Source: Desulfurivibrionaceae bacterium (GTDB lineage Bacteria; Desulfobacterota; Desulfobulbia; Desulfobulbales; VMSU01). Taken from it: 64,000 nucleotides of DNA. The translations under genes were made by a program, and so were the position numbers. Below the pieces are notes generated by a model, which did no database searches, was not told the DNA's origin, and worked only from the letters and a program-made list of their open reading frames with translations. The stretch lies in the NCBI GenBank assembly GCA_030145275.1, contig JAQYVV010000001.1:1-64000 (forward strand). The letters are read 5' to 3'. Below, piece after piece: positions 1 to 64,000 of the stretch (positions are counted from its first letter, which is position 1; the number at the start of each line of letters is the position of its first letter).

Positions 1-162
1 ATCCAGATCGCTATGAAAGAAGGTTGGGAGAATATAGAATAGAGAAAAAACGTTTTGAAATTCAGGTCGCTGAAGCAGCGCTATCGTGTCACTCAGTTTT
101 GTACCGATACTATCGGGGTAGGCATTCAACATCACGCCATTGGGTAAAAATTGTTCCTGCAC
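1..162 (-). CDS. Sucrose-phosphorylase-like GH13 enzyme, N-terminal fragment cut by the window edge
   Basis: Only the first 54 codons are in the window and the gene runs off the left edge. The reading frame begins with GTG at 162, preceded by AAGGTG eight bases upstream. The peptide carries NGVMLNAYPDS near residues 8-17 and FYILPTFF at 42-49. This is the typical opening of the family 13 phosphorylases (sucrose phosphorylase, glucosylglycerol or glucosylglycerate phosphorylase), where the first beta strand and the ILP-type motif start the barrel. These enzymes split a glucosyl disaccharide or glycoside with phosphate to give glucose 1-phosphate in the cytoplasm. Which substrate is used cannot be read from 54 residues. 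It is chromosomal, outside the prophage. The family call is from recognition of the N-terminus only. Confidence 0.6.
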   Translation of the reverse strand, partial: MQEQFLPNGVMLNAYPDSIGTKLSDTIALLQRPEFQNVFSLFYILPTFFHSDLD

Positions 163-838
163 TAATATTCACCTTATTTTGCACTAAACGTTTTTAATTG
201 GCCAGTCCATCCTGACATTGGAGATGTCCGCCATTCATCTTAGCTTCCAGCCATATTCGTTTCCTTATCAAGGCCAAATGCTACCTTCAAAAAAGAATAT
301 CATAAAACATGTGGGATGGGAAATTGTAATTTAGGACGGATGGTTGCGACAAGAATCTGGCAGAATTTTAAGATGGGCCGGGTCAATCTATCACTTGCCG
401 TTTTTGATTTTCCCGGCAACCCCAAAAGTTAAATTCTTATCTGTGTATACGTAAAATAAGGAAAGCCCTTAACGCCTGCAACCTTTTGAGAAGTGCCACA
501 ACATGAGAACCCCATGTTCCCAAAAAAAGAAGCCATAAATTTGGCCAGACAATACCAAGCCAAACACTTCCCGCCAGCAGACCTGGTCACTGACACCTTC
601 GCGGCCGGAACTGGCATATAATTTTTCCATTTTTACTTCGGTGCCACCAACTTTTTGGCAATTTTATGCGGACTTGCGTTGACCTTTTTCCTTATTGAGT
701 GATTCATGTAAAGTTTCATTGTGAACAGTGGTCTGTTCTGACAAGATCTGTTTGTAATATATGGTATTCCCTGTTTACAGTGTAAAATAGCCATAGTTTG
801 CATTATTTTTAGTTCTGATTCAACTTTCCCGCCTCATA
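163..838. other. Intergenic chromosomal stretch without a convincing gene
   Basis: About 680 bases separate the phosphorylase-like gene from the hipB operators. The only open frame of note, 62 codons on the minus strand at 429-617, has no ribosome site, no family resemblance and unremarkable composition, so it is not called. No tRNA, insertion-sequence end or strong hairpin with a T-run was seen. Confidence 0.5.
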
Positions 839-928
839 TACCCTTTAAAGAGGGTAAATATATTGTATTACCTTGCATTTTAAGGTATATGTGACAAAAA
901 GCGGAGGTAATCCCCGCTAAAAGGGGTA
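839..928 (+). promoter_or_regulatory. hipB promoter with three operator-like inverted repeats
   Basis: Three related inverted repeats precede hipB. IR1 at 839-856 is TACCC-N8-GGGTA, close to the TATCC-N8-GGATA operator known for E. coli HipB. IR2 at 869-887 is TACCT-N9-AGGTA. IR3 at 911-927 is TCCCC-N7-GGGGT and covers the ribosome site of hipB. A promoter fits around IR2: TTGTAT at 863-868, a 17-base spacer that is almost exactly IR2, and TATATG at 886-891. Binding of a HipB dimer to IR2 would therefore block RNA polymerase. Autoregulation is inferred from this arrangement and from HipBA biology. Confidence 0.65.
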
Positions 929-931
929 AAT

Positions 932-1171
932 ATGCAGAGTGAACTCGCCAGTATTATTTTATTTCATCGTAAGCACAGCGGTCTGACCCAGCAGGAGTTG
1001 TCGGAATTGGCGGGGGTTGGTAAGAACATGGTTTATGAACTAGAGAACGGCAAGAAAAGCGTACGGTTGGATAACCTACTTAAGGTCATGCAGGTACTGA
1101 ACATCGAGCTTGATTTTCAGAGTCCCCTGCGAGAGACCTTTCTAAAGGAGTATTCTGATGCGAAGTGCTAG
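932..1171 (+). CDS. hipB: HipB-type antitoxin, XRE helix-turn-helix regulator
   Basis: This 79-residue protein is almost entirely one XRE helix-turn-helix (residues about 6-60, with LTQQELSELAGVGKNMVYELENG as the recognition region, and DNLLKVMQVLNIEL closing the fold). The size and the segment FLKEYSDAKC at the end fit HipB. It should bind the inverted repeats just upstream and repress its own operon. The next gene starts inside it (14-base overlap), and the order hipB, small HipS-like gene, kinase gene matches the three-gene HipBST toxin-antitoxin systems. In HipBST the inhibitor of the kinase is thought to be HipS rather than HipB alone. The ATG at 932 follows a GGGG ribosome site that lies within operator IR3. 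Confidence 0.8.
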   Translation: MQSELASIILFHRKHSGLTQQELSELAGVGKNMVYELENGKKSVRLDNLLKVMQVLNIELDFQSPLRETFLKEYSDAKC

Positions 1172-1469
1172 AGTCTTTTTTGAAAACGATCTTGCAGGTA
1201 TGCTTACGGAGTTGGAAGATAGTAGGGAATATCGATTTCAGTACGATCCTGGTTACAGTGGACCACCCATTTCGTTGACCATGCCGCTGCGAGAAGAGAC
1301 CTATATTTTTAAAGAATTCCCCCCATTTTTTGATGGCCTATTGCCCGAAGGTTTCCTACTGGAGGCCCTTTTACGACAAAAAAAGATCGACCGCAATGAT
1401 AAATTAGGCCAGCTCCTGATCATTGGTGCAGATACGGTGGGTGCTGTCACCGTAAAAGGGGCAACATGA
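1158..1469 (+). CDS. hipS: HipS-like antitoxin (free-standing HipA N-terminal subdomain)
   Basis: The 103-residue product corresponds to the N-terminal subdomain of HipA: a short beta-rich start (MRSARVFFENDLAGML), then YSGPPISLTMPL and FPPFFDGLLPEGFLLEALL, which are hallmark segments of the couple_hipA region. In classical HipA this domain is fused to the kinase; here it is separate, as in the HipBST system of enteropathogenic E. coli, where HipS neutralises the kinase HipT. The ATG at 1158 has AAAGGAG upstream, and it overlaps both neighbours (14 bases with hipB, ATGA with hipT), so the three proteins are translationally coupled. Identification rests on gene order, size and the subdomain motifs. 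Confidence 0.75.
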   Translation: MRSARVFFENDLAGMLTELEDSREYRFQYDPGYSGPPISLTMPLREETYIFKEFPPFFDGLLPEGFLLEALLRQKKIDRNDKLGQLLIIGADTVGAVTVKGAT

Positions 1470-2392
1470 ACCGCTGCCCAATTACCTATAAACAATGTGA
1501 AAGTCTTTATTCAAGGGAGGGACTGAAGCGTCTTTCCCGTCAGCTCAACGATCTTCAACCAATCCCATTCACCTCCCAGGAACTACGGCAGGAGGCCTCG
1601 GCCAGAGCTAGCAAGATGTCCATTCAGGGGGTGCAGCCAAAACTCTCGGCGCGCCTACAGGTCAAGGAGCAGCGTTTTGCTCTGGTTGACAGCGGAGGTC
1701 AGTATATCTTAAAGCCGCAGACCGCTGACTACATTCAGGTACCAGAGAATGAAGATCTCACCATGCGCCTCGCTGCCCTTGTCGGCATAGATGTGCCGCT
1801 GCACGGTTTATTGCATGGGCAGAACGGCGAGAAGACATATTTTATCAGGCGTTTTGATCGAGTTGGGCGCAAAGGGAAGATACACGTTGAGGATTTTGCT
1901 CAGCTTAGCGGTTTGAATCGGGACACAAAGTACCGTTCCAGCATGGAACAGGTTGCCAAACTGATCGAGACCTTCTGTACATTCCCAGCCGTTGAAAAAG
2001 TGAAACTCCTGCGCATCACCTTGTTCAGCTTTCTGGTTGGCAACGAGGACATGCATCTGAAAAATTTTTCCGTCATCCGCAACCAGGATGTCATCTCACT
2101 GACTCCGGCTTATGATCTGTTGAACACCACTATTGTCCTACCGAATCCGGTGGAAGAACTGGCTTTGCCCTTGGATGCCAGAAAAAACAAACTCAAACGC
2201 CATGATTTTCTGGATTATTTTGCTAAGGATAGGTTGCAACTTCCAGAGCGGGTCATCGAAAAAATGGTGACCCACTTTGCCAACGTTCGAACAGAGTGGG
2301 AATACTTGGTTGGAATAAGCTTTTTGTCAAACGAGATGAAAAAAAAATATCTTAAGATTTTGGATGATCGTTTTGCCAGGATTTTTAGCTAA
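1466..2392 (+). CDS. hipT: HipT-like serine/threonine kinase toxin
   Basis: The 308-residue protein carries the HipA kinase core without the N-terminal subdomain. Visible elements are a Gly-rich-loop segment SIQGVQPKLS at residues 52-61, an ATP lysine in ILKPQ (K83), the catalytic loop GNEDMHLKN at 192-200 (Asp195, Asn200), and the metal-binding Asp217 in PAYDLLN. HipT of E. coli autophosphorylates serines in a Ser-Ile-Ser motif of this loop and targets tryptophanyl-tRNA synthetase. Here the third position is Gln (SIQ), so only one of the two serines is present, a loop variant. The target in this host is inferred, not shown. No intrinsic terminator follows directly; the first strong hairpin downstream is at 2535-2564. 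Confidence 0.8.
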   Translation: MNRCPITYKQCESLYSREGLKRLSRQLNDLQPIPFTSQELRQEASARASKMSIQGVQPKLSARLQVKEQRFALVDSGGQYILKPQTADYIQVPENEDLTMRLAALVGIDVPLHGLLHGQNGEKTYFIRRFDRVGRKGKIHVEDFAQLSGLNRDTKYRSSMEQVAKLIETFCTFPAVEKVKLLRITLFSFLVGNEDMHLKNFSVIRNQDVISLTPAYDLLNTTIVLPNPVEELALPLDARKNKLKRHDFLDYFAKDRLQLPERVIEKMVTHFANVRTEWEYLVGISFLSNEMKKKYLKILDDRFARIFS

Positions 2393-2534
2393 AAAATGGT
2401 TGATTCATCGTATTCTGCGCCACAGGTGTTTATTGGTGCATGATAGCAGGCTGAACGACAGGTAGGGAAGAAATCGCTCGATTCTGCTCTATTCACACCT
2501 GGGTTTTTTCACACTATTTTCACACCAAAAGAAA

Positions 2535-2564
2535 AAGGGGTCCGAGAATGTCTCGTAACCCCTT
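2535..2564 (-). terminator. Original terminator of the tRNA-Arg gene, displaced by integration
   Basis: Outer arms AAGGGGT (2535-2541) and ACCCCTT (2558-2564) pair, and an inner CGAGA/TCTCG stem extends the hairpin. On the minus strand it is followed by a T-rich run (2525-2534). It lies just past the 3' tRNA end in the left att copy, so it is most simply the chromosomal terminator of the tRNA gene, now separated from its promoter by 61 kb. It may also stop hipT readthrough. Confidence 0.65.
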
Positions 2565-2571
2565 GATTTTA

Positions 2572-2617
2572 TTGGTGCCCCCGGCATGATTCGAACATGC
2601 GACACCAGGATTAGGAA
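2572..2617. repeat. attL: 46-bp direct repeat of the tRNA-Arg 3' end
   Basis: These 46 bases are identical to 63901-63946. They are the 3' part of tRNA-Arg read on the minus strand, from one base beyond the CCA end to the last base of the anticodon loop. Beyond base 2617 the two copies diverge at once. Integration of phages into the 3' half of tRNA genes with an identity block ending at the anticodon loop is a known pattern for tyrosine integrases. Confidence 0.93.
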
Positions 2618-2660
2618 GGCTGGTAAAAGATAAAGATAATAAATAGTTGTTTTTAATGGG

Positions 2661-2693
2661 GGCAAAAACGGGGACAGTGTGCCCGTTTTTGCC
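2661..2693 (-). terminator. Perfect 12-bp hairpin ending the immunity operon
   Basis: Arms GGCAAAAACGGG (2661-2672) and CCCGTTTTTGCC (2682-2693) are perfectly complementary around a 9-base loop. It lies 14 bases past the stop of the leftward metallopeptidase gene. The T-run on the minus side is poor, so the termination mechanism is only likely. Confidence 0.6.
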
Positions 2694-2706
2694 AATGTTG
2701 ACTTTT

Positions 2707-3321
2707 TTATGTGGTCAACATTGTTGGTCCAAGTGTGCCGATGAGGTCTGGGTGTTTTTTTCTGAAAACAAAAAACATTTTAATTCTTTCTGTTAATTTT
2801 TTCCATGCGAATTTTTCTGACATTCCGCATGAACCAAAGTGTTTGAAAAATAATTCAACTGTCAAGTCATCTTCTTCTTTCAGGATTTGTTCAAGGTGTG
2901 GTGTTGGGAATCTGAAAATGTTGGCGGCAATATCAGCCTCTTTTTCACATCTATCCCACTCAAAGAAAAAATCCCAAATTGTATGTCCGAACAAAAAGTG
3001 CCCAATTTCATGACCAATCACAAAACCAAGGTCGCCAACGTGTAGATGAGGGTTGTACCTTATGCACCTGGTTTTTCCTCGGAAGTATATTTTACCGTAG
3101 ACTTGTCTGGCGTCAGGAAAAGCGCCAATTCCAAGCCGCCATGCAAGTTCAGCTAGCTCGTAGGCTCTGAACTTTCGTTTGTTGAAGCCTGGTACCATTT
3201 TTTCAAGTCTAAAAATAGTATTCATCTTCGAGTATGTTAGTTCGGGCTCCGTGCCCCCTCTCTTTAAGTTGTTTTCTCCGCTAAGCTCCTCCACTCTTGA
3301 TTGTGTCAGTATCCTGGTCAT
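2707..3321 (-). CDS. ImmA/IrrE-like zinc metallopeptidase, probable anti-repressor
   Basis: The 204-residue product has the zincin motif HEIGH (residues 104-108) and a downstream EADIAANIF segment (Glu128 as likely third zinc ligand), the signature of the COG2856 ImmA/IrrE family. In ICEBs1-type elements such a protease cleaves the neighbouring repressor to trigger induction. That fits here because the gene follows the repressor gene in the same operon, overlapping it by 41 bases. The ATG at 3321 is preferred over an upstream one at 3366 because GGAGGAG precedes it at ideal spacing. Against a pure ImmA role, the N-terminal 50 residues are unusual. The substrate is inferred. Confidence 0.78.
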   Translation of the reverse strand: MTRILTQSRVEELSGENNLKRGGTEPELTYSKMNTIFRLEKMVPGFNKRKFRAYELAELAWRLGIGAFPDARQVYGKIYFRGKTRCIRYNPHLHVGDLGFVIGHEIGHFLFGHTIWDFFFEWDRCEKEADIAANIFRFPTPHLEQILKEEDDLTVELFFKHFGSCGMSEKFAWKKLTERIKMFFVFRKKHPDLIGTLGPTMLTT

Positions 3322-3994
3322 TTGTCTCCTCCATTTCTTTGTCGAATTCAGAAAATGATAACTCAATATCTTTTAGGCAATCGTCGTAATACTCTCTGTC
3401 AGTCATATCCCCGGCGAGATATTTTTTGTCATTTTCGTCCGCAAAAGAAAAAGCTCCAGCGGCCTCAGATTTTAGCAATATGAGTGTCTTTAGGGAAGTT
3501 AGCCGTTTTTTTCTGTTTGATCCAAAAGAGTCTACAATTTCCTGCAAGTCCCACTCGGGAGCAATTAGGTTGATGATTTGTTGAACTATACCCCTGTTTT
3601 CCTCAGTTTTTGCTTTCTCCTTTAATTCCCGCAATAACGGCAAAGCTTTGTCAATAGCTTTAGTCGCATCTTGTCTGGGCAGTTGAGTTGCTTTGATCTT
3701 TGATGTTCTTGACTCATTTTCAATTGTCCTGCGTGGATCAGTGGCGCTTGTTGTTTCTGTCTGCAGGACATCCTCTGGTCTTTCCCCTGTCAACGATTCG
3801 TAAACATCCTGGTAGGTAACTTGAAGTATGCTTGCCATTTTCTTTACAAACTTTGGCTTCGGGTTGGTGCGACTCGTTTCACCTTTTTTAATTCTGGAAA
3901 TATTAGCTTCAGATGTGTTGAGCTCTTCGGCAAAGTCCTTCTGCGACTTACCTAAGGCCTTGAGTCTAATATTCAGCAATTCTGAAAAATCCAT
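3281..3994 (-). CDS. XRE-family phage repressor (ImmR-like, without LexA/S24 domain)
   Basis: The N-terminus (residues 3-70) is an XRE helix-turn-helix with SQKDFAEELNTSEANISRIKKG. The remaining 165 residues are polar and helical, and they contain no Ala-Gly cleavage site or S24 Ser/Lys dyad. RecA-assisted self-cleavage as in lambda CI is therefore unlikely, and induction probably depends on the metallopeptidase encoded next. The gene faces the Cro-like gene across a 161-base region full of inverted repeats, as expected for the lysogeny repressor. The ATG at 3994 is preceded by AAAGGAG. Acting as the immunity repressor is inferred from position. Confidence 0.78.
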   Translation of the reverse strand: MDFSELLNIRLKALGKSQKDFAEELNTSEANISRIKKGETSRTNPKPKFVKKMASILQVTYQDVYESLTGERPEDVLQTETTSATDPRRTIENESRTSKIKATQLPRQDATKAIDKALPLLRELKEKAKTEENRGIVQQIINLIAPEWDLQEIVDSFGSNRKKRLTSLKTLILLKSEAAGAFSFADENDKKYLAGDMTDREYYDDCLKDIELSFSEFDKEMEETNDQDTDTIKSGGA

Positions 3995-4016
3995 GTGGTT
4001 ATCTCCTTTAGAGACA

Positions 4017-4117
4017 TAATTAACAAAAAGTTAATTTTAGTCAACAATAAATTGCGCTTTGTTGAAATTAATTTTATGTCAATTGGTATTGACTTAAAAT
4101 TAATTATCGGTTAATTC
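4017..4117. promoter_or_regulatory. Divergent immunity-control region with operators and two promoters
   Basis: Two inverted repeats stand out: ATTAAC-N5-GTTAAT at 4019-4035 and TCAACAA-N11-TTGTTGA at 4041-4065. A leftward promoter for the repressor fits TTGACT (complement of 4039-4044), a 16-base spacer and TAATTA (complement of 4017-4022), overlapping both repeats. A rightward early promoter fits TTGACT at 4089-4094, a 17-base spacer and a weak TAATTC at 4112-4117. The ATTAAC repeat overlaps the leftward -10, which suggests autorepression. Confidence 0.6.
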
Positions 4118-4155
4118 GGTAAACTAACAGGCAATAAAAAGGCAAGGATAAGGCA

Positions 4156-4362
4156 ATGAGAAAACAGCGTGATGTGGCAGGAGAGCTTGGTCTTTCTGGA
4201 TCATATTTTAACATGATCATCAAAGGATACAAGCGTCCAGGGAAAAATAAAGCGGCTTACCTTGAGGACAAATCCGGTATCGGTAGGATGGTTTGGCTCT
4301 ATGGCACTCTTGACCAATTGATAGAAAATATCGAGGCCACCTACGGCACTTTCAAACGCTAG
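4156..4362 (+). CDS. Cro-like small helix-turn-helix protein
   Basis: A 68-residue basic protein whose first half, RDVAGELGLSGSYFNMIIKG, looks like a compact helix-turn-helix with the recognition helix around residues 14-24. It is the first gene rightward from the immunity region, the usual place of Cro. A ribosome site AAGGATAAGG precedes the ATG. The later half (MVWLYGTLDQLIENIEATYG) is unlike typical Cro proteins and could mediate dimerisation. Function is assigned from position and fold impression; no close family is recognised. Confidence 0.55.
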   Translation: MRKQRDVAGELGLSGSYFNMIIKGYKRPGKNKAAYLEDKSGIGRMVWLYGTLDQLIENIEATYGTFKR

Positions 4363-4377
4363 GGGTAGGAGAGGCAG

Positions 4378-4620
4378 ATGATCAGCTTGAAAGATGGTTT
4401 AACACGACAAGAGGCTGCGGACGAAGCGAGATGCAGCGTAAGTGCGGTTGATCGTGCCATTAAATGTGGTGAACTAGATGCATATAAGCCTGGACGACAG
4501 GTTGTCATACTTCCTGGTGATCTTGCGGGGTGGATTTCCTCCAAGCAGATCAAGGTCAAGGTAAGCTCTGGTCGTCGTCCTAGAAGGGTGAAAATAAATT
4601 TTAGCAATGCAGCATATTAA
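4378..4620 (+). CDS. Excisionase-family DNA-binding protein (MerR-type winged helix)
   Basis: The 80-residue protein has the helix-turn-helix pattern of the excisionase/HTH_17 family: LTRQEAADEARCSVSAVDRAIKCGELDAYKPGRQVVI, a recognition helix followed by a short beta wing. Such proteins act as recombination directionality factors for tyrosine integrases, or as early regulators. Standing two genes into the rightward early operon, it could direct excision at the tRNA att sites. It lies far from the attR integrase (59 kb away in the integrated form, near it on the circular form). Its exact role is undecided. Confidence 0.6.
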   Translation: MISLKDGLTRQEAADEARCSVSAVDRAIKCGELDAYKPGRQVVILPGDLAGWISSKQIKVKVSSGRRPRRVKINFSNAAY

Positions 4621-4656
4621 TCTGATCAATAAATCTGGCAGAGGAGCCATTCATCA

Positions 4657-5481
4657 ATGGAACGGGGATATATTCGACTCTACCGCAAAATTTTCGATAG
4701 CGGCATTTTGCAAAACCCTGAGATTTTGCAGTTTTGGCTGTGGCTTCTGTTAAAGGCAAGCCATAAGAAGCATGTTGTTTTAGTCGGTACCATCCCTGTT
4801 ACTCTTCAGCCAGGGCAACTTATTTTTGGCCGCAAGACAGCAGCGTCGGAGTTGAAGACAACGGAACGGAAGATTCGGACTCGGTTGGGAGTTTTAAAAA
4901 AACTCAAGAATGTGACCATCGAGACGACCAACAGATTTTCCGTTGTAACCATTGAGAACTGGGAGGCATATCAGCAGTCGGCCAGCAAAACGACCAACAG
5001 AGCGACCAACCAGAGACCTGCAAATGACCAGCCAGCGGCCACAAACAAGAATGGAAAAAAGGGAAAGAAAACTTCTTCTTTGTCTGAATTTAAAAAGCGA
5101 AATCCAGACGCGCATATTTTCTCAAGTGATTTCTCTAAATGGGGAACAGCAGATGATGAAAAGCTTGCTGAGTATATTTATCAGAAACTTAAACAAAAGT
5201 ATCCCAAGACCAAGAAACCAAAGATGGGTGAGTGGGCTAACCATATTCGACTTATGCGCACACAGGATAAGCATACGCATAAAGAGATCCAGGATGTTTT
5301 TCTCTGGGCTCACACTGATGACTTCTGGACAGTCAATATTTTATCACCTGCAAAATTACGGAAACAGTTTGGGCAACTACATACGAAGATGGGCAGTTCA
5401 ATAGACTCTGAGCATTATTACGATCCGGAGCAGGACGCATTTAATAAAGCCTGGGAGAAGCAACGTGGGTTACCAAACTAG
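4657..5481 (+). CDS. Phage replication initiation protein (O/DnaD-like, winged-helix N-terminus)
   Basis: The 274-residue protein opens with the replisome-organiser winged helix: GYIRLYRKIFDSGILQNPEILQFWLWLLLKAS, then LQPGQLIFGRKTAASEL and TIENWEAYQ, typical of phage O-like initiators. A polar linker (residues about 105-145, rich in Asn, Thr and Gln) leads to a C-terminal helical part (WGTADDEKLAEYIYQKLKQKYPK) that may contact the host helicase or loader. No phage helicase gene is seen, so host DnaB recruitment is inferred. The origin often lies inside such genes. The AT- and ACC-rich linker at about 4970-5050 is a candidate, without clear iterons. Confidence 0.7.
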   Translation: MERGYIRLYRKIFDSGILQNPEILQFWLWLLLKASHKKHVVLVGTIPVTLQPGQLIFGRKTAASELKTTERKIRTRLGVLKKLKNVTIETTNRFSVVTIENWEAYQQSASKTTNRATNQRPANDQPAATNKNGKKGKKTSSLSEFKKRNPDAHIFSSDFSKWGTADDEKLAEYIYQKLKQKYPKTKKPKMGEWANHIRLMRTQDKHTHKEIQDVFLWAHTDDFWTVNILSPAKLRKQFGQLHTKMGSSIDSEHYYDPEQDAFNKAWEKQRGLPN

Positions 5482-5905
5482 AAATCTGCAGAAACTGCCG
5501 CCGTCGGTACACACATCATTGCATCCTGATGACATTGTCGGGCCAGTAGTGGTCGGCACCCTGACAGATTTTATTGCAACCACCCACAAATTAGAAGCAG
5601 GCAGTTATGAAGGGGTAGTGAATAAAAAGTTTAAGCCGAACACCAGGGCAAACATTGCAGAGGTTTTGAAAAAATGCAGGGGGATCGGCTGGTATCCAGA
5701 CGGGTTAGATCAGCATAACCGGATACGGTGGCGGCAGCGGGTAGATCACAGAGCAGATCATCTTGAGTGGCAGAAACTGGAAAATGCGCCAACACCTACT
5801 AGGCAGGAGATTGAAAAAATGAGGCAGGATTACTGGGCTAAACAGGAACGGTTTAACGACTCAGTGATGATCAATGCCGTTCATAGTTGGGAGTTGGATG
5901 AATGA
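5465..5905 (+). CDS. Hypothetical early phage protein
   Basis: A 146-residue protein starting at GTG 5465 with GGGAG seven bases upstream, overlapping the replication gene by 17 bases, so it is probably made with it. It is soluble and Trp/Arg-rich in the middle (IGWYPDGLDQHNRIRWRQRVDHRADHLEW), ending in a helical segment. I recognise no family. The position after an O-like gene would suit a lambda P-like helicase loader or an accessory replication factor, but no ATPase motif is present and this is only a guess. Confidence 0.5.
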   Translation: MGYQTRNLQKLPPSVHTSLHPDDIVGPVVVGTLTDFIATTHKLEAGSYEGVVNKKFKPNTRANIAEVLKKCRGIGWYPDGLDQHNRIRWRQRVDHRADHLEWQKLENAPTPTRQEIEKMRQDYWAKQERFNDSVMINAVHSWELDE

Positions 5906-5979
5906 TGGTTTGTGAAAATTGCGGCGCCAAGGTCAAGGCGGGTGTGAAGTTCTGCATTAATTGCGGGATGCCGTGTTGA
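5902..5979 (+). CDS. 25-residue zinc-ribbon microprotein
   Basis: This tiny frame overlaps the previous stop as ATGATG. The peptide contains CENC near the start and CINC near the end, spaced 12 residues apart, and closes with a further Cys. Two CxxC knuckles in a 25-residue peptide make a minimal zinc ribbon, resembling the zinc_ribbon domain at the start of many longer bacterial proteins. It is too short for ordinary gene finders. Translation is likely given coupling, but not proven. Confidence 0.5.
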   Translation: MMVCENCGAKVKAGVKFCINCGMPC

Positions 5980-6024
5980 GGATAATTTTCCGGGCAGTTT
6001 GTTCGGTAGACATGTGAGAGGTTT

Positions 6025-7098
6025 ATGGCTTATTTACGGGTTTTTCGCGGCAAACGTCGGTGGCAGGGCGAGGTGCACATTGTCCATGGGCGCTGTAGTA
6101 AAATTTTTCCTGATGACTCGGATTTATCGAAACGGCAGGCTGAAAACTGGGAGGACGAGATAAGAAATGAGCTCAGGAATTATCCGCCGCTCAGTATCCA
6201 GGAATTGGTTGAGAATTATTTGGAGTTCGCCAAGGCCCAGTATTTGGAAAATACCTATCAAGAAAAGAAGCGGGCTCTGGGGCGATTTGAGCGGTTTTTC
6301 GGTGTTCAGAAAGAGGTGAAGGCGGTTGGGCTTGATGATTGTCTGAAGTATCTCCAGGGTCAGGTTTTTAAACGTGGTGGAAATGCAGCTAACAGAGACC
6401 GTAAAGAGCTGGGGGCCGCGTGGGAGTGGGGGAAGAAGTATTTAACCAGCAGGTTTGTACGGCATAACCCATGGCATGAGGTGAGGAAGTGGAAATGTGA
6501 GCAGGTGGAGAAATATATTCCTTCTGTTGCCGATTTCCAGAAGGTTGTTGACGTGGCAACAGGTCAGGACAAAGTGATGCTCCTAGCATTTCAGCATACC
6601 GCAGCAAGGCGCAGTGAAATTTTCCAATTAAAATGGAGTGATATCGGATGGGAACATGGTTTCATTCGGCTTTGGACGCGGAAGAGAAATCATGGGAATA
6701 GGGAATTTGATTGGCTGCCAATGACACAAGAACTCAATGATGTGCTCACCCGTTGGTGGATCGAGCAGGCAGGTGAGATTGGAGTAGATGGCCTGGAGTA
6801 TGTGTTTGTTAATCCCAGGAACGGTAAGAGGTTTCAGTTCCGTAAAGATTTCCTTAAGAATCTTTGTTTAAGGGCAGGAGTAAAACGATTCTCCTGGCAT
6901 TCTATTCGGCACATGTCAGCTCGGAATATGTATCGTCATGGTGCTACTTTTGGCACAATTCAGACTTTGCTTCGCCATAAAAGTCCTAAGACTACCTCGG
7001 AATATTTGAAGAAGGTCGGGGATGAGTCTGCGCGTAAGTCTATGAACGAGTTATTGACCCGCAGGGATGTTAAATCTGCTGGTCCAAATTGCATGTGA
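6025..7098 (+). CDS. Second tyrosine recombinase (phage-integrase family)
   Basis: The 357-residue protein has a SAM-like core-binding domain (about residues 57-150) and a catalytic domain with Arg195 (ARRSE), His292-x-x-Arg295 (HSIRH), His318 (LLRHK) and the nucleophile Tyr327 (SEYLKK), the full set of a functional enzyme. It lies inside the early operon, not beside an att site, while another complete integrase abuts attR. It may be a relic of an earlier element, act on a different target, or help resolve phage genomes. No direct repeat that would mark its own att site was found nearby. A hairpin with CCAC/GTGG arms lies at 7098-7121. Confidence 0.85.
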   Translation: MAYLRVFRGKRRWQGEVHIVHGRCSKIFPDDSDLSKRQAENWEDEIRNELRNYPPLSIQELVENYLEFAKAQYLENTYQEKKRALGRFERFFGVQKEVKAVGLDDCLKYLQGQVFKRGGNAANRDRKELGAAWEWGKKYLTSRFVRHNPWHEVRKWKCEQVEKYIPSVADFQKVVDVATGQDKVMLLAFQHTAARRSEIFQLKWSDIGWEHGFIRLWTRKRNHGNREFDWLPMTQELNDVLTRWWIEQAGEIGVDGLEYVFVNPRNGKRFQFRKDFLKNLCLRAGVKRFSWHSIRHMSARNMYRHGATFGTIQTLLRHKSPKTTSEYLKKVGDESARKSMNELLTRRDVKSAGPNCM

Positions 7099-7354
7099 AC
7101 CACTCGCTATATATGCGGTGGGTAATAACCGACCTTGCACCACTGAAAAGTTTGGATTTTTAGCATTATTCAAAAAAGTCGTCGGGAGGGCGTGTCGGGG
7201 AACTGGTATTGTGGCACCAAAACAGCTGTTTCCTTTGTAGAAAAAATGAATTCCTGCTTTTGAGTAATGATCATATAAGCTCCTAAAATTAAATAGAAAA
7301 ACAAAAATTCTACACGGTGGTTGCACCTGTAGAAGAAAGTGTGGGAGGAAAGCT
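7099..7354. promoter_or_regulatory. Leader region of the zinc-ribbon gene pair with a long hairpin
   Basis: The 256 bases before the zinc-ribbon genes contain no open frame of note. A hairpin of TCTACA plus GGTG (from 7309) with CACC plus TGTAGA (to 7333), one bulged base, sits 21 bases before the start codon and just upstream of the GGGAGG ribosome site. It could modulate translation. Its function is not known. Confidence 0.4.
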
Positions 7355-7510
7355 ATGGATTGTGATCAATGTGGATCGGGGCATACGAGGGTTATTGAGG
7401 AGATCAGGTTCGGAAAATCTATCCGCAGGCGGCGGAAATGTGATGACTGCGGGAGGATTTTGGAGACGAATGAGTATGTGGTGAGTGAAGGGGGGACTGA
7501 TGGTTTGTAA
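7355..7510 (+). CDS. NrdR-like zinc-ribbon microprotein 1 (51 residues)
   Basis: The frame starts at ATG 7355 after GGGAGGAAAGCT. It has CDQC at residues 3-6 and CDDC at 29-32, with the spacing and the basic IRRRRKC segment (17-30) of the zinc ribbon at the N-terminus of NrdR, the regulator that binds NrdR boxes before ribonucleotide reductase genes. NrdR itself is about 150 residues with an ATP-cone; here only the DNA-binding ribbon is present. Such a free ribbon could compete for NrdR boxes or bind phage DNA. The function is inferred from motif resemblance only. The next ribbon gene starts ten bases before this stop. Confidence 0.6.
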   Translation: MDCDQCGSGHTRVIEEIRFGKSIRRRRKCDDCGRILETNEYVVSEGGTDGL

Positions 7511-7634
7511 GCATTGCGGGTCCCAAAAGACGAGAGTAGTCAGGACGGAGAAATATGAACAATTTGTCCGTCGGGTCAGGTTGTGCCTTAATTGTGGAAG
7601 GACCTTTGACACTGATGAGATGGTGGTGAAGTGA
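7500..7634 (+). CDS. NrdR-like zinc-ribbon microprotein 2 (44 residues)
   Basis: Starts at ATG 7500 inside the previous gene in another frame and ends at 7634. CKHC at residues 3-6 and CLNC at 29-32 repeat the spacing of microprotein 1, with a basic FVRRVRLC segment before the second knuckle and RTFDTDE after it, again as in NrdR-type ribbons. The pair probably arose by duplication. Together they may form a heterodimer. No function is established. Confidence 0.58.
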   Translation: MVCKHCGSQKTRVVRTEKYEQFVRRVRLCLNCGRTFDTDEMVVK

Positions 7635-7715
7635 GGGGGCTTTTAGAGCACCTAATTTAATTTTTGTTTGTTCGTAGGTAGAGATATGGTGTTCTTGTAA
7701 TTCTCATTTAGCCCG

Positions 7716-8705
7716 TTAAGTTTTGCTCTGAAGAGAGTTTATCTCACCTTCTAGTTCTGTCAAAACATGCAGAATTTTTTCAAAATCAGGGTAATCCCCA
7801 TAGATCATATTCCGCATGGCTTTATAGTCTTTTTTGACCGACTCCAAGATGTGGCCTTCCGGAACAAGCCGTAATGTCCCAGGTTTTGCCAGTTCATATT
7901 TGGCCCAATTGCGAGGATAAAATCTCTGTTTAAATTCAACAACATTTCGAAGGATAGAAATATCTGTCAAGGCACTCTTTTTTACAGGCGCTAATGCCAT
8001 CTGAGCCATGTCGTAATAGTGGCGGGAATTACGTGGAGGCTGAGCGTTGCCTTCCGGGCGGTGTGCTTCGTGGTGAAGTATTGTCGCCTTCTCCCAGAAA
8101 GTTCTTTCAGCTTTTATTACTTGTACCGTACATTCCGGTTTCTTAAACAACTTGGGGAACGCCTCAGCGGCATACGACTTTATGGAATGCTCCTCAAAAG
8201 GTAACCAAGAGGCAAGCGGGCCTACCTCGAGACGTATTTCCGGCCTTATGTAGTCATCAGGGAAAGCATTGGGGTAGTGAAGGTTCAACACGTTTGGGTC
8301 ATCATCAATTTCGCAGTGACAAATAGGTTCAACAGATTCTGATAATTTTTGACGTAATTCTCCCGCTATGTAACTTCTTCCTAATTCATCAATTTCACTG
8401 TTCAGTTTGCTCTGCTTTGTTTTTGAGCGTGGCGCCTGCGGGTCTTCCCCGGTAAGGATTTCCCAGTTGAGGATCAGATCTATATCTTCTGAAAAACGCT
8501 CAATTAAATTATAGACTTTCGATAGACTCGTTCCGCCCTTAAACTTCAGAACAGAAATGAGGGCGGGATTTATAAAGATTTTTCCGAGTGTCCAAGTTAC
8601 CCAAAAATCTTTTTCCACAACGGCAGGAGTCATCCCTCTTCTCACAGCAGTTTCCGTGAAAAGCTCCTTCCTCTCGGTGTCTGACAGTTTTGCGACTAAG
8701 TCCAT
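7716..8705 (-). CDS. abiEii: AbiEii-family nucleotidyltransferase toxin
   Basis: The product (329 residues from the preferred start) has the AbiEii/AbiGii nucleotidyltransferase motif FKGGTSLSK followed by RFSEDIDL, giving the G-S and D-x-D metal-binding residues of the polymerase-beta-like fold. The family also includes MenT toxins, and members transfer nucleotides to tRNA or block growth during phage infection. The gene is fused by a TAATG overlap to its partner, and GGAGTG stands nine bases before ATG 8705, so this start is chosen over one 18 bases upstream. Target and nucleotide preference cannot be read from sequence. Confidence 0.85.
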   Translation of the reverse strand: MDLVAKLSDTERKELFTETAVRRGMTPAVVEKDFWVTWTLGKIFINPALISVLKFKGGTSLSKVYNLIERFSEDIDLILNWEILTGEDPQAPRSKTKQSKLNSEIDELGRSYIAGELRQKLSESVEPICHCEIDDDPNVLNLHYPNAFPDDYIRPEIRLEVGPLASWLPFEEHSIKSYAAEAFPKLFKKPECTVQVIKAERTFWEKATILHHEAHRPEGNAQPPRNSRHYYDMAQMALAPVKKSALTDISILRNVVEFKQRFYPRNWAKYELAKPGTLRLVPEGHILESVKKDYKAMRNMIYGDYPDFEKILHVLTELEGEINSLQSKT

Positions 8706-9310
8706 TATTTGCACTCCATGCAAATTTGTTTAATAAAATCGTGTGTCCAATTTGTTACCGATTTTGTGTCCTTAATTATTTGCCGATATTTCTTTGGGTC
8801 AAGCTGCTTGCGGATATTTTCGATAATTGCATTAGAGATATGGTCTTTGCCTAATGCTTTAATAGCTTGGACGATCATCCCACTTTCTCTATGCTTAAAC
8901 CCAACATCCTTAAGAGAAGAGTTTTTGAATTCCAGCATGTAACTACCGATGGAATATTTGCGGGTGGGGCCATCAGAAAGATAAACAAATCTCCCTGGAA
9001 CTTGGGTTGAAAGACCGAGTAAATTAAGGGCAGCATCACCGGATGGTTGAATACGCCAGTTGAATTTACGGGCAAAGGCCCGAGCAACCTGGTCAGAATC
9101 GGGGCTTAATTTTTGTTCAAGAAGAGTGCTGTATTTAGGGTAGTCATATATGCCACGACATACCCGTCTAATTTGGCCACTTTGAGTCAGGTCGGATAAG
9201 GCATTATCTATCTGCTCCCGGTTGAATTCATCAGCAAAATCATTTGAAGAAAATGCCCAACCCCTTCCTCTGCCGTATATTCGTGAAAGTACCTTGCTAG
9301 AAATAGATTG
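8705..9310 (-). CDS. abiEi: AbiEi-like antitoxin / transcriptional regulator (DUF6088 type)
   Basis: The preferred start is GTG at 9310, preceded by AAAGAGGT. It gives a 201-residue protein beginning VQSISSKVLSRIYGRGRGWAF, the typical opening of the AbiEi/DUF6088 winged-helix family. YGRGRGWAFSSNDF and QIRRVCRGIYDYPKY are family hallmarks. A longer open frame reaches back to 9427 but would start inside the palindromic operator. AbiEi proteins repress their own promoter and neutralise the nucleotidyltransferase encoded next. Two CTAGAA palindromes upstream support autoregulation. Confidence 0.75.
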   Translation of the reverse strand, partial: QSISSKVLSRIYGRGRGWAFSSNDFADEFNREQIDNALSDLTQSGQIRRVCRGIYDYPKYSTLLEQKLSPDSDQVARAFARKFNWRIQPSGDAALNLLGLSTQVPGRFVYLSDGPTRKYSIGSYMLEFKNSSLKDVGFKHRESGMIVQAIKALGKDHISNAIIENIRKQLDPKKYRQIIKDTKSVTNWTHDFIKQICMECK

Positions 9311-9330
9311 CACCTTATTGACCTCTTTAT

Positions 9331-9370
9331 TTTTTCTAGAAAAATATACCTGTTTTTCTAGAATTTTCAA
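9331..9370 (-). promoter_or_regulatory. abiE promoter with paired CTAGAA palindromes
   Basis: A perfect 14-base palindrome TTTTTCTAGAAAAA (9331-9344) and a related TTTTTCTAGAATTT (9353-9366) are 22 bases apart, two helical turns. A leftward promoter fits: -35 TTGAAA (complement of 9365-9370), 16-base spacer, -10 TATATT (complement of 9343-9348). The two palindromes cover the spacer and the -10, ideal for cooperative AbiEi repression. Confidence 0.6.
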
Positions 9371-9645
9371 AGATAATTTTCTTGGTGTGTAATGGAAGAC
9401 GTGCAAAGAGGTTCTGTTAGCCTGCAAGGGAATAATCTATTCTTTCTTGTGAGTGGAACAACCGAGACAAAAAAATTGACATGGCAAGTAGTAATGCTTA
9501 ATTATCTTAGATAATTAAGCATTACTACTTGCCACTGCTACGCATGTGTATTTAGTTGTTTTCGTAGGCTTTTTTTGTTCAGTGATCCAGCGTGAGGGGG
9601 GAGGTGTGGTGTCCCTGGAATTATCGATATGTTTAACGATCGCAC
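9371..9645. other. Gene-free gap between the abiE promoter and the type III restriction operon
   Basis: The stretch has no credible gene. Its main content is the 53-base perfect hairpin at 9482-9534, listed separately. The rest is unremarkable. Confidence 0.6.
9482..9534 (-). terminator. Perfect 25-bp inverted repeat, terminator of the res-mod operon
   Basis: Arms at 9482-9506 and 9510-9534 are perfectly complementary over 25 bases, with only TTA between them. On the minus strand the hairpin is followed, after a few bases, by seven T residues (complement of 9468-9476), so it reads as an intrinsic terminator for the leftward restriction operon. The arms are far longer than ordinary terminators need. 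Alternatives are a transposon end scar or a protein-binding cruciform. Confidence 0.6.
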
Positions 9646-12327
9646 TTACCCAATAACCATATCTAACTGCTGATATACATTGCGCCCATCCTCATCTTTC
9701 TCAACAGCAAAAAGAAACAAGCAGGCTCCATCGCTTTTTTCGGCCCAGAGTTCGCCTATCACTTTTTTCTCTCTTGAGTCATCGGTAGTTTTGTAGCCCT
9801 CACCCTTATACTCAACAACCAGCATGCGGCCATCTTTAAGCTCGACTATGAAATCGGGATAAAAATTGTTCTGCGCTAATGGGAGACTAAATGATGCAGT
9901 TTGTTGTCGAACCAAATTGCGCACCCAGTGCTTTACTTTGGGATGGCTCTCAATAGCCTTGGCGCACTCGAATTCCGTATCTTTTTTACTGGACTCTTCA
10001 AGGTCGGGAATAACAGGGAAATAGTGTTTTGGAAATTTGAACCGCCCTTGGTAGTAGGGGCCACGTGCTGGGTAAAGATTGGGGTCAAAATGGTAACTGT
10101 ACTTAAAACTGGCTTCCACTTCAACAGGACTATCAAAAAGGAACCTTTGAAACCCTCTGTCTTCAACCTTCTTACGAATATCGTCAATCTCTGCACAAAT
10201 AGCACGAACCAATGGTTGTTTGGCACGGACCAGTGCGGTCAAGGTCAAGCCTCGCTCGTTCAATAAATGTGAAACCAAACGAGTCAGGTAACCGATCAAG
10301 TCACCGTGACCAACATCAGGCTGTCGCACCTTGCCACTGAGCCAGCCAACAAAATCAGTTTCTGTAACGTTCGTATCAAAAAGGTTGAGATTATAGGTCG
10401 TCTTAGGTTCAGCAACCTGGTAACTAACTTTTTTGCCGTCCGTATCAACTTCAAAGGTTGTCTGGTTGTCACGGACGGTGAAACGATCCAACTTGACCGG
10501 AAAGTCAAGGAGCGACCACTCACCTTGCAGGTATCTGTATGTTGCCTTTTCCAGAAGACGGAGTATCCCATCCTCAAAAAGGCAGAGCTGGGGAAGTGGT
10601 TTAAATAGTTTTCCACGTTGGGCCGGAGACATGGCCGCTCTGTTACGAGCACTGTGCTGCTGAATCAGCTGGGAGATCTCTTTTTTTACGGCCCCCGTTG
10701 AAGTGCTTAGCAGCGCCTTGACAACTTCTTCATCTACTGCACCTTTTACTTCAACTCGGCAACCACCGGAGGGGTCAGCAATGATCCTAACATTGGCCGT
10801 TTGTTCTGACGACAAAGGAGATAGATCTGGGGTATTATCAAGGGGGAAATCCAGAGGAGGTTCTTCCTGAGGGACTTCATTGCCACCGAGAGTATCATCA
10901 CCGAAAAGATTGTATTGAGGACTTCCAGAGCCAGAACCACGTTGCAGATGAGCCGGAATCTCCATCGCCTCAAAGCCCATGTTGATCAGTTTGTCGGTCA
11001 GTTCTTGCGCTGCTCTGGAAAAACTCGGCGTCGCTAAATGTGCATAGGAACGATTTAGTGCTTCTACTTTGCGGCGTTTCGCATAGGGCATCCTCAATAC
11101 CCGCCCAAGAAGCTGCTCCGCATCTTTGCTGGAGCGCACCTCTTTTACAGAACAGAAGATATAAGCAAAAGAACAATCCCAGCCCTCTTTTAGGGCTTCT
11201 ATGGTGATGATGAATTCAATTTTACAGTTGGGGGCAAATAGATCGACCCCATCAAGGTCACGCCGATTTCCGGTTGCGATAGCAATCTTCTCTGTATCGA
11301 TTTTTAGATCTTCAATAAGATACTTTTCCAAAACCTCGACAGTAACAGCGCCATTTTTTGGTTCTGCTTGAAACAACACAATAGGCCGGATGTAATCAGG
11401 TTCTTTTTGGGACTCCTGGGCCAGTTTGTTGCGAGTTAGAACCGAATCATTAACACTATCCTGCCAGTTGGAGTGCTCGGTCAACATAATCGGTAGTTTG
11501 ATCATCTCCTCCGCTTTCAGTTCTGAAGCGGAAACATGATAGAGCACGTTGCTGGCCGATGTAGTGCTTACATCAGGCGTTGCCGAAAGTTCCACCACGC
11601 AGGCAGGATGGATACGATGCAGGGTTTCAAAGGTCAGTTTGGTTCTGGCATTATGTGCTTCATCTATAATCACTAAAGGTTTATGCAAGGCCAGCAGGTT
11701 GGCAAAGGAGTACTTGATTTTACCTAGCGATTCGCGCCCCAAACCGTTCTCTTTCAAATCTTCTTCGGTCACTTGCTTTAATTGCGGATCGTTGGGGTTT
11801 ACCTTAGCGAAGTGTGCTTCAAAATCTTCGTGATAGGCATAAACCTTTCGTCCACTGGTATCGGAGACTCTTAGATTTGCCAAAGTACTTACAACCACAA
11901 TTGCTTTCGAGCCAAGGTCATGTGGACGAATCTGCGTCACTTCGTCCACATCCAGAACCCTCACCTGATGATTGAAATGCCGATCCAACTCTGCACGATA
12001 CGGGTGCCCCGGTGTTTTTAGTGCGTCCAAGGTCTGTTGACGGATCATTTTGGTCGGTACTAACCATAAGACAATAGGGTATGTTTCTTCCAGATAGTTT
12101 TCAGCAGCCAACCGCACCGCATGGGATGCAAGCACTGTTTTCCCGCCACCGGTCGGCAGGCGCAGGCAAACATACGGAACTTCGCCAAAGCTGTAATGTC
12201 TGTAAGCATTAGCAGGACGACCGGTCACCGTAGCAAATGAATCTGCAACAGGTTCAGTCCTTGCAGATTTTAAAAAGGTTTCCAGCGCCCCGAGTGTCTC
12301 TTTTTGATAGCGTTTCAGTTCAAACAT
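9646..12327 (-). CDS. res: Type III restriction enzyme, Res subunit
   Basis: The 893-residue protein is a superfamily 2 helicase with TGGGKT (residues 59-64, Walker A) and DEAH (222-225, Walker B), and later helicase motifs (ATGNRRDLDGVDLF; EALKEGWDCSFAYIFCS; EQLLGRVLRMPYA). At the C-terminus a PD-(D/E)xK nuclease is visible: YPDFIVEL (Asp825), then VVEYKG (Glu839, Lys841). Type III Res cuts 25-27 bases from two inversely oriented unmethylated sites after ATP-driven sliding, in complex with Mod. Its start overlaps the mod stop (TAATG), a single operon with mod first. All motifs look intact. Confidence 0.93.
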   Translation of the reverse strand: MFELKRYQKETLGALETFLKSARTEPVADSFATVTGRPANAYRHYSFGEVPYVCLRLPTGGGKTVLASHAVRLAAENYLEETYPIVLWLVPTKMIRQQTLDALKTPGHPYRAELDRHFNHQVRVLDVDEVTQIRPHDLGSKAIVVVSTLANLRVSDTSGRKVYAYHEDFEAHFAKVNPNDPQLKQVTEEDLKENGLGRESLGKIKYSFANLLALHKPLVIIDEAHNARTKLTFETLHRIHPACVVELSATPDVSTTSASNVLYHVSASELKAEEMIKLPIMLTEHSNWQDSVNDSVLTRNKLAQESQKEPDYIRPIVLFQAEPKNGAVTVEVLEKYLIEDLKIDTEKIAIATGNRRDLDGVDLFAPNCKIEFIITIEALKEGWDCSFAYIFCSVKEVRSSKDAEQLLGRVLRMPYAKRRKVEALNRSYAHLATPSFSRAAQELTDKLINMGFEAMEIPAHLQRGSGSGSPQYNLFGDDTLGGNEVPQEEPPLDFPLDNTPDLSPLSSEQTANVRIIADPSGGCRVEVKGAVDEEVVKALLSTSTGAVKKEISQLIQQHSARNRAAMSPAQRGKLFKPLPQLCLFEDGILRLLEKATYRYLQGEWSLLDFPVKLDRFTVRDNQTTFEVDTDGKKVSYQVAEPKTTYNLNLFDTNVTETDFVGWLSGKVRQPDVGHGDLIGYLTRLVSHLLNERGLTLTALVRAKQPLVRAICAEIDDIRKKVEDRGFQRFLFDSPVEVEASFKYSYHFDPNLYPARGPYYQGRFKFPKHYFPVIPDLEESSKKDTEFECAKAIESHPKVKHWVRNLVRQQTASFSLPLAQNNFYPDFIVELKDGRMLVVEYKGEGYKTTDDSREKKVIGELWAEKSDGACLFLFAVEKDEDGRNVYQQLDMVIG

Positions 12328-13841
12328 TATATGGCCTTTACGTCATAGGGAATTTGTTTAAACACAATCTTTTCGTTGTCCAAGCGCTGCTCGCCAAAGC
12401 GTGTCGCTTCACCATAGATCACCTTTAGCCCCTCATGTGCCGGTAACGAATCAAGCACCGGCCCGGTTAGAACATTTCCACCCTGTGGTCGTTTGTCACC
12501 TAGGATGCCGTTATAGAGCAAGTAGTAAGCGGTACCATTGTGGATACCAAGCAATGGGGAATCGGGCGTTACCTGCATGGGCAAACGGGTCTCCATATAC
12601 CAGAGGTGGGATGCCAAGGCTGCAAATTTAATATATGGATTGATTAGGCCGAACTCATCGAAAACAGTCTCTCCCAGCCGATAAAACTTGAAACCGCCAC
12701 CACCCTCCCATTCAACCGATTTTGAGATACCACCTTGTTCACCATCAATAACTTTCATCAATCGAGGGTGACAATGAGTAACAGCATGTTCACCCATTTC
12801 GATACCTATATAGCGGCGGCCCATTTTATGAGCAACCGCAGCTGTTGTCCCAGAACCAATAAAAGAGTCTAAAACAAGGTCGCCCTTCTTTGTGACAATA
12901 CTAATGATTCTTTGTATTAATTTTTCAGGTTTTGGCGTCCCAAAAGGCATTTTTTTGAACAGAGCTAAGGATTCACGCTTAGAGTCTTGATTATGTCCAA
13001 CCTCTTCATACTTCCAAAGTGTTGCTGCTCTGACACCGTCACCTACTTCACGGAGATATAGTTTTGGCGCTGGAACATTGCCACCTTTTTTTCCCCACCA
13101 TATTCTCCCATCAGCATCTAGCTGTCGAAGCTTTTCTTCAGAAAATCGCCAATATGATCCTGGTGGTGGCCCTTCAATAATTCTTCCTGATGGACATTTG
13201 ATAGGATATGTTCCAAGACTATAATAATTTCTCGCAGCAATTGGGCCGGATCGCCACGGTCCACGAGGGTCATTGTCCCAATTTTTATAATTTTTTCTAC
13301 TTGCTTCAGAACGAGGTACCCGCGCAATTTCTAACGCATCGATGTTTTTTGCGTAAACATACAAATAATCGTGCATATCTGAAAAGTGTTTGGCAGAATT
13401 CTTAATCGAGTAAACTTTCTGCCAAATAATAGAAGAAACAAAATTTTTCCTTCCAAACAGTTCATCCATTATGATTTTCAAGTAATGCGCTTCATTGTCA
13501 TCAATAGAAACAAAAATACTACCATCCTCAGCAAGCAGCTCCCGTAACAACTCTAAGCGCGGATACATCATTGATAACCACTTGCTGTGCTCAAGGTTGT
13601 CGTCATAATGTTCAAAGGCCGATTTAGTGTTATACGGCGGATCTATATAGATGCACTTGAACTTACCGGCATATAGTGGAATCAAAGCCTTGAGCGCTTC
13701 AAGGTTGTCCCCTTGAATCAGCATGTTTTCGGTAGCGGCATCGCCGTAGCACAGCTCCGGGACCTGTTTCAGTAGTCGATATGGGACTCGTTGTGCGGTG
13801 CGAACTGCTTTATCTTTATTTAACCAATCTAATATGGGCAT
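12327..13841 (-). CDS. mod: Type III restriction-modification, Mod DNA adenine methyltransferase
   Basis: Motif IV DPPY at residues 67-70 precedes motif I FIGSGTT at 327-333, the beta-group order of N6-adenine methyltransferases. The 504 residues between and after contain a target-recognition region (about 140-300) that decides the asymmetric recognition site, which cannot be predicted. Mod methylates one strand and carries site recognition for Res. Unlike phase-variable mod genes, no simple tandem repeat tract is seen in the coding sequence or upstream, so phase switching is not suggested. The motifs are complete. Confidence 0.93.
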   Translation of the reverse strand: MPILDWLNKDKAVRTAQRVPYRLLKQVPELCYGDAATENMLIQGDNLEALKALIPLYAGKFKCIYIDPPYNTKSAFEHYDDNLEHSKWLSMMYPRLELLRELLAEDGSIFVSIDDNEAHYLKIIMDELFGRKNFVSSIIWQKVYSIKNSAKHFSDMHDYLYVYAKNIDALEIARVPRSEASRKNYKNWDNDPRGPWRSGPIAARNYYSLGTYPIKCPSGRIIEGPPPGSYWRFSEEKLRQLDADGRIWWGKKGGNVPAPKLYLREVGDGVRAATLWKYEEVGHNQDSKRESLALFKKMPFGTPKPEKLIQRIISIVTKKGDLVLDSFIGSGTTAAVAHKMGRRYIGIEMGEHAVTHCHPRLMKVIDGEQGGISKSVEWEGGGGFKFYRLGETVFDEFGLINPYIKFAALASHLWYMETRLPMQVTPDSPLLGIHNGTAYYLLYNGILGDKRPQGGNVLTGPVLDSLPAHEGLKVIYGEATRFGEQRLDNEKIVFKQIPYDVKAI

Positions 13842-13950
13842 CGCCCTGTAATCCTTTACTTAGAAAATTATTGAGACCCCTTATGAGATCTGGGCTCAGT
13901 TTTTGAATTATCACTTCTATTTCCAACAGAGTAGAGCATGAGGGAAAATG

Positions 13951-13993
13951 TAAAAGGAAAAGAATACAGCCTGTTGTTATGTCCTTTCCTTTT
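13951..13993 (-). terminator. Weak hairpin after the Mrr-like gene
   Basis: AAAAGGAAA (13952-13960) pairs with TTTCCTTTT (13985-13993), reaching the stop codon of the leftward gene. The 24-base loop and A/T-rich stem make it a weak terminator candidate. Confidence 0.35.
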
Positions 13994-14844
13994 CATTTAA
14001 ATTCATTGAAAAAACTGAGATCAACTTCATATGTTGTGATGGGATTAACACCTAACTCTAGTTCCTCAAACATATCGACTAGTTTTTCGCCATCTACCAA
14101 TTCAATTGGTGGAACGCCATCTCTTCTCGCTTCTTTTTTAGCTTCCATGGTGAAGCGGCCAGTTGTCAGGAAAATTCCTTTGTCGGCTCTGCCCATCATT
14201 GCGCCACGGAAGTCTCTAATTAGCGGGGCGCCAACAGTTTCTTTGTAGCGCTTGCATTGGAAAATGACGTTAAAACTTACGAAAGGATTTACCTTTAGAA
14301 TTCCATTTCCATCGATGCCCCCGTCACTAGATTTGCCTGTTACTGTGACTTTTTCAAAGCCTGATTCTCTTAAAAGCCGTTGGCATATTCTTTCAAACCC
14401 GGATGGTGGCAGTTGTTTTAATACATCAAGTAATGCCGCAGTGTGCGGCTCGATGTCCGTAACTTCTTCTATGGGGTCTTTTTCTTGTTTTGTTGTTGTT
14501 TCTGGGGTAGGAGTACTTTTTTTTCTCACGTTTTTGACTAACTCAAAAACTTCATCATCCGTTAAATCTGATTGAATTCCTTTTTCTGTCAGGGCCCATA
14601 TGCCCCTTGTGGATGAGTCAATATAACCATCATTAACAAGATACTGTCTCGCCCAGGCAACTTGATTTCTAATTTTAGACGCACCGTTTTTGAGATTTTC
14701 GGACAATTCTTCTTCCGAAATATCAAGAAGTTCAATTGCTGCATCTGTTACTTCACTGGGGGTGCCTGAACCACCTTGATTTTTCAATATGTTAATGACG
14801 GGAATTATGAATCTTGAAAATTCTCCACCTTTTCTTTTTTTCAT
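13993..14844 (-). CDS. Mrr-family restriction endonuclease
   Basis: The N-terminal part (residues 1-95) is the Mrr_N winged helix: FSRFIIPVINILKNQGGSGTPSEV, then SKIRNQVAWARQYLVNDGYI and RGIWALTEKG. The C-terminal part (about 145-260) is the Mrr catalytic domain: GFERICQRLLRESGFEKVTVTG, DGGIDG (Asp178) and FQCKRY (Gln196-Cys-Lys198), then a FRGAM helix and the FLTTGRF strand. Mrr cuts modified DNA in a type IV manner. The wing-plus-Mrr layout is the classical one. It lies 152 bases upstream of mod on the same strand but with its own leader. The modification recognised is unknown. Confidence 0.88.
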   Translation of the reverse strand: MKKRKGGEFSRFIIPVINILKNQGGSGTPSEVTDAAIELLDISEEELSENLKNGASKIRNQVAWARQYLVNDGYIDSSTRGIWALTEKGIQSDLTDDEVFELVKNVRKKSTPTPETTTKQEKDPIEEVTDIEPHTAALLDVLKQLPPSGFERICQRLLRESGFEKVTVTGKSSDGGIDGNGILKVNPFVSFNVIFQCKRYKETVGAPLIRDFRGAMMGRADKGIFLTTGRFTMEAKKEARRDGVPPIELVDGEKLVDMFEELELGVNPITTYEVDLSFFNEFK

Positions 14845-14882
14845 TTTCTCGTTCCCTTTGTTGATGGTGTTGATTGGAGTTC

Positions 14883-15836
14883 TTATTTGTTCAGGTGTAA
14901 TTTATCAAGACATTTACGACATTTGTTTGGATTAAGAGTTACCCATTTGTTTGTGTGCGCACTACATATTGAGCAGGTGACGTATTCTGGAAGGACGACT
15001 GGATCATAATTTTTCTTTTCAGGTTTTGGCGGTGGTTTGTGATTTGCCGGATTATGACTTGGGCGGCTATATTTAAGCGGATAATTTTCAGAATTACTGA
15101 AAGAATGGGTCTTTTTAAAATAGGTCTGAGAAGTTTCAAATTTACAATCAGTCGATTCCAGCTTTTTTCTGGCTAATTTTTCTTTTTCTTCATTCTCTTT
15201 TTCTACACTTTGCTTCTTTTCGGTAAATCTCTTTTTCTGGGCAACTGATAGGCAAGGAAAAATACTTTTTCTGCCTTGGTCAGACATATTGACTAAGGAG
15301 CTTAGTTCAAATTGGCTTCGGAGGGCGACCTTAAACAGTACGGGAGTGTACTCGATACCGTGTTTTTCCATTAGAGATAAAAGGTCGCGAAGGTCATCAG
15401 GGCGAAAGCCATTTTTCCTTTTAAAGGAATTCACATAATACTCAAGCAGATCTTTTTCCTCTGGGGTCGATTTTTTCCATAAAGTCCGAATTTGCTCCAG
15501 CATTAACTCTTGTTTTTTTTCTTCTATTTTCTTTCGTAAAAAAGAAGATTTTTGATTCCCAAAAATTTCTACTCCGCTTTCATCAAAAACGGCAATGTTG
15601 AATTTCTGGATACAGCTAGAGCCGACCAGTAAAGATCTATTATTACAAATATTATTTGTGATTTCAAAATGGTACCTGAGGTTTTCTCCTTCACATAGTT
15701 GGCAAATTTTATCCGAAACATAATGATCTATAACCTTGCCGGTAAATTCCCACTCCTTTGCCGCAATCGTATGGTCGGTTTTTTCTGTGCTGTGTTCCAG
15801 CAGGTTACGGATGGATGTGTCTCGCCAGCGGCTCAT
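14883..15836 (-). CDS. Unknown protein with N- and C-terminal cysteine clusters
   Basis: The 317-residue protein begins with a Trp-rich helix and a cluster DKICQLCEGENLRYHFEITN...CNN...GSSCIQKFN (about residues 39-80), which looks like a zinc finger combined with a beta hairpin. A central helical, Lys/Glu-rich stretch (130-240) and a Pro-rich linker lead to a second zinc ribbon near 285-312 (CSICSAH...KCRKC). I recognise no named family. The gene lies 38 bases upstream of the Mrr-like gene, so it may be its operon partner, for instance a target sensor. This is context only. Confidence 0.5.
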   Translation of the reverse strand: MSRWRDTSIRNLLEHSTEKTDHTIAAKEWEFTGKVIDHYVSDKICQLCEGENLRYHFEITNNICNNRSLLVGSSCIQKFNIAVFDESGVEIFGNQKSSFLRKKIEEKKQELMLEQIRTLWKKSTPEEKDLLEYYVNSFKRKNGFRPDDLRDLLSLMEKHGIEYTPVLFKVALRSQFELSSLVNMSDQGRKSIFPCLSVAQKKRFTEKKQSVEKENEEKEKLARKKLESTDCKFETSQTYFKKTHSFSNSENYPLKYSRPSHNPANHKPPPKPEKKNYDPVVLPEYVTCSICSAHTNKWVTLNPNKCRKCLDKLHLNK

Positions 15837-15900
15837 AGCTTCTATTCAAATAGGAGTTTTGATTAGCCCAAGGGGCCGGTTGGACTGATTGTTTGATGTT

Positions 15901-16428
15901 TTACGCTATTGTTATCTTACGTCTTTGCTTTTTCAGGGATTTTAATTCTTTTTTCAATGCTGATATCTCCAGCTGGTATGCTTCTCTTTTTTTGATGGTT
16001 CTTTTGGATAAGTTGCTTAGGAAATCTTCATAAGCGTCCAAATGGCTCTTTGTTGCAGTAATCTCTTTATCAATGAGTTTTGTGTCAATAGTTTCTGGGG
16101 ATTCATCATCAAGGGGATAAAATGAATGCAATTTCTCATCTTTCTTCCACCATTTTCCTGTCAGATATAAGATTTCGAAGGTCCTGTTCTTAGTGTATTG
16201 GGGCTTTTGTGAACTAATATAGTTTTCAGCTTCTTGATAACTGTTGAATTTTTTAATTTTGTCAATGTTACTCCCCAGCGCATATTTTCTGCCACTAACA
16301 AACCAAAAGTTAGGATAATCCGCCTCACCATATTGTGTGTCGTTATAGCCATGCACTGCAATAACGTATTTTCCACCAACTTTTTCTTTCAACATATTAT
16401 ATGATGTATCCTTTGTAAGGCGTTGCAT
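15901..16428 (-). CDS. Unknown protein with C-terminal coiled coil
   Basis: A 175-residue protein. The first 85 residues contain beta-type segments with many aromatics (YVIAVHGYND, FWFVSGRKYALG) and an alpha helix (YQEAENYISS). The last 55 residues are a Lys/Glu/Leu-rich helix (YQLEISALKKELKSLKKQRRK) predicted by eye as a coiled coil. No family is recognised. It is the next gene upstream of 14883-15836 on the same strand, separated by 64 bases, and could belong to the same operon. AT-rich composition by eye. Confidence 0.45.
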   Translation of the reverse strand: MQRLTKDTSYNMLKEKVGGKYVIAVHGYNDTQYGEADYPNFWFVSGRKYALGSNIDKIKKFNSYQEAENYISSQKPQYTKNRTFEILYLTGKWWKKDEKLHSFYPLDDESPETIDTKLIDKEITATKSHLDAYEDFLSNLSKRTIKKREAYQLEISALKKELKSLKKQRRKITIA

Positions 16429-16591
16429 TCCTTGTTTGTTACTGCAAGAGGTGTTGGCCTAATTATAAATCCTTTTTTTTCGTCCCTGGTTTTCGGTTAT
16501 TTAAATTTACGTATTTTTATTAGGGACGGTGTTTCTGGAATTCTGAGAATTGTGTTTGACGAATCTTGCATCTTTCGGTTGTGCTAATTAT

Positions 16592-17776
16592 TTATTGGGT
16601 TTGAATGATGGGTAGTACAAGGCCAACATTGGTTTTATATGCTTGACCATTTCCGTTCCCCTCACCAACTTGCTCACTGTTGACTATTATTTTACCCTTA
16701 TGCGCTAAAGCAATTAGATTAGAAATATATAAACCACAACCGGAACCTGTTCGTCCTCTATCGTCGCTTAGTTCTCCTCTAAATCCCAACTCGAATAATT
16801 CACCACTTTCAATTTCTTTTTGAGTAATACCGCAACCTATGTTGCAAATATCAATTTTCAAAAAAGTGTTATTGTGCTGATGATAAGTTATATCGATTGA
16901 ATTCGTTTTATTTTCGAACCCTTTGTGTGAATATTTAAATGCATTATGAATTAGATTTTGTAATAAAATGAAAATCTGATCAGGAATAGCTTCTATAGAT
17001 GTACTTACGTTATTATAACCAGCATTAAAAGATATTCTTTTGCTTGTCGCTGCTGAGCTTAATTGTGATATTATTTTATTTATATCATGATGCACAGTAA
17101 CTCTTCTGACTTTGTTATAACTATATTCAAGTTGCTCAGCAAGAAGGAGTTGTATCCTCTTTGATGTATCGTTTATTTCCATTAAATTTCTTTTAAGACG
17201 GCCAAATTGACCTCCAAAATCACTACTAACAACAATGTTTTCTACATCTGCCATCGCTCCTTGAATCGGTGTTAATATATGGTGACTTAAAGATCTAATA
17301 CTTGCACCAACACGACCAGCAAGCAAAGTGTTAAGGACATCAGATGATGAAGAAAAAAACTGGTAAGTTTCATCAGCATCAAATAAAACCGTTTTTCGCT
17401 CTAGCTCTTTTTTTGCTTTCTTTTTGGTTGATCGTGAAAAAGGGTAGATTTTTTTAAAAAAAATGGCCTCATCAAAGGAAAGTATTCCATATAGAATTAT
17501 CCTTTTCTGACCAATTCTTATTTTCAAATAAAGAACTTCAAAACCAAATGGGCACACTTGTTTGCCAGATCCATCACTGAGCGAGTGATAAAATTCTCTG
17601 CAAACTGTCCCTATTTGCCTTTCTCTAGTTGCCAAAAGGCAAATAGGACTATGTATTTTTGATATAGAATAATCGGGGATCGTATCTGGGTTGTGATGAA
17701 CTGACAAACAAGAATTTGATGAATATGCAGCTATGTATGGTATTAGCACACGTTCTACAGTCTTCAGTGAAATCAA
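16592..17776 (-). CDS. Histidine-kinase-like protein with cysteine-containing sensor part
   Basis: The 394-residue protein ends in an HATPase_c domain: N-box NLIHNAFKYSH (Asn278), G1-like CNIGCGI (311-317, with Cys replacing the usual Asp), and G2 GRTGSGCGLYI (341-351). A DHp-like helix carries LSHHILTPIQG (His165/His166, the candidate phospho-acceptor). The N-terminal 110 residues have paired cysteines (Cys46, Cys59, Cys75 in GKQVCPFGFEV), reminiscent of cysteine-containing PocR-type sensor domains. No transmembrane helix is evident, so it is probably cytosolic. It follows the receiver gene with a four-base gap. The G1 substitution may reduce ATP binding, so activity is not assured. Confidence 0.7.
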   Translation of the reverse strand: MISLKTVERVLIPYIAAYSSNSCLSVHHNPDTIPDYSISKIHSPICLLATRERQIGTVCREFYHSLSDGSGKQVCPFGFEVLYLKIRIGQKRIILYGILSFDEAIFFKKIYPFSRSTKKKAKKELERKTVLFDADETYQFFSSSSDVLNTLLAGRVGASIRSLSHHILTPIQGAMADVENIVVSSDFGGQFGRLKRNLMEINDTSKRIQLLLAEQLEYSYNKVRRVTVHHDINKIISQLSSAATSKRISFNAGYNNVSTSIEAIPDQIFILLQNLIHNAFKYSHKGFENKTNSIDITYHQHNNTFLKIDICNIGCGITQKEIESGELFELGFRGELSDDRGRTGSGCGLYISNLIALAHKGKIIVNSEQVGEGNGNGQAYKTNVGLVLPIIQTQ

Positions 17777-17780
17777 AATA

Positions 17781-18473
17781 TTAACCTAATCCTAATGTGA
17801 TTTTCTTGATTTTTAGCGCAATTTTCCCTAGTTTTGAGGTTATATTTGCAACTTTTATTAATTTTCCGACAACATCTTTTTCTTCGTTCAGAATTTTATT
17901 GGCAATTGATTTTTTATGAAAATGAAGAATAACTTTATCGACAAAAGAAATGTTCTTTTGTATCTGCATACTGATTTTACTCAATTCTGTTAACACTTCT
18001 AGGCCAGCCCAAAATTCGTTCTTTTTATACCTTAAAATAAGTTCTACATCTCCAGCTAACTCTGCTGCAAGAATGGGTTTTGACCGGACAAGGTCTGCTT
18101 GACTTAAAATGTTAATTTTATTTGGCGGAGCAGTGCTCCCAGTTACAACTAATACAGGTAAAAAGGGATCCGAGCTTTTTAGATTTTGCAATACCCCATA
18201 GCCATCGTCCCTAGAAAGATCCTCAGCAACACCACCCAAATCCAAAACAATTAAATCATAGTTGGAGTCAAGAAGTTCAATTACAGAAGGAACTTTGCTA
18301 AATTCCTTTATATTGTTAAAGCCTTCTCTTCGAAGTGAAGCGGTCATGCTTTGCAAATCTTCAATTTTATCATCAATAATACATATTTTTGATGATCGGA
18401 TATTAGCTCTTGTCTCAGTTGAAAGTCCTTTTGATTCAAGATCATTTCTTATCTTTGTTAAGTCAATTGACAT
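17781..18473 (-). CDS. Response-regulator receiver protein with hydrophobic C-terminal helix region
   Basis: Residues 28-145 form a receiver domain: acidic pair Asp34-Asp35 (IIDD), phospho-acceptor Asp78 (VLDLGG), Thr111 (VTGS) and Lys132 (RSKP). All catalytic positions are present. The C-terminal 85 residues contain no recognisable DNA-binding or enzyme domain. They form helices with an Ile/Lys/Leu-rich end (KLGKIALKIKKITLGLG), amphipathic enough for membrane contact. Together with the kinase gene it forms a two-gene phosphorelay inside a defence block. The Detocs defence system also uses a kinase and receiver proteins, but its effector is not seen here. A ribosome site AAGGAA precedes the ATG. 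Confidence 0.75.
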   Translation of the reverse strand: MSIDLTKIRNDLESKGLSTETRANIRSSKICIIDDKIEDLQSMTASLRREGFNNIKEFSKVPSVIELLDSNYDLIVLDLGGVAEDLSRDDGYGVLQNLKSSDPFLPVLVVTGSTAPPNKINILSQADLVRSKPILAAELAGDVELILRYKKNEFWAGLEVLTELSKISMQIQKNISFVDKVILHFHKKSIANKILNEEKDVVGKLIKVANITSKLGKIALKIKKITLGLG

Positions 18474-18574
18474 GATGGTTCCTTGCGTTTTAAAAGCACA
18501 ATAAGGAGAAGTCTTTCCAGAAGATGTTTTTTGTACAGTAAATTCCTGTGGAAAAGCTGGTTATCTGATCAATA

Positions 18575-18618
18575 TTTGAAACTATTTTGTTATATATACA
18601 TATAGGGGCTATATAGCC
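18575..18618 (+). promoter_or_regulatory. Possible promoter of the first late operon, with a 12-bp palindrome
   Basis: TTGAAA (18575-18580 by count), followed at usual distance by an AT-only stretch containing TATACA and CATATA, could be a rightward promoter. The 12-base palindrome GGCTATATAGCC ends at about 18618, and a T-rich run follows at 18626-18639. The layout (promoter, hairpin, T-run, late gene) recalls the two modules at 44.0 and 54.0 kb, but the sequence is not related. Confidence 0.35.
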
Positions 18619-18694
18619 AAGGAGTTATTTCTTTTTTTTGGAAACCTGGGCAGGGTGGGGGGAAGTTTATCTCTTACTTTGGGCGGGTTTTTTT

Positions 18695-19333
18695 ATGGGT
18701 GGTGCGAAAAAGAAATACAATTATGACTGGGAGGCGATTGAGCGGGAGTATCGGACCAGTCAGCTTACCATGGCGGAGCTTTCACGGCTTTATGGGCCTT
18801 CGCGGTCTGCCATTCAAAAGAGGTCCAAGGGGAATCCTGCTAAAGGGATTCCGGCCTGGAAGAGGGACCTGTCCAAGCAAGTTCGTTCTGAAATTAATGC
18901 TGAATTGATCAGCGGTGAAGATTCACACAGCAACACGGATGCAGGCAAAGACCTGGCGGTTAAGCGCGGGGTTGAGGTTATTCGCGGGCATCGGGTGTCC
19001 TTGAAGGAGGCCTGGGAGTTGTTTCGCCTTTTGTCTGGGGAGCTTTGGGGGGCAACTACGTCTATTGTTGAGATAGAGGAGTTTGCCAAGGATTTGTGTG
19101 CTGATGATTCTTCCGAGCAGCGGTACAACGCCTTGATGAAGGCGGTGTCCTTGCCTTCACGGGCCGGGGTTTTTGCCAAGTTGACCCAATCTCTTGAAAA
19201 AATTGTCAAGCTTGAGCGGGAAGCCTTTAATCTGGATGATAAGGGGGATGATGGTGATACTTTGGCGAAACAGGTTCTTGGCATGTCGACTAAGGAGATT
19301 AGTGCGCGGCTGAAGGAGTTGGAGTGTGGCTGA
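18695..19333 (+). CDS. terS: Terminase small subunit
   Basis: The protein from ATG 18695 has 212 residues. An N-terminal helix-turn-helix (YRTSQLTMAELSRLYGPSRS, then AIQKRSK) is the DNA-recognition fold of small terminases, and the remainder is helical and suited to ring oligomerisation. An in-frame TTG at 18638 would add a Trp-rich tail that looks like leader sequence, so the ATG is preferred. It overlaps the large subunit gene by eight bases. It should recognise the packaging site (cos or pac) and feed DNA to the large subunit. The packaging type is not determined. Confidence 0.8.
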   Translation: MGGAKKKYNYDWEAIEREYRTSQLTMAELSRLYGPSRSAIQKRSKGNPAKGIPAWKRDLSKQVRSEINAELISGEDSHSNTDAGKDLAVKRGVEVIRGHRVSLKEAWELFRLLSGELWGATTSIVEIEEFAKDLCADDSSEQRYNALMKAVSLPSRAGVFAKLTQSLEKIVKLEREAFNLDDKGDDGDTLAKQVLGMSTKEISARLKELECG

Positions 19334-20783
19334 TCTGTACACCCTTGATCCGCTTCGGCAGCGGCTGGTGCTGGCTGAGGAGTTGCAGCGCCGGGTTAAG
19401 TTTACCAAGATTGAGAGTTATTATCCTGAGACGGGGCCTTTACGCAGGGGGCTTTATAAAAAGAATCTTGAGTTTTTTAAGGCCGGGAAAAAGTATCGGC
19501 AGCGGTTGGTGTTGGCGGGGAACCGAACGGGGAAGACTGAGGGGATTGGGTGTTACGAGCTGACACTGCATCTGACCGGGAACTATCCGGAGTGGTGGGA
19601 AGGGCGGCGGTTTGATCGAGCGGTTTCAGCATGGGCCGCGGGCGATACCGGGAAGACGGTTCGAGATATTATCCAGTTCAAGCTGCTGGGGGCGGTTGGG
19701 GAGTTTGGTACTGGGCTGATACCTGGGGATTTGATTATCGGCAGGCCGACCTCAAAACCGGGGGTGGCGGATGCGGTTGAGACAGTACGGGTAAAGCATG
19801 TGAGCGGCGGGGTCAGTTATGTGACCTTGAAATCATACGATCAAAGGAGGGTCGCATTCCAGGGTACCGAGCAGGACATAATCCTGCTTGATGAAGAGCC
19901 GCCGGCGGATGTGAAGGAGGAGTGTCTGCTGCGTACCATGACCACGGGCGGCATGCTGATGCTGACCTTTACACCTTTGCAGGGCTTGACTCCGGTGGTT
20001 TTGCAGTTCATGCCTGGCGGTAGGGCTCCAGCGGAAGGGGCGCAGAAAGGTTCCAGGTATCTGATCATGATTACCTGGGACGATGTGCCGCATCTGACCA
20101 AGGAGCAGAAGGATGAATTGCTGGCCGATGTTATGCCGTACCAGCGGGAGGCTCGTTCCAAAGGGATTCCGGCCCTGGGCAGCGGTGCTATTTATCCGAT
20201 CGCTGAGGATGACATTATCTGTGATGATTTCCCCATACCGGAGCACTGGAGACGGGCCTATGGCATGGATGTCGGCTGGAATGCAACAGCGGCTTCCTGG
20301 GGAGCCTACAACCAGGATGATGACACATGGTATTTGTACGCCGGATATAAGCGGGGCTTGGCCGAGCCGGATGTACACACAGGGGCAATCAAGAGTCGGG
20401 GCGCTTGGATTCCTGGGGTTATTGACCCGGCAGCCCGAGGCAGAAACCAGAAGGACGGAACGGCCCTGCTCACGGAATATGAGGATTTGGGCCTGAAGCT
20501 GACCCCGGCAGACAACTCGGTTGAAGCCGGGCTTTTGGCAGTTTATCGCAGGATGACAACCGGCAAGCTCAAGGTCTTCAAGAGTATGCGGGGGTGGCTG
20601 GATGAGTTCAGAATTTACAGGCGAGATGAGAAAGGCCGGATTGTCAAAGAGAACGATCATTATATGGATGTGACCCGCTATCTGATGATGAGCGGTCTTG
20701 ATGTGGCAAAGGTGCAGATGCCGAAGAGATCGTGGCGGGAGCGCCTGAAGTTGAAGAAACCCAAAAACGCAATGAATGGGTAG
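19326..20783 (+). CDS. terL: Terminase large subunit
   Basis: The 485-residue packaging motor has Walker A GNRTGKT (residues 65-71), a Walker B with IILLDEEPP (Asp189-Glu190), and a coupling stretch LTFTPLQGLTP. The nuclease part starts with GMDVGWN (Asp315), the RNase-H-like metal site, and has further acidic residues in IDPAARG. The start is GTG 19326 with GGAG upstream, overlapping the small subunit gene. It uses ATP to pump DNA through the portal encoded next and cuts concatemers. Length and motifs are complete. Confidence 0.95.
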   Translation: MADLYTLDPLRQRLVLAEELQRRVKFTKIESYYPETGPLRRGLYKKNLEFFKAGKKYRQRLVLAGNRTGKTEGIGCYELTLHLTGNYPEWWEGRRFDRAVSAWAAGDTGKTVRDIIQFKLLGAVGEFGTGLIPGDLIIGRPTSKPGVADAVETVRVKHVSGGVSYVTLKSYDQRRVAFQGTEQDIILLDEEPPADVKEECLLRTMTTGGMLMLTFTPLQGLTPVVLQFMPGGRAPAEGAQKGSRYLIMITWDDVPHLTKEQKDELLADVMPYQREARSKGIPALGSGAIYPIAEDDIICDDFPIPEHWRRAYGMDVGWNATAASWGAYNQDDDTWYLYAGYKRGLAEPDVHTGAIKSRGAWIPGVIDPAARGRNQKDGTALLTEYEDLGLKLTPADNSVEAGLLAVYRRMTTGKLKVFKSMRGWLDEFRIYRRDEKGRIVKENDHYMDVTRYLMMSGLDVAKVQMPKRSWRERLKLKKPKNAMNG

Positions 20784-20790
20784 AGAGACA

Positions 20791-22893
20791 ATGTCAAAAA
20801 CAAATGAAACCGCAATAGCCGGAGAGAATTGGTCCAGGTATCTTTATTGCCGGGATCGTGGCCATAGAGAATACATCGCCAAGGCGCAGCGGTGTGAAAA
20901 TTTCTATCTCGGAGCTGGCAGACAGTGGGACCAGAGTGATGTTGAGGCCCTGAACGGCAGACCGGCGATGGAGATTAATGCAATTTTTGCAGTAATCAAT
21001 ACGGCTATCGGCCTGCAGCTCAGAAACCGGATGGATATAAGTTTCAAACCCCGTAACGGCATGGCCAACCAGGGGACGGCAGACGTCCTCTCAAAAGTGG
21101 TCATGCAGATATGCGACAACTGTTCTCTGCCCTGGCTGGAAACTCAAGTTTATTCGGATGGAGTCATTCAGCGGCGTGGCTATTTTGATGTGCGCATCAG
21201 CTTTGATGATACCGCAATTGGTGAGGTTGCCGTCATGGTGCCGGATCCGCTTGATGTAATTCCCGACCCGGACGCCAACGATTACGACCCCAAGAGCTGG
21301 AACGATGTAACCCTGGTGCGCTGGATGACCCTTGATGACATTGAGGGCTTATACGGCAAAGATAAGGCACAAGAGGTCTTGAGAGCTTCCGAGAGCAACA
21401 GTGATGATGCCACAGACCATGAACGCAACACCTTCGGCGGCCCTGACAGCAACCAGTCAGCTGACCTTTATCGCTCCACCGATGATAAGAACACCACAAG
21501 GTATCTGATAGTTGACCGGCAGCACCGGAAATTAATCAATACCGATGTATTTCTCTTTCCATCCGGTGATGTGCGCCCGGTTCCGTCTGGACTGGATAAG
21601 GAGAGCAAGGTTTTAAAGGCCCAGGAGCTTGGGGCGTATCTTACCAAACGCCTGGTTAAAAAGGTGCGCTGGACTGTATCGACCTATCATGTGCTGCTGC
21701 ATGATGAGTGGAGTCCCTATGAAGAGTTGACCATTGTCCCATACTTTCCCTATTTCAGGCGGGGCAGGTCACGCGGCATGGTGGATAACGCCATTTCCCC
21801 GCAGATGATTTTTAATAAGGCCACAAGCCAATTCCTCCACATTATCAATACCAGTGCCAACAGCGGCTGGAAGGTTGAGGAAGACAGCCTTGCCAATATG
21901 ACTACAGATGAGCTTGAAGATCGCGGCGCCGAAACCGGCTTGGTGGTGGAGTTCAAGAAGGGACGTAAAGAGCCTGAAAAGATATTGCCAAACCAGGTGC
22001 CCACCGGAACTGACAGGCTGGCGGACAAGTGTGAAATGTATATCAAGAGCGTCACCGGCATAAGTGATGCCATGCAGGGTTTGAATGGCCCGGAGGTTTC
22101 TGGGGTGGCGATTCAGTCCAAGCAGTACATGGGTCAGGCGCAAATGGGTGGGCCGCTGGACAACCTGGCTCGAACCCGAAATATTTTGGCCCGCAGGATA
22201 TTGGAGTTGGTGCAGCGCTGGTACGATTCTGAGCGGGTGATGGTGATAACCCAGGACACCGAAAGCCTGGAAGCAGAGCATGTGCAGATGCGGGTCAACT
22301 ATCAAGACGAGATCAGCGGCGATATTCTTAATGATCTTACCGTTGGCGAGTACGAGGTGGTGATTGATGAAGTTCCGAATCAGTCAACCTTTGACAGCGG
22401 CCAGTTTGAGCAGGCTCTGGCGATGCGCAAAGAAGGGGTGGCAATTCCTGACTCCATTCTCATTCGTCACTCTAACCTGACCAGGAAGAAAGAGATATTG
22501 CTGGAGATTGAAAACGCCAAAAACGCGCCTCCTGACCCGATAGTCGTGGCCCAGACGGCAGAGATTAAAGAGAAAACAAGGCTGCTGAAGGCCCAGACTG
22601 AAAAAACCCTGATTCAGGCGGTTGGCGAGTCAGTTGATGCACAATACGGGGCGATGCAGTCGGCCCAGGTGATTGCCTCTAATCCTCTGGTGGCGGCAAT
22701 CGCTGAAAGGCTTTTGGGGTCGAGCGGCTATCAGGACCAAGACCAGCCACCAGTTGTACCATTGCTTGACGGCGGCAGGCAACAGGACTTTGGAAGTAAT
22801 ACCAATCCTATGACACCCATCCCTCTACCCGCACCAGACAGTCCTTTTGAGGGTCAGCAGGCGGGGATGGAGACCATAAGAAACGATTTATAA
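20791..22893 (+). CDS. Portal protein (P22-like)
   Basis: The ~700-residue protein has the sequence style of P22-type portals: an N-terminal helical start (YCRDRGHREYIAKAQRCENFYLGAGRQWD), PAMEINAIFAVINTAIGLQL, VPDPLDVIPDPDAND and FPYFRRGRSRGMVDNAISPQMIFNKATSQ. The helical C-terminal end (from about residue 560) could form the barrel or carry the tail contact. It forms the dodecameric DNA gate at one capsid vertex, bound by terminase during packaging and later by the adaptor. ATG 20791 is preceded by GAGAGA; ATG 20776, overlapping the terminase stop, is an alternative start. Confidence 0.88.
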   Translation: MSKTNETAIAGENWSRYLYCRDRGHREYIAKAQRCENFYLGAGRQWDQSDVEALNGRPAMEINAIFAVINTAIGLQLRNRMDISFKPRNGMANQGTADVLSKVVMQICDNCSLPWLETQVYSDGVIQRRGYFDVRISFDDTAIGEVAVMVPDPLDVIPDPDANDYDPKSWNDVTLVRWMTLDDIEGLYGKDKAQEVLRASESNSDDATDHERNTFGGPDSNQSADLYRSTDDKNTTRYLIVDRQHRKLINTDVFLFPSGDVRPVPSGLDKESKVLKAQELGAYLTKRLVKKVRWTVSTYHVLLHDEWSPYEELTIVPYFPYFRRGRSRGMVDNAISPQMIFNKATSQFLHIINTSANSGWKVEEDSLANMTTDELEDRGAETGLVVEFKKGRKEPEKILPNQVPTGTDRLADKCEMYIKSVTGISDAMQGLNGPEVSGVAIQSKQYMGQAQMGGPLDNLARTRNILARRILELVQRWYDSERVMVITQDTESLEAEHVQMRVNYQDEISGDILNDLTVGEYEVVIDEVPNQSTFDSGQFEQALAMRKEGVAIPDSILIRHSNLTRKKEILLEIENAKNAPPDPIVVAQTAEIKEKTRLLKAQTEKTLIQAVGESVDAQYGAMQSAQVIASNPLVAAIAERLLGSSGYQDQDQPPVVPLLDGGRQQDFGSNTNPMTPIPLPAPDSPFEGQQAGMETIRNDL

Positions 22894-22907
22894 GGAGAAA
22901 GGGAAGC

Positions 22908-23168
22908 ATGAAAGGGAATTTTTGGCTGCTAAAGTCGGTGCTGACTGTTGAAATTGCTAATTTTCTAGGCAATATCGACCTTCTTTCTCCAAGCCAGAGA
23001 AAAATAGCATCCAGGATAAACTTAGAAGTCGTAAGTGAGATTAAAGAACGCATCAATAAATGCAATCCGGATAAACCGGAAATAAGTACCTTAACATTGG
23101 TCGTAACCTCTTTGAGCAAGACCAAGCCCCAAATATCTTGCCATAAAAAACACGAAAATGATTGCTAA
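22908..23168 (+). CDS. Small hypothetical protein between portal and scaffold genes
   Basis: An 86-residue protein with a strong ribosome site (AAGGAG before ATG 22908). It is helical, with a basic C-terminus containing two cysteines and histidines (ISCHKKHENDC). No family is recognised. Its place between portal and scaffold genes makes a small virion or assembly factor possible. It is more AT-rich than its neighbours by eye, so it may also be a late insertion (moron). Confidence 0.5.
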   Translation: MKGNFWLLKSVLTVEIANFLGNIDLLSPSQRKIASRINLEVVSEIKERINKCNPDKPEISTLTLVVTSLSKTKPQISCHKKHENDC

Positions 23169-23195
23169 GGTACTAAACAGGAGGAAGTGAACGCT

Positions 23196-24158
23196 ATGCC
23201 ACCAGAAGAACAAAGCGCTGTACTTGATGACAACCAGGACAATTTAATTGTTGAGGAAATTGTAGACGACAACGATCCAGACATTGACCCGTCTAAAGAG
23301 GATCGCGGTGATGTTGTTACCCCTCCCGCAGAGGAGAAAGCACCAGAGGAAAAAACAGACGAGGAAGACAAAGGCAAAGAGGCAGCAGAAGAGACAAAGG
23401 AAGAAGAACAATCCGGCAAGGAAAACAAGATGCCGATGTCCCGCTTTAATGAGGTCAACCAGCGGATGAAGGAGGCTGAGCGGGAGCTGGCTGAATTAAA
23501 GGCCGAGGCTGCAAAGGAAAAAGAGGCAGAAGAGGCCGCAGAGCAGGAAAAGACCTTTGACTATAGAGCCAAGGAAGCTGAATACACCGAGGCCTTGCTG
23601 GATGGAGATACCAACAAGGCGGTGGCCATTAGATTGGAGGTCAATGAGGCTATCCGTGGGGAGGCCGAGCAAAAAGCCGAGGAAAAAGCCCGTGGGGCAA
23701 TTAGTGAAGATAAGGCCTTGGCAGCAGAGCAGCGGGCCAAAGAAGAGCTCAATGCCGCTGCTGATAAAGTCACCAAGGAATACCCGATCTTAGATGAGAG
23801 GTCCAAAGAGTACAATGCCGAGGCCGGTGCTGAGGTTGTTGACTGGACCATTTATTATGTGAACAAGGGCGGCTACAGCATGGCCGAAGCGATGGAAGCG
23901 GCTGCCAAGAAAGTGCTTCCCACCTTTGGGGTGCAGTACGGCAAGGCATCCCCTGAGAAGGACGGAGAGGCAGAAAAAAGAGGTAAAAACGCCGTGGAAA
24001 GAGCCGCGAAAGGGGCCAGCCAGCAGCCGCCAAGTCCGGCATATGCAGGGAGAGGCGAAAGAGCAACGGCGGCATCTAATCCCAGTGTTGCCAATATGTC
24101 TGAGGAAGAGTTTGACAAACTTCCTGAGAAGGAAAAAGAACGCCTGCGCGGCGACTAA
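23196..24158 (+). CDS. Scaffolding-like protein, very acidic and helical
   Basis: The product (320 residues from ATG 23196) is dominated by Glu, Ala and Lys. An acidic disordered N-terminus (1-85) is followed by NKMPMSRFNEVNQRMKEAERELAELKAE, the usual opening of scaffold coiled coils in this phage group, then long helices to about 230 and a Ser/Pro-rich tail. Standing between portal and capsid genes, it should guide procapsid assembly. A GTG at 23187 is too close to the AGGAGG site (two bases), so the ATG eleven bases away is chosen. Confidence 0.8.
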   Translation: MPPEEQSAVLDDNQDNLIVEEIVDDNDPDIDPSKEDRGDVVTPPAEEKAPEEKTDEEDKGKEAAEETKEEEQSGKENKMPMSRFNEVNQRMKEAERELAELKAEAAKEKEAEEAAEQEKTFDYRAKEAEYTEALLDGDTNKAVAIRLEVNEAIRGEAEQKAEEKARGAISEDKALAAEQRAKEELNAAADKVTKEYPILDERSKEYNAEAGAEVVDWTIYYVNKGGYSMAEAMEAAAKKVLPTFGVQYGKASPEKDGEAEKRGKNAVERAAKGASQQPPSPAYAGRGERATAASNPSVANMSEEEFDKLPEKEKERLRGD

Positions 24159-24313
24159 AACCACGGTCAGGGTCGCAACCTTATAGCGTAACTCGCCTGC
24201 CCCGGCGTCACAGGGGCCGCAGCCCGGTATGCGTCAAAACCGATTCTCGCCCAACGAGTGCGTCAACTCGATTGTCAGCAGCATTTTAAACAATCAACTC
24301 AAGGAGAATCGAC
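24159..24313 (+). promoter_or_regulatory. Structured leader of the major capsid gene
   Basis: The 155-base gap is large for this tightly packed operon. It holds at least two small hairpins, GCCCC/GGGGC (24199-24217) and CTCG/CGAG (24246-24258), and ends in AAGGAGAATCGAC before the capsid ATG. It may stabilise the capsid mRNA or tune translation. No riboswitch family is recognised. Confidence 0.35.
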
Positions 24314-25414
24314 ATGGCTGAGACCAATTTTGCGGCCCTAACCCCTGACCAGAAAATAGTCTGGGCAAGGGATGTATGGAAAGCGGCGCGAGACCAAATG
24401 TTCATCAACAGGTTCCTGGGAACGGGGCCTACCTCTATGATTCAAAGGGTCAAAGAACTGACCAAAACCGAGAAAGGCGAAGAGTGCATCTTCCATCTTC
24501 TGGCTGACCTTGTCGGAGACGGTGTTTCCAACGACAACGAGCGTGAAGGAAACGAGGAGGCAATGCAGTCCTACCCTCAAAAGATTGGCATCGGCCTTAT
24601 CTCCCACGGGGTCAAGTCCAAAGGTAAACTGGCAGACCAGAAGACCGTTATCAATTTCCGTAAGAACGGCAAAGACCTCCTGGCCTATTGGGTAGCAAAC
24701 AGGGTGGATCAGCTCGCCTTTCTCACCATGAGCGGCATTGATTTTTCATTTCAAAATAACGGCGCCGCCAGGGCCAGCTCCGCCTTTACTGAGCTGGAAT
24801 TTGCCAATGATGTAGCACCGCCAAGCTCAAATCGGCATGTCAACTGGACTGGTTCTGCCCTTGCGGCAGGCGATACCGCAACTATCGAAGCAACCTATAC
24901 CCCCTCATACAGGATGATTGTAGATCTTGTTGCCTATGGCAAGGATCATTACGTCAAGCCGCTGATGAGCGGAGGCAAAGAGTATTACGTTCTCCTGGTC
25001 AAGCCCGGGACATTGGCCGCCCTCAAAAAAGATGCAGATTATCAGCGTGCAGTAGTTACCGGCCTGCCTCGTAATGAGAAAAACCCATTTTTCACCGGCG
25101 GCACCGTCACCATTGACGGCGCAGTTATCCACGAACACCGCTTAGTCTATAGCACTCAAGGGTTGGCCTCGGGCAGCAAATGGGGCGCTGGCAGCGACAT
25201 TGAAGGAACCCGGACTCTGTTATGCGGTGCGCAGGCTATGGCAATGGCGGATCTTGGGCCTCCTGAGTGGAATGAGAAGGACTTTCAGTACGGCTCCAAG
25301 CACGGCATCAATATCGACAAGATGTTTGGCCTTCTGAAACCGAAATTCCATTCAATTTATGATGGTGCGGTGGAGGATTTCGGCATTGTGGCATGTGATC
25401 ATTACCTTGGATAA
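24314..25414 (+). CDS. Major capsid protein, N4-gp56/DUF4043-like
   Basis: The 366-residue protein starts TNFAALTPDQKIVWARDVWKAARDQMF, then GTGPTSMIQRVKELTKTEKGEECIFHLLADLVGDG. This is the characteristic N-terminus of the N4-gp56 (DUF4043) family of major capsid proteins, with an HK97-type fold and no need for a delta-domain. VNWTGSALAAGDTATIEATYTPSYRMIV and the C-terminal DYGSKHGINIDKMFG-like segment (FQYGSKHGINIDKMFG) also fit. It builds the icosahedral shell around the scaffold. The ribosome site is AAGGAG. It stands directly after the scaffold gene. Confidence 0.88.
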   Translation: MAETNFAALTPDQKIVWARDVWKAARDQMFINRFLGTGPTSMIQRVKELTKTEKGEECIFHLLADLVGDGVSNDNEREGNEEAMQSYPQKIGIGLISHGVKSKGKLADQKTVINFRKNGKDLLAYWVANRVDQLAFLTMSGIDFSFQNNGAARASSAFTELEFANDVAPPSSNRHVNWTGSALAAGDTATIEATYTPSYRMIVDLVAYGKDHYVKPLMSGGKEYYVLLVKPGTLAALKKDADYQRAVVTGLPRNEKNPFFTGGTVTIDGAVIHEHRLVYSTQGLASGSKWGAGSDIEGTRTLLCGAQAMAMADLGPPEWNEKDFQYGSKHGINIDKMFGLLKPKFHSIYDGAVEDFGIVACDHYLG

Positions 25415-25428
25415 TCCAATAATTCACG

Positions 25429-25462
25429 AAAGTGCGGTTGACCCGCCCTTTCTTTCACAAGG
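25429..25462 (+). terminator. Hairpin between capsid and decoration genes
   Basis: GAAAG with GCGG pairs with CCGC and CTTTC around a short loop just after the capsid stop. No T-run follows, so an attenuating or mRNA-stabilising role is more likely than full termination. Confidence 0.3.
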
Positions 25463-25471
25463 AGAAAGACA

Positions 25472-25870
25472 ATGACAATTACTAAAGATTCAGGGCGGCA
25501 AGAGGTGGTCTGCGCTGATGTAGGTTTTAGCTTCGATGAGTTTGGTGCATCCGGTGTGGCGGAGGCGGCTCTTGATCTGCCTCAAAACGCCGTTGTGGTT
25601 GGCGGTTTTCTGGTTATTGACACCGCTTTTGATTCTCTGACTTCCGATACCCTGACGGTCGGTGATGGTGACAGTGATGATCTGTATGTCGCAGGGATTG
25701 ACGGCACCGCTGCGGCCCTGAGTGCCATTGTGCCTACCGGCAAAAAGTACACCGTGCCGGATACGATTGACATTAAGTGGACTGGGGTTGGTACGGCACC
25801 CACTCAAGGGGCTGGGCGTCTGATCGTTGAGTACATCGTTGATGCCAGGGCCATGTTCAGCCAGGGTTAG
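25472..25870 (+). CDS. Probable capsid decoration or head-stabilising protein
   Basis: A 132-residue beta-rich protein with no recognised motif: FDEFGASGVAEAALDLPQNAVVVGGFLVIDTAFDS, TLTVGDGDSDDLYVAGID, YTVPDTIDIKWTGVGTAPTQGAGRLIVEYIVDAR. It follows the capsid gene directly, the usual place of decoration proteins in this phage group. The role is inferred from position and fold impression. The strong ribosome site (AAGGAG) suggests high expression. Confidence 0.55.
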   Translation: MTITKDSGRQEVVCADVGFSFDEFGASGVAEAALDLPQNAVVVGGFLVIDTAFDSLTSDTLTVGDGDSDDLYVAGIDGTAAALSAIVPTGKKYTVPDTIDIKWTGVGTAPTQGAGRLIVEYIVDARAMFSQG

Positions 25871-25917
25871 AATACGGGCCTCTGCACGGGGCCTAAACCT
25901 TTAAAGGGGGATGAGCA

Positions 25918-26271
25918 GTGAAAAAATACAGATCAATAGACGGAAAGGATAAAAGACTTGCCCTGGGATGCGGCAACATAACAACCGTAGGAGCTGAGTG
26001 GCGGGAGCTTCCGGATGTCTTTCGGAATGAGGCCCTGGCGCAGGGATGTATAGACGAAGATATGGCCAAAGGTATTGCTGAGGCACCTGCCATTAACCGC
26101 AATGAGGAGATTGCTACGGCGATCAACACCATGCTGGATGGTGGTGAGGAGGGCAGCTTTAACGCTGACGGCTCACCGAATATGAAGAAGATCAATGAAC
26201 TATGCGGCTTTGCAGCGACAAAGGAAGAGGTGGTCGCAGCCTGGAAGGTCTTAAGCGAAGGCGGGGAGTGA
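25918..26271 (+). CDS. Hypothetical structural-module protein
   Basis: A 117-residue protein starting at GTG 25918 after GGGGGATGAGCA. The first part (RLALGCGNITTVGAEWRELPDVFRNEALAQGCI) resembles small head-completion proteins. The C-terminal half is helical and ends in VVAAWKVLSEGGE. No named family is recognised. It is one base from the following adaptor gene, so probably co-translated. A head-completion role is inferred from position. Confidence 0.45.
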   Translation: MKKYRSIDGKDKRLALGCGNITTVGAEWRELPDVFRNEALAQGCIDEDMAKGIAEAPAINRNEEIATAINTMLDGGEEGSFNADGSPNMKKINELCGFAATKEEVVAAWKVLSEGGE

Positions 26272-26272
26272 A

Positions 26273-26929
26273 ATGCCTACCGTGGAAGAAATTATCGAAG
26301 ACATCGTCGATATTGTCGATGATCCAGACTTTGAGAGCAATACAGACCTTGTGCTGCTTGTCAACCGGGCCATCCGGGCCGTAGCCTCTTCGCCCCATAT
26401 CTTGTTGCCTGGACTTGAAACTTCCGGGACGGTTACAACTGTTGTGGATGCGGCCTTTGTCGATCTGCCAGCTGAGTACCATAAGGGGTTGTACGGCTGT
26501 GATAGTACACTTGAACCAAATTCGATAATTGATGTGGCAGCAAGCCTTGGGGTGATGCGGAGCAGATACGGCCCGCTCAACAATAGAGGCTATGTCAGCA
26601 CTGTTTGTGTGCGGGGCGGCCAGCTCTGTTACCAGGGGATTCCGGCAATCGTTGACACATTGACCCTCTATTTCTACGGCCACCCTCCAAGCTATGCTGA
26701 GGGTGATACACCCGCCATAATCCCTGAGCAGTTTCACGACACTCTCCTGGTTGAGTATTGCTGCTGGAAGGCTTTTGCCAAGATTGAAGACGGCATTGAA
26801 GGGGCCAAGGTCAATACCGCCTATTACAAAAACGAGTATGAACTGCACCTTGAGGAGTTGGGGCGGTTTATCGGACGCCAAGGAGCCCAGTCAAAACGCC
26901 GGGTTCCGGTGGTACGGGGGAATTTCTAA
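26273..26929 (+). CDS. Head-tail adaptor-like protein
   Basis: The 218-residue protein starts with an acidic helical segment (VEEIIEDIVDIVDDPDF, then DLVLLVNRAIRAVAS), the typical opening of phage adaptor proteins that bind the portal base. It continues with beta strands and a C-terminal helix (YYKNEYELHLEELGRFI) that can dock on the portal. Its place after portal and capsid genes and before tail genes agrees. Comparison with the P22 gp4 class is by position and pattern, not by clear motif. Confidence 0.6.
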   Translation: MPTVEEIIEDIVDIVDDPDFESNTDLVLLVNRAIRAVASSPHILLPGLETSGTVTTVVDAAFVDLPAEYHKGLYGCDSTLEPNSIIDVAASLGVMRSRYGPLNNRGYVSTVCVRGGQLCYQGIPAIVDTLTLYFYGHPPSYAEGDTPAIIPEQFHDTLLVEYCCWKAFAKIEDGIEGAKVNTAYYKNEYELHLEELGRFIGRQGAQSKRRVPVVRGNF

Positions 26930-27118
26930 ATGAAACTTCAATTTGATCGGGCCATGAAGGCCTGCGGTGTAGTGGCTGAAGAATTGATGCTGGCGGCAAG
27001 AGAGGAAGAGAAACAATTTTCTTTTATGGCTGAGTTTCATGTGGACGGGGCCGGGTATGTGCGGGCTGTAAAGGTTAGTAAACCTTCTAAGCAAAAGAGC
27101 AGGGAAATCACGAAATGA
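26930..27118 (+). CDS. Small hypothetical protein, 62 residues
   Basis: It directly abuts the adaptor gene and overlaps the next gene as ATGA, so it is translationally coupled to both. It is a compact mixed-charge protein (MKACGVVAEELMLAAREEE, FHVDGAGYVRAVKVS). No family is recognised. Coupling at both ends supports that it is real. Its role in the tail or head is unknown. Confidence 0.5.
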   Translation: MKLQFDRAMKACGVVAEELMLAAREEEKQFSFMAEFHVDGAGYVRAVKVSKPSKQKSREITK

Positions 27119-28017
27119 AGCCCCTGCTCTTTTGCTCTGGCACCTCCGGGTTGAACACAGTGGCTGATCCGGTGCGGGTTCGATATGACCGGGAAGCCGG
27201 GGTCTCTGACTTGGCGGTGGCGGTCAATATCGACATTGACCAATCGGGAAGGCCAAGCAGGAGGCAGGGGTTCAGCAAGGCACAGTCCGGAAATTTCCAT
27301 TCACTTTTTTGTGATGGAGGGGATTGTTATGTTGGAAGAGATGGTGATCTTTTTCGAGTGGGTTCTGATCTTAGCCTTACTGGTGTGAGGAGTGGTCTTG
27401 CTGGGGGGCGTATTCATTATTGCCAAGTTCTAAACGAGGTCTATTACTCCAATGGTAAAGAAAACGGGATTCTTCAAGGAAGTTTATCGAGGCCTTGGCC
27501 AACTGGCTCTTATCATGGCCCTGATACAAATCGCCATTTTTCGGGGCCTCCTGTAGGGATTCATCTCGCTTTATACCGGGCGCGAATCTTCATAGCCGAG
27601 GGCAATGTCCTCTGGTGGAGTGAGCCACATCAGTACGGGCTCTTTGATCAGGCCAAGGGTTTCGCCAGGTTTGGCACAGATATCATCATGGTGGCTCCAG
27701 TGGCAAACGGCCTGTTTGTCAGTGACCGCACCAAAACGGTTTTTCTGCGGGGTGTGCCTGGTGAGTTTGTTCAGGAGCAGGTCTGCACATATCCAGCTAT
27801 TGAACATACCTTGGCAATCGACAAGGTGGAAGGCTTAGAAATAGGCCTACAATCACCTGGCCTTTGCAGGCTTTGGGCCTCGCCGGAAGGGGCAATGCTC
27901 GGAACCGCAGAAGGCCAGTTAATCAATCTAAATAAAGAAAAGGTTATCTACGATGAAAACGTCTCGCAAGGGGCCGGTCTTCTTCGTGGCTATCAGTTCA
28001 TTCACAACATGAAATAA
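27115..28017 (+). CDS. Beta-rich tail-hub-like protein (P22 gp10-like by position)
   Basis: A 300-residue protein with repeated short beta strands (DLAVAVNIDIDQSGRPSRRQGF; GNFHSLFCDGGDCYVGRDGDLFRV; GRIHYCQVLNEVYYSNG; RARIFIAEGNVLWWSEPHQYG; NGLFVSDRTKTVFLRG), a pattern that suits a beta-propeller. P22-type phages carry a beta-propeller-containing packaged-DNA stabilisation protein, gp10, here in the operon after the adaptor. The length is below gp10 (472 residues), so the match is uncertain. No catalytic motif is seen. Confidence 0.5.
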   Translation: MKPLLFCSGTSGLNTVADPVRVRYDREAGVSDLAVAVNIDIDQSGRPSRRQGFSKAQSGNFHSLFCDGGDCYVGRDGDLFRVGSDLSLTGVRSGLAGGRIHYCQVLNEVYYSNGKENGILQGSLSRPWPTGSYHGPDTNRHFSGPPVGIHLALYRARIFIAEGNVLWWSEPHQYGLFDQAKGFARFGTDIIMVAPVANGLFVSDRTKTVFLRGVPGEFVQEQVCTYPAIEHTLAIDKVEGLEIGLQSPGLCRLWASPEGAMLGTAEGQLINLNKEKVIYDENVSQGAGLLRGYQFIHNMK

Positions 28018-28028
28018 GGAGAAGGATC

Positions 28029-28505
28029 ATGGCTTGGAGATTAAGCACAGGAACAAGGAATGGATTGTTAAATTTGGCCGCCAACGGTGGTGGTGGATTA
28101 GCAGAACTATTAAAGGCCGGAATAATTAGGATATATAGCGGCACACAACCTGCCAGTGCAGATGATGCCGTGACCGGCACATTGCTTTGCACTATCACCG
28201 GAGCATCATTACCCGTTACCCAGGGTGTGGAGACCAATGGCCTTGGTTTTGCGGCGGCAACTGGTGGTGTGATTGGTAAGGACGGGGTTGTTTGGTCCGG
28301 TGATAATATCGCGGATGGTACGGCAGGATGGGCGCGATTCTCTGCCAATGCTACCTTAGACAATACAGGTATCAGCACGACAGCAGTTAGGGTTGACATG
28401 GCGGCGGCTACTAGTGGCTCCCAGATAAATTTTTCAACGACCTCATTGGTCAATGGGATAACAACCACGGTCTCGTCTGTTGCCATCACCCAGCCAGCGG
28501 CATAA
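28029..28505 (+). CDS. Structural protein of unknown role
   Basis: A 158-residue, Gly/Ala/Thr-rich, beta-type protein beginning WRLSTGTRNGLLNLAANGGGGLAELLKAGIIRIYSGTQPASAD. It has no membrane segment or catalytic motif. The strong ribosome site (AAGGAGAAGGATC) and the place among tail genes support a virion role. The family is not named to my knowledge. Confidence 0.55.
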   Translation: MAWRLSTGTRNGLLNLAANGGGGLAELLKAGIIRIYSGTQPASADDAVTGTLLCTITGASLPVTQGVETNGLGFAAATGGVIGKDGVVWSGDNIADGTAGWARFSANATLDNTGISTTAVRVDMAAATSGSQINFSTTSLVNGITTTVSSVAITQPAA

Positions 28506-28521
28506 ATAAGAGGTCACCAAT

Positions 28522-29178
28522 ATGGCTGATGCCAGTATTGTTGCATCCATCCCAATTCATAGCGTTGAAATACAGGCCGACCAGGTTCCGTATGTAAAGA
28601 GTATCGAAGCCACCATGCCTATGATAACCGGGGGCATGGTAACAGGAACCAGCCTTGTGGCTTCGATGCCGATGTTGACCGGCTCAATGGATGCGGACAC
28701 CGATGTTGTACTGTCACTCACTGCAACCATGCCCATGATTACAGGTGGCATGGCCACAGGGGCTTTAGTAGATGCCACCATGCCCATGCTGACAGGGGCA
28801 ATGGTTGCAGACGTTGAGGTCAGTTCGGCCATTGTCGCCACCATGCCAATGTTGATCGGCAGTGCCGAGGTTGAGGCCTTGGCGGGTGTATCAATATCGG
28901 CCTCTATGCCTATGATGATCGGGGGGATGGAAGCGGAAACCGCAGAGGCCGCAAGTCTCTCTGCCTCTATGCCGATGTTTACCGGCGGGATGGAGGCAAG
29001 CAGACAGGGAAATGTTTTTGTTTTAGCTGCCATGCCGATGCTGACAGGCTCGGTCGATGCGGCAGTAAATGGAAAAGCTGCAATTGAGGCCACCATGCCG
29101 ATGTTTGCAGGGGCTATGGGCGTGTTTAACACGCCAGCAGAGACAGTCTTACAGCATGTTCGGGGTGAGTTGCGATGA
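28522..29178 (+). CDS. Tandem MPM-x-TG repeat protein
   Basis: The 218-residue protein is built of nine near-identical units with the core (T/S/A)MPM(I/L/F/M)(T/I/A)G(G/S/A), spaced 17-26 residues apart by variable Ala/Val/Glu-rich linkers (first unit near residue 33, last near 195). One strand plus a turn per unit would make a solenoid or fibre. A short charged tail (QHVRGELR) ends the protein. No Cys is present. It is coupled by ATGA to the next gene. The role as a virion fibre or adhesion part is inferred from position and repetition. Confidence 0.6.
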   Translation: MADASIVASIPIHSVEIQADQVPYVKSIEATMPMITGGMVTGTSLVASMPMLTGSMDADTDVVLSLTATMPMITGGMATGALVDATMPMLTGAMVADVEVSSAIVATMPMLIGSAEVEALAGVSISASMPMMIGGMEAETAEAASLSASMPMFTGGMEASRQGNVFVLAAMPMLTGSVDAAVNGKAAIEATMPMFAGAMGVFNTPAETVLQHVRGELR

Positions 29179-29633
29179 GTACGCTTAATATAAATCTGAA
29201 GAACAGGGCCACCAGCCAGTATGTCAATTATGACTTCAACTCGATGGTCAAGTTTGGCGGCAAGGTGCTGGGCGCCAATAGTTCAGGGTTGTTTGATCTT
29301 TCGGGGGATAACGATAACGGTGTTGCCATATCTGCCTACTTTACCCCCATAATGACGGATTTTGGCATCGGTAACCCCAAGCGCATGAGATATATCTACC
29401 TGGGGTATGAATCTTCAGGGAACCTTGAGCTTGATCTGCAAGCAGATGAGCAAAACGCCCGGAGTTATGAAGTCGAATCAAACAAGACCGGGCAGCAACG
29501 CAAAAGAGTCTCTATCGGTCGTGATGGATATGGCAGGTATTGGAGCTTTACCATTCGGAACCTCTCAGGTGCGGATTTCTCGGTGGACTCCATTGAGGTA
29601 ATGCCCGTGGTGCGAAACCGTGGGGTATCGTAA
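29175..29633 (+). CDS. Beta-sandwich structural protein of the tail region
   Basis: The 152-residue protein is soluble and beta-rich: STLNINLKNRATSQYVNYDFNSMVKFGG, RYIYLGYESSGNLELDLQAD, KRVSIGRDGYGRYWSFTIRNLSGADFSVDSIEVMPVVRNRG. This pattern of short strands fits a small beta-sandwich tail component. It starts within the repeat-protein gene (ATGA) and overlaps the following gene by 14 bases. No named family is recognised. Confidence 0.5.
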   Translation: MSTLNINLKNRATSQYVNYDFNSMVKFGGKVLGANSSGLFDLSGDNDNGVAISAYFTPIMTDFGIGNPKRMRYIYLGYESSGNLELDLQADEQNARSYEVESNKTGQQRKRVSIGRDGYGRYWSFTIRNLSGADFSVDSIEVMPVVRNRGVS

Positions 29634-30249
29634 CTACACACAATATCAAGTCCCGACCAAGGTTACTGTGGCAGGCAACCAGGAGGAAGGACGGAAATGG
29701 ATAGGTTCTGCAATCAGCCAGTTAAGGATTTTAGAAGAACAACTAACATGGCAAAATCTAAAACAGGGCCATAGGACGGTGAGAATAGGTCCTGGCGTTA
29801 TTGTCGAGTGCGTCCGCTGTTTTCACATGGCTGAGGTTGTTGTCCATGCAATATTTCCTGTCTCGGAAGAGATACCTACCAAGATACCCATATCGCCGCC
29901 AGCATGCTTTTGTGGATGCAGTACCTCGGTTGGTATCGTAATAAATGCGCCCTCGAAAGACATAGTGCCTCCGCGAGGATCGACATATAATGTGGAAATT
30001 TGCGTCTCTGATGGTGTAGTCGCTAGTTTTTATATTGTTTATCTGGGCATAACCTCGATTGATTACTTCAATCATAAAGTTGGAGATGTGTGTCTGGTTA
30101 TTACGATGGAGAGGGAGGCGGCATTGCCGGTATTGGACGGATGCCTGGGAGATGTTGACACCCCCTGGAGAATATCGTCCATGACGAGTGCAGAGGTTGA
30201 GACCTTTGAGAAAGAATACAATGAGGCTTTGGAGGCGGCGAACACATGA
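29620..30249 (+). CDS. Hypothetical tail-region protein with cysteine pairs
   Basis: Starts at GTG 29620 inside the previous gene; no better start is visible. The 209 residues contain a helix (GRKWIGSAISQLRILEEQL), then a beta-rich part with two cysteine-rich spots (ECVRCFH; PPACFCGCSTS) and an acidic C-terminal helix (AEVETFEKEYNEALEAA). The cysteines could bind a metal. It is coupled to the following large gene by ATGA. Function unknown; probably virion. Confidence 0.5.
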   Translation: MGYRNYTQYQVPTKVTVAGNQEEGRKWIGSAISQLRILEEQLTWQNLKQGHRTVRIGPGVIVECVRCFHMAEVVVHAIFPVSEEIPTKIPISPPACFCGCSTSVGIVINAPSKDIVPPRGSTYNVEICVSDGVVASFYIVYLGITSIDYFNHKVGDVCLVITMEREAALPVLDGCLGDVDTPWRISSMTSAEVETFEKEYNEALEAANT

Positions 30250-32501
30250 GTGATGATTTAAGAAGTGCATGTTTATCTAACCCGCCTACAGCCTGGTGTA
30301 GGAGTGGATTTGACACCTACAGTATATGCCTCTACAAGGCAGAGGTAATTGCCATAAATTTTCACCCAGAAACCGGATATATTGATATTACCTGGATAAG
30401 CACGGTTCCAGATTTCATGACCAGTGTAACCAGGATAGAAAAAGCGGCCTATGATTGTGGAGTGTTTAACACGTCAAGGCTTGAGGCCCCTTTCATATCT
30501 GGGTTTCAGAATAACCCTTGGATGACGTTACATATTGGCGATATTGTTGTTATTGCCCATGAGCCGAAAGAAAACCCCGAAGATGAAAACCCATCGAGTT
30601 TAACCTACATAGGCCACTCAAATGATGCAGGGGATAATGCCGGGGTATCCTTCCCCGTGGCAATGGGACAATATGGCTGTTACCAGTATAATTTGGGAGC
30701 CAATGATTATGTGGTCGTTGGTCACAATAGCGATTATGTCCATAGGGTCAGCCTAGACAGTAGCAACGCCCCGCCAGATTTTATAAGACCGCTAGGCGAT
30801 ACACATGAATACTTTATGGATTTCTATGTAAGTCACTATGATTGGGTGGATTTTGATAATGGCTTTATGTATTCCATCGGGGTTTCATCCGGCAGATTTA
30901 GAATTAACCTGCAAGATCACCCCACCAAATGGGGCCTTGGTAACTATCCGGCCCCGGTAAGCAGTAGTTATGGCACTCTTAACCTTTCAGGTTTTCTTAT
31001 TGCCGACGTGAGTGACCCAGATAATATCGTGGTTGCTTGGGACAGCACTACAACCAACTACGAACAGGTCGCCACCAGAAATCCTGACGGCACTTACACC
31101 TTCCAAACTTTAACATCCGCCGCCAAAAACCTTTCCCATTCTACGACAGGGAACACAAAATGGGGATCATACGATCAATATCATAGTCATTATGAGACCT
31201 TTCATGATGGGGCGAATCATTATTATCAAAAAAATTGGTGGATAGGGAAAAGGTTTTACGACCATTTTTTTATTGATAGTTCTCGTAGTGGATCTGTTTC
31301 ATTTCTTGACATGCCAGAACACATGATAACCGGTGATGTTTATGGTAGCTCAGTAGTAAATTATATGTCCCAGGCTAGCTCTTGGAACAGCCAGACGGAC
31401 ACAACCAGGTCCGTTGATAGTGAATGTAATATTATAGGAACCCATATGCGCTCCCCCCCGTGGATACAATGGGGAACAAATGATGATGGCAACAATTATG
31501 ACAGTCTGCAGTGGAATATGGATGAAAGCGTCAGCGTTAAGTACAACGGATTTGAGCTTGGGAAATACAGGTCTCTTATAGATTCAGACCATTCAGGACA
31601 GGGGCCTCCTACTATTTCATACCAAGGAGAATTGTTTGCCTTTATATGCCTAGATATTCCAAGAGATATCGTTGGCTGGGTCAATATTGAATTTGATATA
31701 CCTATGAGCCCCGATAATCTTGAGAATAATCAATATGGGGACATCTACCCCAAGGCATCAAACGACTATAAGCTTGATATCAACATAACCTGCACCTTTA
31801 AAATAAGAAAAGGAGGAGCAACGATAACCTTAGGCTCTTTCTCTTACGTTTATCAGATGGATTTTGAGGGGTATGTATATGAATCAGAAGAACACATGCG
31901 AATGTTCGCTCTGTTTGGAAATTCTGGGATCGGCTTTAACAGGGCGATTGACAATGTGCCTAATTGGGGAGCAAACCAAACAATAGCGCAGGATGAGTTT
32001 GGCTGGATAGGGGCCGCTCAAGCTTTAGCCCCTCAAGAGGAAACTGCCACTGATGGTGATACATTTTGTATTCCAGGGGAACTACCAGATTCAGAGAAAT
32101 ATGCAGGACTAGCTTCTTTTTACCCAGAACTTCTTACCCATCAGGATATGCTTGCAAGCCATTACGTGGAAGGAACTGAGTCTGATTCAAGCAGTACGGG
32201 GAGGAGTTCTGTTGTAATTTTTACGGACTGGACCGAAGAAGATTCCAGAAGGCACACCACCGACACCGCAGTTGAACATTATTTTGATGCCTTTTCAAAT
32301 ATTGCTGGGTTCGCTGGGACCAGAACCACATGGAACGGTATAGATGTCATCGGTGATTGTAAAATTGCCAACACTAATTGTGGCAGAGGCGTTTTTATTA
32401 CCGTTAATGACCCAGAAACAGGGGCTAGGCGTACCTTTGTGGTTGTGGATGGTGTGTTAAAAGGATCGGACGTTGATTTGGCGACATTCGATTATATATA
32501 G
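30246..32501 (+). CDS. Large tail-region protein, 751 residues, probable baseplate or tail appendage
   Basis: The protein is rich in aromatic residues, Asp and Asn, and beta-type throughout, with segments such as EYFMDFYVSHYDWVDFDNGFMYSIG and HYHSHYETFHDGANHYYQK, a composition typical of appendage proteins that contact host surfaces. No collagen-like, pectate-lyase or peptidase motif is visible. The C-terminal 90 residues (RRHTTDTAVEHYFDAFSNIAG...FVVVDGVLKGSDVDLATFDYI) form a possible globular domain. The start overlaps the previous stop (ATGA). Role inferred from position. Confidence 0.55.
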   Translation: MSDDLRSACLSNPPTAWCRSGFDTYSICLYKAEVIAINFHPETGYIDITWISTVPDFMTSVTRIEKAAYDCGVFNTSRLEAPFISGFQNNPWMTLHIGDIVVIAHEPKENPEDENPSSLTYIGHSNDAGDNAGVSFPVAMGQYGCYQYNLGANDYVVVGHNSDYVHRVSLDSSNAPPDFIRPLGDTHEYFMDFYVSHYDWVDFDNGFMYSIGVSSGRFRINLQDHPTKWGLGNYPAPVSSSYGTLNLSGFLIADVSDPDNIVVAWDSTTTNYEQVATRNPDGTYTFQTLTSAAKNLSHSTTGNTKWGSYDQYHSHYETFHDGANHYYQKNWWIGKRFYDHFFIDSSRSGSVSFLDMPEHMITGDVYGSSVVNYMSQASSWNSQTDTTRSVDSECNIIGTHMRSPPWIQWGTNDDGNNYDSLQWNMDESVSVKYNGFELGKYRSLIDSDHSGQGPPTISYQGELFAFICLDIPRDIVGWVNIEFDIPMSPDNLENNQYGDIYPKASNDYKLDINITCTFKIRKGGATITLGSFSYVYQMDFEGYVYESEEHMRMFALFGNSGIGFNRAIDNVPNWGANQTIAQDEFGWIGAAQALAPQEETATDGDTFCIPGELPDSEKYAGLASFYPELLTHQDMLASHYVEGTESDSSSTGRSSVVIFTDWTEEDSRRHTTDTAVEHYFDAFSNIAGFAGTRTTWNGIDVIGDCKIANTNCGRGVFITVNDPETGARRTFVVVDGVLKGSDVDLATFDYI

Positions 32502-32515
32502 AGAGGAGATAAACC

Positions 32516-34444
32516 ATGTCAGATCCAGTCTTTGTAAACACCCCCGACCAAACCCAGGATATGTATGGTGCTGGTACTCAGGTTAATGAGAGGATTGATA
32601 CCCTTCAGACTTTCACGGAAGAACGGTGGGATGAAACATATCAGTTTATTCAAGAATACCAGAGTTTCCTGCAGGAGCTTGAATATCCCACCGCTGATTT
32701 TGGCAGTATAGATTTGCCGACCGTTCTGCCGATGGACATCACCCAGCGGCCCCAGCTAGGCGAACTCGATATTGATACAACGATTCCAGAGAATAATATC
32801 CCTGGAATTATCTTATCTCCGCCAAAAGAGTTTACCGGCATCAATGTTCCGGTCATCAGCTTTACCCCTCCAGATTGGAATACGCCGGATAAGCCGACCT
32901 TGAGCCCTGTAACTGCTCCAGGCGAGGCTCCGGCAATCTCACAAACCGTCTTACCAACGGCACCAAGTATTACCCTGCCGACTGCGCCGACCCTGAGTGA
33001 CATTACCCTGCCCTCTGCGCCAAGCATAACCCTACCAGAGTTTGAAGGGACATTACCCGGCGATATAGGTGAGCTTACCGCAGGTATGATCTGGGAACCG
33101 TCGCCTTATAATTCCGATATTTGGAGTGACCTGCTGGCCAAAGTATTGAATGACATTCGTAATGGCGGCACCGGCCTGAGTGTTGAGGTTGAGCAGGAGC
33201 TATATGATAGAGCATTGTCCAGGCAACAGGCAGAAAATGACCGGGCCTACCAGGAGATTGAAAACAAAATGGGATCTAATGGGTTTGACCTGCCGGACGG
33301 GGCCTTGACCAGTGCCTTGCTGCAGGCATCGGCGCAGATCAGCAGGAATAATAGCGAAATTAACGGCCAGATCATGATTGACCAATCCAAGCTGGCCCAG
33401 ACCAATACCCATTTTATGATTGAGAAAGGGGTGCAGCTTGAAGGGATTCTGCGAGAGTTCTTCCATCAATCAGAGACGCGGGCCTTTGAAGCACAAAAGG
33501 CAATCGCCCTGGTGTCGGTAGATGTTTACAATGCGACTGTGGCGAAATACAACGCCAAAGTTGAGGGGTACAAGGCAGAAGCAGCAGTCTTTGAGGCCAG
33601 GACTAAGGCGGCATTGACAGAGATTGAGATATTCAAAAGCCAGGTTGAAGGTGCCAGGGTCAGCGCCGAGGTCCAGAAGAATCTTGTTGAAATATACAAT
33701 GCACAACTTGGGGCCGTTGAGACTCAGATCAAGCTCTATGTTTCCGAGATGGAAGGGGCAAAGATCCACTCCCAGGTGGAGATGAGCAAAATTGAGGTTT
33801 TTAAAACCCAGGTCCAGGCCTATGTTGCCAGGCTTGAGGCAGAGAAGGTCAAGTTTGATATTTACGCCACCGAGCTTCAAGGAGAAGGCGTTAAGGCGGA
33901 GGTATATAAGAGCCAGGTCCAGGCATATATCGCAGAGGTTGAGGGAGAGAAGGCCAAGGCGGATATTATTGTGGCAGAGGCCGAGGTCATCCTGAAAAAC
34001 AATTCTATTCTGATTGAAGAGTATAAGGCGAAGCTGGGAGCATATCTGGCGGAGATTGACTTTAAATCAAAAGGGATCTCAGCACAGGTGGATGGGTTCA
34101 GGGCGGAGGCCGGAGCTTATGAGGCTGAAACCGGAGCTTTAGGAATGTACTACGGCGTTAAGGCAAAAGAGATGGATGTGCTTATCTCGGAGGCGGAGCT
34201 GAAAATACAAAAGGCGGTTGCTGAGATAGATGCCACCACCAAGGGCTATGTGGCCATAAAAGGGCTTGAGGCGACAGGTCATAAGGGCATGGTGGATGTT
34301 GGAGCCCAACTTGTTTCAAGTGCCATGAACGCTATTAATACCAATATTGGTCTGAGCAGTTCTTATTCATGGAGCAAGGGGATTAGTCAAAGCACCGGCA
34401 GTAATGTTTCTGAAACCCACACCTACGAAGAGAAGAAAATATAA
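32516..34444 (+). CDS. Coiled-coil internal virion or tail protein with 30-residue repeats
   Basis: The first 175 residues are Pro/Thr-rich, with pseudo-repeats (PSITLPTAPTLSDITLPSAPSITLP). Residues about 310-560 form a long helical array in which a unit like VEGYKAEAAVFEARTKA or VFKTQVQAYVARLEAEKVK recurs about every 22-30 residues (Tyr/Phe, Ala, Glu, Lys positions kept), the pattern of a long coiled coil. The C-terminus is Ser-rich. It could be an internal injection protein or a tail rod. No tape-measure membrane segments are present. Strong ribosome site (GAGAGGAG). Confidence 0.6.
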   Translation: MSDPVFVNTPDQTQDMYGAGTQVNERIDTLQTFTEERWDETYQFIQEYQSFLQELEYPTADFGSIDLPTVLPMDITQRPQLGELDIDTTIPENNIPGIILSPPKEFTGINVPVISFTPPDWNTPDKPTLSPVTAPGEAPAISQTVLPTAPSITLPTAPTLSDITLPSAPSITLPEFEGTLPGDIGELTAGMIWEPSPYNSDIWSDLLAKVLNDIRNGGTGLSVEVEQELYDRALSRQQAENDRAYQEIENKMGSNGFDLPDGALTSALLQASAQISRNNSEINGQIMIDQSKLAQTNTHFMIEKGVQLEGILREFFHQSETRAFEAQKAIALVSVDVYNATVAKYNAKVEGYKAEAAVFEARTKAALTEIEIFKSQVEGARVSAEVQKNLVEIYNAQLGAVETQIKLYVSEMEGAKIHSQVEMSKIEVFKTQVQAYVARLEAEKVKFDIYATELQGEGVKAEVYKSQVQAYIAEVEGEKAKADIIVAEAEVILKNNSILIEEYKAKLGAYLAEIDFKSKGISAQVDGFRAEAGAYEAETGALGMYYGVKAKEMDVLISEAELKIQKAVAEIDATTKGYVAIKGLEATGHKGMVDVGAQLVSSAMNAINTNIGLSSSYSWSKGISQSTGSNVSETHTYEEKKI

Positions 34445-34458
34445 AAAGGAGATACACC

Positions 34459-35502
34459 ATGGCCGTAAGAGTACGGAACCTATCCAGAGAGCGGAATGAG
34501 CAAGCGAAATATCTAGCCGGTGTTGAATCGTCGAATAATGCTTACCGTGCCAGGCAAAATACACTGGCAAATGCGACCATGCTGAAGGCGGAAGTGGCCA
34601 TGAAAGATGTGGCACAGCAGAAAAAACTGCAGCAGATGCAGAACCAGGGGAAGCTCAACGAGCAAGGTTTGAGGAATACTGGTGCCATGGACACGACGCG
34701 GCTTACGACCGATACCCAGAAAGGGATGCAGCAGGCAAGATTTACCCAGGCAGATAAAACTGCGGCAACCACAAGGAAGGACACGGTTGATGACCGAGAG
34801 CTTGAATATGGTCGGGGGCTTGCGGCAACCATCGCCGGACTCATGGGAAAAACGGGTGCGGAAGAGTTTATCCCCGAAGACGTACAGGGGAAAGAGGCGA
34901 TGATTCCCGGCCTTGCCGCATCTATCGGGCAGAGGAATATCCAGGCAAATCAGGCAGAAAAGGATTTAGCGGCAAGTAAGCAGAGCTATGATCAGGGCCA
35001 GGATAAAAATAAGCTGCTGGTGGACATTCTGAAAACCATGAATAAATCCGGCGAGGGTGCATTGCAGGGGGTGGCCAGTATGCCGACGGGCCCTGGTGCC
35101 GGGGGGAATCCATTGCAGCAAGAAGTATTGGCTCAGCTTTTCCCGTCAATGGCGGCCAACTCCATGAGTGATTTACTGGGGGGCAAAGAACAGCCAGCGG
35201 CGGCGGTGTCTGATATTTCCATGACGGAGGCCTTGAAGATAGCACAAGAGGCAAGGAGCAGCTTGGCCGGGAATGTTAAAAGCATGGTGCCGGGTATAGC
35301 AGCACCGAAAACAGAAAGGCCGAAGGTGAAAAAAATATCTACGAAAAAGTATGATATTAACTACCCGGATGAGAGTAATATGACGATAAATCCGATGGTG
35401 AAAAAGATAGTAGGTGATGCTGCTACAGGGGTGAAGAAGGGGGCTGGGGCCGCTTCGGATTTACATTCCCGGTTGAACAGGTTTATGTCGACGGAGAGGT
35501 AG
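34459..35502 (+). CDS. Gln/Ala/Lys-rich helical virion protein
   Basis: The 347-residue protein starts with a basic helical part (NLSRERNEQAKYLAGVESSNNAYRARQNTLANATMLKAEVAMKD), has a Gln-rich middle (QQKKLQQMQNQGK) and a Gly/Ala/Pro-rich linker, and a basic C-terminus with a KKISTKKYDIN segment. The style fits internal or ejected proteins of podoviruses. Follows the coiled-coil gene at 14 bases with AAGGAG. It ends the first late operon; a hairpin GGGTT-N11-AACCC follows at 35522-35542 but without T-run. Confidence 0.5.
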   Translation: MAVRVRNLSRERNEQAKYLAGVESSNNAYRARQNTLANATMLKAEVAMKDVAQQKKLQQMQNQGKLNEQGLRNTGAMDTTRLTTDTQKGMQQARFTQADKTAATTRKDTVDDRELEYGRGLAATIAGLMGKTGAEEFIPEDVQGKEAMIPGLAASIGQRNIQANQAEKDLAASKQSYDQGQDKNKLLVDILKTMNKSGEGALQGVASMPTGPGAGGNPLQQEVLAQLFPSMAANSMSDLLGGKEQPAAAVSDISMTEALKIAQEARSSLAGNVKSMVPGIAAPKTERPKVKKISTKKYDINYPDESNMTINPMVKKIVGDAATGVKKGAGAASDLHSRLNRFMSTER

Positions 35503-35658
35503 TAATATCGCTTAATTAAGGTGGGTTAAAACAACTTCAACCCTTGGGTTAATGTTTTGGAAAGAGTTTGACTTGTGGGGGCCCGTGAATCGGCAAGAGC
35601 AGAAAATGATAGTTTGACTTTTCCCTCTGGCATTGTGTTGGTGAAAAAATTGATCACT

Positions 35659-37653
35659 CTAATAAGGACTCATATACCGAAGTAGGATTAACAACTCTAT
35701 TGGGTCTTGAGGCAAATCCCCAGTTGGGGATAAAATATCTATTTGAGTCTGTTTGATTAATTGATCCAGTTTCCCTCTGTTTTCGATAGCCGCAGCGTTG
35801 CCTTTTACAAATTCGATATGCATATCTATTAAAAGGCTTAACCACCTTGTGATTGCTGTCTCTTCCGGCATGTGCAATAAATGTTCTTTACTTCTTTTTA
35901 AATACCGTAACACTGCACTTTTCTTCCCAGTGATCAAAAAATCCAACATTCCCCAATCACGCCAAATTAAATCTACAGGATGTCCAGATTTAGGCATGCT
36001 GTATGAGTTCATAAATGACAATAGTCTTGTAGCGTCATTGTAATATTTTTTATTATCCACCAAAAGGCCTGAAACCACAGCACGGAGGACATGCTGCACT
36101 ACAAATCTGTCTGGCTCAGAATTTAGTGCGTCAAATCCGAGAGTAATAGATTTTGCAAAGTTTTTAATTTTAACATAAGCGAGAATTTCATAATTCAAGA
36201 GACGATTTTTATCCGCGTGATCAAGAGGAATTTCTTTTAAAAGTGAGATGCGGATAAAAGCATTTTCAATTTCGTCTGGGAACCCAACTAAAATTTGGCT
36301 TCTAAGCAAGGTCATTTCAGACTTAATGTTTATTCTTGATGAAGAAAAACCTTTTGTAGTCGGACCTTCAACAAGCAGGTCCCAACATTCTTTGTACAAT
36401 TGGACAAGAGAGTGATGGGATTTGGCTAAATCAAGGCAATCTGATAAAAGTAATGCATTCTCAATAGTATCAATTTCATACAACTGACTGTCTAAAATAA
36501 GTGGAAAATAGTCCGGTGAAAGAGCAATTTGCGATTTGAGTCGTTGCTTTTTGTCAATAAGGTGCCGTGCTTTTTGAGTATCACCTATTTTGTTTGCTAT
36601 AAGGTGCATAAAATTATAGGTACGAAACAATAGGGATATAAATTGTGGTAAATCACGTTTTTGATAACTAGCGTCCAACGCTACTTCAAGACGGTGTAAT
36701 ATTTTATATATTTCCGAAAATTTACCTTTCAAGGATTCGTCGCGCCAAATATGTTCAATAATTGCGTCTAGAGTTGAGCGGGGACCAGCAGTCCCAAAAG
36801 TAATTATCTTATCAAATAATTGAACTAAGATTTCTGTTTGCTGTTTTATATCCTCAGCTGTTTGGTAATCTATATAGGCCCAACGACGAATTGCACTGAT
36901 AAAGTTTCCATCACGCTCGGCTATACGTGCTCTTCTTTCCTGATATCCTCCGAAGGACTGAAATTCGTAGAGGATATCAACGTTTTTAAGTTTTCCAAGC
37001 AATGCTGATTCGCTCGAATATCGATGGTTATAAGAAATGTTACAAATAAAGTCGGCAACAATTAATCCCCAGGACTTATTAGCCTGCAACGTGGTAATAT
37101 TAAGTCCTTTAGAATCCAAAAAGTCTATCATCCCTCTTGATGCAATACCAGCTTCAATCGCATCGGAAATTCTTGCAACAACATCCTGATTCAAGTCGAC
37201 CAGTGTTGTCATTCGCTCGCCGCTACCTTTATTAGTTCGTGTTGCAATTACAATATCGAATCCTGACAGTTTGATATTCTCGGGGATAGTTGATTCGGCT
37301 AAAGCGATAAGGTCTAGAAGCATTAACCTATATGTTCGCTCAGGGTCAGAAAGACCAAACTTTGTCTGATTACGTGCAACTACTAATTTCCATTTATAAT
37401 GGCTGTTATATAAAGCAGAAAATAATGAGTTAGCGACCTCAACAGCTGCCCCATGCCCCCTTTCTTGTCGTAATTCGGTCAGGTGCATTTTTTTAGGTGA
37501 GGAGAGCCCTGATCGCTTTGGTAGATGGCCTAAAGTTTTGGTAAGATTTTTTTCTGCAATATCCTTATCAAAAGGACACAATATTCCACTTACTATCCAT
37601 TCTTTAGATTGGTGGAAATCTCCAGATTCATCAATAAATAAGCTGTATTTCAT
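35659..37653 (-). CDS. DUF3800 protein with long helical C-terminal part
   Basis: The protein (664 residues from ATG 37653) opens with MKYSLFIDESGDF, the hallmark of DUF3800, a predicted RNase-H-like fold whose first acidic residues (Asp8, Glu9) would bind metal. Further parts of this domain are seen to about residue 250 (LVVARNQTKFGL; ANKSWGLIVADFICNISYN). The remaining 400 residues are helical, TPR-like repeats by eye (LLNYEILAYVKIKNFAKSITLGFDALNSEPD). It overlaps the McrC-like gene as ATGA, third in a three-gene operon. Action as an accessory nuclease of the McrBC-like system is inferred. AT-rich by eye. Confidence 0.72.
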   Translation of the reverse strand: MKYSLFIDESGDFHQSKEWIVSGILCPFDKDIAEKNLTKTLGHLPKRSGLSSPKKMHLTELRQERGHGAAVEVANSLFSALYNSHYKWKLVVARNQTKFGLSDPERTYRLMLLDLIALAESTIPENIKLSGFDIVIATRTNKGSGERMTTLVDLNQDVVARISDAIEAGIASRGMIDFLDSKGLNITTLQANKSWGLIVADFICNISYNHRYSSESALLGKLKNVDILYEFQSFGGYQERRARIAERDGNFISAIRRWAYIDYQTAEDIKQQTEILVQLFDKIITFGTAGPRSTLDAIIEHIWRDESLKGKFSEIYKILHRLEVALDASYQKRDLPQFISLLFRTYNFMHLIANKIGDTQKARHLIDKKQRLKSQIALSPDYFPLILDSQLYEIDTIENALLLSDCLDLAKSHHSLVQLYKECWDLLVEGPTTKGFSSSRINIKSEMTLLRSQILVGFPDEIENAFIRISLLKEIPLDHADKNRLLNYEILAYVKIKNFAKSITLGFDALNSEPDRFVVQHVLRAVVSGLLVDNKKYYNDATRLLSFMNSYSMPKSGHPVDLIWRDWGMLDFLITGKKSAVLRYLKRSKEHLLHMPEETAITRWLSLLIDMHIEFVKGNAAAIENRGKLDQLIKQTQIDILSPTGDLPQDPIELLILLRYMSPY

Positions 37654-40214
37654 GGTTTGATCGCTCTTTGTATGTAAAAATCTCCACATTTAGGACACTT
37701 AATATTGTATGGTTCGGTACTTCTGGTGTCGTGATATGTCCAATATGAGCCATGTTTCCAGAGTCTATTTCCACAACAACCACAATAATGTTTAACGAAA
37801 AAATGCTGACAACTAGAACAAGTATAATGATTCCCACTTGTTGTGCATTTTTTAACTTTATCAAATTCGGTTCCCCCGCATATTATGCAAAACTCTTTAT
37901 TCTTAAGTTCTGCATTGTAGGCACCGTTGTTGTCTTCTGTTAAATATTGTAATGACATTGCGATGATCATTTTCAAATTATCCAAGTTTTCTGGCCTTAC
38001 TTGAACGCCACCATATTTATGTTCAGGGCCAAAATCTGTATTTTCCCAATCGAAGACACTGCTCCCTCCAAGACTTGAGCAATAACTCCAACTTTGAGGG
38101 GTAGGCAAAACAGGCAAAAATCCTTTTTCTTTCATTGGGTGTAAAATAAAAACAGCGTTGTCTCCTTTTGCGGCATAATTCTTCGTGTTTACAAGATTAT
38201 CAAGATCAGCGGAGAAAGTATTAAACTGGGGAGGTGAATTGTTATGATTTACCATGCTATATACTTTATTCTTTGGATCTAATATCAGCACCGTTTCACC
38301 GTTATTCGATCGAAAATTCAGCATAAAATCAGGTCTTGTCCCATTAGGCAATGTAGGTTGGTAAATTAACTCCACACTCTGTTTTAATGGTTTATTTTTA
38401 AAATCAAAGGAGCACTGAGCACGACTTGCTCGGCTAATTACAGTGACTAGTTTAGTCTCCCACCCTTCGTTTCGAAAACCATATCCTTCCAGAACATTAA
38501 TAATTTGAAGCAAGCACCATTTTTCATAAATATTGGGCTGATCCGTGATACCAAACTCTTGGATAGTTAGTAAGGAATCGAATAGAGATTCAAATTTTGC
38601 TTCTGTTTGAATTTTTTTAAATGATGAATATGCCCCCCTGTAGGATGGGTTTTGGACAAAGGTCATAGTTCCAGGATAGTCTAGTCTGTTTTCAACGGTG
38701 ATTTTTAAGGTTTTACATTTTTTACTTAATGATAATAAATTCTGATAAATTGAATTAAAATTTGTCACCTTTTCAGCATATTTTTTTGCAGTATTAGTAA
38801 GCATTTCGCCTCTTTTTATCATAGCCGACAATTCTATCTCTTTATCTTTCTTCTCCTTTGCATTTAGCTGCCTTTTCCAATTTTCGGTACGGTATTTATC
38901 TCGTTCTTTTTTTAGTGAAGTTATAACGTTGTCGTGTGGATCATCAATAATTTCCAATGAAGATAATTTCTTAATAATGCCAAAATAAATTTTAGGGTTA
39001 TCGGTTTCGTACCTTTCGTAATGAACCTTTGATATTTTATACTTTGTTTTTTTTGTGAAAAAATTAACATTGCAAGAATCACAGGGAAACTTCAGCCCGC
39101 ATTTAACTTCACGTCCATCTTTCAATTTTGTTTTGTACCATACAACAATGAGTTCTGGATTTATGGCGTCAATTTGTGCTGAATCTACAGTAAAGCAAAT
39201 ACTCTCTTTGTTTTGAGAAGAACTGTATTCGTTTTGAATCGAAAAATATTTTTCAAATTCACTTTTCTTTTGTTCCCATCGTCTTTTTTTACTTTCTTCT
39301 TGTTCAATTTCTGCATCTAATTTGTCAGAATCAATTTCAATATAATCGTTCTTGTTTTGTGAAATATTCTCTTGAAGAAACTTAACATTCGTCTCCAGTG
39401 ATTCTTTGGAAGATTGCATCCCATTTTTCAAATTTCTAACAACCAAAACCAGCCGGTTTACAATATCAGCTATATATTTATTTTCTGGTGTATTGTATGA
39501 TGGTTTATATCCTCTACCTGTAACGGATTTTATGGAAGTCCCTCTCGCCGCTAGTTCCATAAATGTTTTTGAAGTTGGCCGTACTTTTTCAATTCGTTGG
39601 ATTTCCTGCCTTTCTCGTAATTCTTCGTTCGGTTTGACTAAAACTTGCTCTGCAAATTTTATAAATTTACCTACCTCCCTTTGAAATTCTTCTCCCGGCA
39701 GCTTCCCTTTACCATCATTTGATGTTGTTACATGACTATCTTTCTCAAGAATTAATTGCCATAATTCACCCTTGAATGAATCCAAAAGTCTTTGATATTC
39801 TACTGGAGTAAAACCAGAAGGTGTAATATTAAGACGAATTGTAATGTCGCCAATGTTGATGGTAAATAAACCGACGTATCTGCATGAAGGGGCATCATGA
39901 TATTTATATTGCCTGATCCAATCTCCTTTTTCAATCCACCATTTACCATGCTTGGGATCTGATACAGAAAAAAGATTCTTCGTGTCATTCTCCTGTAAAA
40001 TCTTTGGGGGTGAATTAAAGGTAGATATACATCTAAAAGCTATCTGACTGTGCTTGTTGCCGAGAAGGGAGTAAGAGGGGATGTCAGCGGTATAAATATT
40101 TTCTTCCTGCTTGGTGAGTTTAATCGGACTATGCGAAATTGCATCTATGTAGCCGAAATGATCTTTCGATTGCCAATGGATGCGGACAAGTTTTAACTCA
40201 AAATCTTCAGACAT
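37650..40214 (-). CDS. McrC-like nuclease (DUF2357 plus PD-(D/E)xK) with C-terminal double zinc ribbon
   Basis: The 854-residue protein has an N-terminal DUF2357-like part (about 1-330; RLLDSFKGELWQLIL, TFMELAARGTSIKSVTGRGYKPSYNTPENKYIADIVNRL), a central coiled coil (about 270-330), a zinc knuckle pair (CGLKFPCDSC) and a PD-(D/E)xK nuclease with RPDFML (Asp629), then LILDPKNK (Asp646, Lys648). The last 90 residues carry several CxxC pairs (CIICGG; CSSCQ; CGCCGN; CPKCG), likely two or three zinc ribbons for nucleic acid binding. McrC proteins cut DNA when driven by their McrB partner, encoded three bases upstream. The target is unknown. Confidence 0.75.
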   Translation of the reverse strand: MSEDFELKLVRIHWQSKDHFGYIDAISHSPIKLTKQEENIYTADIPSYSLLGNKHSQIAFRCISTFNSPPKILQENDTKNLFSVSDPKHGKWWIEKGDWIRQYKYHDAPSCRYVGLFTINIGDITIRLNITPSGFTPVEYQRLLDSFKGELWQLILEKDSHVTTSNDGKGKLPGEEFQREVGKFIKFAEQVLVKPNEELRERQEIQRIEKVRPTSKTFMELAARGTSIKSVTGRGYKPSYNTPENKYIADIVNRLVLVVRNLKNGMQSSKESLETNVKFLQENISQNKNDYIEIDSDKLDAEIEQEESKKRRWEQKKSEFEKYFSIQNEYSSSQNKESICFTVDSAQIDAINPELIVVWYKTKLKDGREVKCGLKFPCDSCNVNFFTKKTKYKISKVHYERYETDNPKIYFGIIKKLSSLEIIDDPHDNVITSLKKERDKYRTENWKRQLNAKEKKDKEIELSAMIKRGEMLTNTAKKYAEKVTNFNSIYQNLLSLSKKCKTLKITVENRLDYPGTMTFVQNPSYRGAYSSFKKIQTEAKFESLFDSLLTIQEFGITDQPNIYEKWCLLQIINVLEGYGFRNEGWETKLVTVISRASRAQCSFDFKNKPLKQSVELIYQPTLPNGTRPDFMLNFRSNNGETVLILDPKNKVYSMVNHNNSPPQFNTFSADLDNLVNTKNYAAKGDNAVFILHPMKEKGFLPVLPTPQSWSYCSSLGGSSVFDWENTDFGPEHKYGGVQVRPENLDNLKMIIAMSLQYLTEDNNGAYNAELKNKEFCIICGGTEFDKVKKCTTSGNHYTCSSCQHFFVKHYCGCCGNRLWKHGSYWTYHDTRSTEPYNIKCPKCGDFYIQRAIKP

Positions 40215-40217
40215 TAT

Positions 40218-42605
40218 TTATGTCCAGAAATTATATACATTGTCATTATGTTCCGCACTCTGGATCATCCGCTGTAATTCAGTAGAGGCATTGATAGAAG
40301 TGCTGCTTTCTTTCGTCAGGTTAATCGTATCGTTAATTTCTCCAGCGAACTGCTTTACCAGGTCATGCTTCTTTATTTCTGTATTGTCTTTAACGCCAGT
40401 CATGTCGCCATCAAACATAAAATGGGGTAAAATTTTCATCAACAAAATATTATTTAGGGTATCACTACTAAATAATTGGTCGGTACGCTCTGGTCGAATT
40501 TCTTTATATAACTTCTGGAACAACAGCGATTGACGGACAACCCTCATGCCAATTTCAATTCCTAAAGGGGACAAAAACTCCTTATTCCATTCCCCAAATT
40601 TACTGGCAATACCATCATTGTGTTTGTATTCAGGATAAGGTCCTCTTGTTTGCCAAAAATCATTTGGCGATAAACAAACAGGGCTTGAATTTATCTCCCT
40701 TCCTTTAACCTCTTCCTCAACAAGGGCAACATGTGCTAGAGGGTTTTCAAATTTTAGGAGATAGGCTCGATCTAATACTTTAGGGGCGAAATAGTGTGTT
40801 GTTTGGTCAATATTGATTGTGCCAATAATCCTAACATTACTGGGAAATTCAAACTCAGCTGGAATAGTTAACACTCCGCTTACCATTCTGCGCAGTTTGC
40901 CATACAGATCGACAAGAGAATTGTTCTCCTGTTTTCCGAATATTTCTTGGAGTTTCTGGGTGATATCTTTATGATGTAAAAAATCTCCAAAATCGATAAA
41001 TCTTTTGTCAGGAAAATCTGATCGAGCTTTCTCGAAAATATCAATAATAGTTCTGAATTCAGCTTTTATATGGTCTGCTTCTTCCTTAGAGTAAAGGCTG
41101 ATAGTTGGAGTTTTTTCCCTCTCCTCTAACACTGACAGGAAATCAGCAAAATAATACTCCACCCTCGCAAGATTCATTTCATCCAAGCAGATAAGATGCA
41201 AATGATCAGGATCCCGTTTTGCAGCAACAATGGCATCAAGAAAAGGGGTTGTCATGTATGATTTTTGCATAGGGTTGTAGTAACCAAGCAAATCCTCTGA
41301 ACTGGTCCAGTTTGGTTTGACCGGAATTATTTTTGCTACACCGCCAATGGCTTCAGCAAAGGATTTCACGAGATATGACTTTCCACACCCAGATGAACCG
41401 GAGATAATAATCAGATCATTTGTACGTAACAAAGTTAAAAAGGTTTCCAAAACTGACTTTGGATAAAGTTTGTTTTTTTCAAACAGATAAGATTGAATGT
41501 GTGATATAAGTTGGTCGTAATCACTGTTTAGATCGTCAGAAAAAGAAATGTGGCTTTTGTCATTTTCTGATTCCGGTGTGGCTTTTCCTGTTACATAGTC
41601 AGATTGGTCCTGTGAAATCAACTTAAGCTCACGCAAGAAATCAGCCTTAGATTGAACATATTCTTTGAGTTGCATCATCTTTTGTCTCGTGTTTTCTTTT
41701 ATAATATCTAATCGTTCAATTGCTCTCTTCTTGTCACGATGACATTTATTTTTTGTTTTATGCAGTTCATCTTTTTCATTATTGAGACTTTCTTTTATGA
41801 CTTTTCGTTTGTCGTCAATAACTGATATATGATCGTTAACTTCATTTAATTCTTCGTTCTTTTTTGTTAATTTGTTTTTTAAGTATAACAGCTCTTCTTC
41901 ATATTTATTAATTGTGTCGTTAATGTCTGGTAGTTTTGTCTCTACCATATATTGCATTAGTGTTTCTTCAATTAGTACATTGCCACCCTCATCTTTTTTG
42001 ACAAAATTGCTTGGTATTGTTGGAATACTATTTACCGACTTTATTTCAACTGACAATGGATTGTTTGCCTTGTCACATTCACCTAGTGAGCTAATTACTA
42101 TCTTTGCTTTTACCCAGCTATTAGGTTTGATATTATGTTTACCCCCTGCATAAATTCCGAAACCATTTACTGTTTTGTTAATAGCTAGAATTTCATCGGT
42201 GTCAAAAGGGTATTCAAGTATTCTCCCATTAACATTCCTAACGTCCCTTAAGGTGTGGTATCTAGTAGCCAGTGATTTTTTTTCTAATAGTCCATACACA
42301 CAATCATCAACTAACTCCCATTGATTTTTTAAATAAACAAGCCTTTCATTTGGTGACATTTCCCAAAGATCTTTAATTGCAATGTATTCCATTTGTTTCT
42401 CGTATCTATTCTTCTCAATGCGCTTGTCTTCTACCGTTGTCTCACTCACACCAAGTTTAAGACGAATCTCTTCCACGACGTCCTCATCAAGAAATGAATT
42501 ATAGGCTTTTACAGCGTACCCCTGTTCAATGAGTTGAGCTGCCAAAACTTTACTATCAATTCCTGCTTCTTTGGCTAACTCGTATACTCTAATCTTACCA
42601 CCCAT
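40218..42605 (-). CDS. McrB-like AAA+ NTPase with IF2-N-like domain and long coiled coil
   Basis: The 795-residue protein has four parts. Residues 1-52 (IRVYELAKEAGIDSKVLAAQLIEQGYAVKAYN) match the small IF2 N-terminal fold. Residues 60-215 are a beta-type region without recognised family. Residues about 220-330 are a long Lys/Glu-rich coiled coil (YLKNKLTKKNEELNEVNDHI; NEKDELHKTKNKCHRDKKRA). Then an McrB-type AAA+ domain: Walker A GSSGCGKS (403-410), Walker B CLDEMNLARVEYYFADFL (Asp475-Glu476) and a sensor stretch GTINIDQT. McrB-type motors usually hydrolyse GTP. A ribosome site AGGAGTAACC precedes the ATG. First gene of the operon with the McrC-like and DUF3800 genes. Confidence 0.78.
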   Translation of the reverse strand: MGGKIRVYELAKEAGIDSKVLAAQLIEQGYAVKAYNSFLDEDVVEEIRLKLGVSETTVEDKRIEKNRYEKQMEYIAIKDLWEMSPNERLVYLKNQWELVDDCVYGLLEKKSLATRYHTLRDVRNVNGRILEYPFDTDEILAINKTVNGFGIYAGGKHNIKPNSWVKAKIVISSLGECDKANNPLSVEIKSVNSIPTIPSNFVKKDEGGNVLIEETLMQYMVETKLPDINDTINKYEEELLYLKNKLTKKNEELNEVNDHISVIDDKRKVIKESLNNEKDELHKTKNKCHRDKKRAIERLDIIKENTRQKMMQLKEYVQSKADFLRELKLISQDQSDYVTGKATPESENDKSHISFSDDLNSDYDQLISHIQSYLFEKNKLYPKSVLETFLTLLRTNDLIIISGSSGCGKSYLVKSFAEAIGGVAKIIPVKPNWTSSEDLLGYYNPMQKSYMTTPFLDAIVAAKRDPDHLHLICLDEMNLARVEYYFADFLSVLEEREKTPTISLYSKEEADHIKAEFRTIIDIFEKARSDFPDKRFIDFGDFLHHKDITQKLQEIFGKQENNSLVDLYGKLRRMVSGVLTIPAEFEFPSNVRIIGTINIDQTTHYFAPKVLDRAYLLKFENPLAHVALVEEEVKGREINSSPVCLSPNDFWQTRGPYPEYKHNDGIASKFGEWNKEFLSPLGIEIGMRVVRQSLLFQKLYKEIRPERTDQLFSSDTLNNILLMKILPHFMFDGDMTGVKDNTEIKKHDLVKQFAGEINDTINLTKESSTSINASTELQRMIQSAEHNDNVYNFWT

Positions 42606-43049
42606 GGTTACTCCTAACCTTCCGTACCTTCTTGCTCTCCAGCAATTATTTCTAAATCAACAGCTAATATCTATATTCTCATGAACGGCCTGACTCCTGA
42701 AAGACCAAGCTAACTTCTTATTTTATTTCTAAAATGAACCCTGATTATCAAAGCAAATCTAAGGTACAGTTAGCAATTTCGGTTAGCAATTTAGCTGATT
42801 CTTTTGTTTTGCTGTTTTTTCGTAAATTGTCATAATTGTCTTTGACAATTTGTAAACTTTTGGTCACGTTTGGTGGTTAACTAGAGGGACAACTCAACAC
42901 TGGGGGATAACCAGCATAATTATCTCATATTTTTTAAAATATAATGTAATTATAAAAATTAAACAATATCTCACCATCTTGTATGTAGAACCAATTCGAA
43001 ATAGTGTAAAGTTATGGCCGATATCGTTCATAATTTTCAGGAAATAATA
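42606..43049. promoter_or_regulatory. Divergent region between the McrB-like operon and the LRR gene
   Basis: No gene is seen. It holds a direct repeat GTTAGCAATTT at 42769-42779 and 42782-42792 (period 13), and an inverted repeat AATTGTC-TTT-GACAATT at 42834-42850, with a further TTGTC half-site before it. A leftward promoter for the McrB-like gene fits TTTACA-N16-TATGAC around 42832-42860. The repeats could be operators for a cargo-encoded or host repressor. The 43 kb side is AT-only around 42930-42970. Confidence 0.45.
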
Positions 43050-43751
43050 ATGCAAATAATAAACCTTTATGATCGTCGGAAGGCCAAGTTGATGGAGCAG
43101 CGACTCTGGATGGAGCGACTTTGGGCATGGGCCGACCTGCTAGATATAAAAGAATACAATGTGCCGAGAAATGAGCATGAATTGTTCAATTTGACGCACC
43201 TTTCTTTTGAAAGCTATCGATATTATGGAAAAGATAAATTTTCAGAACTACCACCGGAAATAGGAAATTTAACGAAATTAAAATTTCTTGAACTTGGGCA
43301 TGTTGTTAACTGTGCGATGCAGTTTTTGAATAATCTGACAGAATTACCAAAAGAAATTGGGCAACTAACAGAGTTGACCCATCTTTATGTTCAAGATAAC
43401 AGTCTAACTGAACTTCCAAAAGAAATTGGCAATCTTACTCTGTTAACAGAATTAAAACTTGGTTTTAACCATTTGACAAATTTACCTAAAGAGATAGGGA
43501 GTTTAGCTAAATTAGAAATTCTTACTGTTTGGCAGAACGAATTGAAAAACTTACCAAATGAAATAGGTAATTTAAGACAATTAAAAGGGCTTTCTGTCTG
43601 GGGTAATCCTTTAGTGGAATTACCCCAGGAAATTGTCAATCTCACAGAACTAAAAGAATTAGAACTAGGAAGAAATATACGGCTTACTGCGCCACAGAAA
43701 GAATGGATCAATGAATTAAAACTAAATGCTGCTAATGTGCATTATTTGTAA
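43050..43751 (+). CDS. Leucine-rich-repeat protein (cargo gene)
   Basis: Residues from about 55 to 215 hold six to seven LRR units of 22-23 residues with the pattern LTELPKEIGNLTxLxxLxLxxNxL, the bacterial/plant-type LRR consensus. The N-terminal 50 residues are basic and helical (YDRRKAKLMEQRLWMERLWAWADLL) and replace the usual cap. No signal peptide is present, so it is cytoplasmic. ATG 43050 with AGGAAATAATA is preferred; a start at 43014 would add 12 residues. LRR proteins act in protein recognition. Here it stands alone, next to the McrB-like operon, and could sense or bind a phage protein. Its role is unknown. Confidence 0.65.
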   Translation: MQIINLYDRRKAKLMEQRLWMERLWAWADLLDIKEYNVPRNEHELFNLTHLSFESYRYYGKDKFSELPPEIGNLTKLKFLELGHVVNCAMQFLNNLTELPKEIGQLTELTHLYVQDNSLTELPKEIGNLTLLTELKLGFNHLTNLPKEIGSLAKLEILTVWQNELKNLPNEIGNLRQLKGLSVWGNPLVELPQEIVNLTELKELELGRNIRLTAPQKEWINELKLNAANVHYL

Positions 43752-44008
43752 CCTTGAATCAGATAGCCTTTATACTAAAAAAGGATCGTCATAGATTAAC
43801 TCCCATGCAATATTTCTGACCACGGTCAACGTATGCTGTTCACAGTTTCACAGGCGCGAAAGTCAATACTACTCCTAAAATATTGTGATTTGCTCCAATT
43901 GAAGATATCTTTTATCATATAGAGTTACGGCTCGGCAATGTCTGTCAAGGTTTGTAGGATGGAATCATAGGTGGCTTCACTCGTTTTCAAATCTTTAAAA
44001 ACAAGGAG

Positions 44009-44167
44009 TTGTTTTAATATTCGTATTTCTGTATAAATAGATACAAGAACGGAAACTTTTGCTCTTCCCTTTAGGAGATGAGCAAAGCAAGCCCGGTTAG
44101 AGAGATGTTTTTAAGTGTGGAAAATCCCCGCATTTAAAGATGACTCTCTAACCGGGCTTTTTTTTTT
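44009..44167 (+). promoter_or_regulatory. Late-control module, copy 1: promoter, leader hairpin and intrinsic terminator
   Basis: TTGTTT (44009-44014), a 17-base spacer and TATAAA (44032-44037) form a good promoter. The transcript would start near 44044 and contain a hairpin CTTTTGCTC/GAGCAAAG (44056-44087) and then a strong terminator: 15-base arms at 44090-44104 and 44144-44158, with T-run to 44167. The virion gene starts 16 bases later. A second copy stands at 53996-54124 with the same order. The short leader ending at a terminator in front of late genes resembles lambda pR'-tR', where Q antitermination turns late genes on. The comparison is an inference. Confidence 0.75.
44090..44167 (+). 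terminator. Intrinsic terminator of late-control module copy 1
   Basis: Perfect 15-base arms AGCCCGGTTAGAGAG (44090-44104) and its complement (44144-44158), followed by about ten T residues. The 39-base loop itself contains a weaker hairpin with TTTAA/TTAAA and GG/CC pairs. Also stops readthrough from the cargo region. Confidence 0.85.
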
Positions 44168-44182
44168 GGGGTGGGAGGGATT

Positions 44183-47100
44183 ATGACAACGCAATATGAC
44201 CAGAACAAGCTGGCAGTGGCACGGATGTGGAATTCTAATGATGCGATTGCTTCGGCTTTGAGCCAGCAGGAAGGCTTTGATATGCAGGAGCATCTTGAGC
44301 GGGGTTATTCCCATTCGGAGATTGTTGACCATCTGGCCCTTGGCGGTGAATTAAAACCGAAGGTGAGCCTTGGTGCAGAGGTGGCCCGAGGCCTGGGACG
44401 CGGGCTTGTTGATGTGGTCCAGCTTGGCCCTGAACTGGTTGATTTTGGTTTGCATATGGCAGGCGCTGATGTGGCAAGGGAGAGCCTTACAACACCTGTA
44501 TTACAGGCAATGGACAGGTTTAAGGAGAGTGAGGCGCTTCGTCCTTCATTGGCGGCGGAGGCTGAAGGGATTACGGCACGAAAACTTGTATCCGGAGTAT
44601 CGCAAGCCTTGCCGACTCTGGCCTCTATGTTTGTGCCGGTGGGGCTGGCCGGAAAAGCGGTGCAGGCAAGCAAGGCCGTTGGTGCCCTTGACAAGGGGGT
44701 GAAGGCGACAAAGGCCGGGAAGTTTATAGGTGGGGTGCCGGGGGCGGTTGGGGTCGGCAGTGGAATGCTGATGGAAGGCAATTTTGCCCACGGTGAATTT
44801 CGAAAATTTGCCGAAGAAAATCCGGATGACCCGAATGTTAATGCTATGAATGATTTTGTGGCAACGGTGGGAACCGGGGCCTTTGCCGGTGGTTTAGAGG
44901 CCCTTTCCGGGATGACCTTTTTTAATAAACTGTTTGGCAAGGCAGGCGGCAAGGTTGCGGGGAATATCTGGAAGCGGATAGCTCATGAGGTGCCCCAGGG
45001 CATGTTAATGGAGGGCGGAACCGAGGCGATACAGGAGGTCATTGCCAATGGTTTTGCAAAGTTGGGATATGACCCTAGCAGAGAGCTTACAGAGGGGGCC
45101 TTTGAGTCCTTTCTGATAGGTGGTCTGCTTGGCGGCGGTGTGGGCGGGGTCAGCGCTGCGCTACAGAAGCCGAATGAGCATGTACCAGCAGTTGATATTG
45201 AAGGGTATGATGTTGGCCGGGAAGCAAAAAAGCCTGGGGCCAGTCTGGCTGAGGTAATCAAGGCAGCCCAGGAGGGAACTGGTTCTTTTGATGAGGCACG
45301 GGAGATCGGCTTGGGGCTTGATCAGGGAACTGATCTTGCAAAGAGCATTATGGCAAGGGTTGACCAGGCTGAAGAGAGGCAAGCCCCAGGGCAGAGTTCA
45401 AGTGGTGTTTTTGCTGATACCGGAGTTGGCGGCGATGTGCCGGACTTTGCTGCATCTGTCCCTGAGGTCATAGAGGCAGATCCCTTTGCTGAAAAGAGAG
45501 ATGGTGCCAGGCCTGTTACCGATGAAATGATGCTGGAAGAGCTTGCCGGGCAAAGGGAAGAAAGTATTGAAGAGAACCGGGCCGGGCTTCAGGAACGGTT
45601 GACCGGCCCTCCTGAGAGTGCAGAAGATATTGCCCGGAGGATTGCTGAGCGGCCTGAGACGGAGCTTGAGAAGCAGCTTGCCAATAGAGAGCGCTTGGCG
45701 GCAACAAGGCAGACTCGCCAGAAAGACCTGGAGGTGGCTTTTTCTGATATGACTCCTGAAGAGCTGCGACCGGGATTTCAAAAGATACGTGAACAGATAG
45801 AATCCGGGGAGGCTGGCGGACAGCAGGTACGAAATGATGAGGGTGAGTTGGTTGGTTTCTTAGGTTCTTCCTATCCCGAGTGGTACAGGTTTAAAACCAA
45901 GGAGAAGCTGAAAAAACTAGGACGTGATTGGAACTGGACAAAGAAAGATGTATTTAGCGTGCTTGATAAGGTGCGGGAGGGCAAGGAGCTGACTGGCAGG
46001 CAGCAAGAACGTTTTGAAACTTTGGTGAAAATCGCCAAAGAGGACAAGGACGTAAGTTATGAAGCCAACCAGGCGGAGAAGTATGATGATCTTCTCGATA
46101 GGGGTTTTGAACCGCTTGAAAAAGATGTGCTGGCGGGCGACCTGAAACCGGGCGACAAGGTTGTCATCAAAGAGGGTTTGATCGATGATGAATACGAGCA
46201 TAAGGGTTATGACAGGGACGGTAATGTTATTCTTAAAGACGGCATAACCAAGCACGTTGACCCGTTTGAGGCCGTTCGAGTTGAGGGGATCAAGCGCGGG
46301 GACACTGAGGTCTATGATGATAATGTTGTCGCTGGCATCTTAGAGGCCATTAAGACAAATAAAGATATTGAAGCAACGGCAAAAGAGGTGGAGGCTTTTG
46401 CTGACAATCCCAAGATGGTACCGCATTTGGAGACGCTGCGGGGAGCAGTGGCAAAAAGGCGTGCCTTTGAGAAAGAACTGGCAGACGGTATAAAGGGTGA
46501 AAGTGGCAGTAATAAAAAAACCAAAAAACCAGAGGTCAAATATGATACAGTAGAGGAAGGAGGAGTCAGATATGGATTACCCCATCGAGCCGCATTGCCA
46601 GATGATAATAGACAAACCGGTGAACCATCCGATGTATCTGACGGTGCGCCGAAACAGCTCACCCTCTTTTCGCCGCAAGGAGATGTCCCTGGCAGAACGC
46701 GAACTCAGAAAAAATTCCTTGAGGCTTATCCGGCCAAGATAGGCAGTTTCCGTTTCGATACGGATACAGTGAGCAGCGCCCAGGATGCGGCGCATGTTTT
46801 ATCCCCCCTTACCATGAGAGCCCAGGAAACCGCCCTTGTTCTGGCGCTTGATTCAAATAAAAAACCGATTGCGGTCTTGCAACATTCCGTTGGCGGCCCC
46901 CGTTTTAACAATGTTTTCCTGCCCCAGCTTGTTGGTTCTCTTCATAACCTGAAGGGGATTGATTCCTTCTGGTTCGCCCATAACCATCCTTCCTCCAACC
47001 TTTCCAAAAGCCCGGAAGATGCGAAACTGACTATGGCAATTCAGAACGCGGTCAAAGACACCGGTGTGTCGTTTAACGGTCATATTATTGTGACCCCTGC

Positions 47101-50100
47101 TGGAAAGGCGGTTGAGCTTGATAGAAGGGGGAAGCATAAAGGGGCCGCATTTTCTTTGCGGCAGAAGCAGGGGAAGGGCTTGCGCTCTGTGAAGGTGCTG
47201 GAGCGAAGGCTTGCTGGAGATGAACCGGAACTTCTTGGCCCTGTTATCAGTAGCAGCGCCGATATGCGCCAGTTTTTTGCTGATAAGGCAAAGGGCTTAA
47301 GCGGAATTTTACTGCTTGATACCCAGCATCGGCCGGTACAGTTTGTGGCAGCGACCAGGGATGAAATGGTGAAGATGCGGGCCGGGGGAATTTCCGGCCT
47401 GGCGGCAAAGCTCTACCGGATTTTGGATCGGAAAAATAATGCGGGGAGTGTGGCCCTGCATTTTGGCCGAGAGAGTGCGAAGAATAAGGTGGCCATTGAG
47501 AACGTCACTGCCTTTACAAATGCCATTGGGATCAACCTGCTTGATGTTTTTGTCGGGGGGAGGAGTTTGGCGGATGCGGGGGAGGTTTCGCAGTTCAAAG
47601 AGGAGGCTGGAACGGCCTTCTTTTCAAGATCAGAGATTGACAATCCTTTTTCTTCTAGGGATACTAAAGAGAAAGAGGACGATAATGGCAAAATCACTAA
47701 GAGGGCCGAATATCTCAGAAGAAGGCTTGCAAGGTACTACGGAAGAGAAATACCAAAAGGTACCATTGCCGAAGTTCAACTGCCTGACGATCATACTGCT
47801 GATGCAAGAAGAGGATCGCCTGAGGAAATTGGGACAGGCACCCGTACAGGAACCTCTGACAATCCCAATAGGCGAGACGGTGGACAGGTTCTTTCTGGTT
47901 CTGCAGCGATTGCAAGAAAAGTGGGAAGGATCTTCAAGAAAGAAATAGTATTTTTTAAGGACACACATGGTGCCGGGATTGACGGCGCCCACTTCATCGG
48001 GAAGAATATTTTCGTCAATATTGACAGTTCCCATCCCCATCTTTTCATCACTGGTCACGAATTACTCCATACCCTGAAAAAAGAGCGACCCGATTTATAC
48101 GCACCACTACGTGCAGTGGCGGAGGAGGAAATGAGGCTCTCGGCTTTTAAAGACTTTCAGGAGCGGCTTTCTGCTAAGACTGATGCCGAAGGGCGCGGCC
48201 CGGCTTCTGATAGTTTGGTGTATGAAGAGATGCTGGGCAATTATTTTGGTACCCAGATGTTTGAAAAGACTTTTTGGGAAAAGGTTGCCGGGCACGAAAC
48301 CTCGTTATTCAAGAAGCTGGTGCGTTACATAGAAAAATTCATCCGGCTTTTAAAGGGGAAAATGAGTTTTGCTGGGCTGCAAAACTCAGAATATTTTCAT
48401 GATCTTGTGAGAGTCCAGGACGTTCTGGCCAAAGCAGCAGCAGACTACGGGAAGGGGCTGCATCGCCTTGAGCTGAAAAATACACCTACTTTCTACCGCC
48501 AGGCCTTTGCCGAAGACCTGGCCAGTGTGGCTGCGGGTGTGCATGAAAAGGTGAAGGCGGGCGGAACCTTTATCGAAGGGAAAAAGGACATTAATCTCTT
48601 TGACCTGGTGCTGTCGTCAATTGAGCATTACGCCGACAAAGTGCCGGTGATCAAGCGCTATAATGATATTATCCTGAGCCGGGTTGACAGGAAATTTAAA
48701 CTTGAGACGGAGATGCTGCAGGCGACTGGAGAAGATGCTTTAAGGATCCTGGAGGGTTTGTCTAAGAAGAATAGGAAGCAATATGACAATTTGGCCGGGT
48801 ATCTTGTCGAGAAAGACCGCAACCAAGACGGGTTTCGTATGGAGCGAAATGATGGAACCTGGTCTGTTTTCCATCCTGAGAATAAAGAAGCACTTTTTGA
48901 TGGATTGAGTGAAGAGGAGGCGGTGGCGGAAATGGTCAAGGCCGAGGGTGAGTATGTGCGGTCTAAGGGTTTCAGCAATGAGGCGGTTGACGCGCTTATC
49001 ACTTTCCGAGCGGTTATGAATAAAGGCTTTGATAAACTGGTTGAGCAGCTTCGGGCTATGGAAAAGGAGGCGGCAGAGAACAACCAGGAAGTACCATCCA
49101 TAGAAGTAGCTGCCGCAGAAAAACGGTGGGCGATATACAAAGACAATCCAGAACTTGCAGTGGAAATATTCAGGAGTAAAAAAGAAGCGCAGCTCTTTAT
49201 GTCAGAGCTTGAAAAGGACGATTTAAAAAGGATGCAGTACAGGCTTAACAAGTTTTATCAAGCCGGGAATTCTGTCAAGCTTATCGAGCGCACAGCCGAA
49301 CAAATGGCCAGTGACCCAAAGACCGAGTTTATTACTCTTAGCGAGGCGATTGCTGAAATGGGGGATCTGCGCGGTTGTTATTTTCCACGCCAAAGAGAGT
49401 CAGGGGAGCTTATTCTGACAGCTGTTAAGGACGGCGAAAATCCGATCCTTAAAAAGTTTGACCTTGGTATTGCTGCTATGGAAGGTGATACCCCCAATAT
49501 GGCAAATGTTAAAAAGGCATTTAACGCCTTTACACCGCTGGGGGCAGAAATCCGGAAGCTGGAAAAGCAGGGTTTTAGCATTACGGTGAAAAAAGATGAA
49601 TCGGTGGCTGAAGACCTCTTTGATGTGGTCAAACTGGTTTCCTCGGTTGAGGGTGTTTTACAGAAGGCGGCCCAGAAGGCCGGGGCCGGTGAGAATCAGA
49701 TAGTCAACGAGGTTAACCGGATTTTGGTCAACTCTGTGGCTGACATATTCAAGGGGCGCGGCTATCTGAGTGCCAGGATAAGAAGGAACGCTAAAGAAGG
49801 AAGTGAGGTTTATACTGGCTATGAAGAAGATCCTCTCAAGGCCATGACCAAGTACGTTAAATCATTGGCCGGTGGTATGGCCAAGCGTGATGTTGCCAAA
49901 GAAGCCACCCTTGTCCTCCTGGGTAAAGACATCTCCTGGGGCATGTATAAGAAAGAGAATAAGGATGCAGAGTATGAAGAGTATCTGAAGCTGGTGGAAA
50001 AGCGCAAGCTTGATCCTGGCAAACAGAAGATGGGCTATCATGCTGTAATGACCCATTATCGGGAGAATATGCGAAATGAAGAACGTGTTGACCGGATAAT

Positions 50101-51508
50101 TGGCACGGTGAAAGGTTTGGCGGTTTTAAAGTTTTTGGGTTTCAGGGTAAGTTCTGCAGCGGTCAACTTAACTAATCTGGCCATGGCGGTTCCTGCGACC
50201 ATGAAAGGGATTGGCAAGATACCTTATCAGAAGACCTGGGGCTATATTGGCGGGGCCGCTATTTCCTACGGCAAGTTTTTAAATGGTGGCGGTAGCAAAG
50301 AAGATCGGGCCGTTTTTGAGTTGATTAAGGCGAATGGCTGGGACGAGGCCCAATTTAATATGGATGCTGCCAAGGTTTTAGAGTCCCGGCTTGGCGGTGG
50401 TTGGAATTGGCTTATGAATAAAGCCATGCTCATGTTTGGCGCAACTGAAAAAGTAAACCGGGCAACCACCATCTTTGCGGCCTATAAGTCTCTTGTTGAA
50501 GAAAGAGGTATGGACACTAAAGATGCCTTGACCTTGGCCAAAGAGATAAGTGACAAGGCCCATGGTGTCTATGGAAAGGTAACCTTGCCGCATATGGCAA
50601 TGGGTAAAGGGCCTGGACAGATGGCCTTGCGCCTGGCTTATGTGTTTCAGAAATTTTCCCATAATTATCTGCTGACCATGAAACGGCTGGGCTGGGATGA
50701 GGGCGAGTGGGGATCGTTTGCCCATATGCTTCTTGCCCCTGCGGTCTTAGCTGGGGCTGGTGCGAGTGCGTTGACCCCGATTATTGCCGGAATCTCCAAG
50801 GCGTTAGGCGGCGGCGATGATCCAGAAGAGGAATTATACACCTGGGCCAATGATGCCTTTGGCGGCGGGGAGTGGATGCGGCATGGAATTTTGGGCCTGG
50901 GTGGCAGAGGAGTGAATCTAAAAGGCAGTTTACAGATTAACTATGCGATACCGACTACTATGGCTGAATTTCTGGGTGCGCCTGCCTCGGTCCTGACTGA
51001 TGAGTGGCGTGGCCTACAAGAAATCAGCAAGGGCAATGTCCAAAAAGGTCTGGAGAAAATGGCCCCTTCAGGAGTTGCGGCCCCTTTCAGGGCTATTCGT
51101 GAGTATCGTGAAGGTGTGACAACGCATGGCAATGCCCCTATATTTTTCGGGGATGAACCGATTAAGGGCACTGGGCTTGACGCGGTTATCCGCTTTTTTG
51201 CCTTCAATCCTTCCAGGCTATCTAGTATGCGGGAACAACAATGGTCTGATACGAAGGTTGAGGCGAAGTATGCCGGGATTAAGCGTGGTATTTATGGTGA
51301 TATACGGAAGTTCTACATGCAGGAACCAGAAAGGCGGGATGTTGGTGACTGGGGGGAGATTCTTGCAGAAATTTATGAATATAATGAGAGGGTGGTTGCT
51401 TCAGGGAGGCCGGGTTTGAGCAGGATAACTGGGAGGAGTATTGGTCAGATGCTGAGGAGAGGTTTTCGAGCTTCGAAGAGGGAGAGGCTGCGGGTGGTGA
51501 ATGGGTGA
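44183..51508 (+). CDS. Giant polyvalent virion protein with JAMM peptidase-like and zincin domains
   Basis: The 2,441-residue protein starts at ATG 44183 after GGGAGGG (a GTG twelve bases earlier is too close to the T-run). Residues 75-330 have several Gly/Ala-rich hydrophobic segments suited to membrane penetration. A JAMM/RadC-like domain around residues 840-980 has HNHP (His933, His935) with SxxD eight residues later, a deubiquitinase or RadC-type metal site. A zincin domain has GHELLH (His1292, Glu1293, His1296). The last 1,050 residues are helical (VSSAAVNLTNLAMAVPATMKG), like the large polyvalent-protein domains of phages. It is probably injected with the DNA and acts on host proteins early in infection. 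Length and domain order are typical of polyvalent proteins. Confidence 0.8.
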   Translation: MTTQYDQNKLAVARMWNSNDAIASALSQQEGFDMQEHLERGYSHSEIVDHLALGGELKPKVSLGAEVARGLGRGLVDVVQLGPELVDFGLHMAGADVARESLTTPVLQAMDRFKESEALRPSLAAEAEGITARKLVSGVSQALPTLASMFVPVGLAGKAVQASKAVGALDKGVKATKAGKFIGGVPGAVGVGSGMLMEGNFAHGEFRKFAEENPDDPNVNAMNDFVATVGTGAFAGGLEALSGMTFFNKLFGKAGGKVAGNIWKRIAHEVPQGMLMEGGTEAIQEVIANGFAKLGYDPSRELTEGAFESFLIGGLLGGGVGGVSAALQKPNEHVPAVDIEGYDVGREAKKPGASLAEVIKAAQEGTGSFDEAREIGLGLDQGTDLAKSIMARVDQAEERQAPGQSSSGVFADTGVGGDVPDFAASVPEVIEADPFAEKRDGARPVTDEMMLEELAGQREESIEENRAGLQERLTGPPESAEDIARRIAERPETELEKQLANRERLAATRQTRQKDLEVAFSDMTPEELRPGFQKIREQIESGEAGGQQVRNDEGELVGFLGSSYPEWYRFKTKEKLKKLGRDWNWTKKDVFSVLDKVREGKELTGRQQERFETLVKIAKEDKDVSYEANQAEKYDDLLDRGFEPLEKDVLAGDLKPGDKVVIKEGLIDDEYEHKGYDRDGNVILKDGITKHVDPFEAVRVEGIKRGDTEVYDDNVVAGILEAIKTNKDIEATAKEVEAFADNPKMVPHLETLRGAVAKRRAFEKELADGIKGESGSNKKTKKPEVKYDTVEEGGVRYGLPHRAALPDDNRQTGEPSDVSDGAPKQLTLFSPQGDVPGRTRTQKKFLEAYPAKIGSFRFDTDTVSSAQDAAHVLSPLTMRAQETALVLALDSNKKPIAVLQHSVGGPRFNNVFLPQLVGSLHNLKGIDSFWFAHNHPSSNLSKSPEDAKLTMAIQNAVKDTGVSFNGHIIVTPAGKAVELDRRGKHKGAAFSLRQKQGKGLRSVKVLERRLAGDEPELLGPVISSSADMRQFFADKAKGLSGILLLDTQHRPVQFVAATRDEMVKMRAGGISGLAAKLYRILDRKNNAGSVALHFGRESAKNKVAIENVTAFTNAIGINLLDVFVGGRSLADAGEVSQFKEEAGTAFFSRSEIDNPFSSRDTKEKEDDNGKITKRAEYLRRRLARYYGREIPKGTIAEVQLPDDHTADARRGSPEEIGTGTRTGTSDNPNRRDGGQVLSGSAAIARKVGRIFKKEIVFFKDTHGAGIDGAHFIGKNIFVNIDSSHPHLFITGHELLHTLKKERPDLYAPLRAVAEEEMRLSAFKDFQERLSAKTDAEGRGPASDSLVYEEMLGNYFGTQMFEKTFWEKVAGHETSLFKKLVRYIEKFIRLLKGKMSFAGLQNSEYFHDLVRVQDVLAKAAADYGKGLHRLELKNTPTFYRQAFAEDLASVAAGVHEKVKAGGTFIEGKKDINLFDLVLSSIEHYADKVPVIKRYNDIILSRVDRKFKLETEMLQATGEDALRILEGLSKKNRKQYDNLAGYLVEKDRNQDGFRMERNDGTWSVFHPENKEALFDGLSEEEAVAEMVKAEGEYVRSKGFSNEAVDALITFRAVMNKGFDKLVEQLRAMEKEAAENNQEVPSIEVAAAEKRWAIYKDNPELAVEIFRSKKEAQLFMSELEKDDLKRMQYRLNKFYQAGNSVKLIERTAEQMASDPKTEFITLSEAIAEMGDLRGCYFPRQRESGELILTAVKDGENPILKKFDLGIAAMEGDTPNMANVKKAFNAFTPLGAEIRKLEKQGFSITVKKDESVAEDLFDVVKLVSSVEGVLQKAAQKAGAGENQIVNEVNRILVNSVADIFKGRGYLSARIRRNAKEGSEVYTGYEEDPLKAMTKYVKSLAGGMAKRDVAKEATLVLLGKDISWGMYKKENKDAEYEEYLKLVEKRKLDPGKQKMGYHAVMTHYRENMRNEERVDRIIGTVKGLAVLKFLGFRVSSAAVNLTNLAMAVPATMKGIGKIPYQKTWGYIGGAAISYGKFLNGGGSKEDRAVFELIKANGWDEAQFNMDAAKVLESRLGGGWNWLMNKAMLMFGATEKVNRATTIFAAYKSLVEERGMDTKDALTLAKEISDKAHGVYGKVTLPHMAMGKGPGQMALRLAYVFQKFSHNYLLTMKRLGWDEGEWGSFAHMLLAPAVLAGAGASALTPIIAGISKALGGGDDPEEELYTWANDAFGGGEWMRHGILGLGGRGVNLKGSLQINYAIPTTMAEFLGAPASVLTDEWRGLQEISKGNVQKGLEKMAPSGVAAPFRAIREYREGVTTHGNAPIFFGDEPIKGTGLDAVIRFFAFNPSRLSSMREQQWSDTKVEAKYAGIKRGIYGDIRKFYMQEPERRDVGDWGEILAEIYEYNERVVASGRPGLSRITGRSIGQMLRRGFRASKRERLRVVNG

Positions 51509-51645
51509 AACTCATTTTTGTGGATTCAGGAAATAATTAAATAAATGTCCCCGGAATTATCTCGATGTCACCAGATTTACGAAGTTGTTGTTGAGTGATT
51601 CTTTTGTCATGTGTGTACATTGTGTTAACACTAAGTATTTATTTG

Positions 51646-51674
51646 TTGACAATGATAATGAAAAAGTTATTGTG
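51646..51674 (+). promoter_or_regulatory. Candidate promoter of the second cargo cassette
   Basis: TTGACA (51646-51651) is followed after 17 bases by ATTGTG, a poor -10. The start codon of the cassette's first gene lies 55 bases further, after AGGAGGAG. The good -35 and the AT-rich context support an own promoter, as expected for a moron. No operator repeat was noted. Confidence 0.35.
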
Positions 51675-51728
51675 TTGTTGTAATGTACAAGGCTTCTTTT
51701 TAGTAAATTTTTCAGCGAGGAGGAGAAA

Positions 51729-52250
51729 ATGGGAACAACAGCACAAGAAGAATTAAAAAAATTAGTTAAGGATTGTAAGTCAGAACTTCTTAATCACACA
51801 TTACAGAATGATGCTGTGTCACCACACATAAAGCAAATAAATGCTTATCTTGATAGTTGTTTAGCTATCTTAGAAAAAGATTTGACTCCTGCAAAAGGGA
51901 CACGAACTATTAATGTACGAAGTCCTAAGATTACTGGGGGCTCAAGAGATAATATTTTATTTTTTGCATTTTGCATGTCGAAGTTCGATACAGCGTTTGT
52001 AAACTCTATACTTGGTAGAATTCTTAATCAAACAGAAGCCTTCGATTACCTGGCAGATTCACTTGACGTAAAGGTTGCTACACTCAGAAACTACAGGGAT
52101 ACTTTTGATTCCCATGTCCAACAAAAGAGGAGTAACCGGCAAGGCTGGAAAAAGCCTTTGAATAGCGAATTTAAATATGTAATTGGGAAATATGATGATA
52201 AGTCTGAAAGCGATCTTCTTTCTACAGGGAAAGACATTTTGCTAGGTTGA
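51729..52250 (+). CDS. Protein resembling the N-terminal DNA-contact part of HNH nucleases
   Basis: A 173-residue protein. The middle to C-terminal part (ILGRILNQTEAFDYLADSLDVKVATLRNYRDTFDSHVQ, then NRQGWKKPLNSEF) resembles the segment that precedes the nuclease domain in many HNH restriction enzymes (pattern LRNxRDxFDxx...RxGWxxxL). Here it is a separate gene with no nuclease motif. The HNH protein two genes downstream may be its partner. Strong ribosome site (GGAGGAG). The resemblance is from memory of such proteins and is not proven. Confidence 0.5.
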   Translation: MGTTAQEELKKLVKDCKSELLNHTLQNDAVSPHIKQINAYLDSCLAILEKDLTPAKGTRTINVRSPKITGGSRDNILFFAFCMSKFDTAFVNSILGRILNQTEAFDYLADSLDVKVATLRNYRDTFDSHVQQKRSNRQGWKKPLNSEFKYVIGKYDDKSESDLLSTGKDILLG

Positions 52251-52351
52251 TATGTATACTTGCAAGCCATCGAGTGCTTCATGAATGAAAGAAGTCAAAA
52301 GTCTGGATGTGTTGAGTCGAAGCACTAGGCGGACCAAAAGGAAATAATCTA

Positions 52352-52912
52352 ATGGGGTTTTTTAAAAGGCCGTTCGGCAAGAAAGAGAAAAAAACGTTCG
52401 AGTTTGATTCTGAGAAACTTGTTAGGGGGATAATCTACGGTCTTTCTCCCTGCTCTAGATATGTTGTTATTGCCAGTCCTCGCTATGACAGCCGCAACAA
52501 TTCATGTGATTTTGTGATGCATCCGCATGAGTTATTACGATGGCTAGAGGTGCAAATTGAAGCAGAGGAATACGCTCGTGATGAGGTAGAATGTGCTACA
52601 GCTGAGGCGATGATAATATGGTTAAGAAACGCTGATTGTTCAAATGATAATTTTACGTATATAACTGAAGACTTAATTTTTGAAATTCTTGACCCTAAGG
52701 GAGACGAATTCGAATTTTTCATAAAAAATTATAATGCATCGATATATTGCATAAAATGCGGTTATTTTGTGGAAGCAGTTTATGCTGGGAAACGGGAAGT
52801 TCTCATGCCTTTTTACCATGGGCCTGGATATTCGCACTCGTCAAATGAAGATGTGTGGGATTGCCAAGAAGGACATCAACTCTATTTTGTTGAAGAAAGT
52901 TTTGTTTTATAA
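52352..52912 (+). CDS. Unknown cargo protein with a possible zinc site
   Basis: A 186-residue protein with a basic N-terminus (FFKRPFGKKEKK), a central acidic helix (EVQIEAEEYARDEVECATAEAMIIWLRN) and a C-terminal part with CIKC and, 38 residues later, CQEGH, a plausible treble-clef zinc site. No family is recognised. It lies between the HNH-like N-terminal protein and the HNH nuclease gene, all on the plus strand, so it is likely part of the same cassette. AT-rich by eye. Confidence 0.45.
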   Translation: MGFFKRPFGKKEKKTFEFDSEKLVRGIIYGLSPCSRYVVIASPRYDSRNNSCDFVMHPHELLRWLEVQIEAEEYARDEVECATAEAMIIWLRNADCSNDNFTYITEDLIFEILDPKGDEFEFFIKNYNASIYCIKCGYFVEAVYAGKREVLMPFYHGPGYSHSSNEDVWDCQEGHQLYFVEESFVL

Positions 52913-53024
52913 AAAATTTGTGATGCCATTAACTAAAAAGAATAAAATATAATTTTAGGAACACCATAACTGAAGGTAAAGAACAGAAATATGTTCCAAA
53001 CGAAAATAAATAGAGGTTAGAGAT

Positions 53025-53888
53025 ATGCCAGTTGTTAAAAAAGAAAATGAATTAGCCTTATATCCTTTATCTGGCTTTGTGCTAATATCCATATTTGACA
53101 CAAAAACACAAAAAATTATATCACGAGATGGTGATTTTCCATTTATTTTTGCAATTAATAAATCTGGTGACACACCTGTTAATAGATTTATTAGTGATGT
53201 TAAAACGCGTTACGGTGTGAATAAATTTGGCATATTAAGCCACAATCAAATTGTTTTGTTTTTTGAAACAACAAAAGAAAATAAATTTTATTTTAGATCG
53301 GATGAGCCGAAGAGCTATGTTTTTACAAAAGATAGTGTGGATGCAAACATTGTACGAAGTATGGACACGAATAATATCCCTATTTCAAATCCTCCCAAAA
53401 CCAGTATCAAAAATGTACAGAACGGCAATGTTCGTTATAAAGGAAATGCAATTGGAAACGCTCAAAACTTATTTATAAGGAACATTCTTAGCGATTTGGG
53501 TATTGAGTCATTCTCAAAATCTGACTGGGCAGAAACTCTGGGATATTTTGATCATAAATGTGCGTATTGTGGAGAAAGTAAAAATTTAATAAAGGAGCAT
53601 GCTGTTCCTATCAATAAATCAAAACTTGGGGAACATAAATTAGGGAATTTGGTACCTAGCTGCAAAGGCTGTAACGATAAAAAGCACCATTCAAGCTATG
53701 AAGATTTTTTAGAAAATAATCCAGAAAAAATTAAAAAAATTAAGGAGTATATGAAAATCAAGAAGTATCAGCCATTAATGGAACATAAAGATTTTCATGC
53801 TATCAAAGAAATACTGAGTTTAGCTCATGGTGAAATTGGACTACTAGCTGAAAGATATATCACAATACTCAATAAATTAAATCCATGA
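53025..53888 (+). CDS. HNH endonuclease (cargo)
   Basis: The 287-residue protein has a C-terminal HNH domain: CAYCG (Cys179, Cys182), then NLIKEHAVPI with the catalytic EH pair, NLVPSCKGCNDKKH with the second Cys pair and a C-terminal His. This is the cysteine-flanked HNH type common in restriction and homing enzymes. The N-terminal 170 residues (FVLISIFDTKTQKIISRDGDFPFIF; YPLSGFVLISIF) are beta-rich without known family and may select the target. It is last in the 51.7-53.9 kb cassette. A role in anti-phage defence or DNA cleavage is inferred from context. It could also be a homing or moron nuclease. Confidence 0.72.
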   Translation: MPVVKKENELALYPLSGFVLISIFDTKTQKIISRDGDFPFIFAINKSGDTPVNRFISDVKTRYGVNKFGILSHNQIVLFFETTKENKFYFRSDEPKSYVFTKDSVDANIVRSMDTNNIPISNPPKTSIKNVQNGNVRYKGNAIGNAQNLFIRNILSDLGIESFSKSDWAETLGYFDHKCAYCGESKNLIKEHAVPINKSKLGEHKLGNLVPSCKGCNDKKHHSSYEDFLENNPEKIKKIKEYMKIKKYQPLMEHKDFHAIKEILSLAHGEIGLLAERYITILNKLNP

Positions 53889-53995
53889 CAAATCGCTAGG
53901 TATTACTGAATGACATCTTAACAGGCTGATTCTCATATTCGAACTTGTTGTGGTAATCAAATGAATGGCAATTCTGAAATTTTACCGATAAAAAG

Positions 53996-54124
53996 TTGTT
54001 TTATCGGCAATATTTCGGTATAAAATAGATACAAATAACGGAAACTTTTGCTCCTCTTTTTAGGAGATAAGCAAAGTAAGCCCGGCTAGAGAGTCCTCAT
54101 GCTCTCTAGCCGGGCTTTTTTTTT
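53996..54124 (+). promoter_or_regulatory. Late-control module, copy 2: promoter, leader hairpin and intrinsic terminator
   Basis: TTGTTT (53996-54001), a 17-base spacer and TATAAA (54019-54024) form the promoter. The leader repeats copy 1 from AACGGAAACTTTTGCTC (54037-54053) to GCAAAG, and the terminator has 15-base arms AGCCCGGCTAGAGAG (54079-54093) and complement (54102-54116) with a T-run to 54124. The holin-like gene starts 28 bases later. Promoter and leader identity with the copy at 44 kb is high across about 85 bases, while the terminator loops differ (39 versus 8 bases), pointing to a conserved working part. Confidence 0.75.
54079..54124 (+). terminator. Intrinsic terminator of late-control module copy 2
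   Basis: Perfect 15-base arms around an 8-base loop with a run of nine T residues. Compared with copy 1, one arm position changes on both sides (T to C and A to G), a compensatory pair that keeps the stem and shows selection for structure. Confidence 0.88.
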
Positions 54125-54151
54125 GGAAAAGACATTATATCGGAGGCCACC

Positions 54152-54448
54152 ATGGCAAACACGGCTTACACCCTAACTGGCGCTACTGACTGGCCAATGC
54201 TGGTTGCAACCTTGAAGTTTCTTGGCGGTGTGGTGTACGGGCTGTTGGCGCTCATAGCCGCCTTGATAGCAGCGATGTGGTTTGACTTTAGGAAGTCTTT
54301 TAAGGAGCACCAGGACGGGGAGGCGGAGAGGTGCGCTCAGTGTGTCGCAAAGAGAGATGATGAGTTTGAGGCAATATGGGAGACTTTTGATATCTGTTGT
54401 CCCCGGCACGGTAACAGGCCAACGGTAAGGGATAAGGGGGGCGGGTGA
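54152..54448 (+). CDS. Holin-like small membrane protein
   Basis: A 98-residue protein with one clear membrane segment (FLGGVVYGLLALIAALIAAMWF, residues about 24-45), preceded by a Thr/Ala N-terminus and followed by a basic-acidic cytoplasmic tail containing CAQC and CC pairs. It directly precedes the endolysin gene (TGATG overlap), the usual place of a holin. One transmembrane helix is the class III holin layout, but spanin-type roles cannot be excluded. Ribosome site GGAGG. Confidence 0.6.
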   Translation: MANTAYTLTGATDWPMLVATLKFLGGVVYGLLALIAALIAAMWFDFRKSFKEHQDGEAERCAQCVAKRDDEFEAIWETFDICCPRHGNRPTVRDKGGG

Positions 54449-54909
54449 TGCCGGAATACAGCAATATATCCCAGTCAAGGCTGGATACATGCGACGTTGA
54501 TCTTCAGGATGTTTTTACTTTGGCAATCGAGATATTTGACTGCTCTATCCTTGAAGGGTACCGGGGGGAAGAGAAGCAGAATGGCTATTTTACTCGGGGG
54601 CTGTCAAAGATCAAATTCCCGCATGGCAAGCATAACAAGATTCCATCAGAGGCGGTGGATGCGGCTCCCTACCCTGTGGTCTGGGTGAGCAAGGAGGCCT
54701 TGCTTCGCTCCATTGCAGATCACAACAGGGGGGAATTGTTTTCCAGGCTAAATGAACTTTTGCGCTGGTATCATTTTGCCGGGATCGTCAAGGGCATAGG
54801 CCATGCCAAGGGTATTGATATTCGCTGGGGCGGAGATTGGGACGGGGATTTTAGTTTTATCGACCAGGACTTTGATGATCTGCCGCATTTCGAGGTGATA
54901 AAGAAATGA
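54448..54909 (+). CDS. Endolysin, M15-type peptidase (L-alanyl-D-glutamate endopeptidase-like)
   Basis: The 153-residue enzyme has the M15 layout: SQSRLDTCDVDLQDVF near the start, GYRGEEKQNGYF, then FPHGKHNKIPSEAVDAAPYP (zinc His and Asp), and WGGDWDGDFSF...LPHFEV with the last zinc His. These are the ligands of the peptidoglycan endopeptidases of phages such as T5. No signal peptide is present, so release depends on the holin-like protein encoded just before. It cuts the stem peptide of the host wall at lysis. The gene is coupled to both neighbours. Confidence 0.9.
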   Translation: MPEYSNISQSRLDTCDVDLQDVFTLAIEIFDCSILEGYRGEEKQNGYFTRGLSKIKFPHGKHNKIPSEAVDAAPYPVVWVSKEALLRSIADHNRGELFSRLNELLRWYHFAGIVKGIGHAKGIDIRWGGDWDGDFSFIDQDFDDLPHFEVIKK

Positions 54910-55259
54910 AATACGACCTATGGGCTCCACCTGAATACTGGCTTTTAAGTAATGTGGAAAGGTTGTGTATCTGTAATGGCTGTGGCTCTTCACAGGCTAA
55001 ATTCGATTTCATCCCTGACACTATGTATCTCCTTAATATCAGCGAGGCCTGCGATATCCACGACTATATGTATCACGTCGGTATTACTGAAGAGGACAAG
55101 ATGGAGGCTGACCGGAGATTCTTAAGCAACCTGTTGAGGATCATCAATACTGCGGGCGGTTTTCTGCGCTGGTTCAGACGTAGGCGGGCCTTGAAATATT
55201 ATGAAGCCGTTGTTGAACTTGGCGGGCCCGCTTTCTGGGAAGGTAAAGAGGGGGGGTAA
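54906..55259 (+). CDS. Phospholipase-A2-like phage protein
   Basis: The 117-residue protein starts WAPPEYWLLSNVERLCICNGCGSS and has ISEACDIHDYMYHVG, where His52-Asp53 and Tyr56 copy the PLA2 catalytic HDxxY, with a later Asp69 (EADRRF) in the position of the calcium/His-pairing Asp. A C-terminal basic helix follows. Related sequences are common near lysis or tail genes of short-tailed phages. It could open membranes during lysis or entry. The disulphides of secreted PLA2 enzymes are not seen, so the match is limited to the active-site region. Coupled with the endolysin gene (ATGA). Confidence 0.55.
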   Translation: MKYDLWAPPEYWLLSNVERLCICNGCGSSQAKFDFIPDTMYLLNISEACDIHDYMYHVGITEEDKMEADRRFLSNLLRIINTAGGFLRWFRRRRALKYYEAVVELGGPAFWEGKEGG

Positions 55260-56803
55260 TGGCAGACGCAACTGTAGTAACTGATTTCGTCGGTAATCTC
55301 ATAACTAATTGTGATTCTGCGACTGCTGATGGGATATGGACTGGAGTTCCAATGATAGCGGGGAACTCTGATCCGGCCCCGCTAGAAGGTCTTAATCGCT
55401 TAGCGGGTGTTTTTAAGAATATTACAGATTCATCGAATGACACTTTCTTTGCGCCCACGGTTGCGGAGAATCTGACGGATAGTCATTTACGAATACCGTT
55501 TATGACATCTCTTAAACCCATCTTGAAAACTTTTGCTCTTGGTGGAATTGAGGTCATCCTGTCGGACGGGTCAAATACCGCAAACTACATTGTCTCAGGT
55601 GGTGATAAATATATCGGCGGCTGGGAGCCCTTGGTCTTGGATGTAAACGCCACTCCTTCCTCTGGGACAGCGCCAAATATGTCGGCCCTTACCTCCATCG
55701 GTTTTATTATGAGACTGACTACTGGTGGTAAGAACCAGGAAACGGCCTGGGTTGATTATATCACTCATGGTGATGGCTTACAGAGTATCACGGGCGGCAC
55801 GTCTGGAGATGAAATAACCTTCGATGATATTGTTGCTCAAGATACTTATTTCAAAATATTTGAGAAGCTGGCTGGCGTGTATCGGTGCAGGGGGGAGTTT
55901 GTCCTTGGGAGCACGACTTCTGGTGATTGTTATTTTAAGGACTCCGGCAAGACTTTCTTCTTTGATGATCTGATTGTTGCAGACACTCTTTATAAGCTGA
56001 AGGCCGTGGGTAATGCGGCGACGGTCACCTCGCCGGATCTTTCAGGGATTAGTTTTTCATCAGAGACCAGGCCATATCTGGTTGACTTTACCGATGCAAA
56101 TATTGATTCGGTGCTTCTTAACGGCACAACTTTTCAAAATGCCACCTCCGGAGTCAATTTAAGTGGGGTTTGTGAGGGAGTTGGGACGATTCTTGATAAT
56201 CCTGGACCGATCTCTCCTGGCACTGCGGTGTTGACCAATCTCACAGTAAAAAATTCGGCTGAGGCGATTGCCCTCACATTGCCGGCAACTCACAATATTG
56301 CCTCCGCCTCGTTTTTTTCTACCGGGACCGGTCATGCAGTATCCGGTTTTGCGGTTGCCGGAGATTATACCTTAGCCAATTTCTTCTTCTATGACTATGC
56401 CGCAACCGATGGCTCCACGGGCAATGAGGCGGTTTATGTCTCTGCAACCACGGGCACAGTGAATATTACCATCAGCGGCGGTACTATTCCTTCAATTATG
56501 AGTGCAGGGGCCACGGTTAATGTGCTTACCGATGTTGTCGTGACCATCGGAGCATCGGTGTCATTGCTTGGGGCAGAGGTTCGGATATATGACATGGACA
56601 ATCTGCCAGCAGGATCTCTTGGCACAGAGTTGGCCGGGGCTGAATCACATGATGCGGCGACTTTTCTTTTTTCAAGCGGGGCCGGGAATGTCGTTTGGAT
56701 TCAGATAATGAAAGCAGGCTTTGTTGAGTTTGGGCAAGAATTTACCATGCCAGCGTTTGATGCAGTATTTACGGCCCGATTGAGGGCAGAATTAAACTCT
56801 TAA
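55259..56803 (+). CDS. Tail-associated beta-rich protein, 514 residues
   Basis: The protein is rich in Thr, Ser, Gly and Ala with many short strands. The N-terminal 130 residues (WTGVPMIAGNSDPAPLEGLNRLAGVFKNITDSSNDTFF) look globular. The middle (VNLSGVCEGVGTILDNPGPISPGTAVLTNLTVKNSAEAIALTLPATHNIASASFFS) has the spaced hydrophobic pattern of a right-handed beta helix. No enzyme motif is visible. The start TAATG overlaps the previous stop. Role as a tail or fibre-base component is inferred from place in the distal tail module. Confidence 0.55.
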   Translation: MADATVVTDFVGNLITNCDSATADGIWTGVPMIAGNSDPAPLEGLNRLAGVFKNITDSSNDTFFAPTVAENLTDSHLRIPFMTSLKPILKTFALGGIEVILSDGSNTANYIVSGGDKYIGGWEPLVLDVNATPSSGTAPNMSALTSIGFIMRLTTGGKNQETAWVDYITHGDGLQSITGGTSGDEITFDDIVAQDTYFKIFEKLAGVYRCRGEFVLGSTTSGDCYFKDSGKTFFFDDLIVADTLYKLKAVGNAATVTSPDLSGISFSSETRPYLVDFTDANIDSVLLNGTTFQNATSGVNLSGVCEGVGTILDNPGPISPGTAVLTNLTVKNSAEAIALTLPATHNIASASFFSTGTGHAVSGFAVAGDYTLANFFFYDYAATDGSTGNEAVYVSATTGTVNITISGGTIPSIMSAGATVNVLTDVVVTIGASVSLLGAEVRIYDMDNLPAGSLGTELAGAESHDAATFLFSSGAGNVVWIQIMKAGFVEFGQEFTMPAFDAVFTARLRAELNS

Positions 56804-56817
56804 AAGGGGAGAATGTT

Positions 56818-58353
56818 ATGGCATTACTTATCGACCACACCAATTACCACCTGTACCTGAAACAATCGACCCAGGGGCGGGCCGGTACACCGGATGGCAA
56901 TATCTTCTTTGATAAAGCCAATGACCGTATCGAGCTTATCGGCGTTGATGAACTGGCGACCTTTGATCATACCGGAATGGGTGGCGGGGCTTCTGACCCG
57001 AACCAGTTAGCGAATTTTGAAGGTATTACTATCCGAGGTCTCTATAACTTTGAGAACCAAGAGCGCTCAGTTGATGAGAGTTTGCGTCAGTTTTTGAGAG
57101 GAACCGGCGGTACATACCGCTTTGCCGGGGCTTACAACTTTATTAACGGTGTTAAGCTTGATGATACAGTCCTTGGTGATGGTTCAACAGACAGAAACAA
57201 GATTCGCGGGTCTGGTTGGATTGAGTACGCGGATACCTTAGATGGGGAGACAGATGTTGACCGGATTTTCCACGGCGTTCTTTCTCTGGTTGATGTCCAG
57301 GCGACAACCATTCCCAAATGGGCTTTGGTAACTGCAACAGATGAAGCAACTCTTCAGGCGGCGGCATGGACTGACTTTGTACGTCTCGGTGATGTCAACG
57401 AAGCCGTGCAGGTCTATGGCGATACGACCTATGGCGATGCCAGTGCCGGTGATTTTGATTACACGACCAGGAACCTGATAATCAGGGTGCGAAGCTGGGG
57501 TTATAATCCAGGAGAAACAACCTCGCTTCTTACTCAGATTACTGAGTTCTCCGGCTTCTCGGCTGGTTACGGTGTGGGTGAATCCATCAACCCTGCCAAT
57601 ACTTTTGATGTTGCAAATGTTTATGGCGGGGTTCAGGTTTCGCCCTGGACAGGTATGAGTCTTATCAAGGCCGCACCCACCACGAAGACAGGTTTCAATG
57701 AGTCGGACGGTGATTTTACCTGGATACTCACAAATACAGAAAGCGGTACGGCACAGGAATGCGCGGCGTTTCTGGACGCTTTATCTCTTCAGGATGTTGA
57801 TGTTGATGATGGGGCAGGTTCTTACAACGGTCAGAAGGGTCGGGTCTGGTACAGCAGAAATGCTGAGGGTAAAATTGTTACTGCAAGTATTGGCGGCGAA
57901 GGTCTGTTTATTGACGGGCTAAGTGTTGCGGAACAACAAAATGTAATCCAGACAGACGATGCTGCCGCCCAGAAAACGTACCCGTTCTTCCCTGAGCTTA
58001 GGTTGTTTGTAGGGCTGCCTGCAAAAGCTGATGCCAACGCCTGGTATCATATCTTTTATGAAGATGGGGCAGCGGCGGCTGATTTTGATACCGACGGGGC
58101 TGTGACTGTTGAGGATTCTGGGGCCGCGCCCATGAAGGGACTATGCTCCACGGCTGATGCAAACGGGTATATATCCCTGGCCTATGCCTATGACACAAAT
58201 ACCCAGGCCGGACTTTCCGCCGGAGCAGATAAAAATATGGTTGCGATAGTTGAAGGTGACGGCGGAGTGGCTCAAGATATTACATATTTCCTTATGGAGC
58301 GCATTACCACGGTTAATGTCACCTGCGCCCCCGGTGCTGATCTCAACGCATAG
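56818..58353 (+). CDS. Virion-associated protein, 511 residues
   Basis: A soluble beta-rich protein: MALLIDHTNYHLYLKQSTQGRAGTPDGNIFFDKANDRIELIG, then repeated Asp/Gly/Thr-rich strands to the end. I know such proteins as part of the distal tail or capsid-associated set in related phages, without assigned function. No membrane segment, coiled coil or catalytic motif was found. Ribosome site AAGGGG; the next gene follows after eight bases. Confidence 0.5.
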   Translation: MALLIDHTNYHLYLKQSTQGRAGTPDGNIFFDKANDRIELIGVDELATFDHTGMGGGASDPNQLANFEGITIRGLYNFENQERSVDESLRQFLRGTGGTYRFAGAYNFINGVKLDDTVLGDGSTDRNKIRGSGWIEYADTLDGETDVDRIFHGVLSLVDVQATTIPKWALVTATDEATLQAAAWTDFVRLGDVNEAVQVYGDTTYGDASAGDFDYTTRNLIIRVRSWGYNPGETTSLLTQITEFSGFSAGYGVGESINPANTFDVANVYGGVQVSPWTGMSLIKAAPTTKTGFNESDGDFTWILTNTESGTAQECAAFLDALSLQDVDVDDGAGSYNGQKGRVWYSRNAEGKIVTASIGGEGLFIDGLSVAEQQNVIQTDDAAAQKTYPFFPELRLFVGLPAKADANAWYHIFYEDGAAAADFDTDGAVTVEDSGAAPMKGLCSTADANGYISLAYAYDTNTQAGLSAGADKNMVAIVEGDGGVAQDITYFLMERITTVNVTCAPGADLNA

Positions 58354-58361
58354 GTTTTACT

Positions 58362-59012
58362 ATGAGTGTTGCTGTCCCTGTCATAGAGTCGTTTGATGGT
58401 GCCAATAGACGTATCTACCTCAAACAGGGGGTAGATACCTTCCACTGGATCGAGGATATATACCGAGAGTATATTCGGGAGCGGCGTACTAACGAGGCTT
58501 TCCGGAAATGGAAACCCTTGATGAAGCAGTCCGGCAACGAGCCGAAGGGCGGGAATAAATACACGCCCAGGTATATTACGCTTTTGGCAGGTGCGCGGGT
58601 TATTCCATACGATGAAAATATTCTGATGACGGTTACAGGCGAGGGAATCACAGACAATGCCGACGTTGACCCTGACCCTTTTGATACGTCAACCAGGACT
58701 CAGCCCCTGAAATTATATATTACTCCTCCTGCAGCGGAGATAGTGCGGGCCGATGGGGAGATTGCGGTCATTCTGGAAATATTGGAGAATCCGATAACTT
58801 TGGCTGATGCTGTTTGGGCTCATTCTACAGGGGTCAAGGTGGCCTTGGATGCTGCATTTTCAGCCGGAATTGAGGGCGGGCGCTGGAAGATTGAGAATAA
58901 CCAGATGATTTTTTATGAAAGTGACAATGTGACGGAGATTGCCCGGTTTGACCTGAAAGACGGCAATGGTCTGCCTACTGAATCAAATGCAATGGAGAGA
59001 GTGAGAGCATGA
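58362..59012 (+). CDS. Small structural protein of the distal tail module
   Basis: The 216-residue protein starts VPVIESFDGANRRIYLKQGVDTFHWIEDIYREYIRERRTNEAFRKW, a pattern shared with small tail-region proteins of similar phages, and then a beta-rich Pro-containing part (LKLYITPPAAEIVRADGE). The end has DNVTEIARFDLKDGNGLP, a motif often seen at the C-terminus of phage tail proteins (nucleoside or polymer contact unknown). Overlaps the membrane microprotein gene as ATGA. Confidence 0.55.
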   Translation: MSVAVPVIESFDGANRRIYLKQGVDTFHWIEDIYREYIRERRTNEAFRKWKPLMKQSGNEPKGGNKYTPRYITLLAGARVIPYDENILMTVTGEGITDNADVDPDPFDTSTRTQPLKLYITPPAAEIVRADGEIAVILEILENPITLADAVWAHSTGVKVALDAAFSAGIEGGRWKIENNQMIFYESDNVTEIARFDLKDGNGLPTESNAMERVRA

Positions 59013-59173
59013 TAACCAGGGGATTAAATACTGATTCACTGATCGTGAGGGGGATAACCGCCATCGGCGTAATTGTCGGGATTATCGTCTCCGTTCCTTT
59101 GATATTTTTTAAGAAAGCGAAGCAATTAAAAAGTTTTGTAACCAGCAAACGAACCACATACTTCAGCAAGTAA
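59009..59173 (+). CDS. 54-residue membrane microprotein
   Basis: This short frame starts within the previous stop (ATGA) and ends before the next ribosome site (GTAAGGAG). It has one membrane segment (GITAIGVIVGIIVSVPLIFF) flanked by a short N-terminal tail and a strongly basic C-terminus (KKAKQLKSF...SKRTT), which predicts N-outside or membrane insertion with the basic tail inside. Possible holin-like or spanin-like accessory. No family recognised. Coupled translation supports it. Confidence 0.5.
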   Translation: MITRGLNTDSLIVRGITAIGVIVGIIVSVPLIFFKKAKQLKSFVTSKRTTYFSK

Positions 59174-59183
59174 GGAGCATATT

Positions 59184-59624
59184 ATGGCAGAAGGAGATGG
59201 AGCATTATACAACGAGTTCAAGGCGAGGATGCCGGAGGGATATTATAACCTTGCCTCTGGCGGCGATGACATAAAGGTTATGTTGGTGGGGGCCGGATAT
59301 ACACCAGATATAGATGCCCATGTAGTCAAGGTGGAAATTACCGATGAGTGTGTTGGTACTGGCTATACCGCAGGGGGCAAACTGTTGACAGGGCAGAACA
59401 TAGTTAAGGACGGGACGTTAGACAGGGCTATCTTTGATGCGGATGATGTTATCTGGACCGGTCTTGGGCCATTAAGTCCGCAACCAGCCTTCGCGGTTGT
59501 CTATGACGATACTCATGCCAGCAAACCTTTAATAGCTTATTGGGAGCTGACCACCTTAACAAATGGGGGGGACTATACTTTGCAAATGGCCTCCAGCCCT
59601 GACGCCATTATTATCCTGACATAA
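59184..59624 (+). CDS. Phage structural protein, 146 residues
   Basis: A beta-rich protein with ALYNEFKARMPEGYYNLASGGDDIKVMLVG and ARAIFDADDVIWTGLGPLSPQPAFAVVYDDTHASKPLIAYWEL. Similar small proteins occur beside tail-fibre genes of tailed phages and may serve as fibre chaperone or connector. This is only an inference from position. The ribosome site GTAAGGAGC gives ATG 59184. Confidence 0.5.
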   Translation: MAEGDGALYNEFKARMPEGYYNLASGGDDIKVMLVGAGYTPDIDAHVVKVEITDECVGTGYTAGGKLLTGQNIVKDGTLDRAIFDADDVIWTGLGPLSPQPAFAVVYDDTHASKPLIAYWELTTLTNGGDYTLQMASSPDAIIILT

Positions 59625-59664
59625 TGAAATCGGTGCTATGGTTTATTGATATGGGAGGCGTGAT

Positions 59665-62271
59665 GTGGCTATAGCTGGCTGGCAGTCAGACATTTATTTA
59701 CTGTACGAGACTGCGCTTGCAGATTTTCCAGTTTCACAAACAGGTATGCCTGTGAAATTAGTTATAGGTACTGGCTCAGGGACTACCAACGCAAATACAA
59801 CTACCGTGTTTGCGGATCTGGGTGAGAACTACAAAAAGCTGGCAGTAGAGTTGAATGATTCTGGGGTCTCGTTGGATGTTTATATGTCTTTGTGGGATAC
59901 CGCCAATAATTACGCGGAACTTTGGGTGAAAATAGATCCAAGTTCTACCGTGGTGCAAAAGCTAAAATTGTATTGGGAGGCTGACCACGAAGACAACCTC
60001 CAGGTTGCCAAAAAGGGTGAGGTCTACAATGGTAGTTTGGCTGGATATAATGATTCGGTCGGTGAGACTAGGTGGATAGATAAGCTAAACAGGGTTGTTA
60101 TTCCAGGGACAGCACTGGCCGGCGATTTTCCGGCAGGTGCAGGAACACTTACTGTTGATTTCCAAACTTTGGGATTAACAACCTGGATAGGTAGTGTGTG
60201 GATAGGTGAGCAAGCCCCAAGCGGTAATGCCTATGACTTTGACGGAAACCAAGTGCAGTTATTTTTCTCAGGTAGTCCAAGCAAGATATCCACTTCTACG
60301 TCTAATGTTATTCTACGAACAGATCCCATCTCTACTTTTGGGATAGACACTGCAAAAAATTACGTTATAGCTTTTTCAAGTCTGCTGCACACCGATACGA
60401 AACAGAGGAGAGCCACCTCCCTTGATGGGGCATTGAATTGGAGTTCTGGATACGGGGTGGAAGAATCTGGCGATACCATACCGGCTTTAGCGTATGTCAG
60501 TGACAACTTGATTTTTTTATTGGAGTCGGTGGATGTCGTAGCCGGGTATTTAGATGTATGGTCTCAATACTCCACCGTGTGGGATTTTAACGAGGAATTG
60601 TCAGTCGGTGACTGTAGCCTTGCCCCCGTTAAAGGCGGGTATCCGGATCAAGTGAATTACGGGTTTTTCAGGAATTGTGACGGAGTTACAAGGTTTGACC
60701 CTAAAGTGGGGAGATACATTAGAACAGATGCAGCTTCTCTGAGTTATATTGATGGGATATTACCTGGCTGGACGAGTAGTGGAGACGACCTACACGCTTT
60801 AGAAATTTGTACCAGATGTGCCGACGGGACTATCGTTGGCAGGCCGTTTAGCTCAGACAATATATTAACTGAGCCTTATAGTTGGACCTACGTCCATTAC
60901 AGCTATATATATCCCACATATTTTCATGGCTGGGTTAGGCGTAGTATTGATGGTCGGACAGATAACGAAAGCGTTGCTTGTGATGGTACTGATTGGGTTA
61001 CAGTGGGTAGTTACACAAACACTGCTATTACTGATGGTTTTGGGGTTGTCAACTGCACGACAGGGGTAGATGACCCGCATGTGCTTGATTACACAGGAGG
61101 TATAGCCTGTAACGGTGGTATTATAGGGGCCAGTTACACTCGTCTTGCTCCCTATACAACCGAAGTATCATTTTTTCGTAAAATAGAGGTTATGAAGGAC
61201 AGCACTTGGCGAATGGCGATGGCCAAGAGCGATATCGACAACTTGTTAATTGTATCGCAGGTTGGCGGGGATATTCCGCCAATAGTTTGCGCCATGGGGT
61301 CTCTTACCCTTTCACCAGCACTCAGCAACATAGCTGTTTTATTTCAGACAGTTTTTTCAAATACAATCCCCCTCGCATCTCTGACAAACTCTTTAAACGT
61401 AGAGAGTATTAATGTCCTTAAATCTCAGGTAACAAGCCCCCTTAACTTTATTGAAGGCTTCACTGCTTGCCCAAATATCCTGGCAGCACCAGGGGGGAGA
61501 GTTGCGGATATTGCTAGTCTGAATAGTGATGCAAATGTGATCGGGATTAGCTGTGGCATAGATGGGGTTGTTGCAAATTTGCATCCGCTGATACTGGATA
61601 TTTCCACTAGCATAGAAGTAAGCCCTGGCGGAGTATTTATTAATGTGCAGGGTTATCCGTTCGGATCTTCTTGGGACAATTTGGAAGTTAACCCAGGCGA
61701 GGCGAGGGTGAATATTCCCCCCATCAACATTAATGGGGCCGTGGCGGCATGTTTCACCGGCAAGGGACAAGTTACGATTCCACTTAGTTTTGCAGAAACA
61801 GGGGCGATACTTGAAAATGCTATACTCCGGAGTGCGGTGGCTATTGTATTAGAAAAATTGCAGCTAGGCGGAAACTATGTCGAGTTAAACGTCTCCGTTT
61901 CTGGTGTTATTGTAAATCTCAAAGGTGTTGATTTAAACATTGGAGTTGCGGCTCTTTTGGGTAGTTTAAAGGCTACGGAAGGCGTCTTTAAGTTTAGCCT
62001 GGCGGACATAGAGTTAAATTTCAGCCCAGGAGAAATGGAAACCTTGTTCCAAGAAAACAAGATAATTAATGATTTTTGCTATCCGTCTCTATCCCTGAAA
62101 TATATAAGGGAGAAATTAGGCACAAGTTCGCAAAAAAGGAAAACATTGACAATGTTCTCGGCAGCAGAGATACGGACAGCCTTCGAAGCAAAGGGGATCG
62201 CCAGAAACTTTGTCGCAGATAAAAGCAATGTAACCTCAACAAGAGAGGCCATAGATGGGCAAATTCACTAA
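59665..62271 (+). CDS. Large tail-fibre-type protein, 868 residues
   Basis: Starts at GTG 59665 (GGGAGG ahead). The first 200 residues have a beta-sandwich style (AIAGWQSDIYLLYETALADFPVSQ; NYAELWVKIDPSSTVVQKLKLYWEADHEDN), the typical concanavalin-like N-terminus of virion proteins with a DUF2341-like fold. The middle is aromatic and beta-rich; the last 250 residues have regular Leu/Val-rich strands (ELNVSVSGVIVNLKGVDLNIGVAALLGSLKAT) forming a fibre-like repeat. A host-binding role is inferred from place at the end of the late operon. Confidence 0.6.
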   Translation: MAIAGWQSDIYLLYETALADFPVSQTGMPVKLVIGTGSGTTNANTTTVFADLGENYKKLAVELNDSGVSLDVYMSLWDTANNYAELWVKIDPSSTVVQKLKLYWEADHEDNLQVAKKGEVYNGSLAGYNDSVGETRWIDKLNRVVIPGTALAGDFPAGAGTLTVDFQTLGLTTWIGSVWIGEQAPSGNAYDFDGNQVQLFFSGSPSKISTSTSNVILRTDPISTFGIDTAKNYVIAFSSLLHTDTKQRRATSLDGALNWSSGYGVEESGDTIPALAYVSDNLIFLLESVDVVAGYLDVWSQYSTVWDFNEELSVGDCSLAPVKGGYPDQVNYGFFRNCDGVTRFDPKVGRYIRTDAASLSYIDGILPGWTSSGDDLHALEICTRCADGTIVGRPFSSDNILTEPYSWTYVHYSYIYPTYFHGWVRRSIDGRTDNESVACDGTDWVTVGSYTNTAITDGFGVVNCTTGVDDPHVLDYTGGIACNGGIIGASYTRLAPYTTEVSFFRKIEVMKDSTWRMAMAKSDIDNLLIVSQVGGDIPPIVCAMGSLTLSPALSNIAVLFQTVFSNTIPLASLTNSLNVESINVLKSQVTSPLNFIEGFTACPNILAAPGGRVADIASLNSDANVIGISCGIDGVVANLHPLILDISTSIEVSPGGVFINVQGYPFGSSWDNLEVNPGEARVNIPPININGAVAACFTGKGQVTIPLSFAETGAILENAILRSAVAIVLEKLQLGGNYVELNVSVSGVIVNLKGVDLNIGVAALLGSLKATEGVFKFSLADIELNFSPGEMETLFQENKIINDFCYPSLSLKYIREKLGTSSQKRKTLTMFSAAEIRTAFEAKGIARNFVADKSNVTSTREAIDGQIH

Positions 62272-62557
62272 GCAGGCATATGAAGAATTTACGATAAGTG
62301 CTGATTTCTCAAAAAACATGGCTTTGGGGGAAACTATAGTAAGTCAAACAGTCGGTGCGCTTGACGTTGACCTGGAAGATGTCAGCGATGTGGTCATTGA
62401 CCAGGGGACCGTTGCAAATGATGGTGAGCATAAGGCAGTTTGCAGGGTCCGCGCAGGAGAAGAATTGAAATCACCTTATAAAATTACATTCAGGGTGACT
62501 ACTTCCAGCGCACATAAGTGGGAACTGGATATTCAGATGAGGATAAAAGAATCGTAA
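62255..62557 (+). CDS. Small C-terminal tail-module protein
   Basis: A 100-residue protein that starts 17 bases inside the previous gene (ATG 62255). A basic start is followed by beta strands (TIVSQTVGALDVDLEDVSDVVIDQGTVANDGEHKAVCRVRAGEELKSPYKITFRV). Probable tail-fibre connector or chaperone, by position only. It ends the last late operon. The gap of 119 bases to the integrase gene contains short inverted repeats around 62570-62640 (GTGCCTTA with TAAGGCAT and ACAGAT with ATCTGT) that could terminate both sides. Confidence 0.5.
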   Translation: MGKFTKQAYEEFTISADFSKNMALGETIVSQTVGALDVDLEDVSDVVIDQGTVANDGEHKAVCRVRAGEELKSPYKITFRVTTSSAHKWELDIQMRIKES

Positions 62558-62676
62558 TTAAAAGGTGGTTAGTGCCTTACAGATTGTTTTCTCGAAGTCT
62601 TCGCTTATCTGTTTTTTAGAAAAGAATTTATAAGGCATTTATCCCCCCTCGGAGTCTTACGCGTACCTGTGGGGTG

Positions 62677-63726
62677 TTAGAACCCCAGTCCAGCTATTTT
62701 GTCAACTGCTGCCGTCTTGTGTGAGTCAATAAGGTGTGAGTAGCGCATAACCATATCCATTGATTTATGACCAAGTATTTCAGCCAGAGTTCTGAGATCG
62801 ACTCCTGCCATAATTAGGTAGGAGGCTGCCGTGTGCCTAAGGTCGTGCATGGTGAAATCTTGGAGTTCGGCATAACGGACTGCATTGTCAAAAGACCGTT
62901 GGAAATAGCGGTTTGGTCGTTTTTTAACGTAGGCTGTGACATTCTCAGGAAGAAAAACCCAATCTTCTGGCTGCCAATTTTGAGGCTGGATTTGTAATAG
63001 GGCCGCAGCCGCCTTCTTGGAAAATGGGGCTCTCCTTGGCTCGGTTTTAGTTTCGGTCAGATCTGCGATAAAATTTTTAAAATCAACCTGTCCCCAGGTG
63101 ATGCCGGCTGCCTCGCTGGGTCGCATGCCGGAGTGGACTAAGAGCAATACATAAGCGTATAGCTTTTTGTTTCTGGACTCACAGCAGATATCCAGCAGTA
63201 TTTTTGCTTCAAGTTCGCTCAAAAAACGAGTGCGACCTCGGGCAACTGTCGGCTTTCTGATTTTTGTAACCGGGTTGGTAAGCTGTAAGCCCCAGTCCCT
63301 ATTGGCTACTGTGTAGATATGCGAAAGAAGGGCGAGTTCTTTCAAGATTGTTGAGGATGAGACGGTCTTTGCCCGTTTGTCTCGATAAGTTGCGACCTGC
63401 TCAGATGAGATACCGATTAAGGTTTGCCCTCTAAAAAATTTCCTGAGAGGTTTTTCTGAAACATTATCGCGATCACGGGTGTTAGGCTTTTTTTTGCTGG
63501 TAACCTCAACTAGATATCGGTCCAGAGCGCCAATGAAATCTCTGTCCCCAGGCGGGTCGTCACCAATATAGCCTCCATTACGTAGGGCTTCCTCCGTTTC
63601 CTCTGCCCACTCATGAGCCTCGGACAGCTTCTTAAAAGTCTGTGAAACCGAGGGGTGGCCTTTGACCCTAACCTTAGCTTTGTATACAACACCTTTGTTA
63701 CGCTGTCTTTTTTCAATTGTTGCCAT
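62677..63726 (-). CDS. int: Phage integrase, tyrosine recombinase, att-site specific
   Basis: The protein (349 residues) starts at ATG 63726 with GGGAGGATAACA before it; the open frame continues backward into the tRNA but is not translated there. Arm-binding part (residues 1-60, KRQRNKGVVYKAKVRVKG), core-binding part (60-160), and catalytic part with Arg202 (GMRPSE), His294-x-x-Arg297 (HDLRHTA), His320 (ILGHKS) and Tyr329 (MRYSHL). All six catalytic positions can be recognised. It lies against attR, the classical position of the integrase that uses that tRNA. It should integrate and, with a directionality factor, excise the phage. Confidence 0.95.
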   Translation of the reverse strand: MATIEKRQRNKGVVYKAKVRVKGHPSVSQTFKKLSEAHEWAEETEEALRNGGYIGDDPPGDRDFIGALDRYLVEVTSKKKPNTRDRDNVSEKPLRKFFRGQTLIGISSEQVATYRDKRAKTVSSSTILKELALLSHIYTVANRDWGLQLTNPVTKIRKPTVARGRTRFLSELEAKILLDICCESRNKKLYAYVLLLVHSGMRPSEAAGITWGQVDFKNFIADLTETKTEPRRAPFSKKAAAALLQIQPQNWQPEDWVFLPENVTAYVKKRPNRYFQRSFDNAVRYAELQDFTMHDLRHTAASYLIMAGVDLRTLAEILGHKSMDMVMRYSHLIDSHKTAAVDKIAGLGF

Positions 63727-63900
63727 TGTTATCCTCCCGGAAACCGCCAAATTTTCTTGGGGACATTTTGGGGACACTTTTGGGGACAATTCTAAGCAAA
63801 TTGTAGCAAAAAGACAAGGTTTATTGACGACTACTGATGACTGAGGCAGAAACAAAAAAGGCCAAAACCCCTTACTGCTGGTGGTTTTGGCCTGTATTTG
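63727..63900. other. Region between integrase and attR with a tRNA terminator
   Basis: This 174-base stretch has no gene. It holds the integrase upstream region and the phage-borne tRNA terminator at 63859-63893. Two related TGGGGACA-type words at about 63759-63787 (GGGGACATTTTGGGGACAC, then TGGGGACAATTC) form a direct repeat spaced 14-15 bases that could be integrase arm sites. Confidence 0.45.
63859..63893 (-). terminator. Phage-supplied terminator of the tRNA-Arg gene
   Basis: Perfect 11-base arms AGGCCAAAACC (63859-63869) and its complement (63883-63893), read on the minus strand, are followed by a T-run (complement of 63853-63858). It lies just past the tRNA 3' end. It replaces the displaced chromosomal terminator at 2535-2564. 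Confidence 0.75.
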
Positions 63901-63946
63901 TTGGTGCCCCCGGCATGATTCGAACATGCGACACCAGGATTAGGAA
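63901..63946. repeat. attR: 46-bp direct repeat inside tRNA-Arg
   Basis: Identical to 2572-2617. It spans the 3' part of the tRNA from one base past CCA through the anticodon loop. The phage therefore carries the 3' tRNA part that restores the gene after integration. The crossover lies somewhere in these 46 bases, as usual for tRNA-targeting integrases, probably in the anticodon-loop side. Confidence 0.93.
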
Positions 63947-63977
63947 TCCTGTGCTCTATCCCCTGAGCTACGGGGGC
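63902..63977 (-). tRNA. tRNA-Arg with anticodon CCT
   Basis: Read on the minus strand, the gene folds well: acceptor GCCCCCG with CGGGGGC, D-arm GCTC/GAGC, anticodon arm CAGGA/TCCTG with loop TTCCTAA (anticodon CCT), T-arm GCATG/CATGC with loop TTCGAAT, discriminator A and an encoded CCA end. It decodes AGG. The 3' part comes from the phage (46-bp att), and the 5' part from the chromosome, so the function is kept. The promoter lies beyond the window's right edge. Confidence 0.95.
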
Positions 63978-64000
63978 AAAATGATAATATGCCAATGTCA

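Follow-up and report, generated by a model that had tools for sequence, protein, structure and literature searches.

A prophage within the 64,000-nucleotide stretch of DNA analyzed here (hereafter, the window) carries a three-gene McrBC-type operon that we classify as a variant of the Type I-A CoCoNuT and not as a plain member, an assignment in which placement in a GTPase tree plays no part. The operon encodes a CnuB/McrB-like GTPase (gene A), a CnuC/McrC-like protein (gene B), and a putative DUF3800 protein (gene C), and the N-terminus of its CnuB is the captured 5' end of an infB gene. The sequence itself shows which protein families are present and what their active-site residues are, the translational coupling of the genes, the cargo position in the prophage, and the origin of the IF2-N part, as well as the co-inheritance of the three genes in two classes of one phylum. 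Our preferred reading, on which we are evenly divided, is that of a prophage-carried antiphage Type I-A CoCoNuT extended by the DUF3800 protein, which would be RNA-directed and might use IF2-N as a tether to NusA.

Operon structure and prophage setting

All three ORFs are encoded by the minus strand, in the order and with the spacing given in the original prediction, with 3 nt between A and B and an ATGA overlap between B and C (Table 1). The longest ORF of gene C (35659-37689) has 676 aa; its likely start is Met13 (ATG at 37653), because its relative in locus L008 begins at the same point. The host is a sulfur-cycle bacterium whose genome is 84% complete (67 contigs), and the provirus (2568-63946; 61.4 kb) looks complete, having genes for terminase, portal, head, and integrase. 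One of its structural genes has a related counterpart in Hollowayvirus-like phages, and we assign the element, by sequence resemblance, to the Hollowayvirus/F116-like prophages integrated in tRNA-Arg. Phages of this kind are known mainly from Pseudomonas.

The operon sits in an AT-rich cargo segment between two phage structural genes whose counterparts are about 53 bp apart in a related prophage (L040) from the same bacterial family. The giant virion protein to the right of the cargo shares 47% identity over 1049 aa with the giant ORF of L040. It is 2445 aa long, includes a stretch matching the phage DNA-repair family phrog_10276, and has a 5225 aa counterpart in L040. A strong hairpin followed by a T-run (44086-44162) is a likely terminator that shields the phage gene downstream of the cargo; an Rfam miRNA match on this hairpin was attributed to chance. 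Leucine-rich-repeat genes are listed in compound Type III-A CoCoNuT operons (PMC11090510), and a link between the operon and the leucine-rich-repeat gene of the same cargo is possible.

Table 1 Features of the operon, its proteins, and the surrounding prophage (nucleotide positions refer to the window, residues to the protein named).
Feature	Position	Strand	Details
attL, 50-bp direct repeat of tRNA-Arg 3' part	2568..2617	+	98% identical to 63897-63946
AbiEii-like toxin and DUF6088/AbiEi-like antitoxin, in prophage	7716-9427		toxin: Pfam 3e-38
Type III restriction-modification genes, then Mrr-type endonuclease, in prophage	9646-14844		near terminase genes
Histidine kinase-like ATPase and response-regulator pair, AT-rich prophage stretch	16592-18473		kinase weakly matches PADLOC PDC-M43B
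Phage gene left of cargo	34459..35502	+	position of the 274-aa gene adjoining the phrog_10969 homologue in L040
AT-rich cargo segment	35503..44170	.	G+C about 0.36 vs about 0.50 in phage
Gene C, DUF3800 with helical-repeat C-terminus	35659..37653	-	664 aa; overlaps B by ATGA
C: motif IDESGDF	residues 7-13
C: motif AD	residues 200-201
Gene B, CnuC/McrC-like	37650..40214	-	854 aa
B: DUF2357 with insertion	residues 125-281		Pfam 2.8e-5, above cut-off
B: PD-DxK nuclease	D629, D646, K648
B: four C-terminal CxxC pairs	776/779, 799/802, 811/814, 840/843
Gene A, CnuB/McrB-like GTPase	40218..42605	-	795 aa
A: IF2-N, captured	residues 1-66
A: region aligning with CnuB N-terminal domain	residues about 75-210
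A: coiled coil	residues about 214-326
A: Walker A GSSGCGKS	residues 403-410
A: Walker B DEMN	residues 475-478
A: helical insert	residues about 513-577
A: NxD motif NID	residues 598-600
infB 5' coding segment, first 66 codons of A	42408..42605	-	IF2 N1 domain and linker VEDKRIEK
ylxR 3'-end remnant and infB ribosome-binding site	42606..42728	-	frameshifted, in-frame stops
Leucine-rich-repeat protein, same cargo, divergent from A	43014..43751	+	Pfam LRR_14 1e-25; G+C 0.35 region
Giant phage internal virion protein right of cargo	44171..51508	+	phrog_2206 virion RNA polymerase 2.5e-6
Prophage integrase	62677..63927	-	phrog_1 3.7e-66
attR, within tRNA-Arg	63897..63946	+

Relationship of the core pair to Type I-A CoCoNuTs

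Both core proteins matched the models of the PADLOC-DB candidate system PDC-M26 over almost their full lengths with strengths far beyond chance (PDC-M26A: 3e-197; PDC-M26B: 9e-151), and the A/B pair is therefore already catalogued. The PDC-M26A match begins at residue 75 and so leaves out IF2-N, and no PADLOC model matches gene C. The McrB-type AAA+ core proposed earlier for A was recovered (AAA_5: 6e-9) with both Walker motifs in place. The best PDB match of A is E. coli McrB, and hhalign aligned the two homologous GTPases (7.9e-7) with the NID of A opposite NTAD; N598 and D600 are invariant in an alignment of seven homologues. From Walker B to NxD, A has an additional stretch of about 60 residues that E. 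coli McrB lacks and that is helical in the AlphaFold model of A, which, like that of C, is of low confidence (mean pLDDT: 41 for A, 51 for C). The coiled coil of about 110 residues expected in A coincides with a predicted 113-residue helix (pLDDT about 60), and relatives of A contain coiled-coil Pfam families. Residues about 100-210 align with the N-termini of other I-A-like CnuBs, in a part of the model too poor to show a CSD-like OB fold.

The DUF2357 and PD-(D/E)xK assignments of B also held. The three nuclease residues and the four CxxC pairs, of which several had been predicted, are invariant among six homologues, and B aligns with E. coli McrC at the DAK nuclease site of the latter. With PDDEXK_7, the window copy falls slightly below the cut-off, and five of the six family members match (best: 1.1e-7). 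Judged solely from the alignment, extra regions of B have a plausible place and size for an Ig-like N-terminal sandwich, a coiled coil, and a CSD insert.

As published, the Type I-A CoCoNuT has two components, CnuB and CnuC, and no others (Bell et al. 2024, PMC11090510); an NxD motif marks the CoCoNuT-containing branch, and a helical insert marks Type I-A (PMC11090510). Genes A and B share with this type the NxD GTPase, the coiled coil, the helical insert between Walker B and NxD, the DUF2357, PD-DxK, and zinc-ribbon cysteines of CnuC, and the arrangement of two adjacent genes with CnuB first. They differ in the IF2-N at the CnuB N-terminus and in the coupled DUF3800 gene, and we speak of a variant because this third coupled gene is present in both the window and L008. 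The text of PMC11090510 contains neither 'IF2' nor 'DUF3800', and we found no account in the literature of a CoCoNuT-like McrBC combined with a DUF3800 third gene, in line with the original supposition that the combination had not been described.

Two-gene loci homologous to A and B were found in Klebsiella, Salmonella, Escherichia, Pseudoalteromonas, Massilia, and Sphingopyxis, and several A+B homologue loci adjoin defence genes (Zorya, type I RM with viperin, Dnd). Other CnuB-like genes among 395 genomes of the phylum share only the ATPase core (82-123 bits vs 951-1085 bits for two true members). Scans of viral contigs (queries A1, C, A2, and Klebsiella CnuB) returned one weak partial match and thus no second phage-borne copy.

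A defensive role of this pair could also take the form of classical Type IV DNA restriction, with the GTPase translocating on modified phage DNA, the PD-DxK nuclease of CnuC cutting it, and DUF3800 processing the products or acting as a backup. The nuclease residues are intact (DxK, as in E. coli McrBC), the closest relative by structure is E. coli McrB, and type III RM and Mrr genes are found in the same prophage, all of which are in keeping with this alternative. However, E. coli McrB has NxxD, lacks both the helical insert and a long coiled coil, and bears a methylcytosine-binding domain where A has its N-terminal parts, whereas A carries CoCoNuT hallmarks. Domains of an RNA-binding type have been reported for CoCoNuTs (PMC11090510), and elsewhere the partners of DUF3800 are CRISPR effectors with RNA-dependent activation. 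We regard DNA restriction of this kind as a serious but rather unlikely explanation.

Origin and retention of the IF2-N domain

The IF2-N-like start of A is well supported (Pfam IF2_N: E=1e-12, residues 3-53; IF2 N1, PF04760: 48 bits vs a cut-off of 25.3). It is a captured infB 5' end: the match at DNA level extends upstream past the ribosome-binding site and reaches the 3' end of ylxR. By blastn, this match reached 77% DNA identity over 320-324 nt to L048/L049, spanning ylxR-infB. The captured stretch (about 320 nt; 42409-42728) comprises the ylxR end, the ribosome-binding site with the infB Shine-Dalgarno AGGAG (42611-42615), and 66 infB codons. Residues 1-66 share 79-80% aa identity with IF2 of two genomes of genus g266 (G495 and G418), which belongs to another family of the host's order. 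The IF2 of the host itself, encoded elsewhere in the genome, is only 61% identical over residues 4-52, ruling out the host's own infB as the donor.

By these comparisons, the domain stems from another genus of the host's order and is not ancestral to the system. The CnuB of a third Desulfobacterota relative (L007), 62% identical to A, begins after IF2-N, and the domain is present in one of seven aligned CnuBs, the window copy, with that end missing from the L008 sequence. No CnuB was found in 22 genomes of the donor's family. Matches to IF2-N in plasmids were actinobacterial and mostly without an annotated gene, and two neighbourhoods that were inspected held no annotated McrBC.

The two parts of the captured stretch have fared differently. 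The IF2-N frame stays open over 66 codons, with 19 of the 24 substitutions unique to the captured copy at third codon positions, whereas the ylxR piece has acquired in-frame stops and indels. Changes at codon positions 1 and 2 number 5/132 in IF2-N vs 14/78 in ylxR (Fisher P=0.0009), and dN/dS of the IF2-N part is 0.07-0.12. This contrast in selection is suggestive rather than proof, and we grade the evidence that IF2-N was retained for a function as moderate, because one donor also shows loose evolution of its ylxR tail and some of the branch is older than the capture.

The same capture can be explained by selection on translation only, in which case the infB ribosome-binding site and first codons would have been placed before cnuB, IF2-N would have no function of its own, and the operon would be an ordinary CoCoNuT. 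The inclusion of the Shine-Dalgarno and of flanking ylxR DNA fits this account, as do the single known occurrence of the domain and the closely related CnuB that does without it. The open frame, the excess of third-position changes, and the low dN/dS speak against it, with the caveat that the constraint signal may partly predate the capture. Overall, this explanation is possible but on the unlikely side.

Gene C as a clade-specific addition

The DUF3800 assignment of gene C was borne out in coverage (profile 2-148 of the 149 positions of PF12686) and motifs, but its score is below the threshold (15.2 bits vs a cut-off of 21, E=0.037; L008 copy: E=0.0043). DUF3800 is a nuclease family with an RNase H fold. 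The IDESG and AD motifs are conserved between the window and L008 copies, in a region where the fold model is below pLDDT 50 and too poor to show an active site, and the C-terminal part is a helical-repeat region. The L008/G168 locus, from another class of the same phylum, has A, B, and C in the same order with close spacing, and its B-C overlap is TAATG, following an AGGAG. Identities to the window proteins are 69-70% (A), 62% (B), and 78% (C), making C the best conserved of the three, and dN/dS is 0.08-0.13 where calculable (C vs L008: 0.08). The L007 sequence ends before the position of C. In front of its cnuB, at 343-770, lie a serine-recombinase fragment and a G run, which suggest that the start has been rearranged or badly assembled.

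A DUF3800 gene was found in both Desulfobacterota loci in which the position is visible (the window and L008/G168). Since neither six proteobacterial I-A-like loci nor any of the plasmid and phage records searched contain it, gene C is best described as a stable clade-specific add-on, seen twice, and not as an obligate component. Thus, the prediction of a CoCoNuT-like McrBC with a DUF3800 third gene stands, but not its claim that DUF3800 is obligate, since every proteobacterial I-A-like locus examined, and plasmids, lack it. With DUF3800 rarely adjacent in homologous loci, the operon is a sub-variant instead of the distinct system that had been proposed.

Its absence from these loci would also be expected if gene C were a separate, solitary module that entered the operon as a passenger. 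This is improbable given the coupling to cnuC in both loci (ATGA or TAATG), the co-inheritance across two classes, and the strong conservation of C. Moreover, in 395 genomes of the phylum we found one close homologue (G168; 78% over the 348 residues present) and one weak partial match, and hence no homologue apart from cnuBC beyond that weak match. An assembly artefact, for which one could cite the incomplete, probably metagenome-derived genome and the closest relatives also being MAG contigs, is very improbable given a host infB that lies elsewhere and differs, a fused segment that differs by about 20% from every infB found and adjoins a decayed ylxR piece, open frames, and coherent prophage ends.

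DUF3800 nucleases occur beside V-A2 and VI-F CRISPR loci, in one case with helical repeats (PMC12669027, PMC10910872). Gene C resembles the TPR-DUF3800 proteins beside Cas12a2 (V-A2) and VI-F (PMC10910872, PMC12669027) in joining DUF3800 to helical repeats and in adjoining a defence effector. It differs in that its partner is an McrBC-type system and not a CRISPR effector, and an Rfam search beside gene C found no ncRNA. The analogy speaks for an RNA-linked role of C without proving it.

Proposed mode of action

The prophage setting with other defence genes and the Zorya, type I RM, and Dnd genes near homologous A+B pairs speak for the preferred reading; against it, only two loci have the third gene and only one has IF2-N. 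By homology to McrBC, CnuB would form a GTP-driven hexameric motor around nucleic acid, and the PD-DxK nuclease of CnuC would cut; DUF2357 of CnuC would activate CnuB. The OB-type and zinc-ribbon parts would grip nucleic acid, as the literature predicts for CoCoNuTs thought to survey RNA, and the DUF3800 protein may join as a second nuclease, brought in by its helical repeats. The N1 domain might tether CnuB to NusA and thereby to RNA polymerase and nascent transcripts, so that, when another phage superinfects, the lysogen would detect or destroy that phage's RNA or its DNA under transcription. The RNA target is a published prediction for CoCoNuTs, the recruitment by IF2-N and the role of DUF3800 are what we infer, and the intact PD-DxK of CnuC would suit a DNA target just as well.

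IF2-N had been proposed to sense translation or ribosomes. The reported direct partner of the N1 sub-domain is instead NusA, which it binds in E. coli (PMC12297416), and a tether to the transcription machinery is for this reason the better-founded guess. The contact is known in E. coli only and also uses IF2 residues 57-90, of which the captured segment keeps just the start. The most specific version, that a prophage took a NusA-binding IF2 N1 domain from another bacterium and fused it to a CoCoNuT GTPase, so that a nuclease complex dependent on RNA or transcription, in which DUF3800 is the second nuclease, is aimed at transcribing RNA polymerase, is a speculative proposal that we think unlikely to be right.

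Implications

Taken at sequence level, the locus is a real and uncommon version of a system type that is known yet experimentally uncharacterised. Of its two additions, the IF2 domain is more surprising than DUF3800, because it opens the target of CoCoNuTs to direct testing: the domain has a defined binding partner in E. coli (NusA), and its natural fusion to CnuB offers a falsifiable handle on whether CoCoNuTs act at transcription. DUF3800, so far noted beside V-A2 and VI-F CRISPR effectors, is now linked to an McrBC-type system. The prophage has been caught acquiring a domain of a housekeeping factor, with the decayed ylxR piece as an internal control for retention, and this capture hints at a way in which systems of this type could be directed to nascent RNA.
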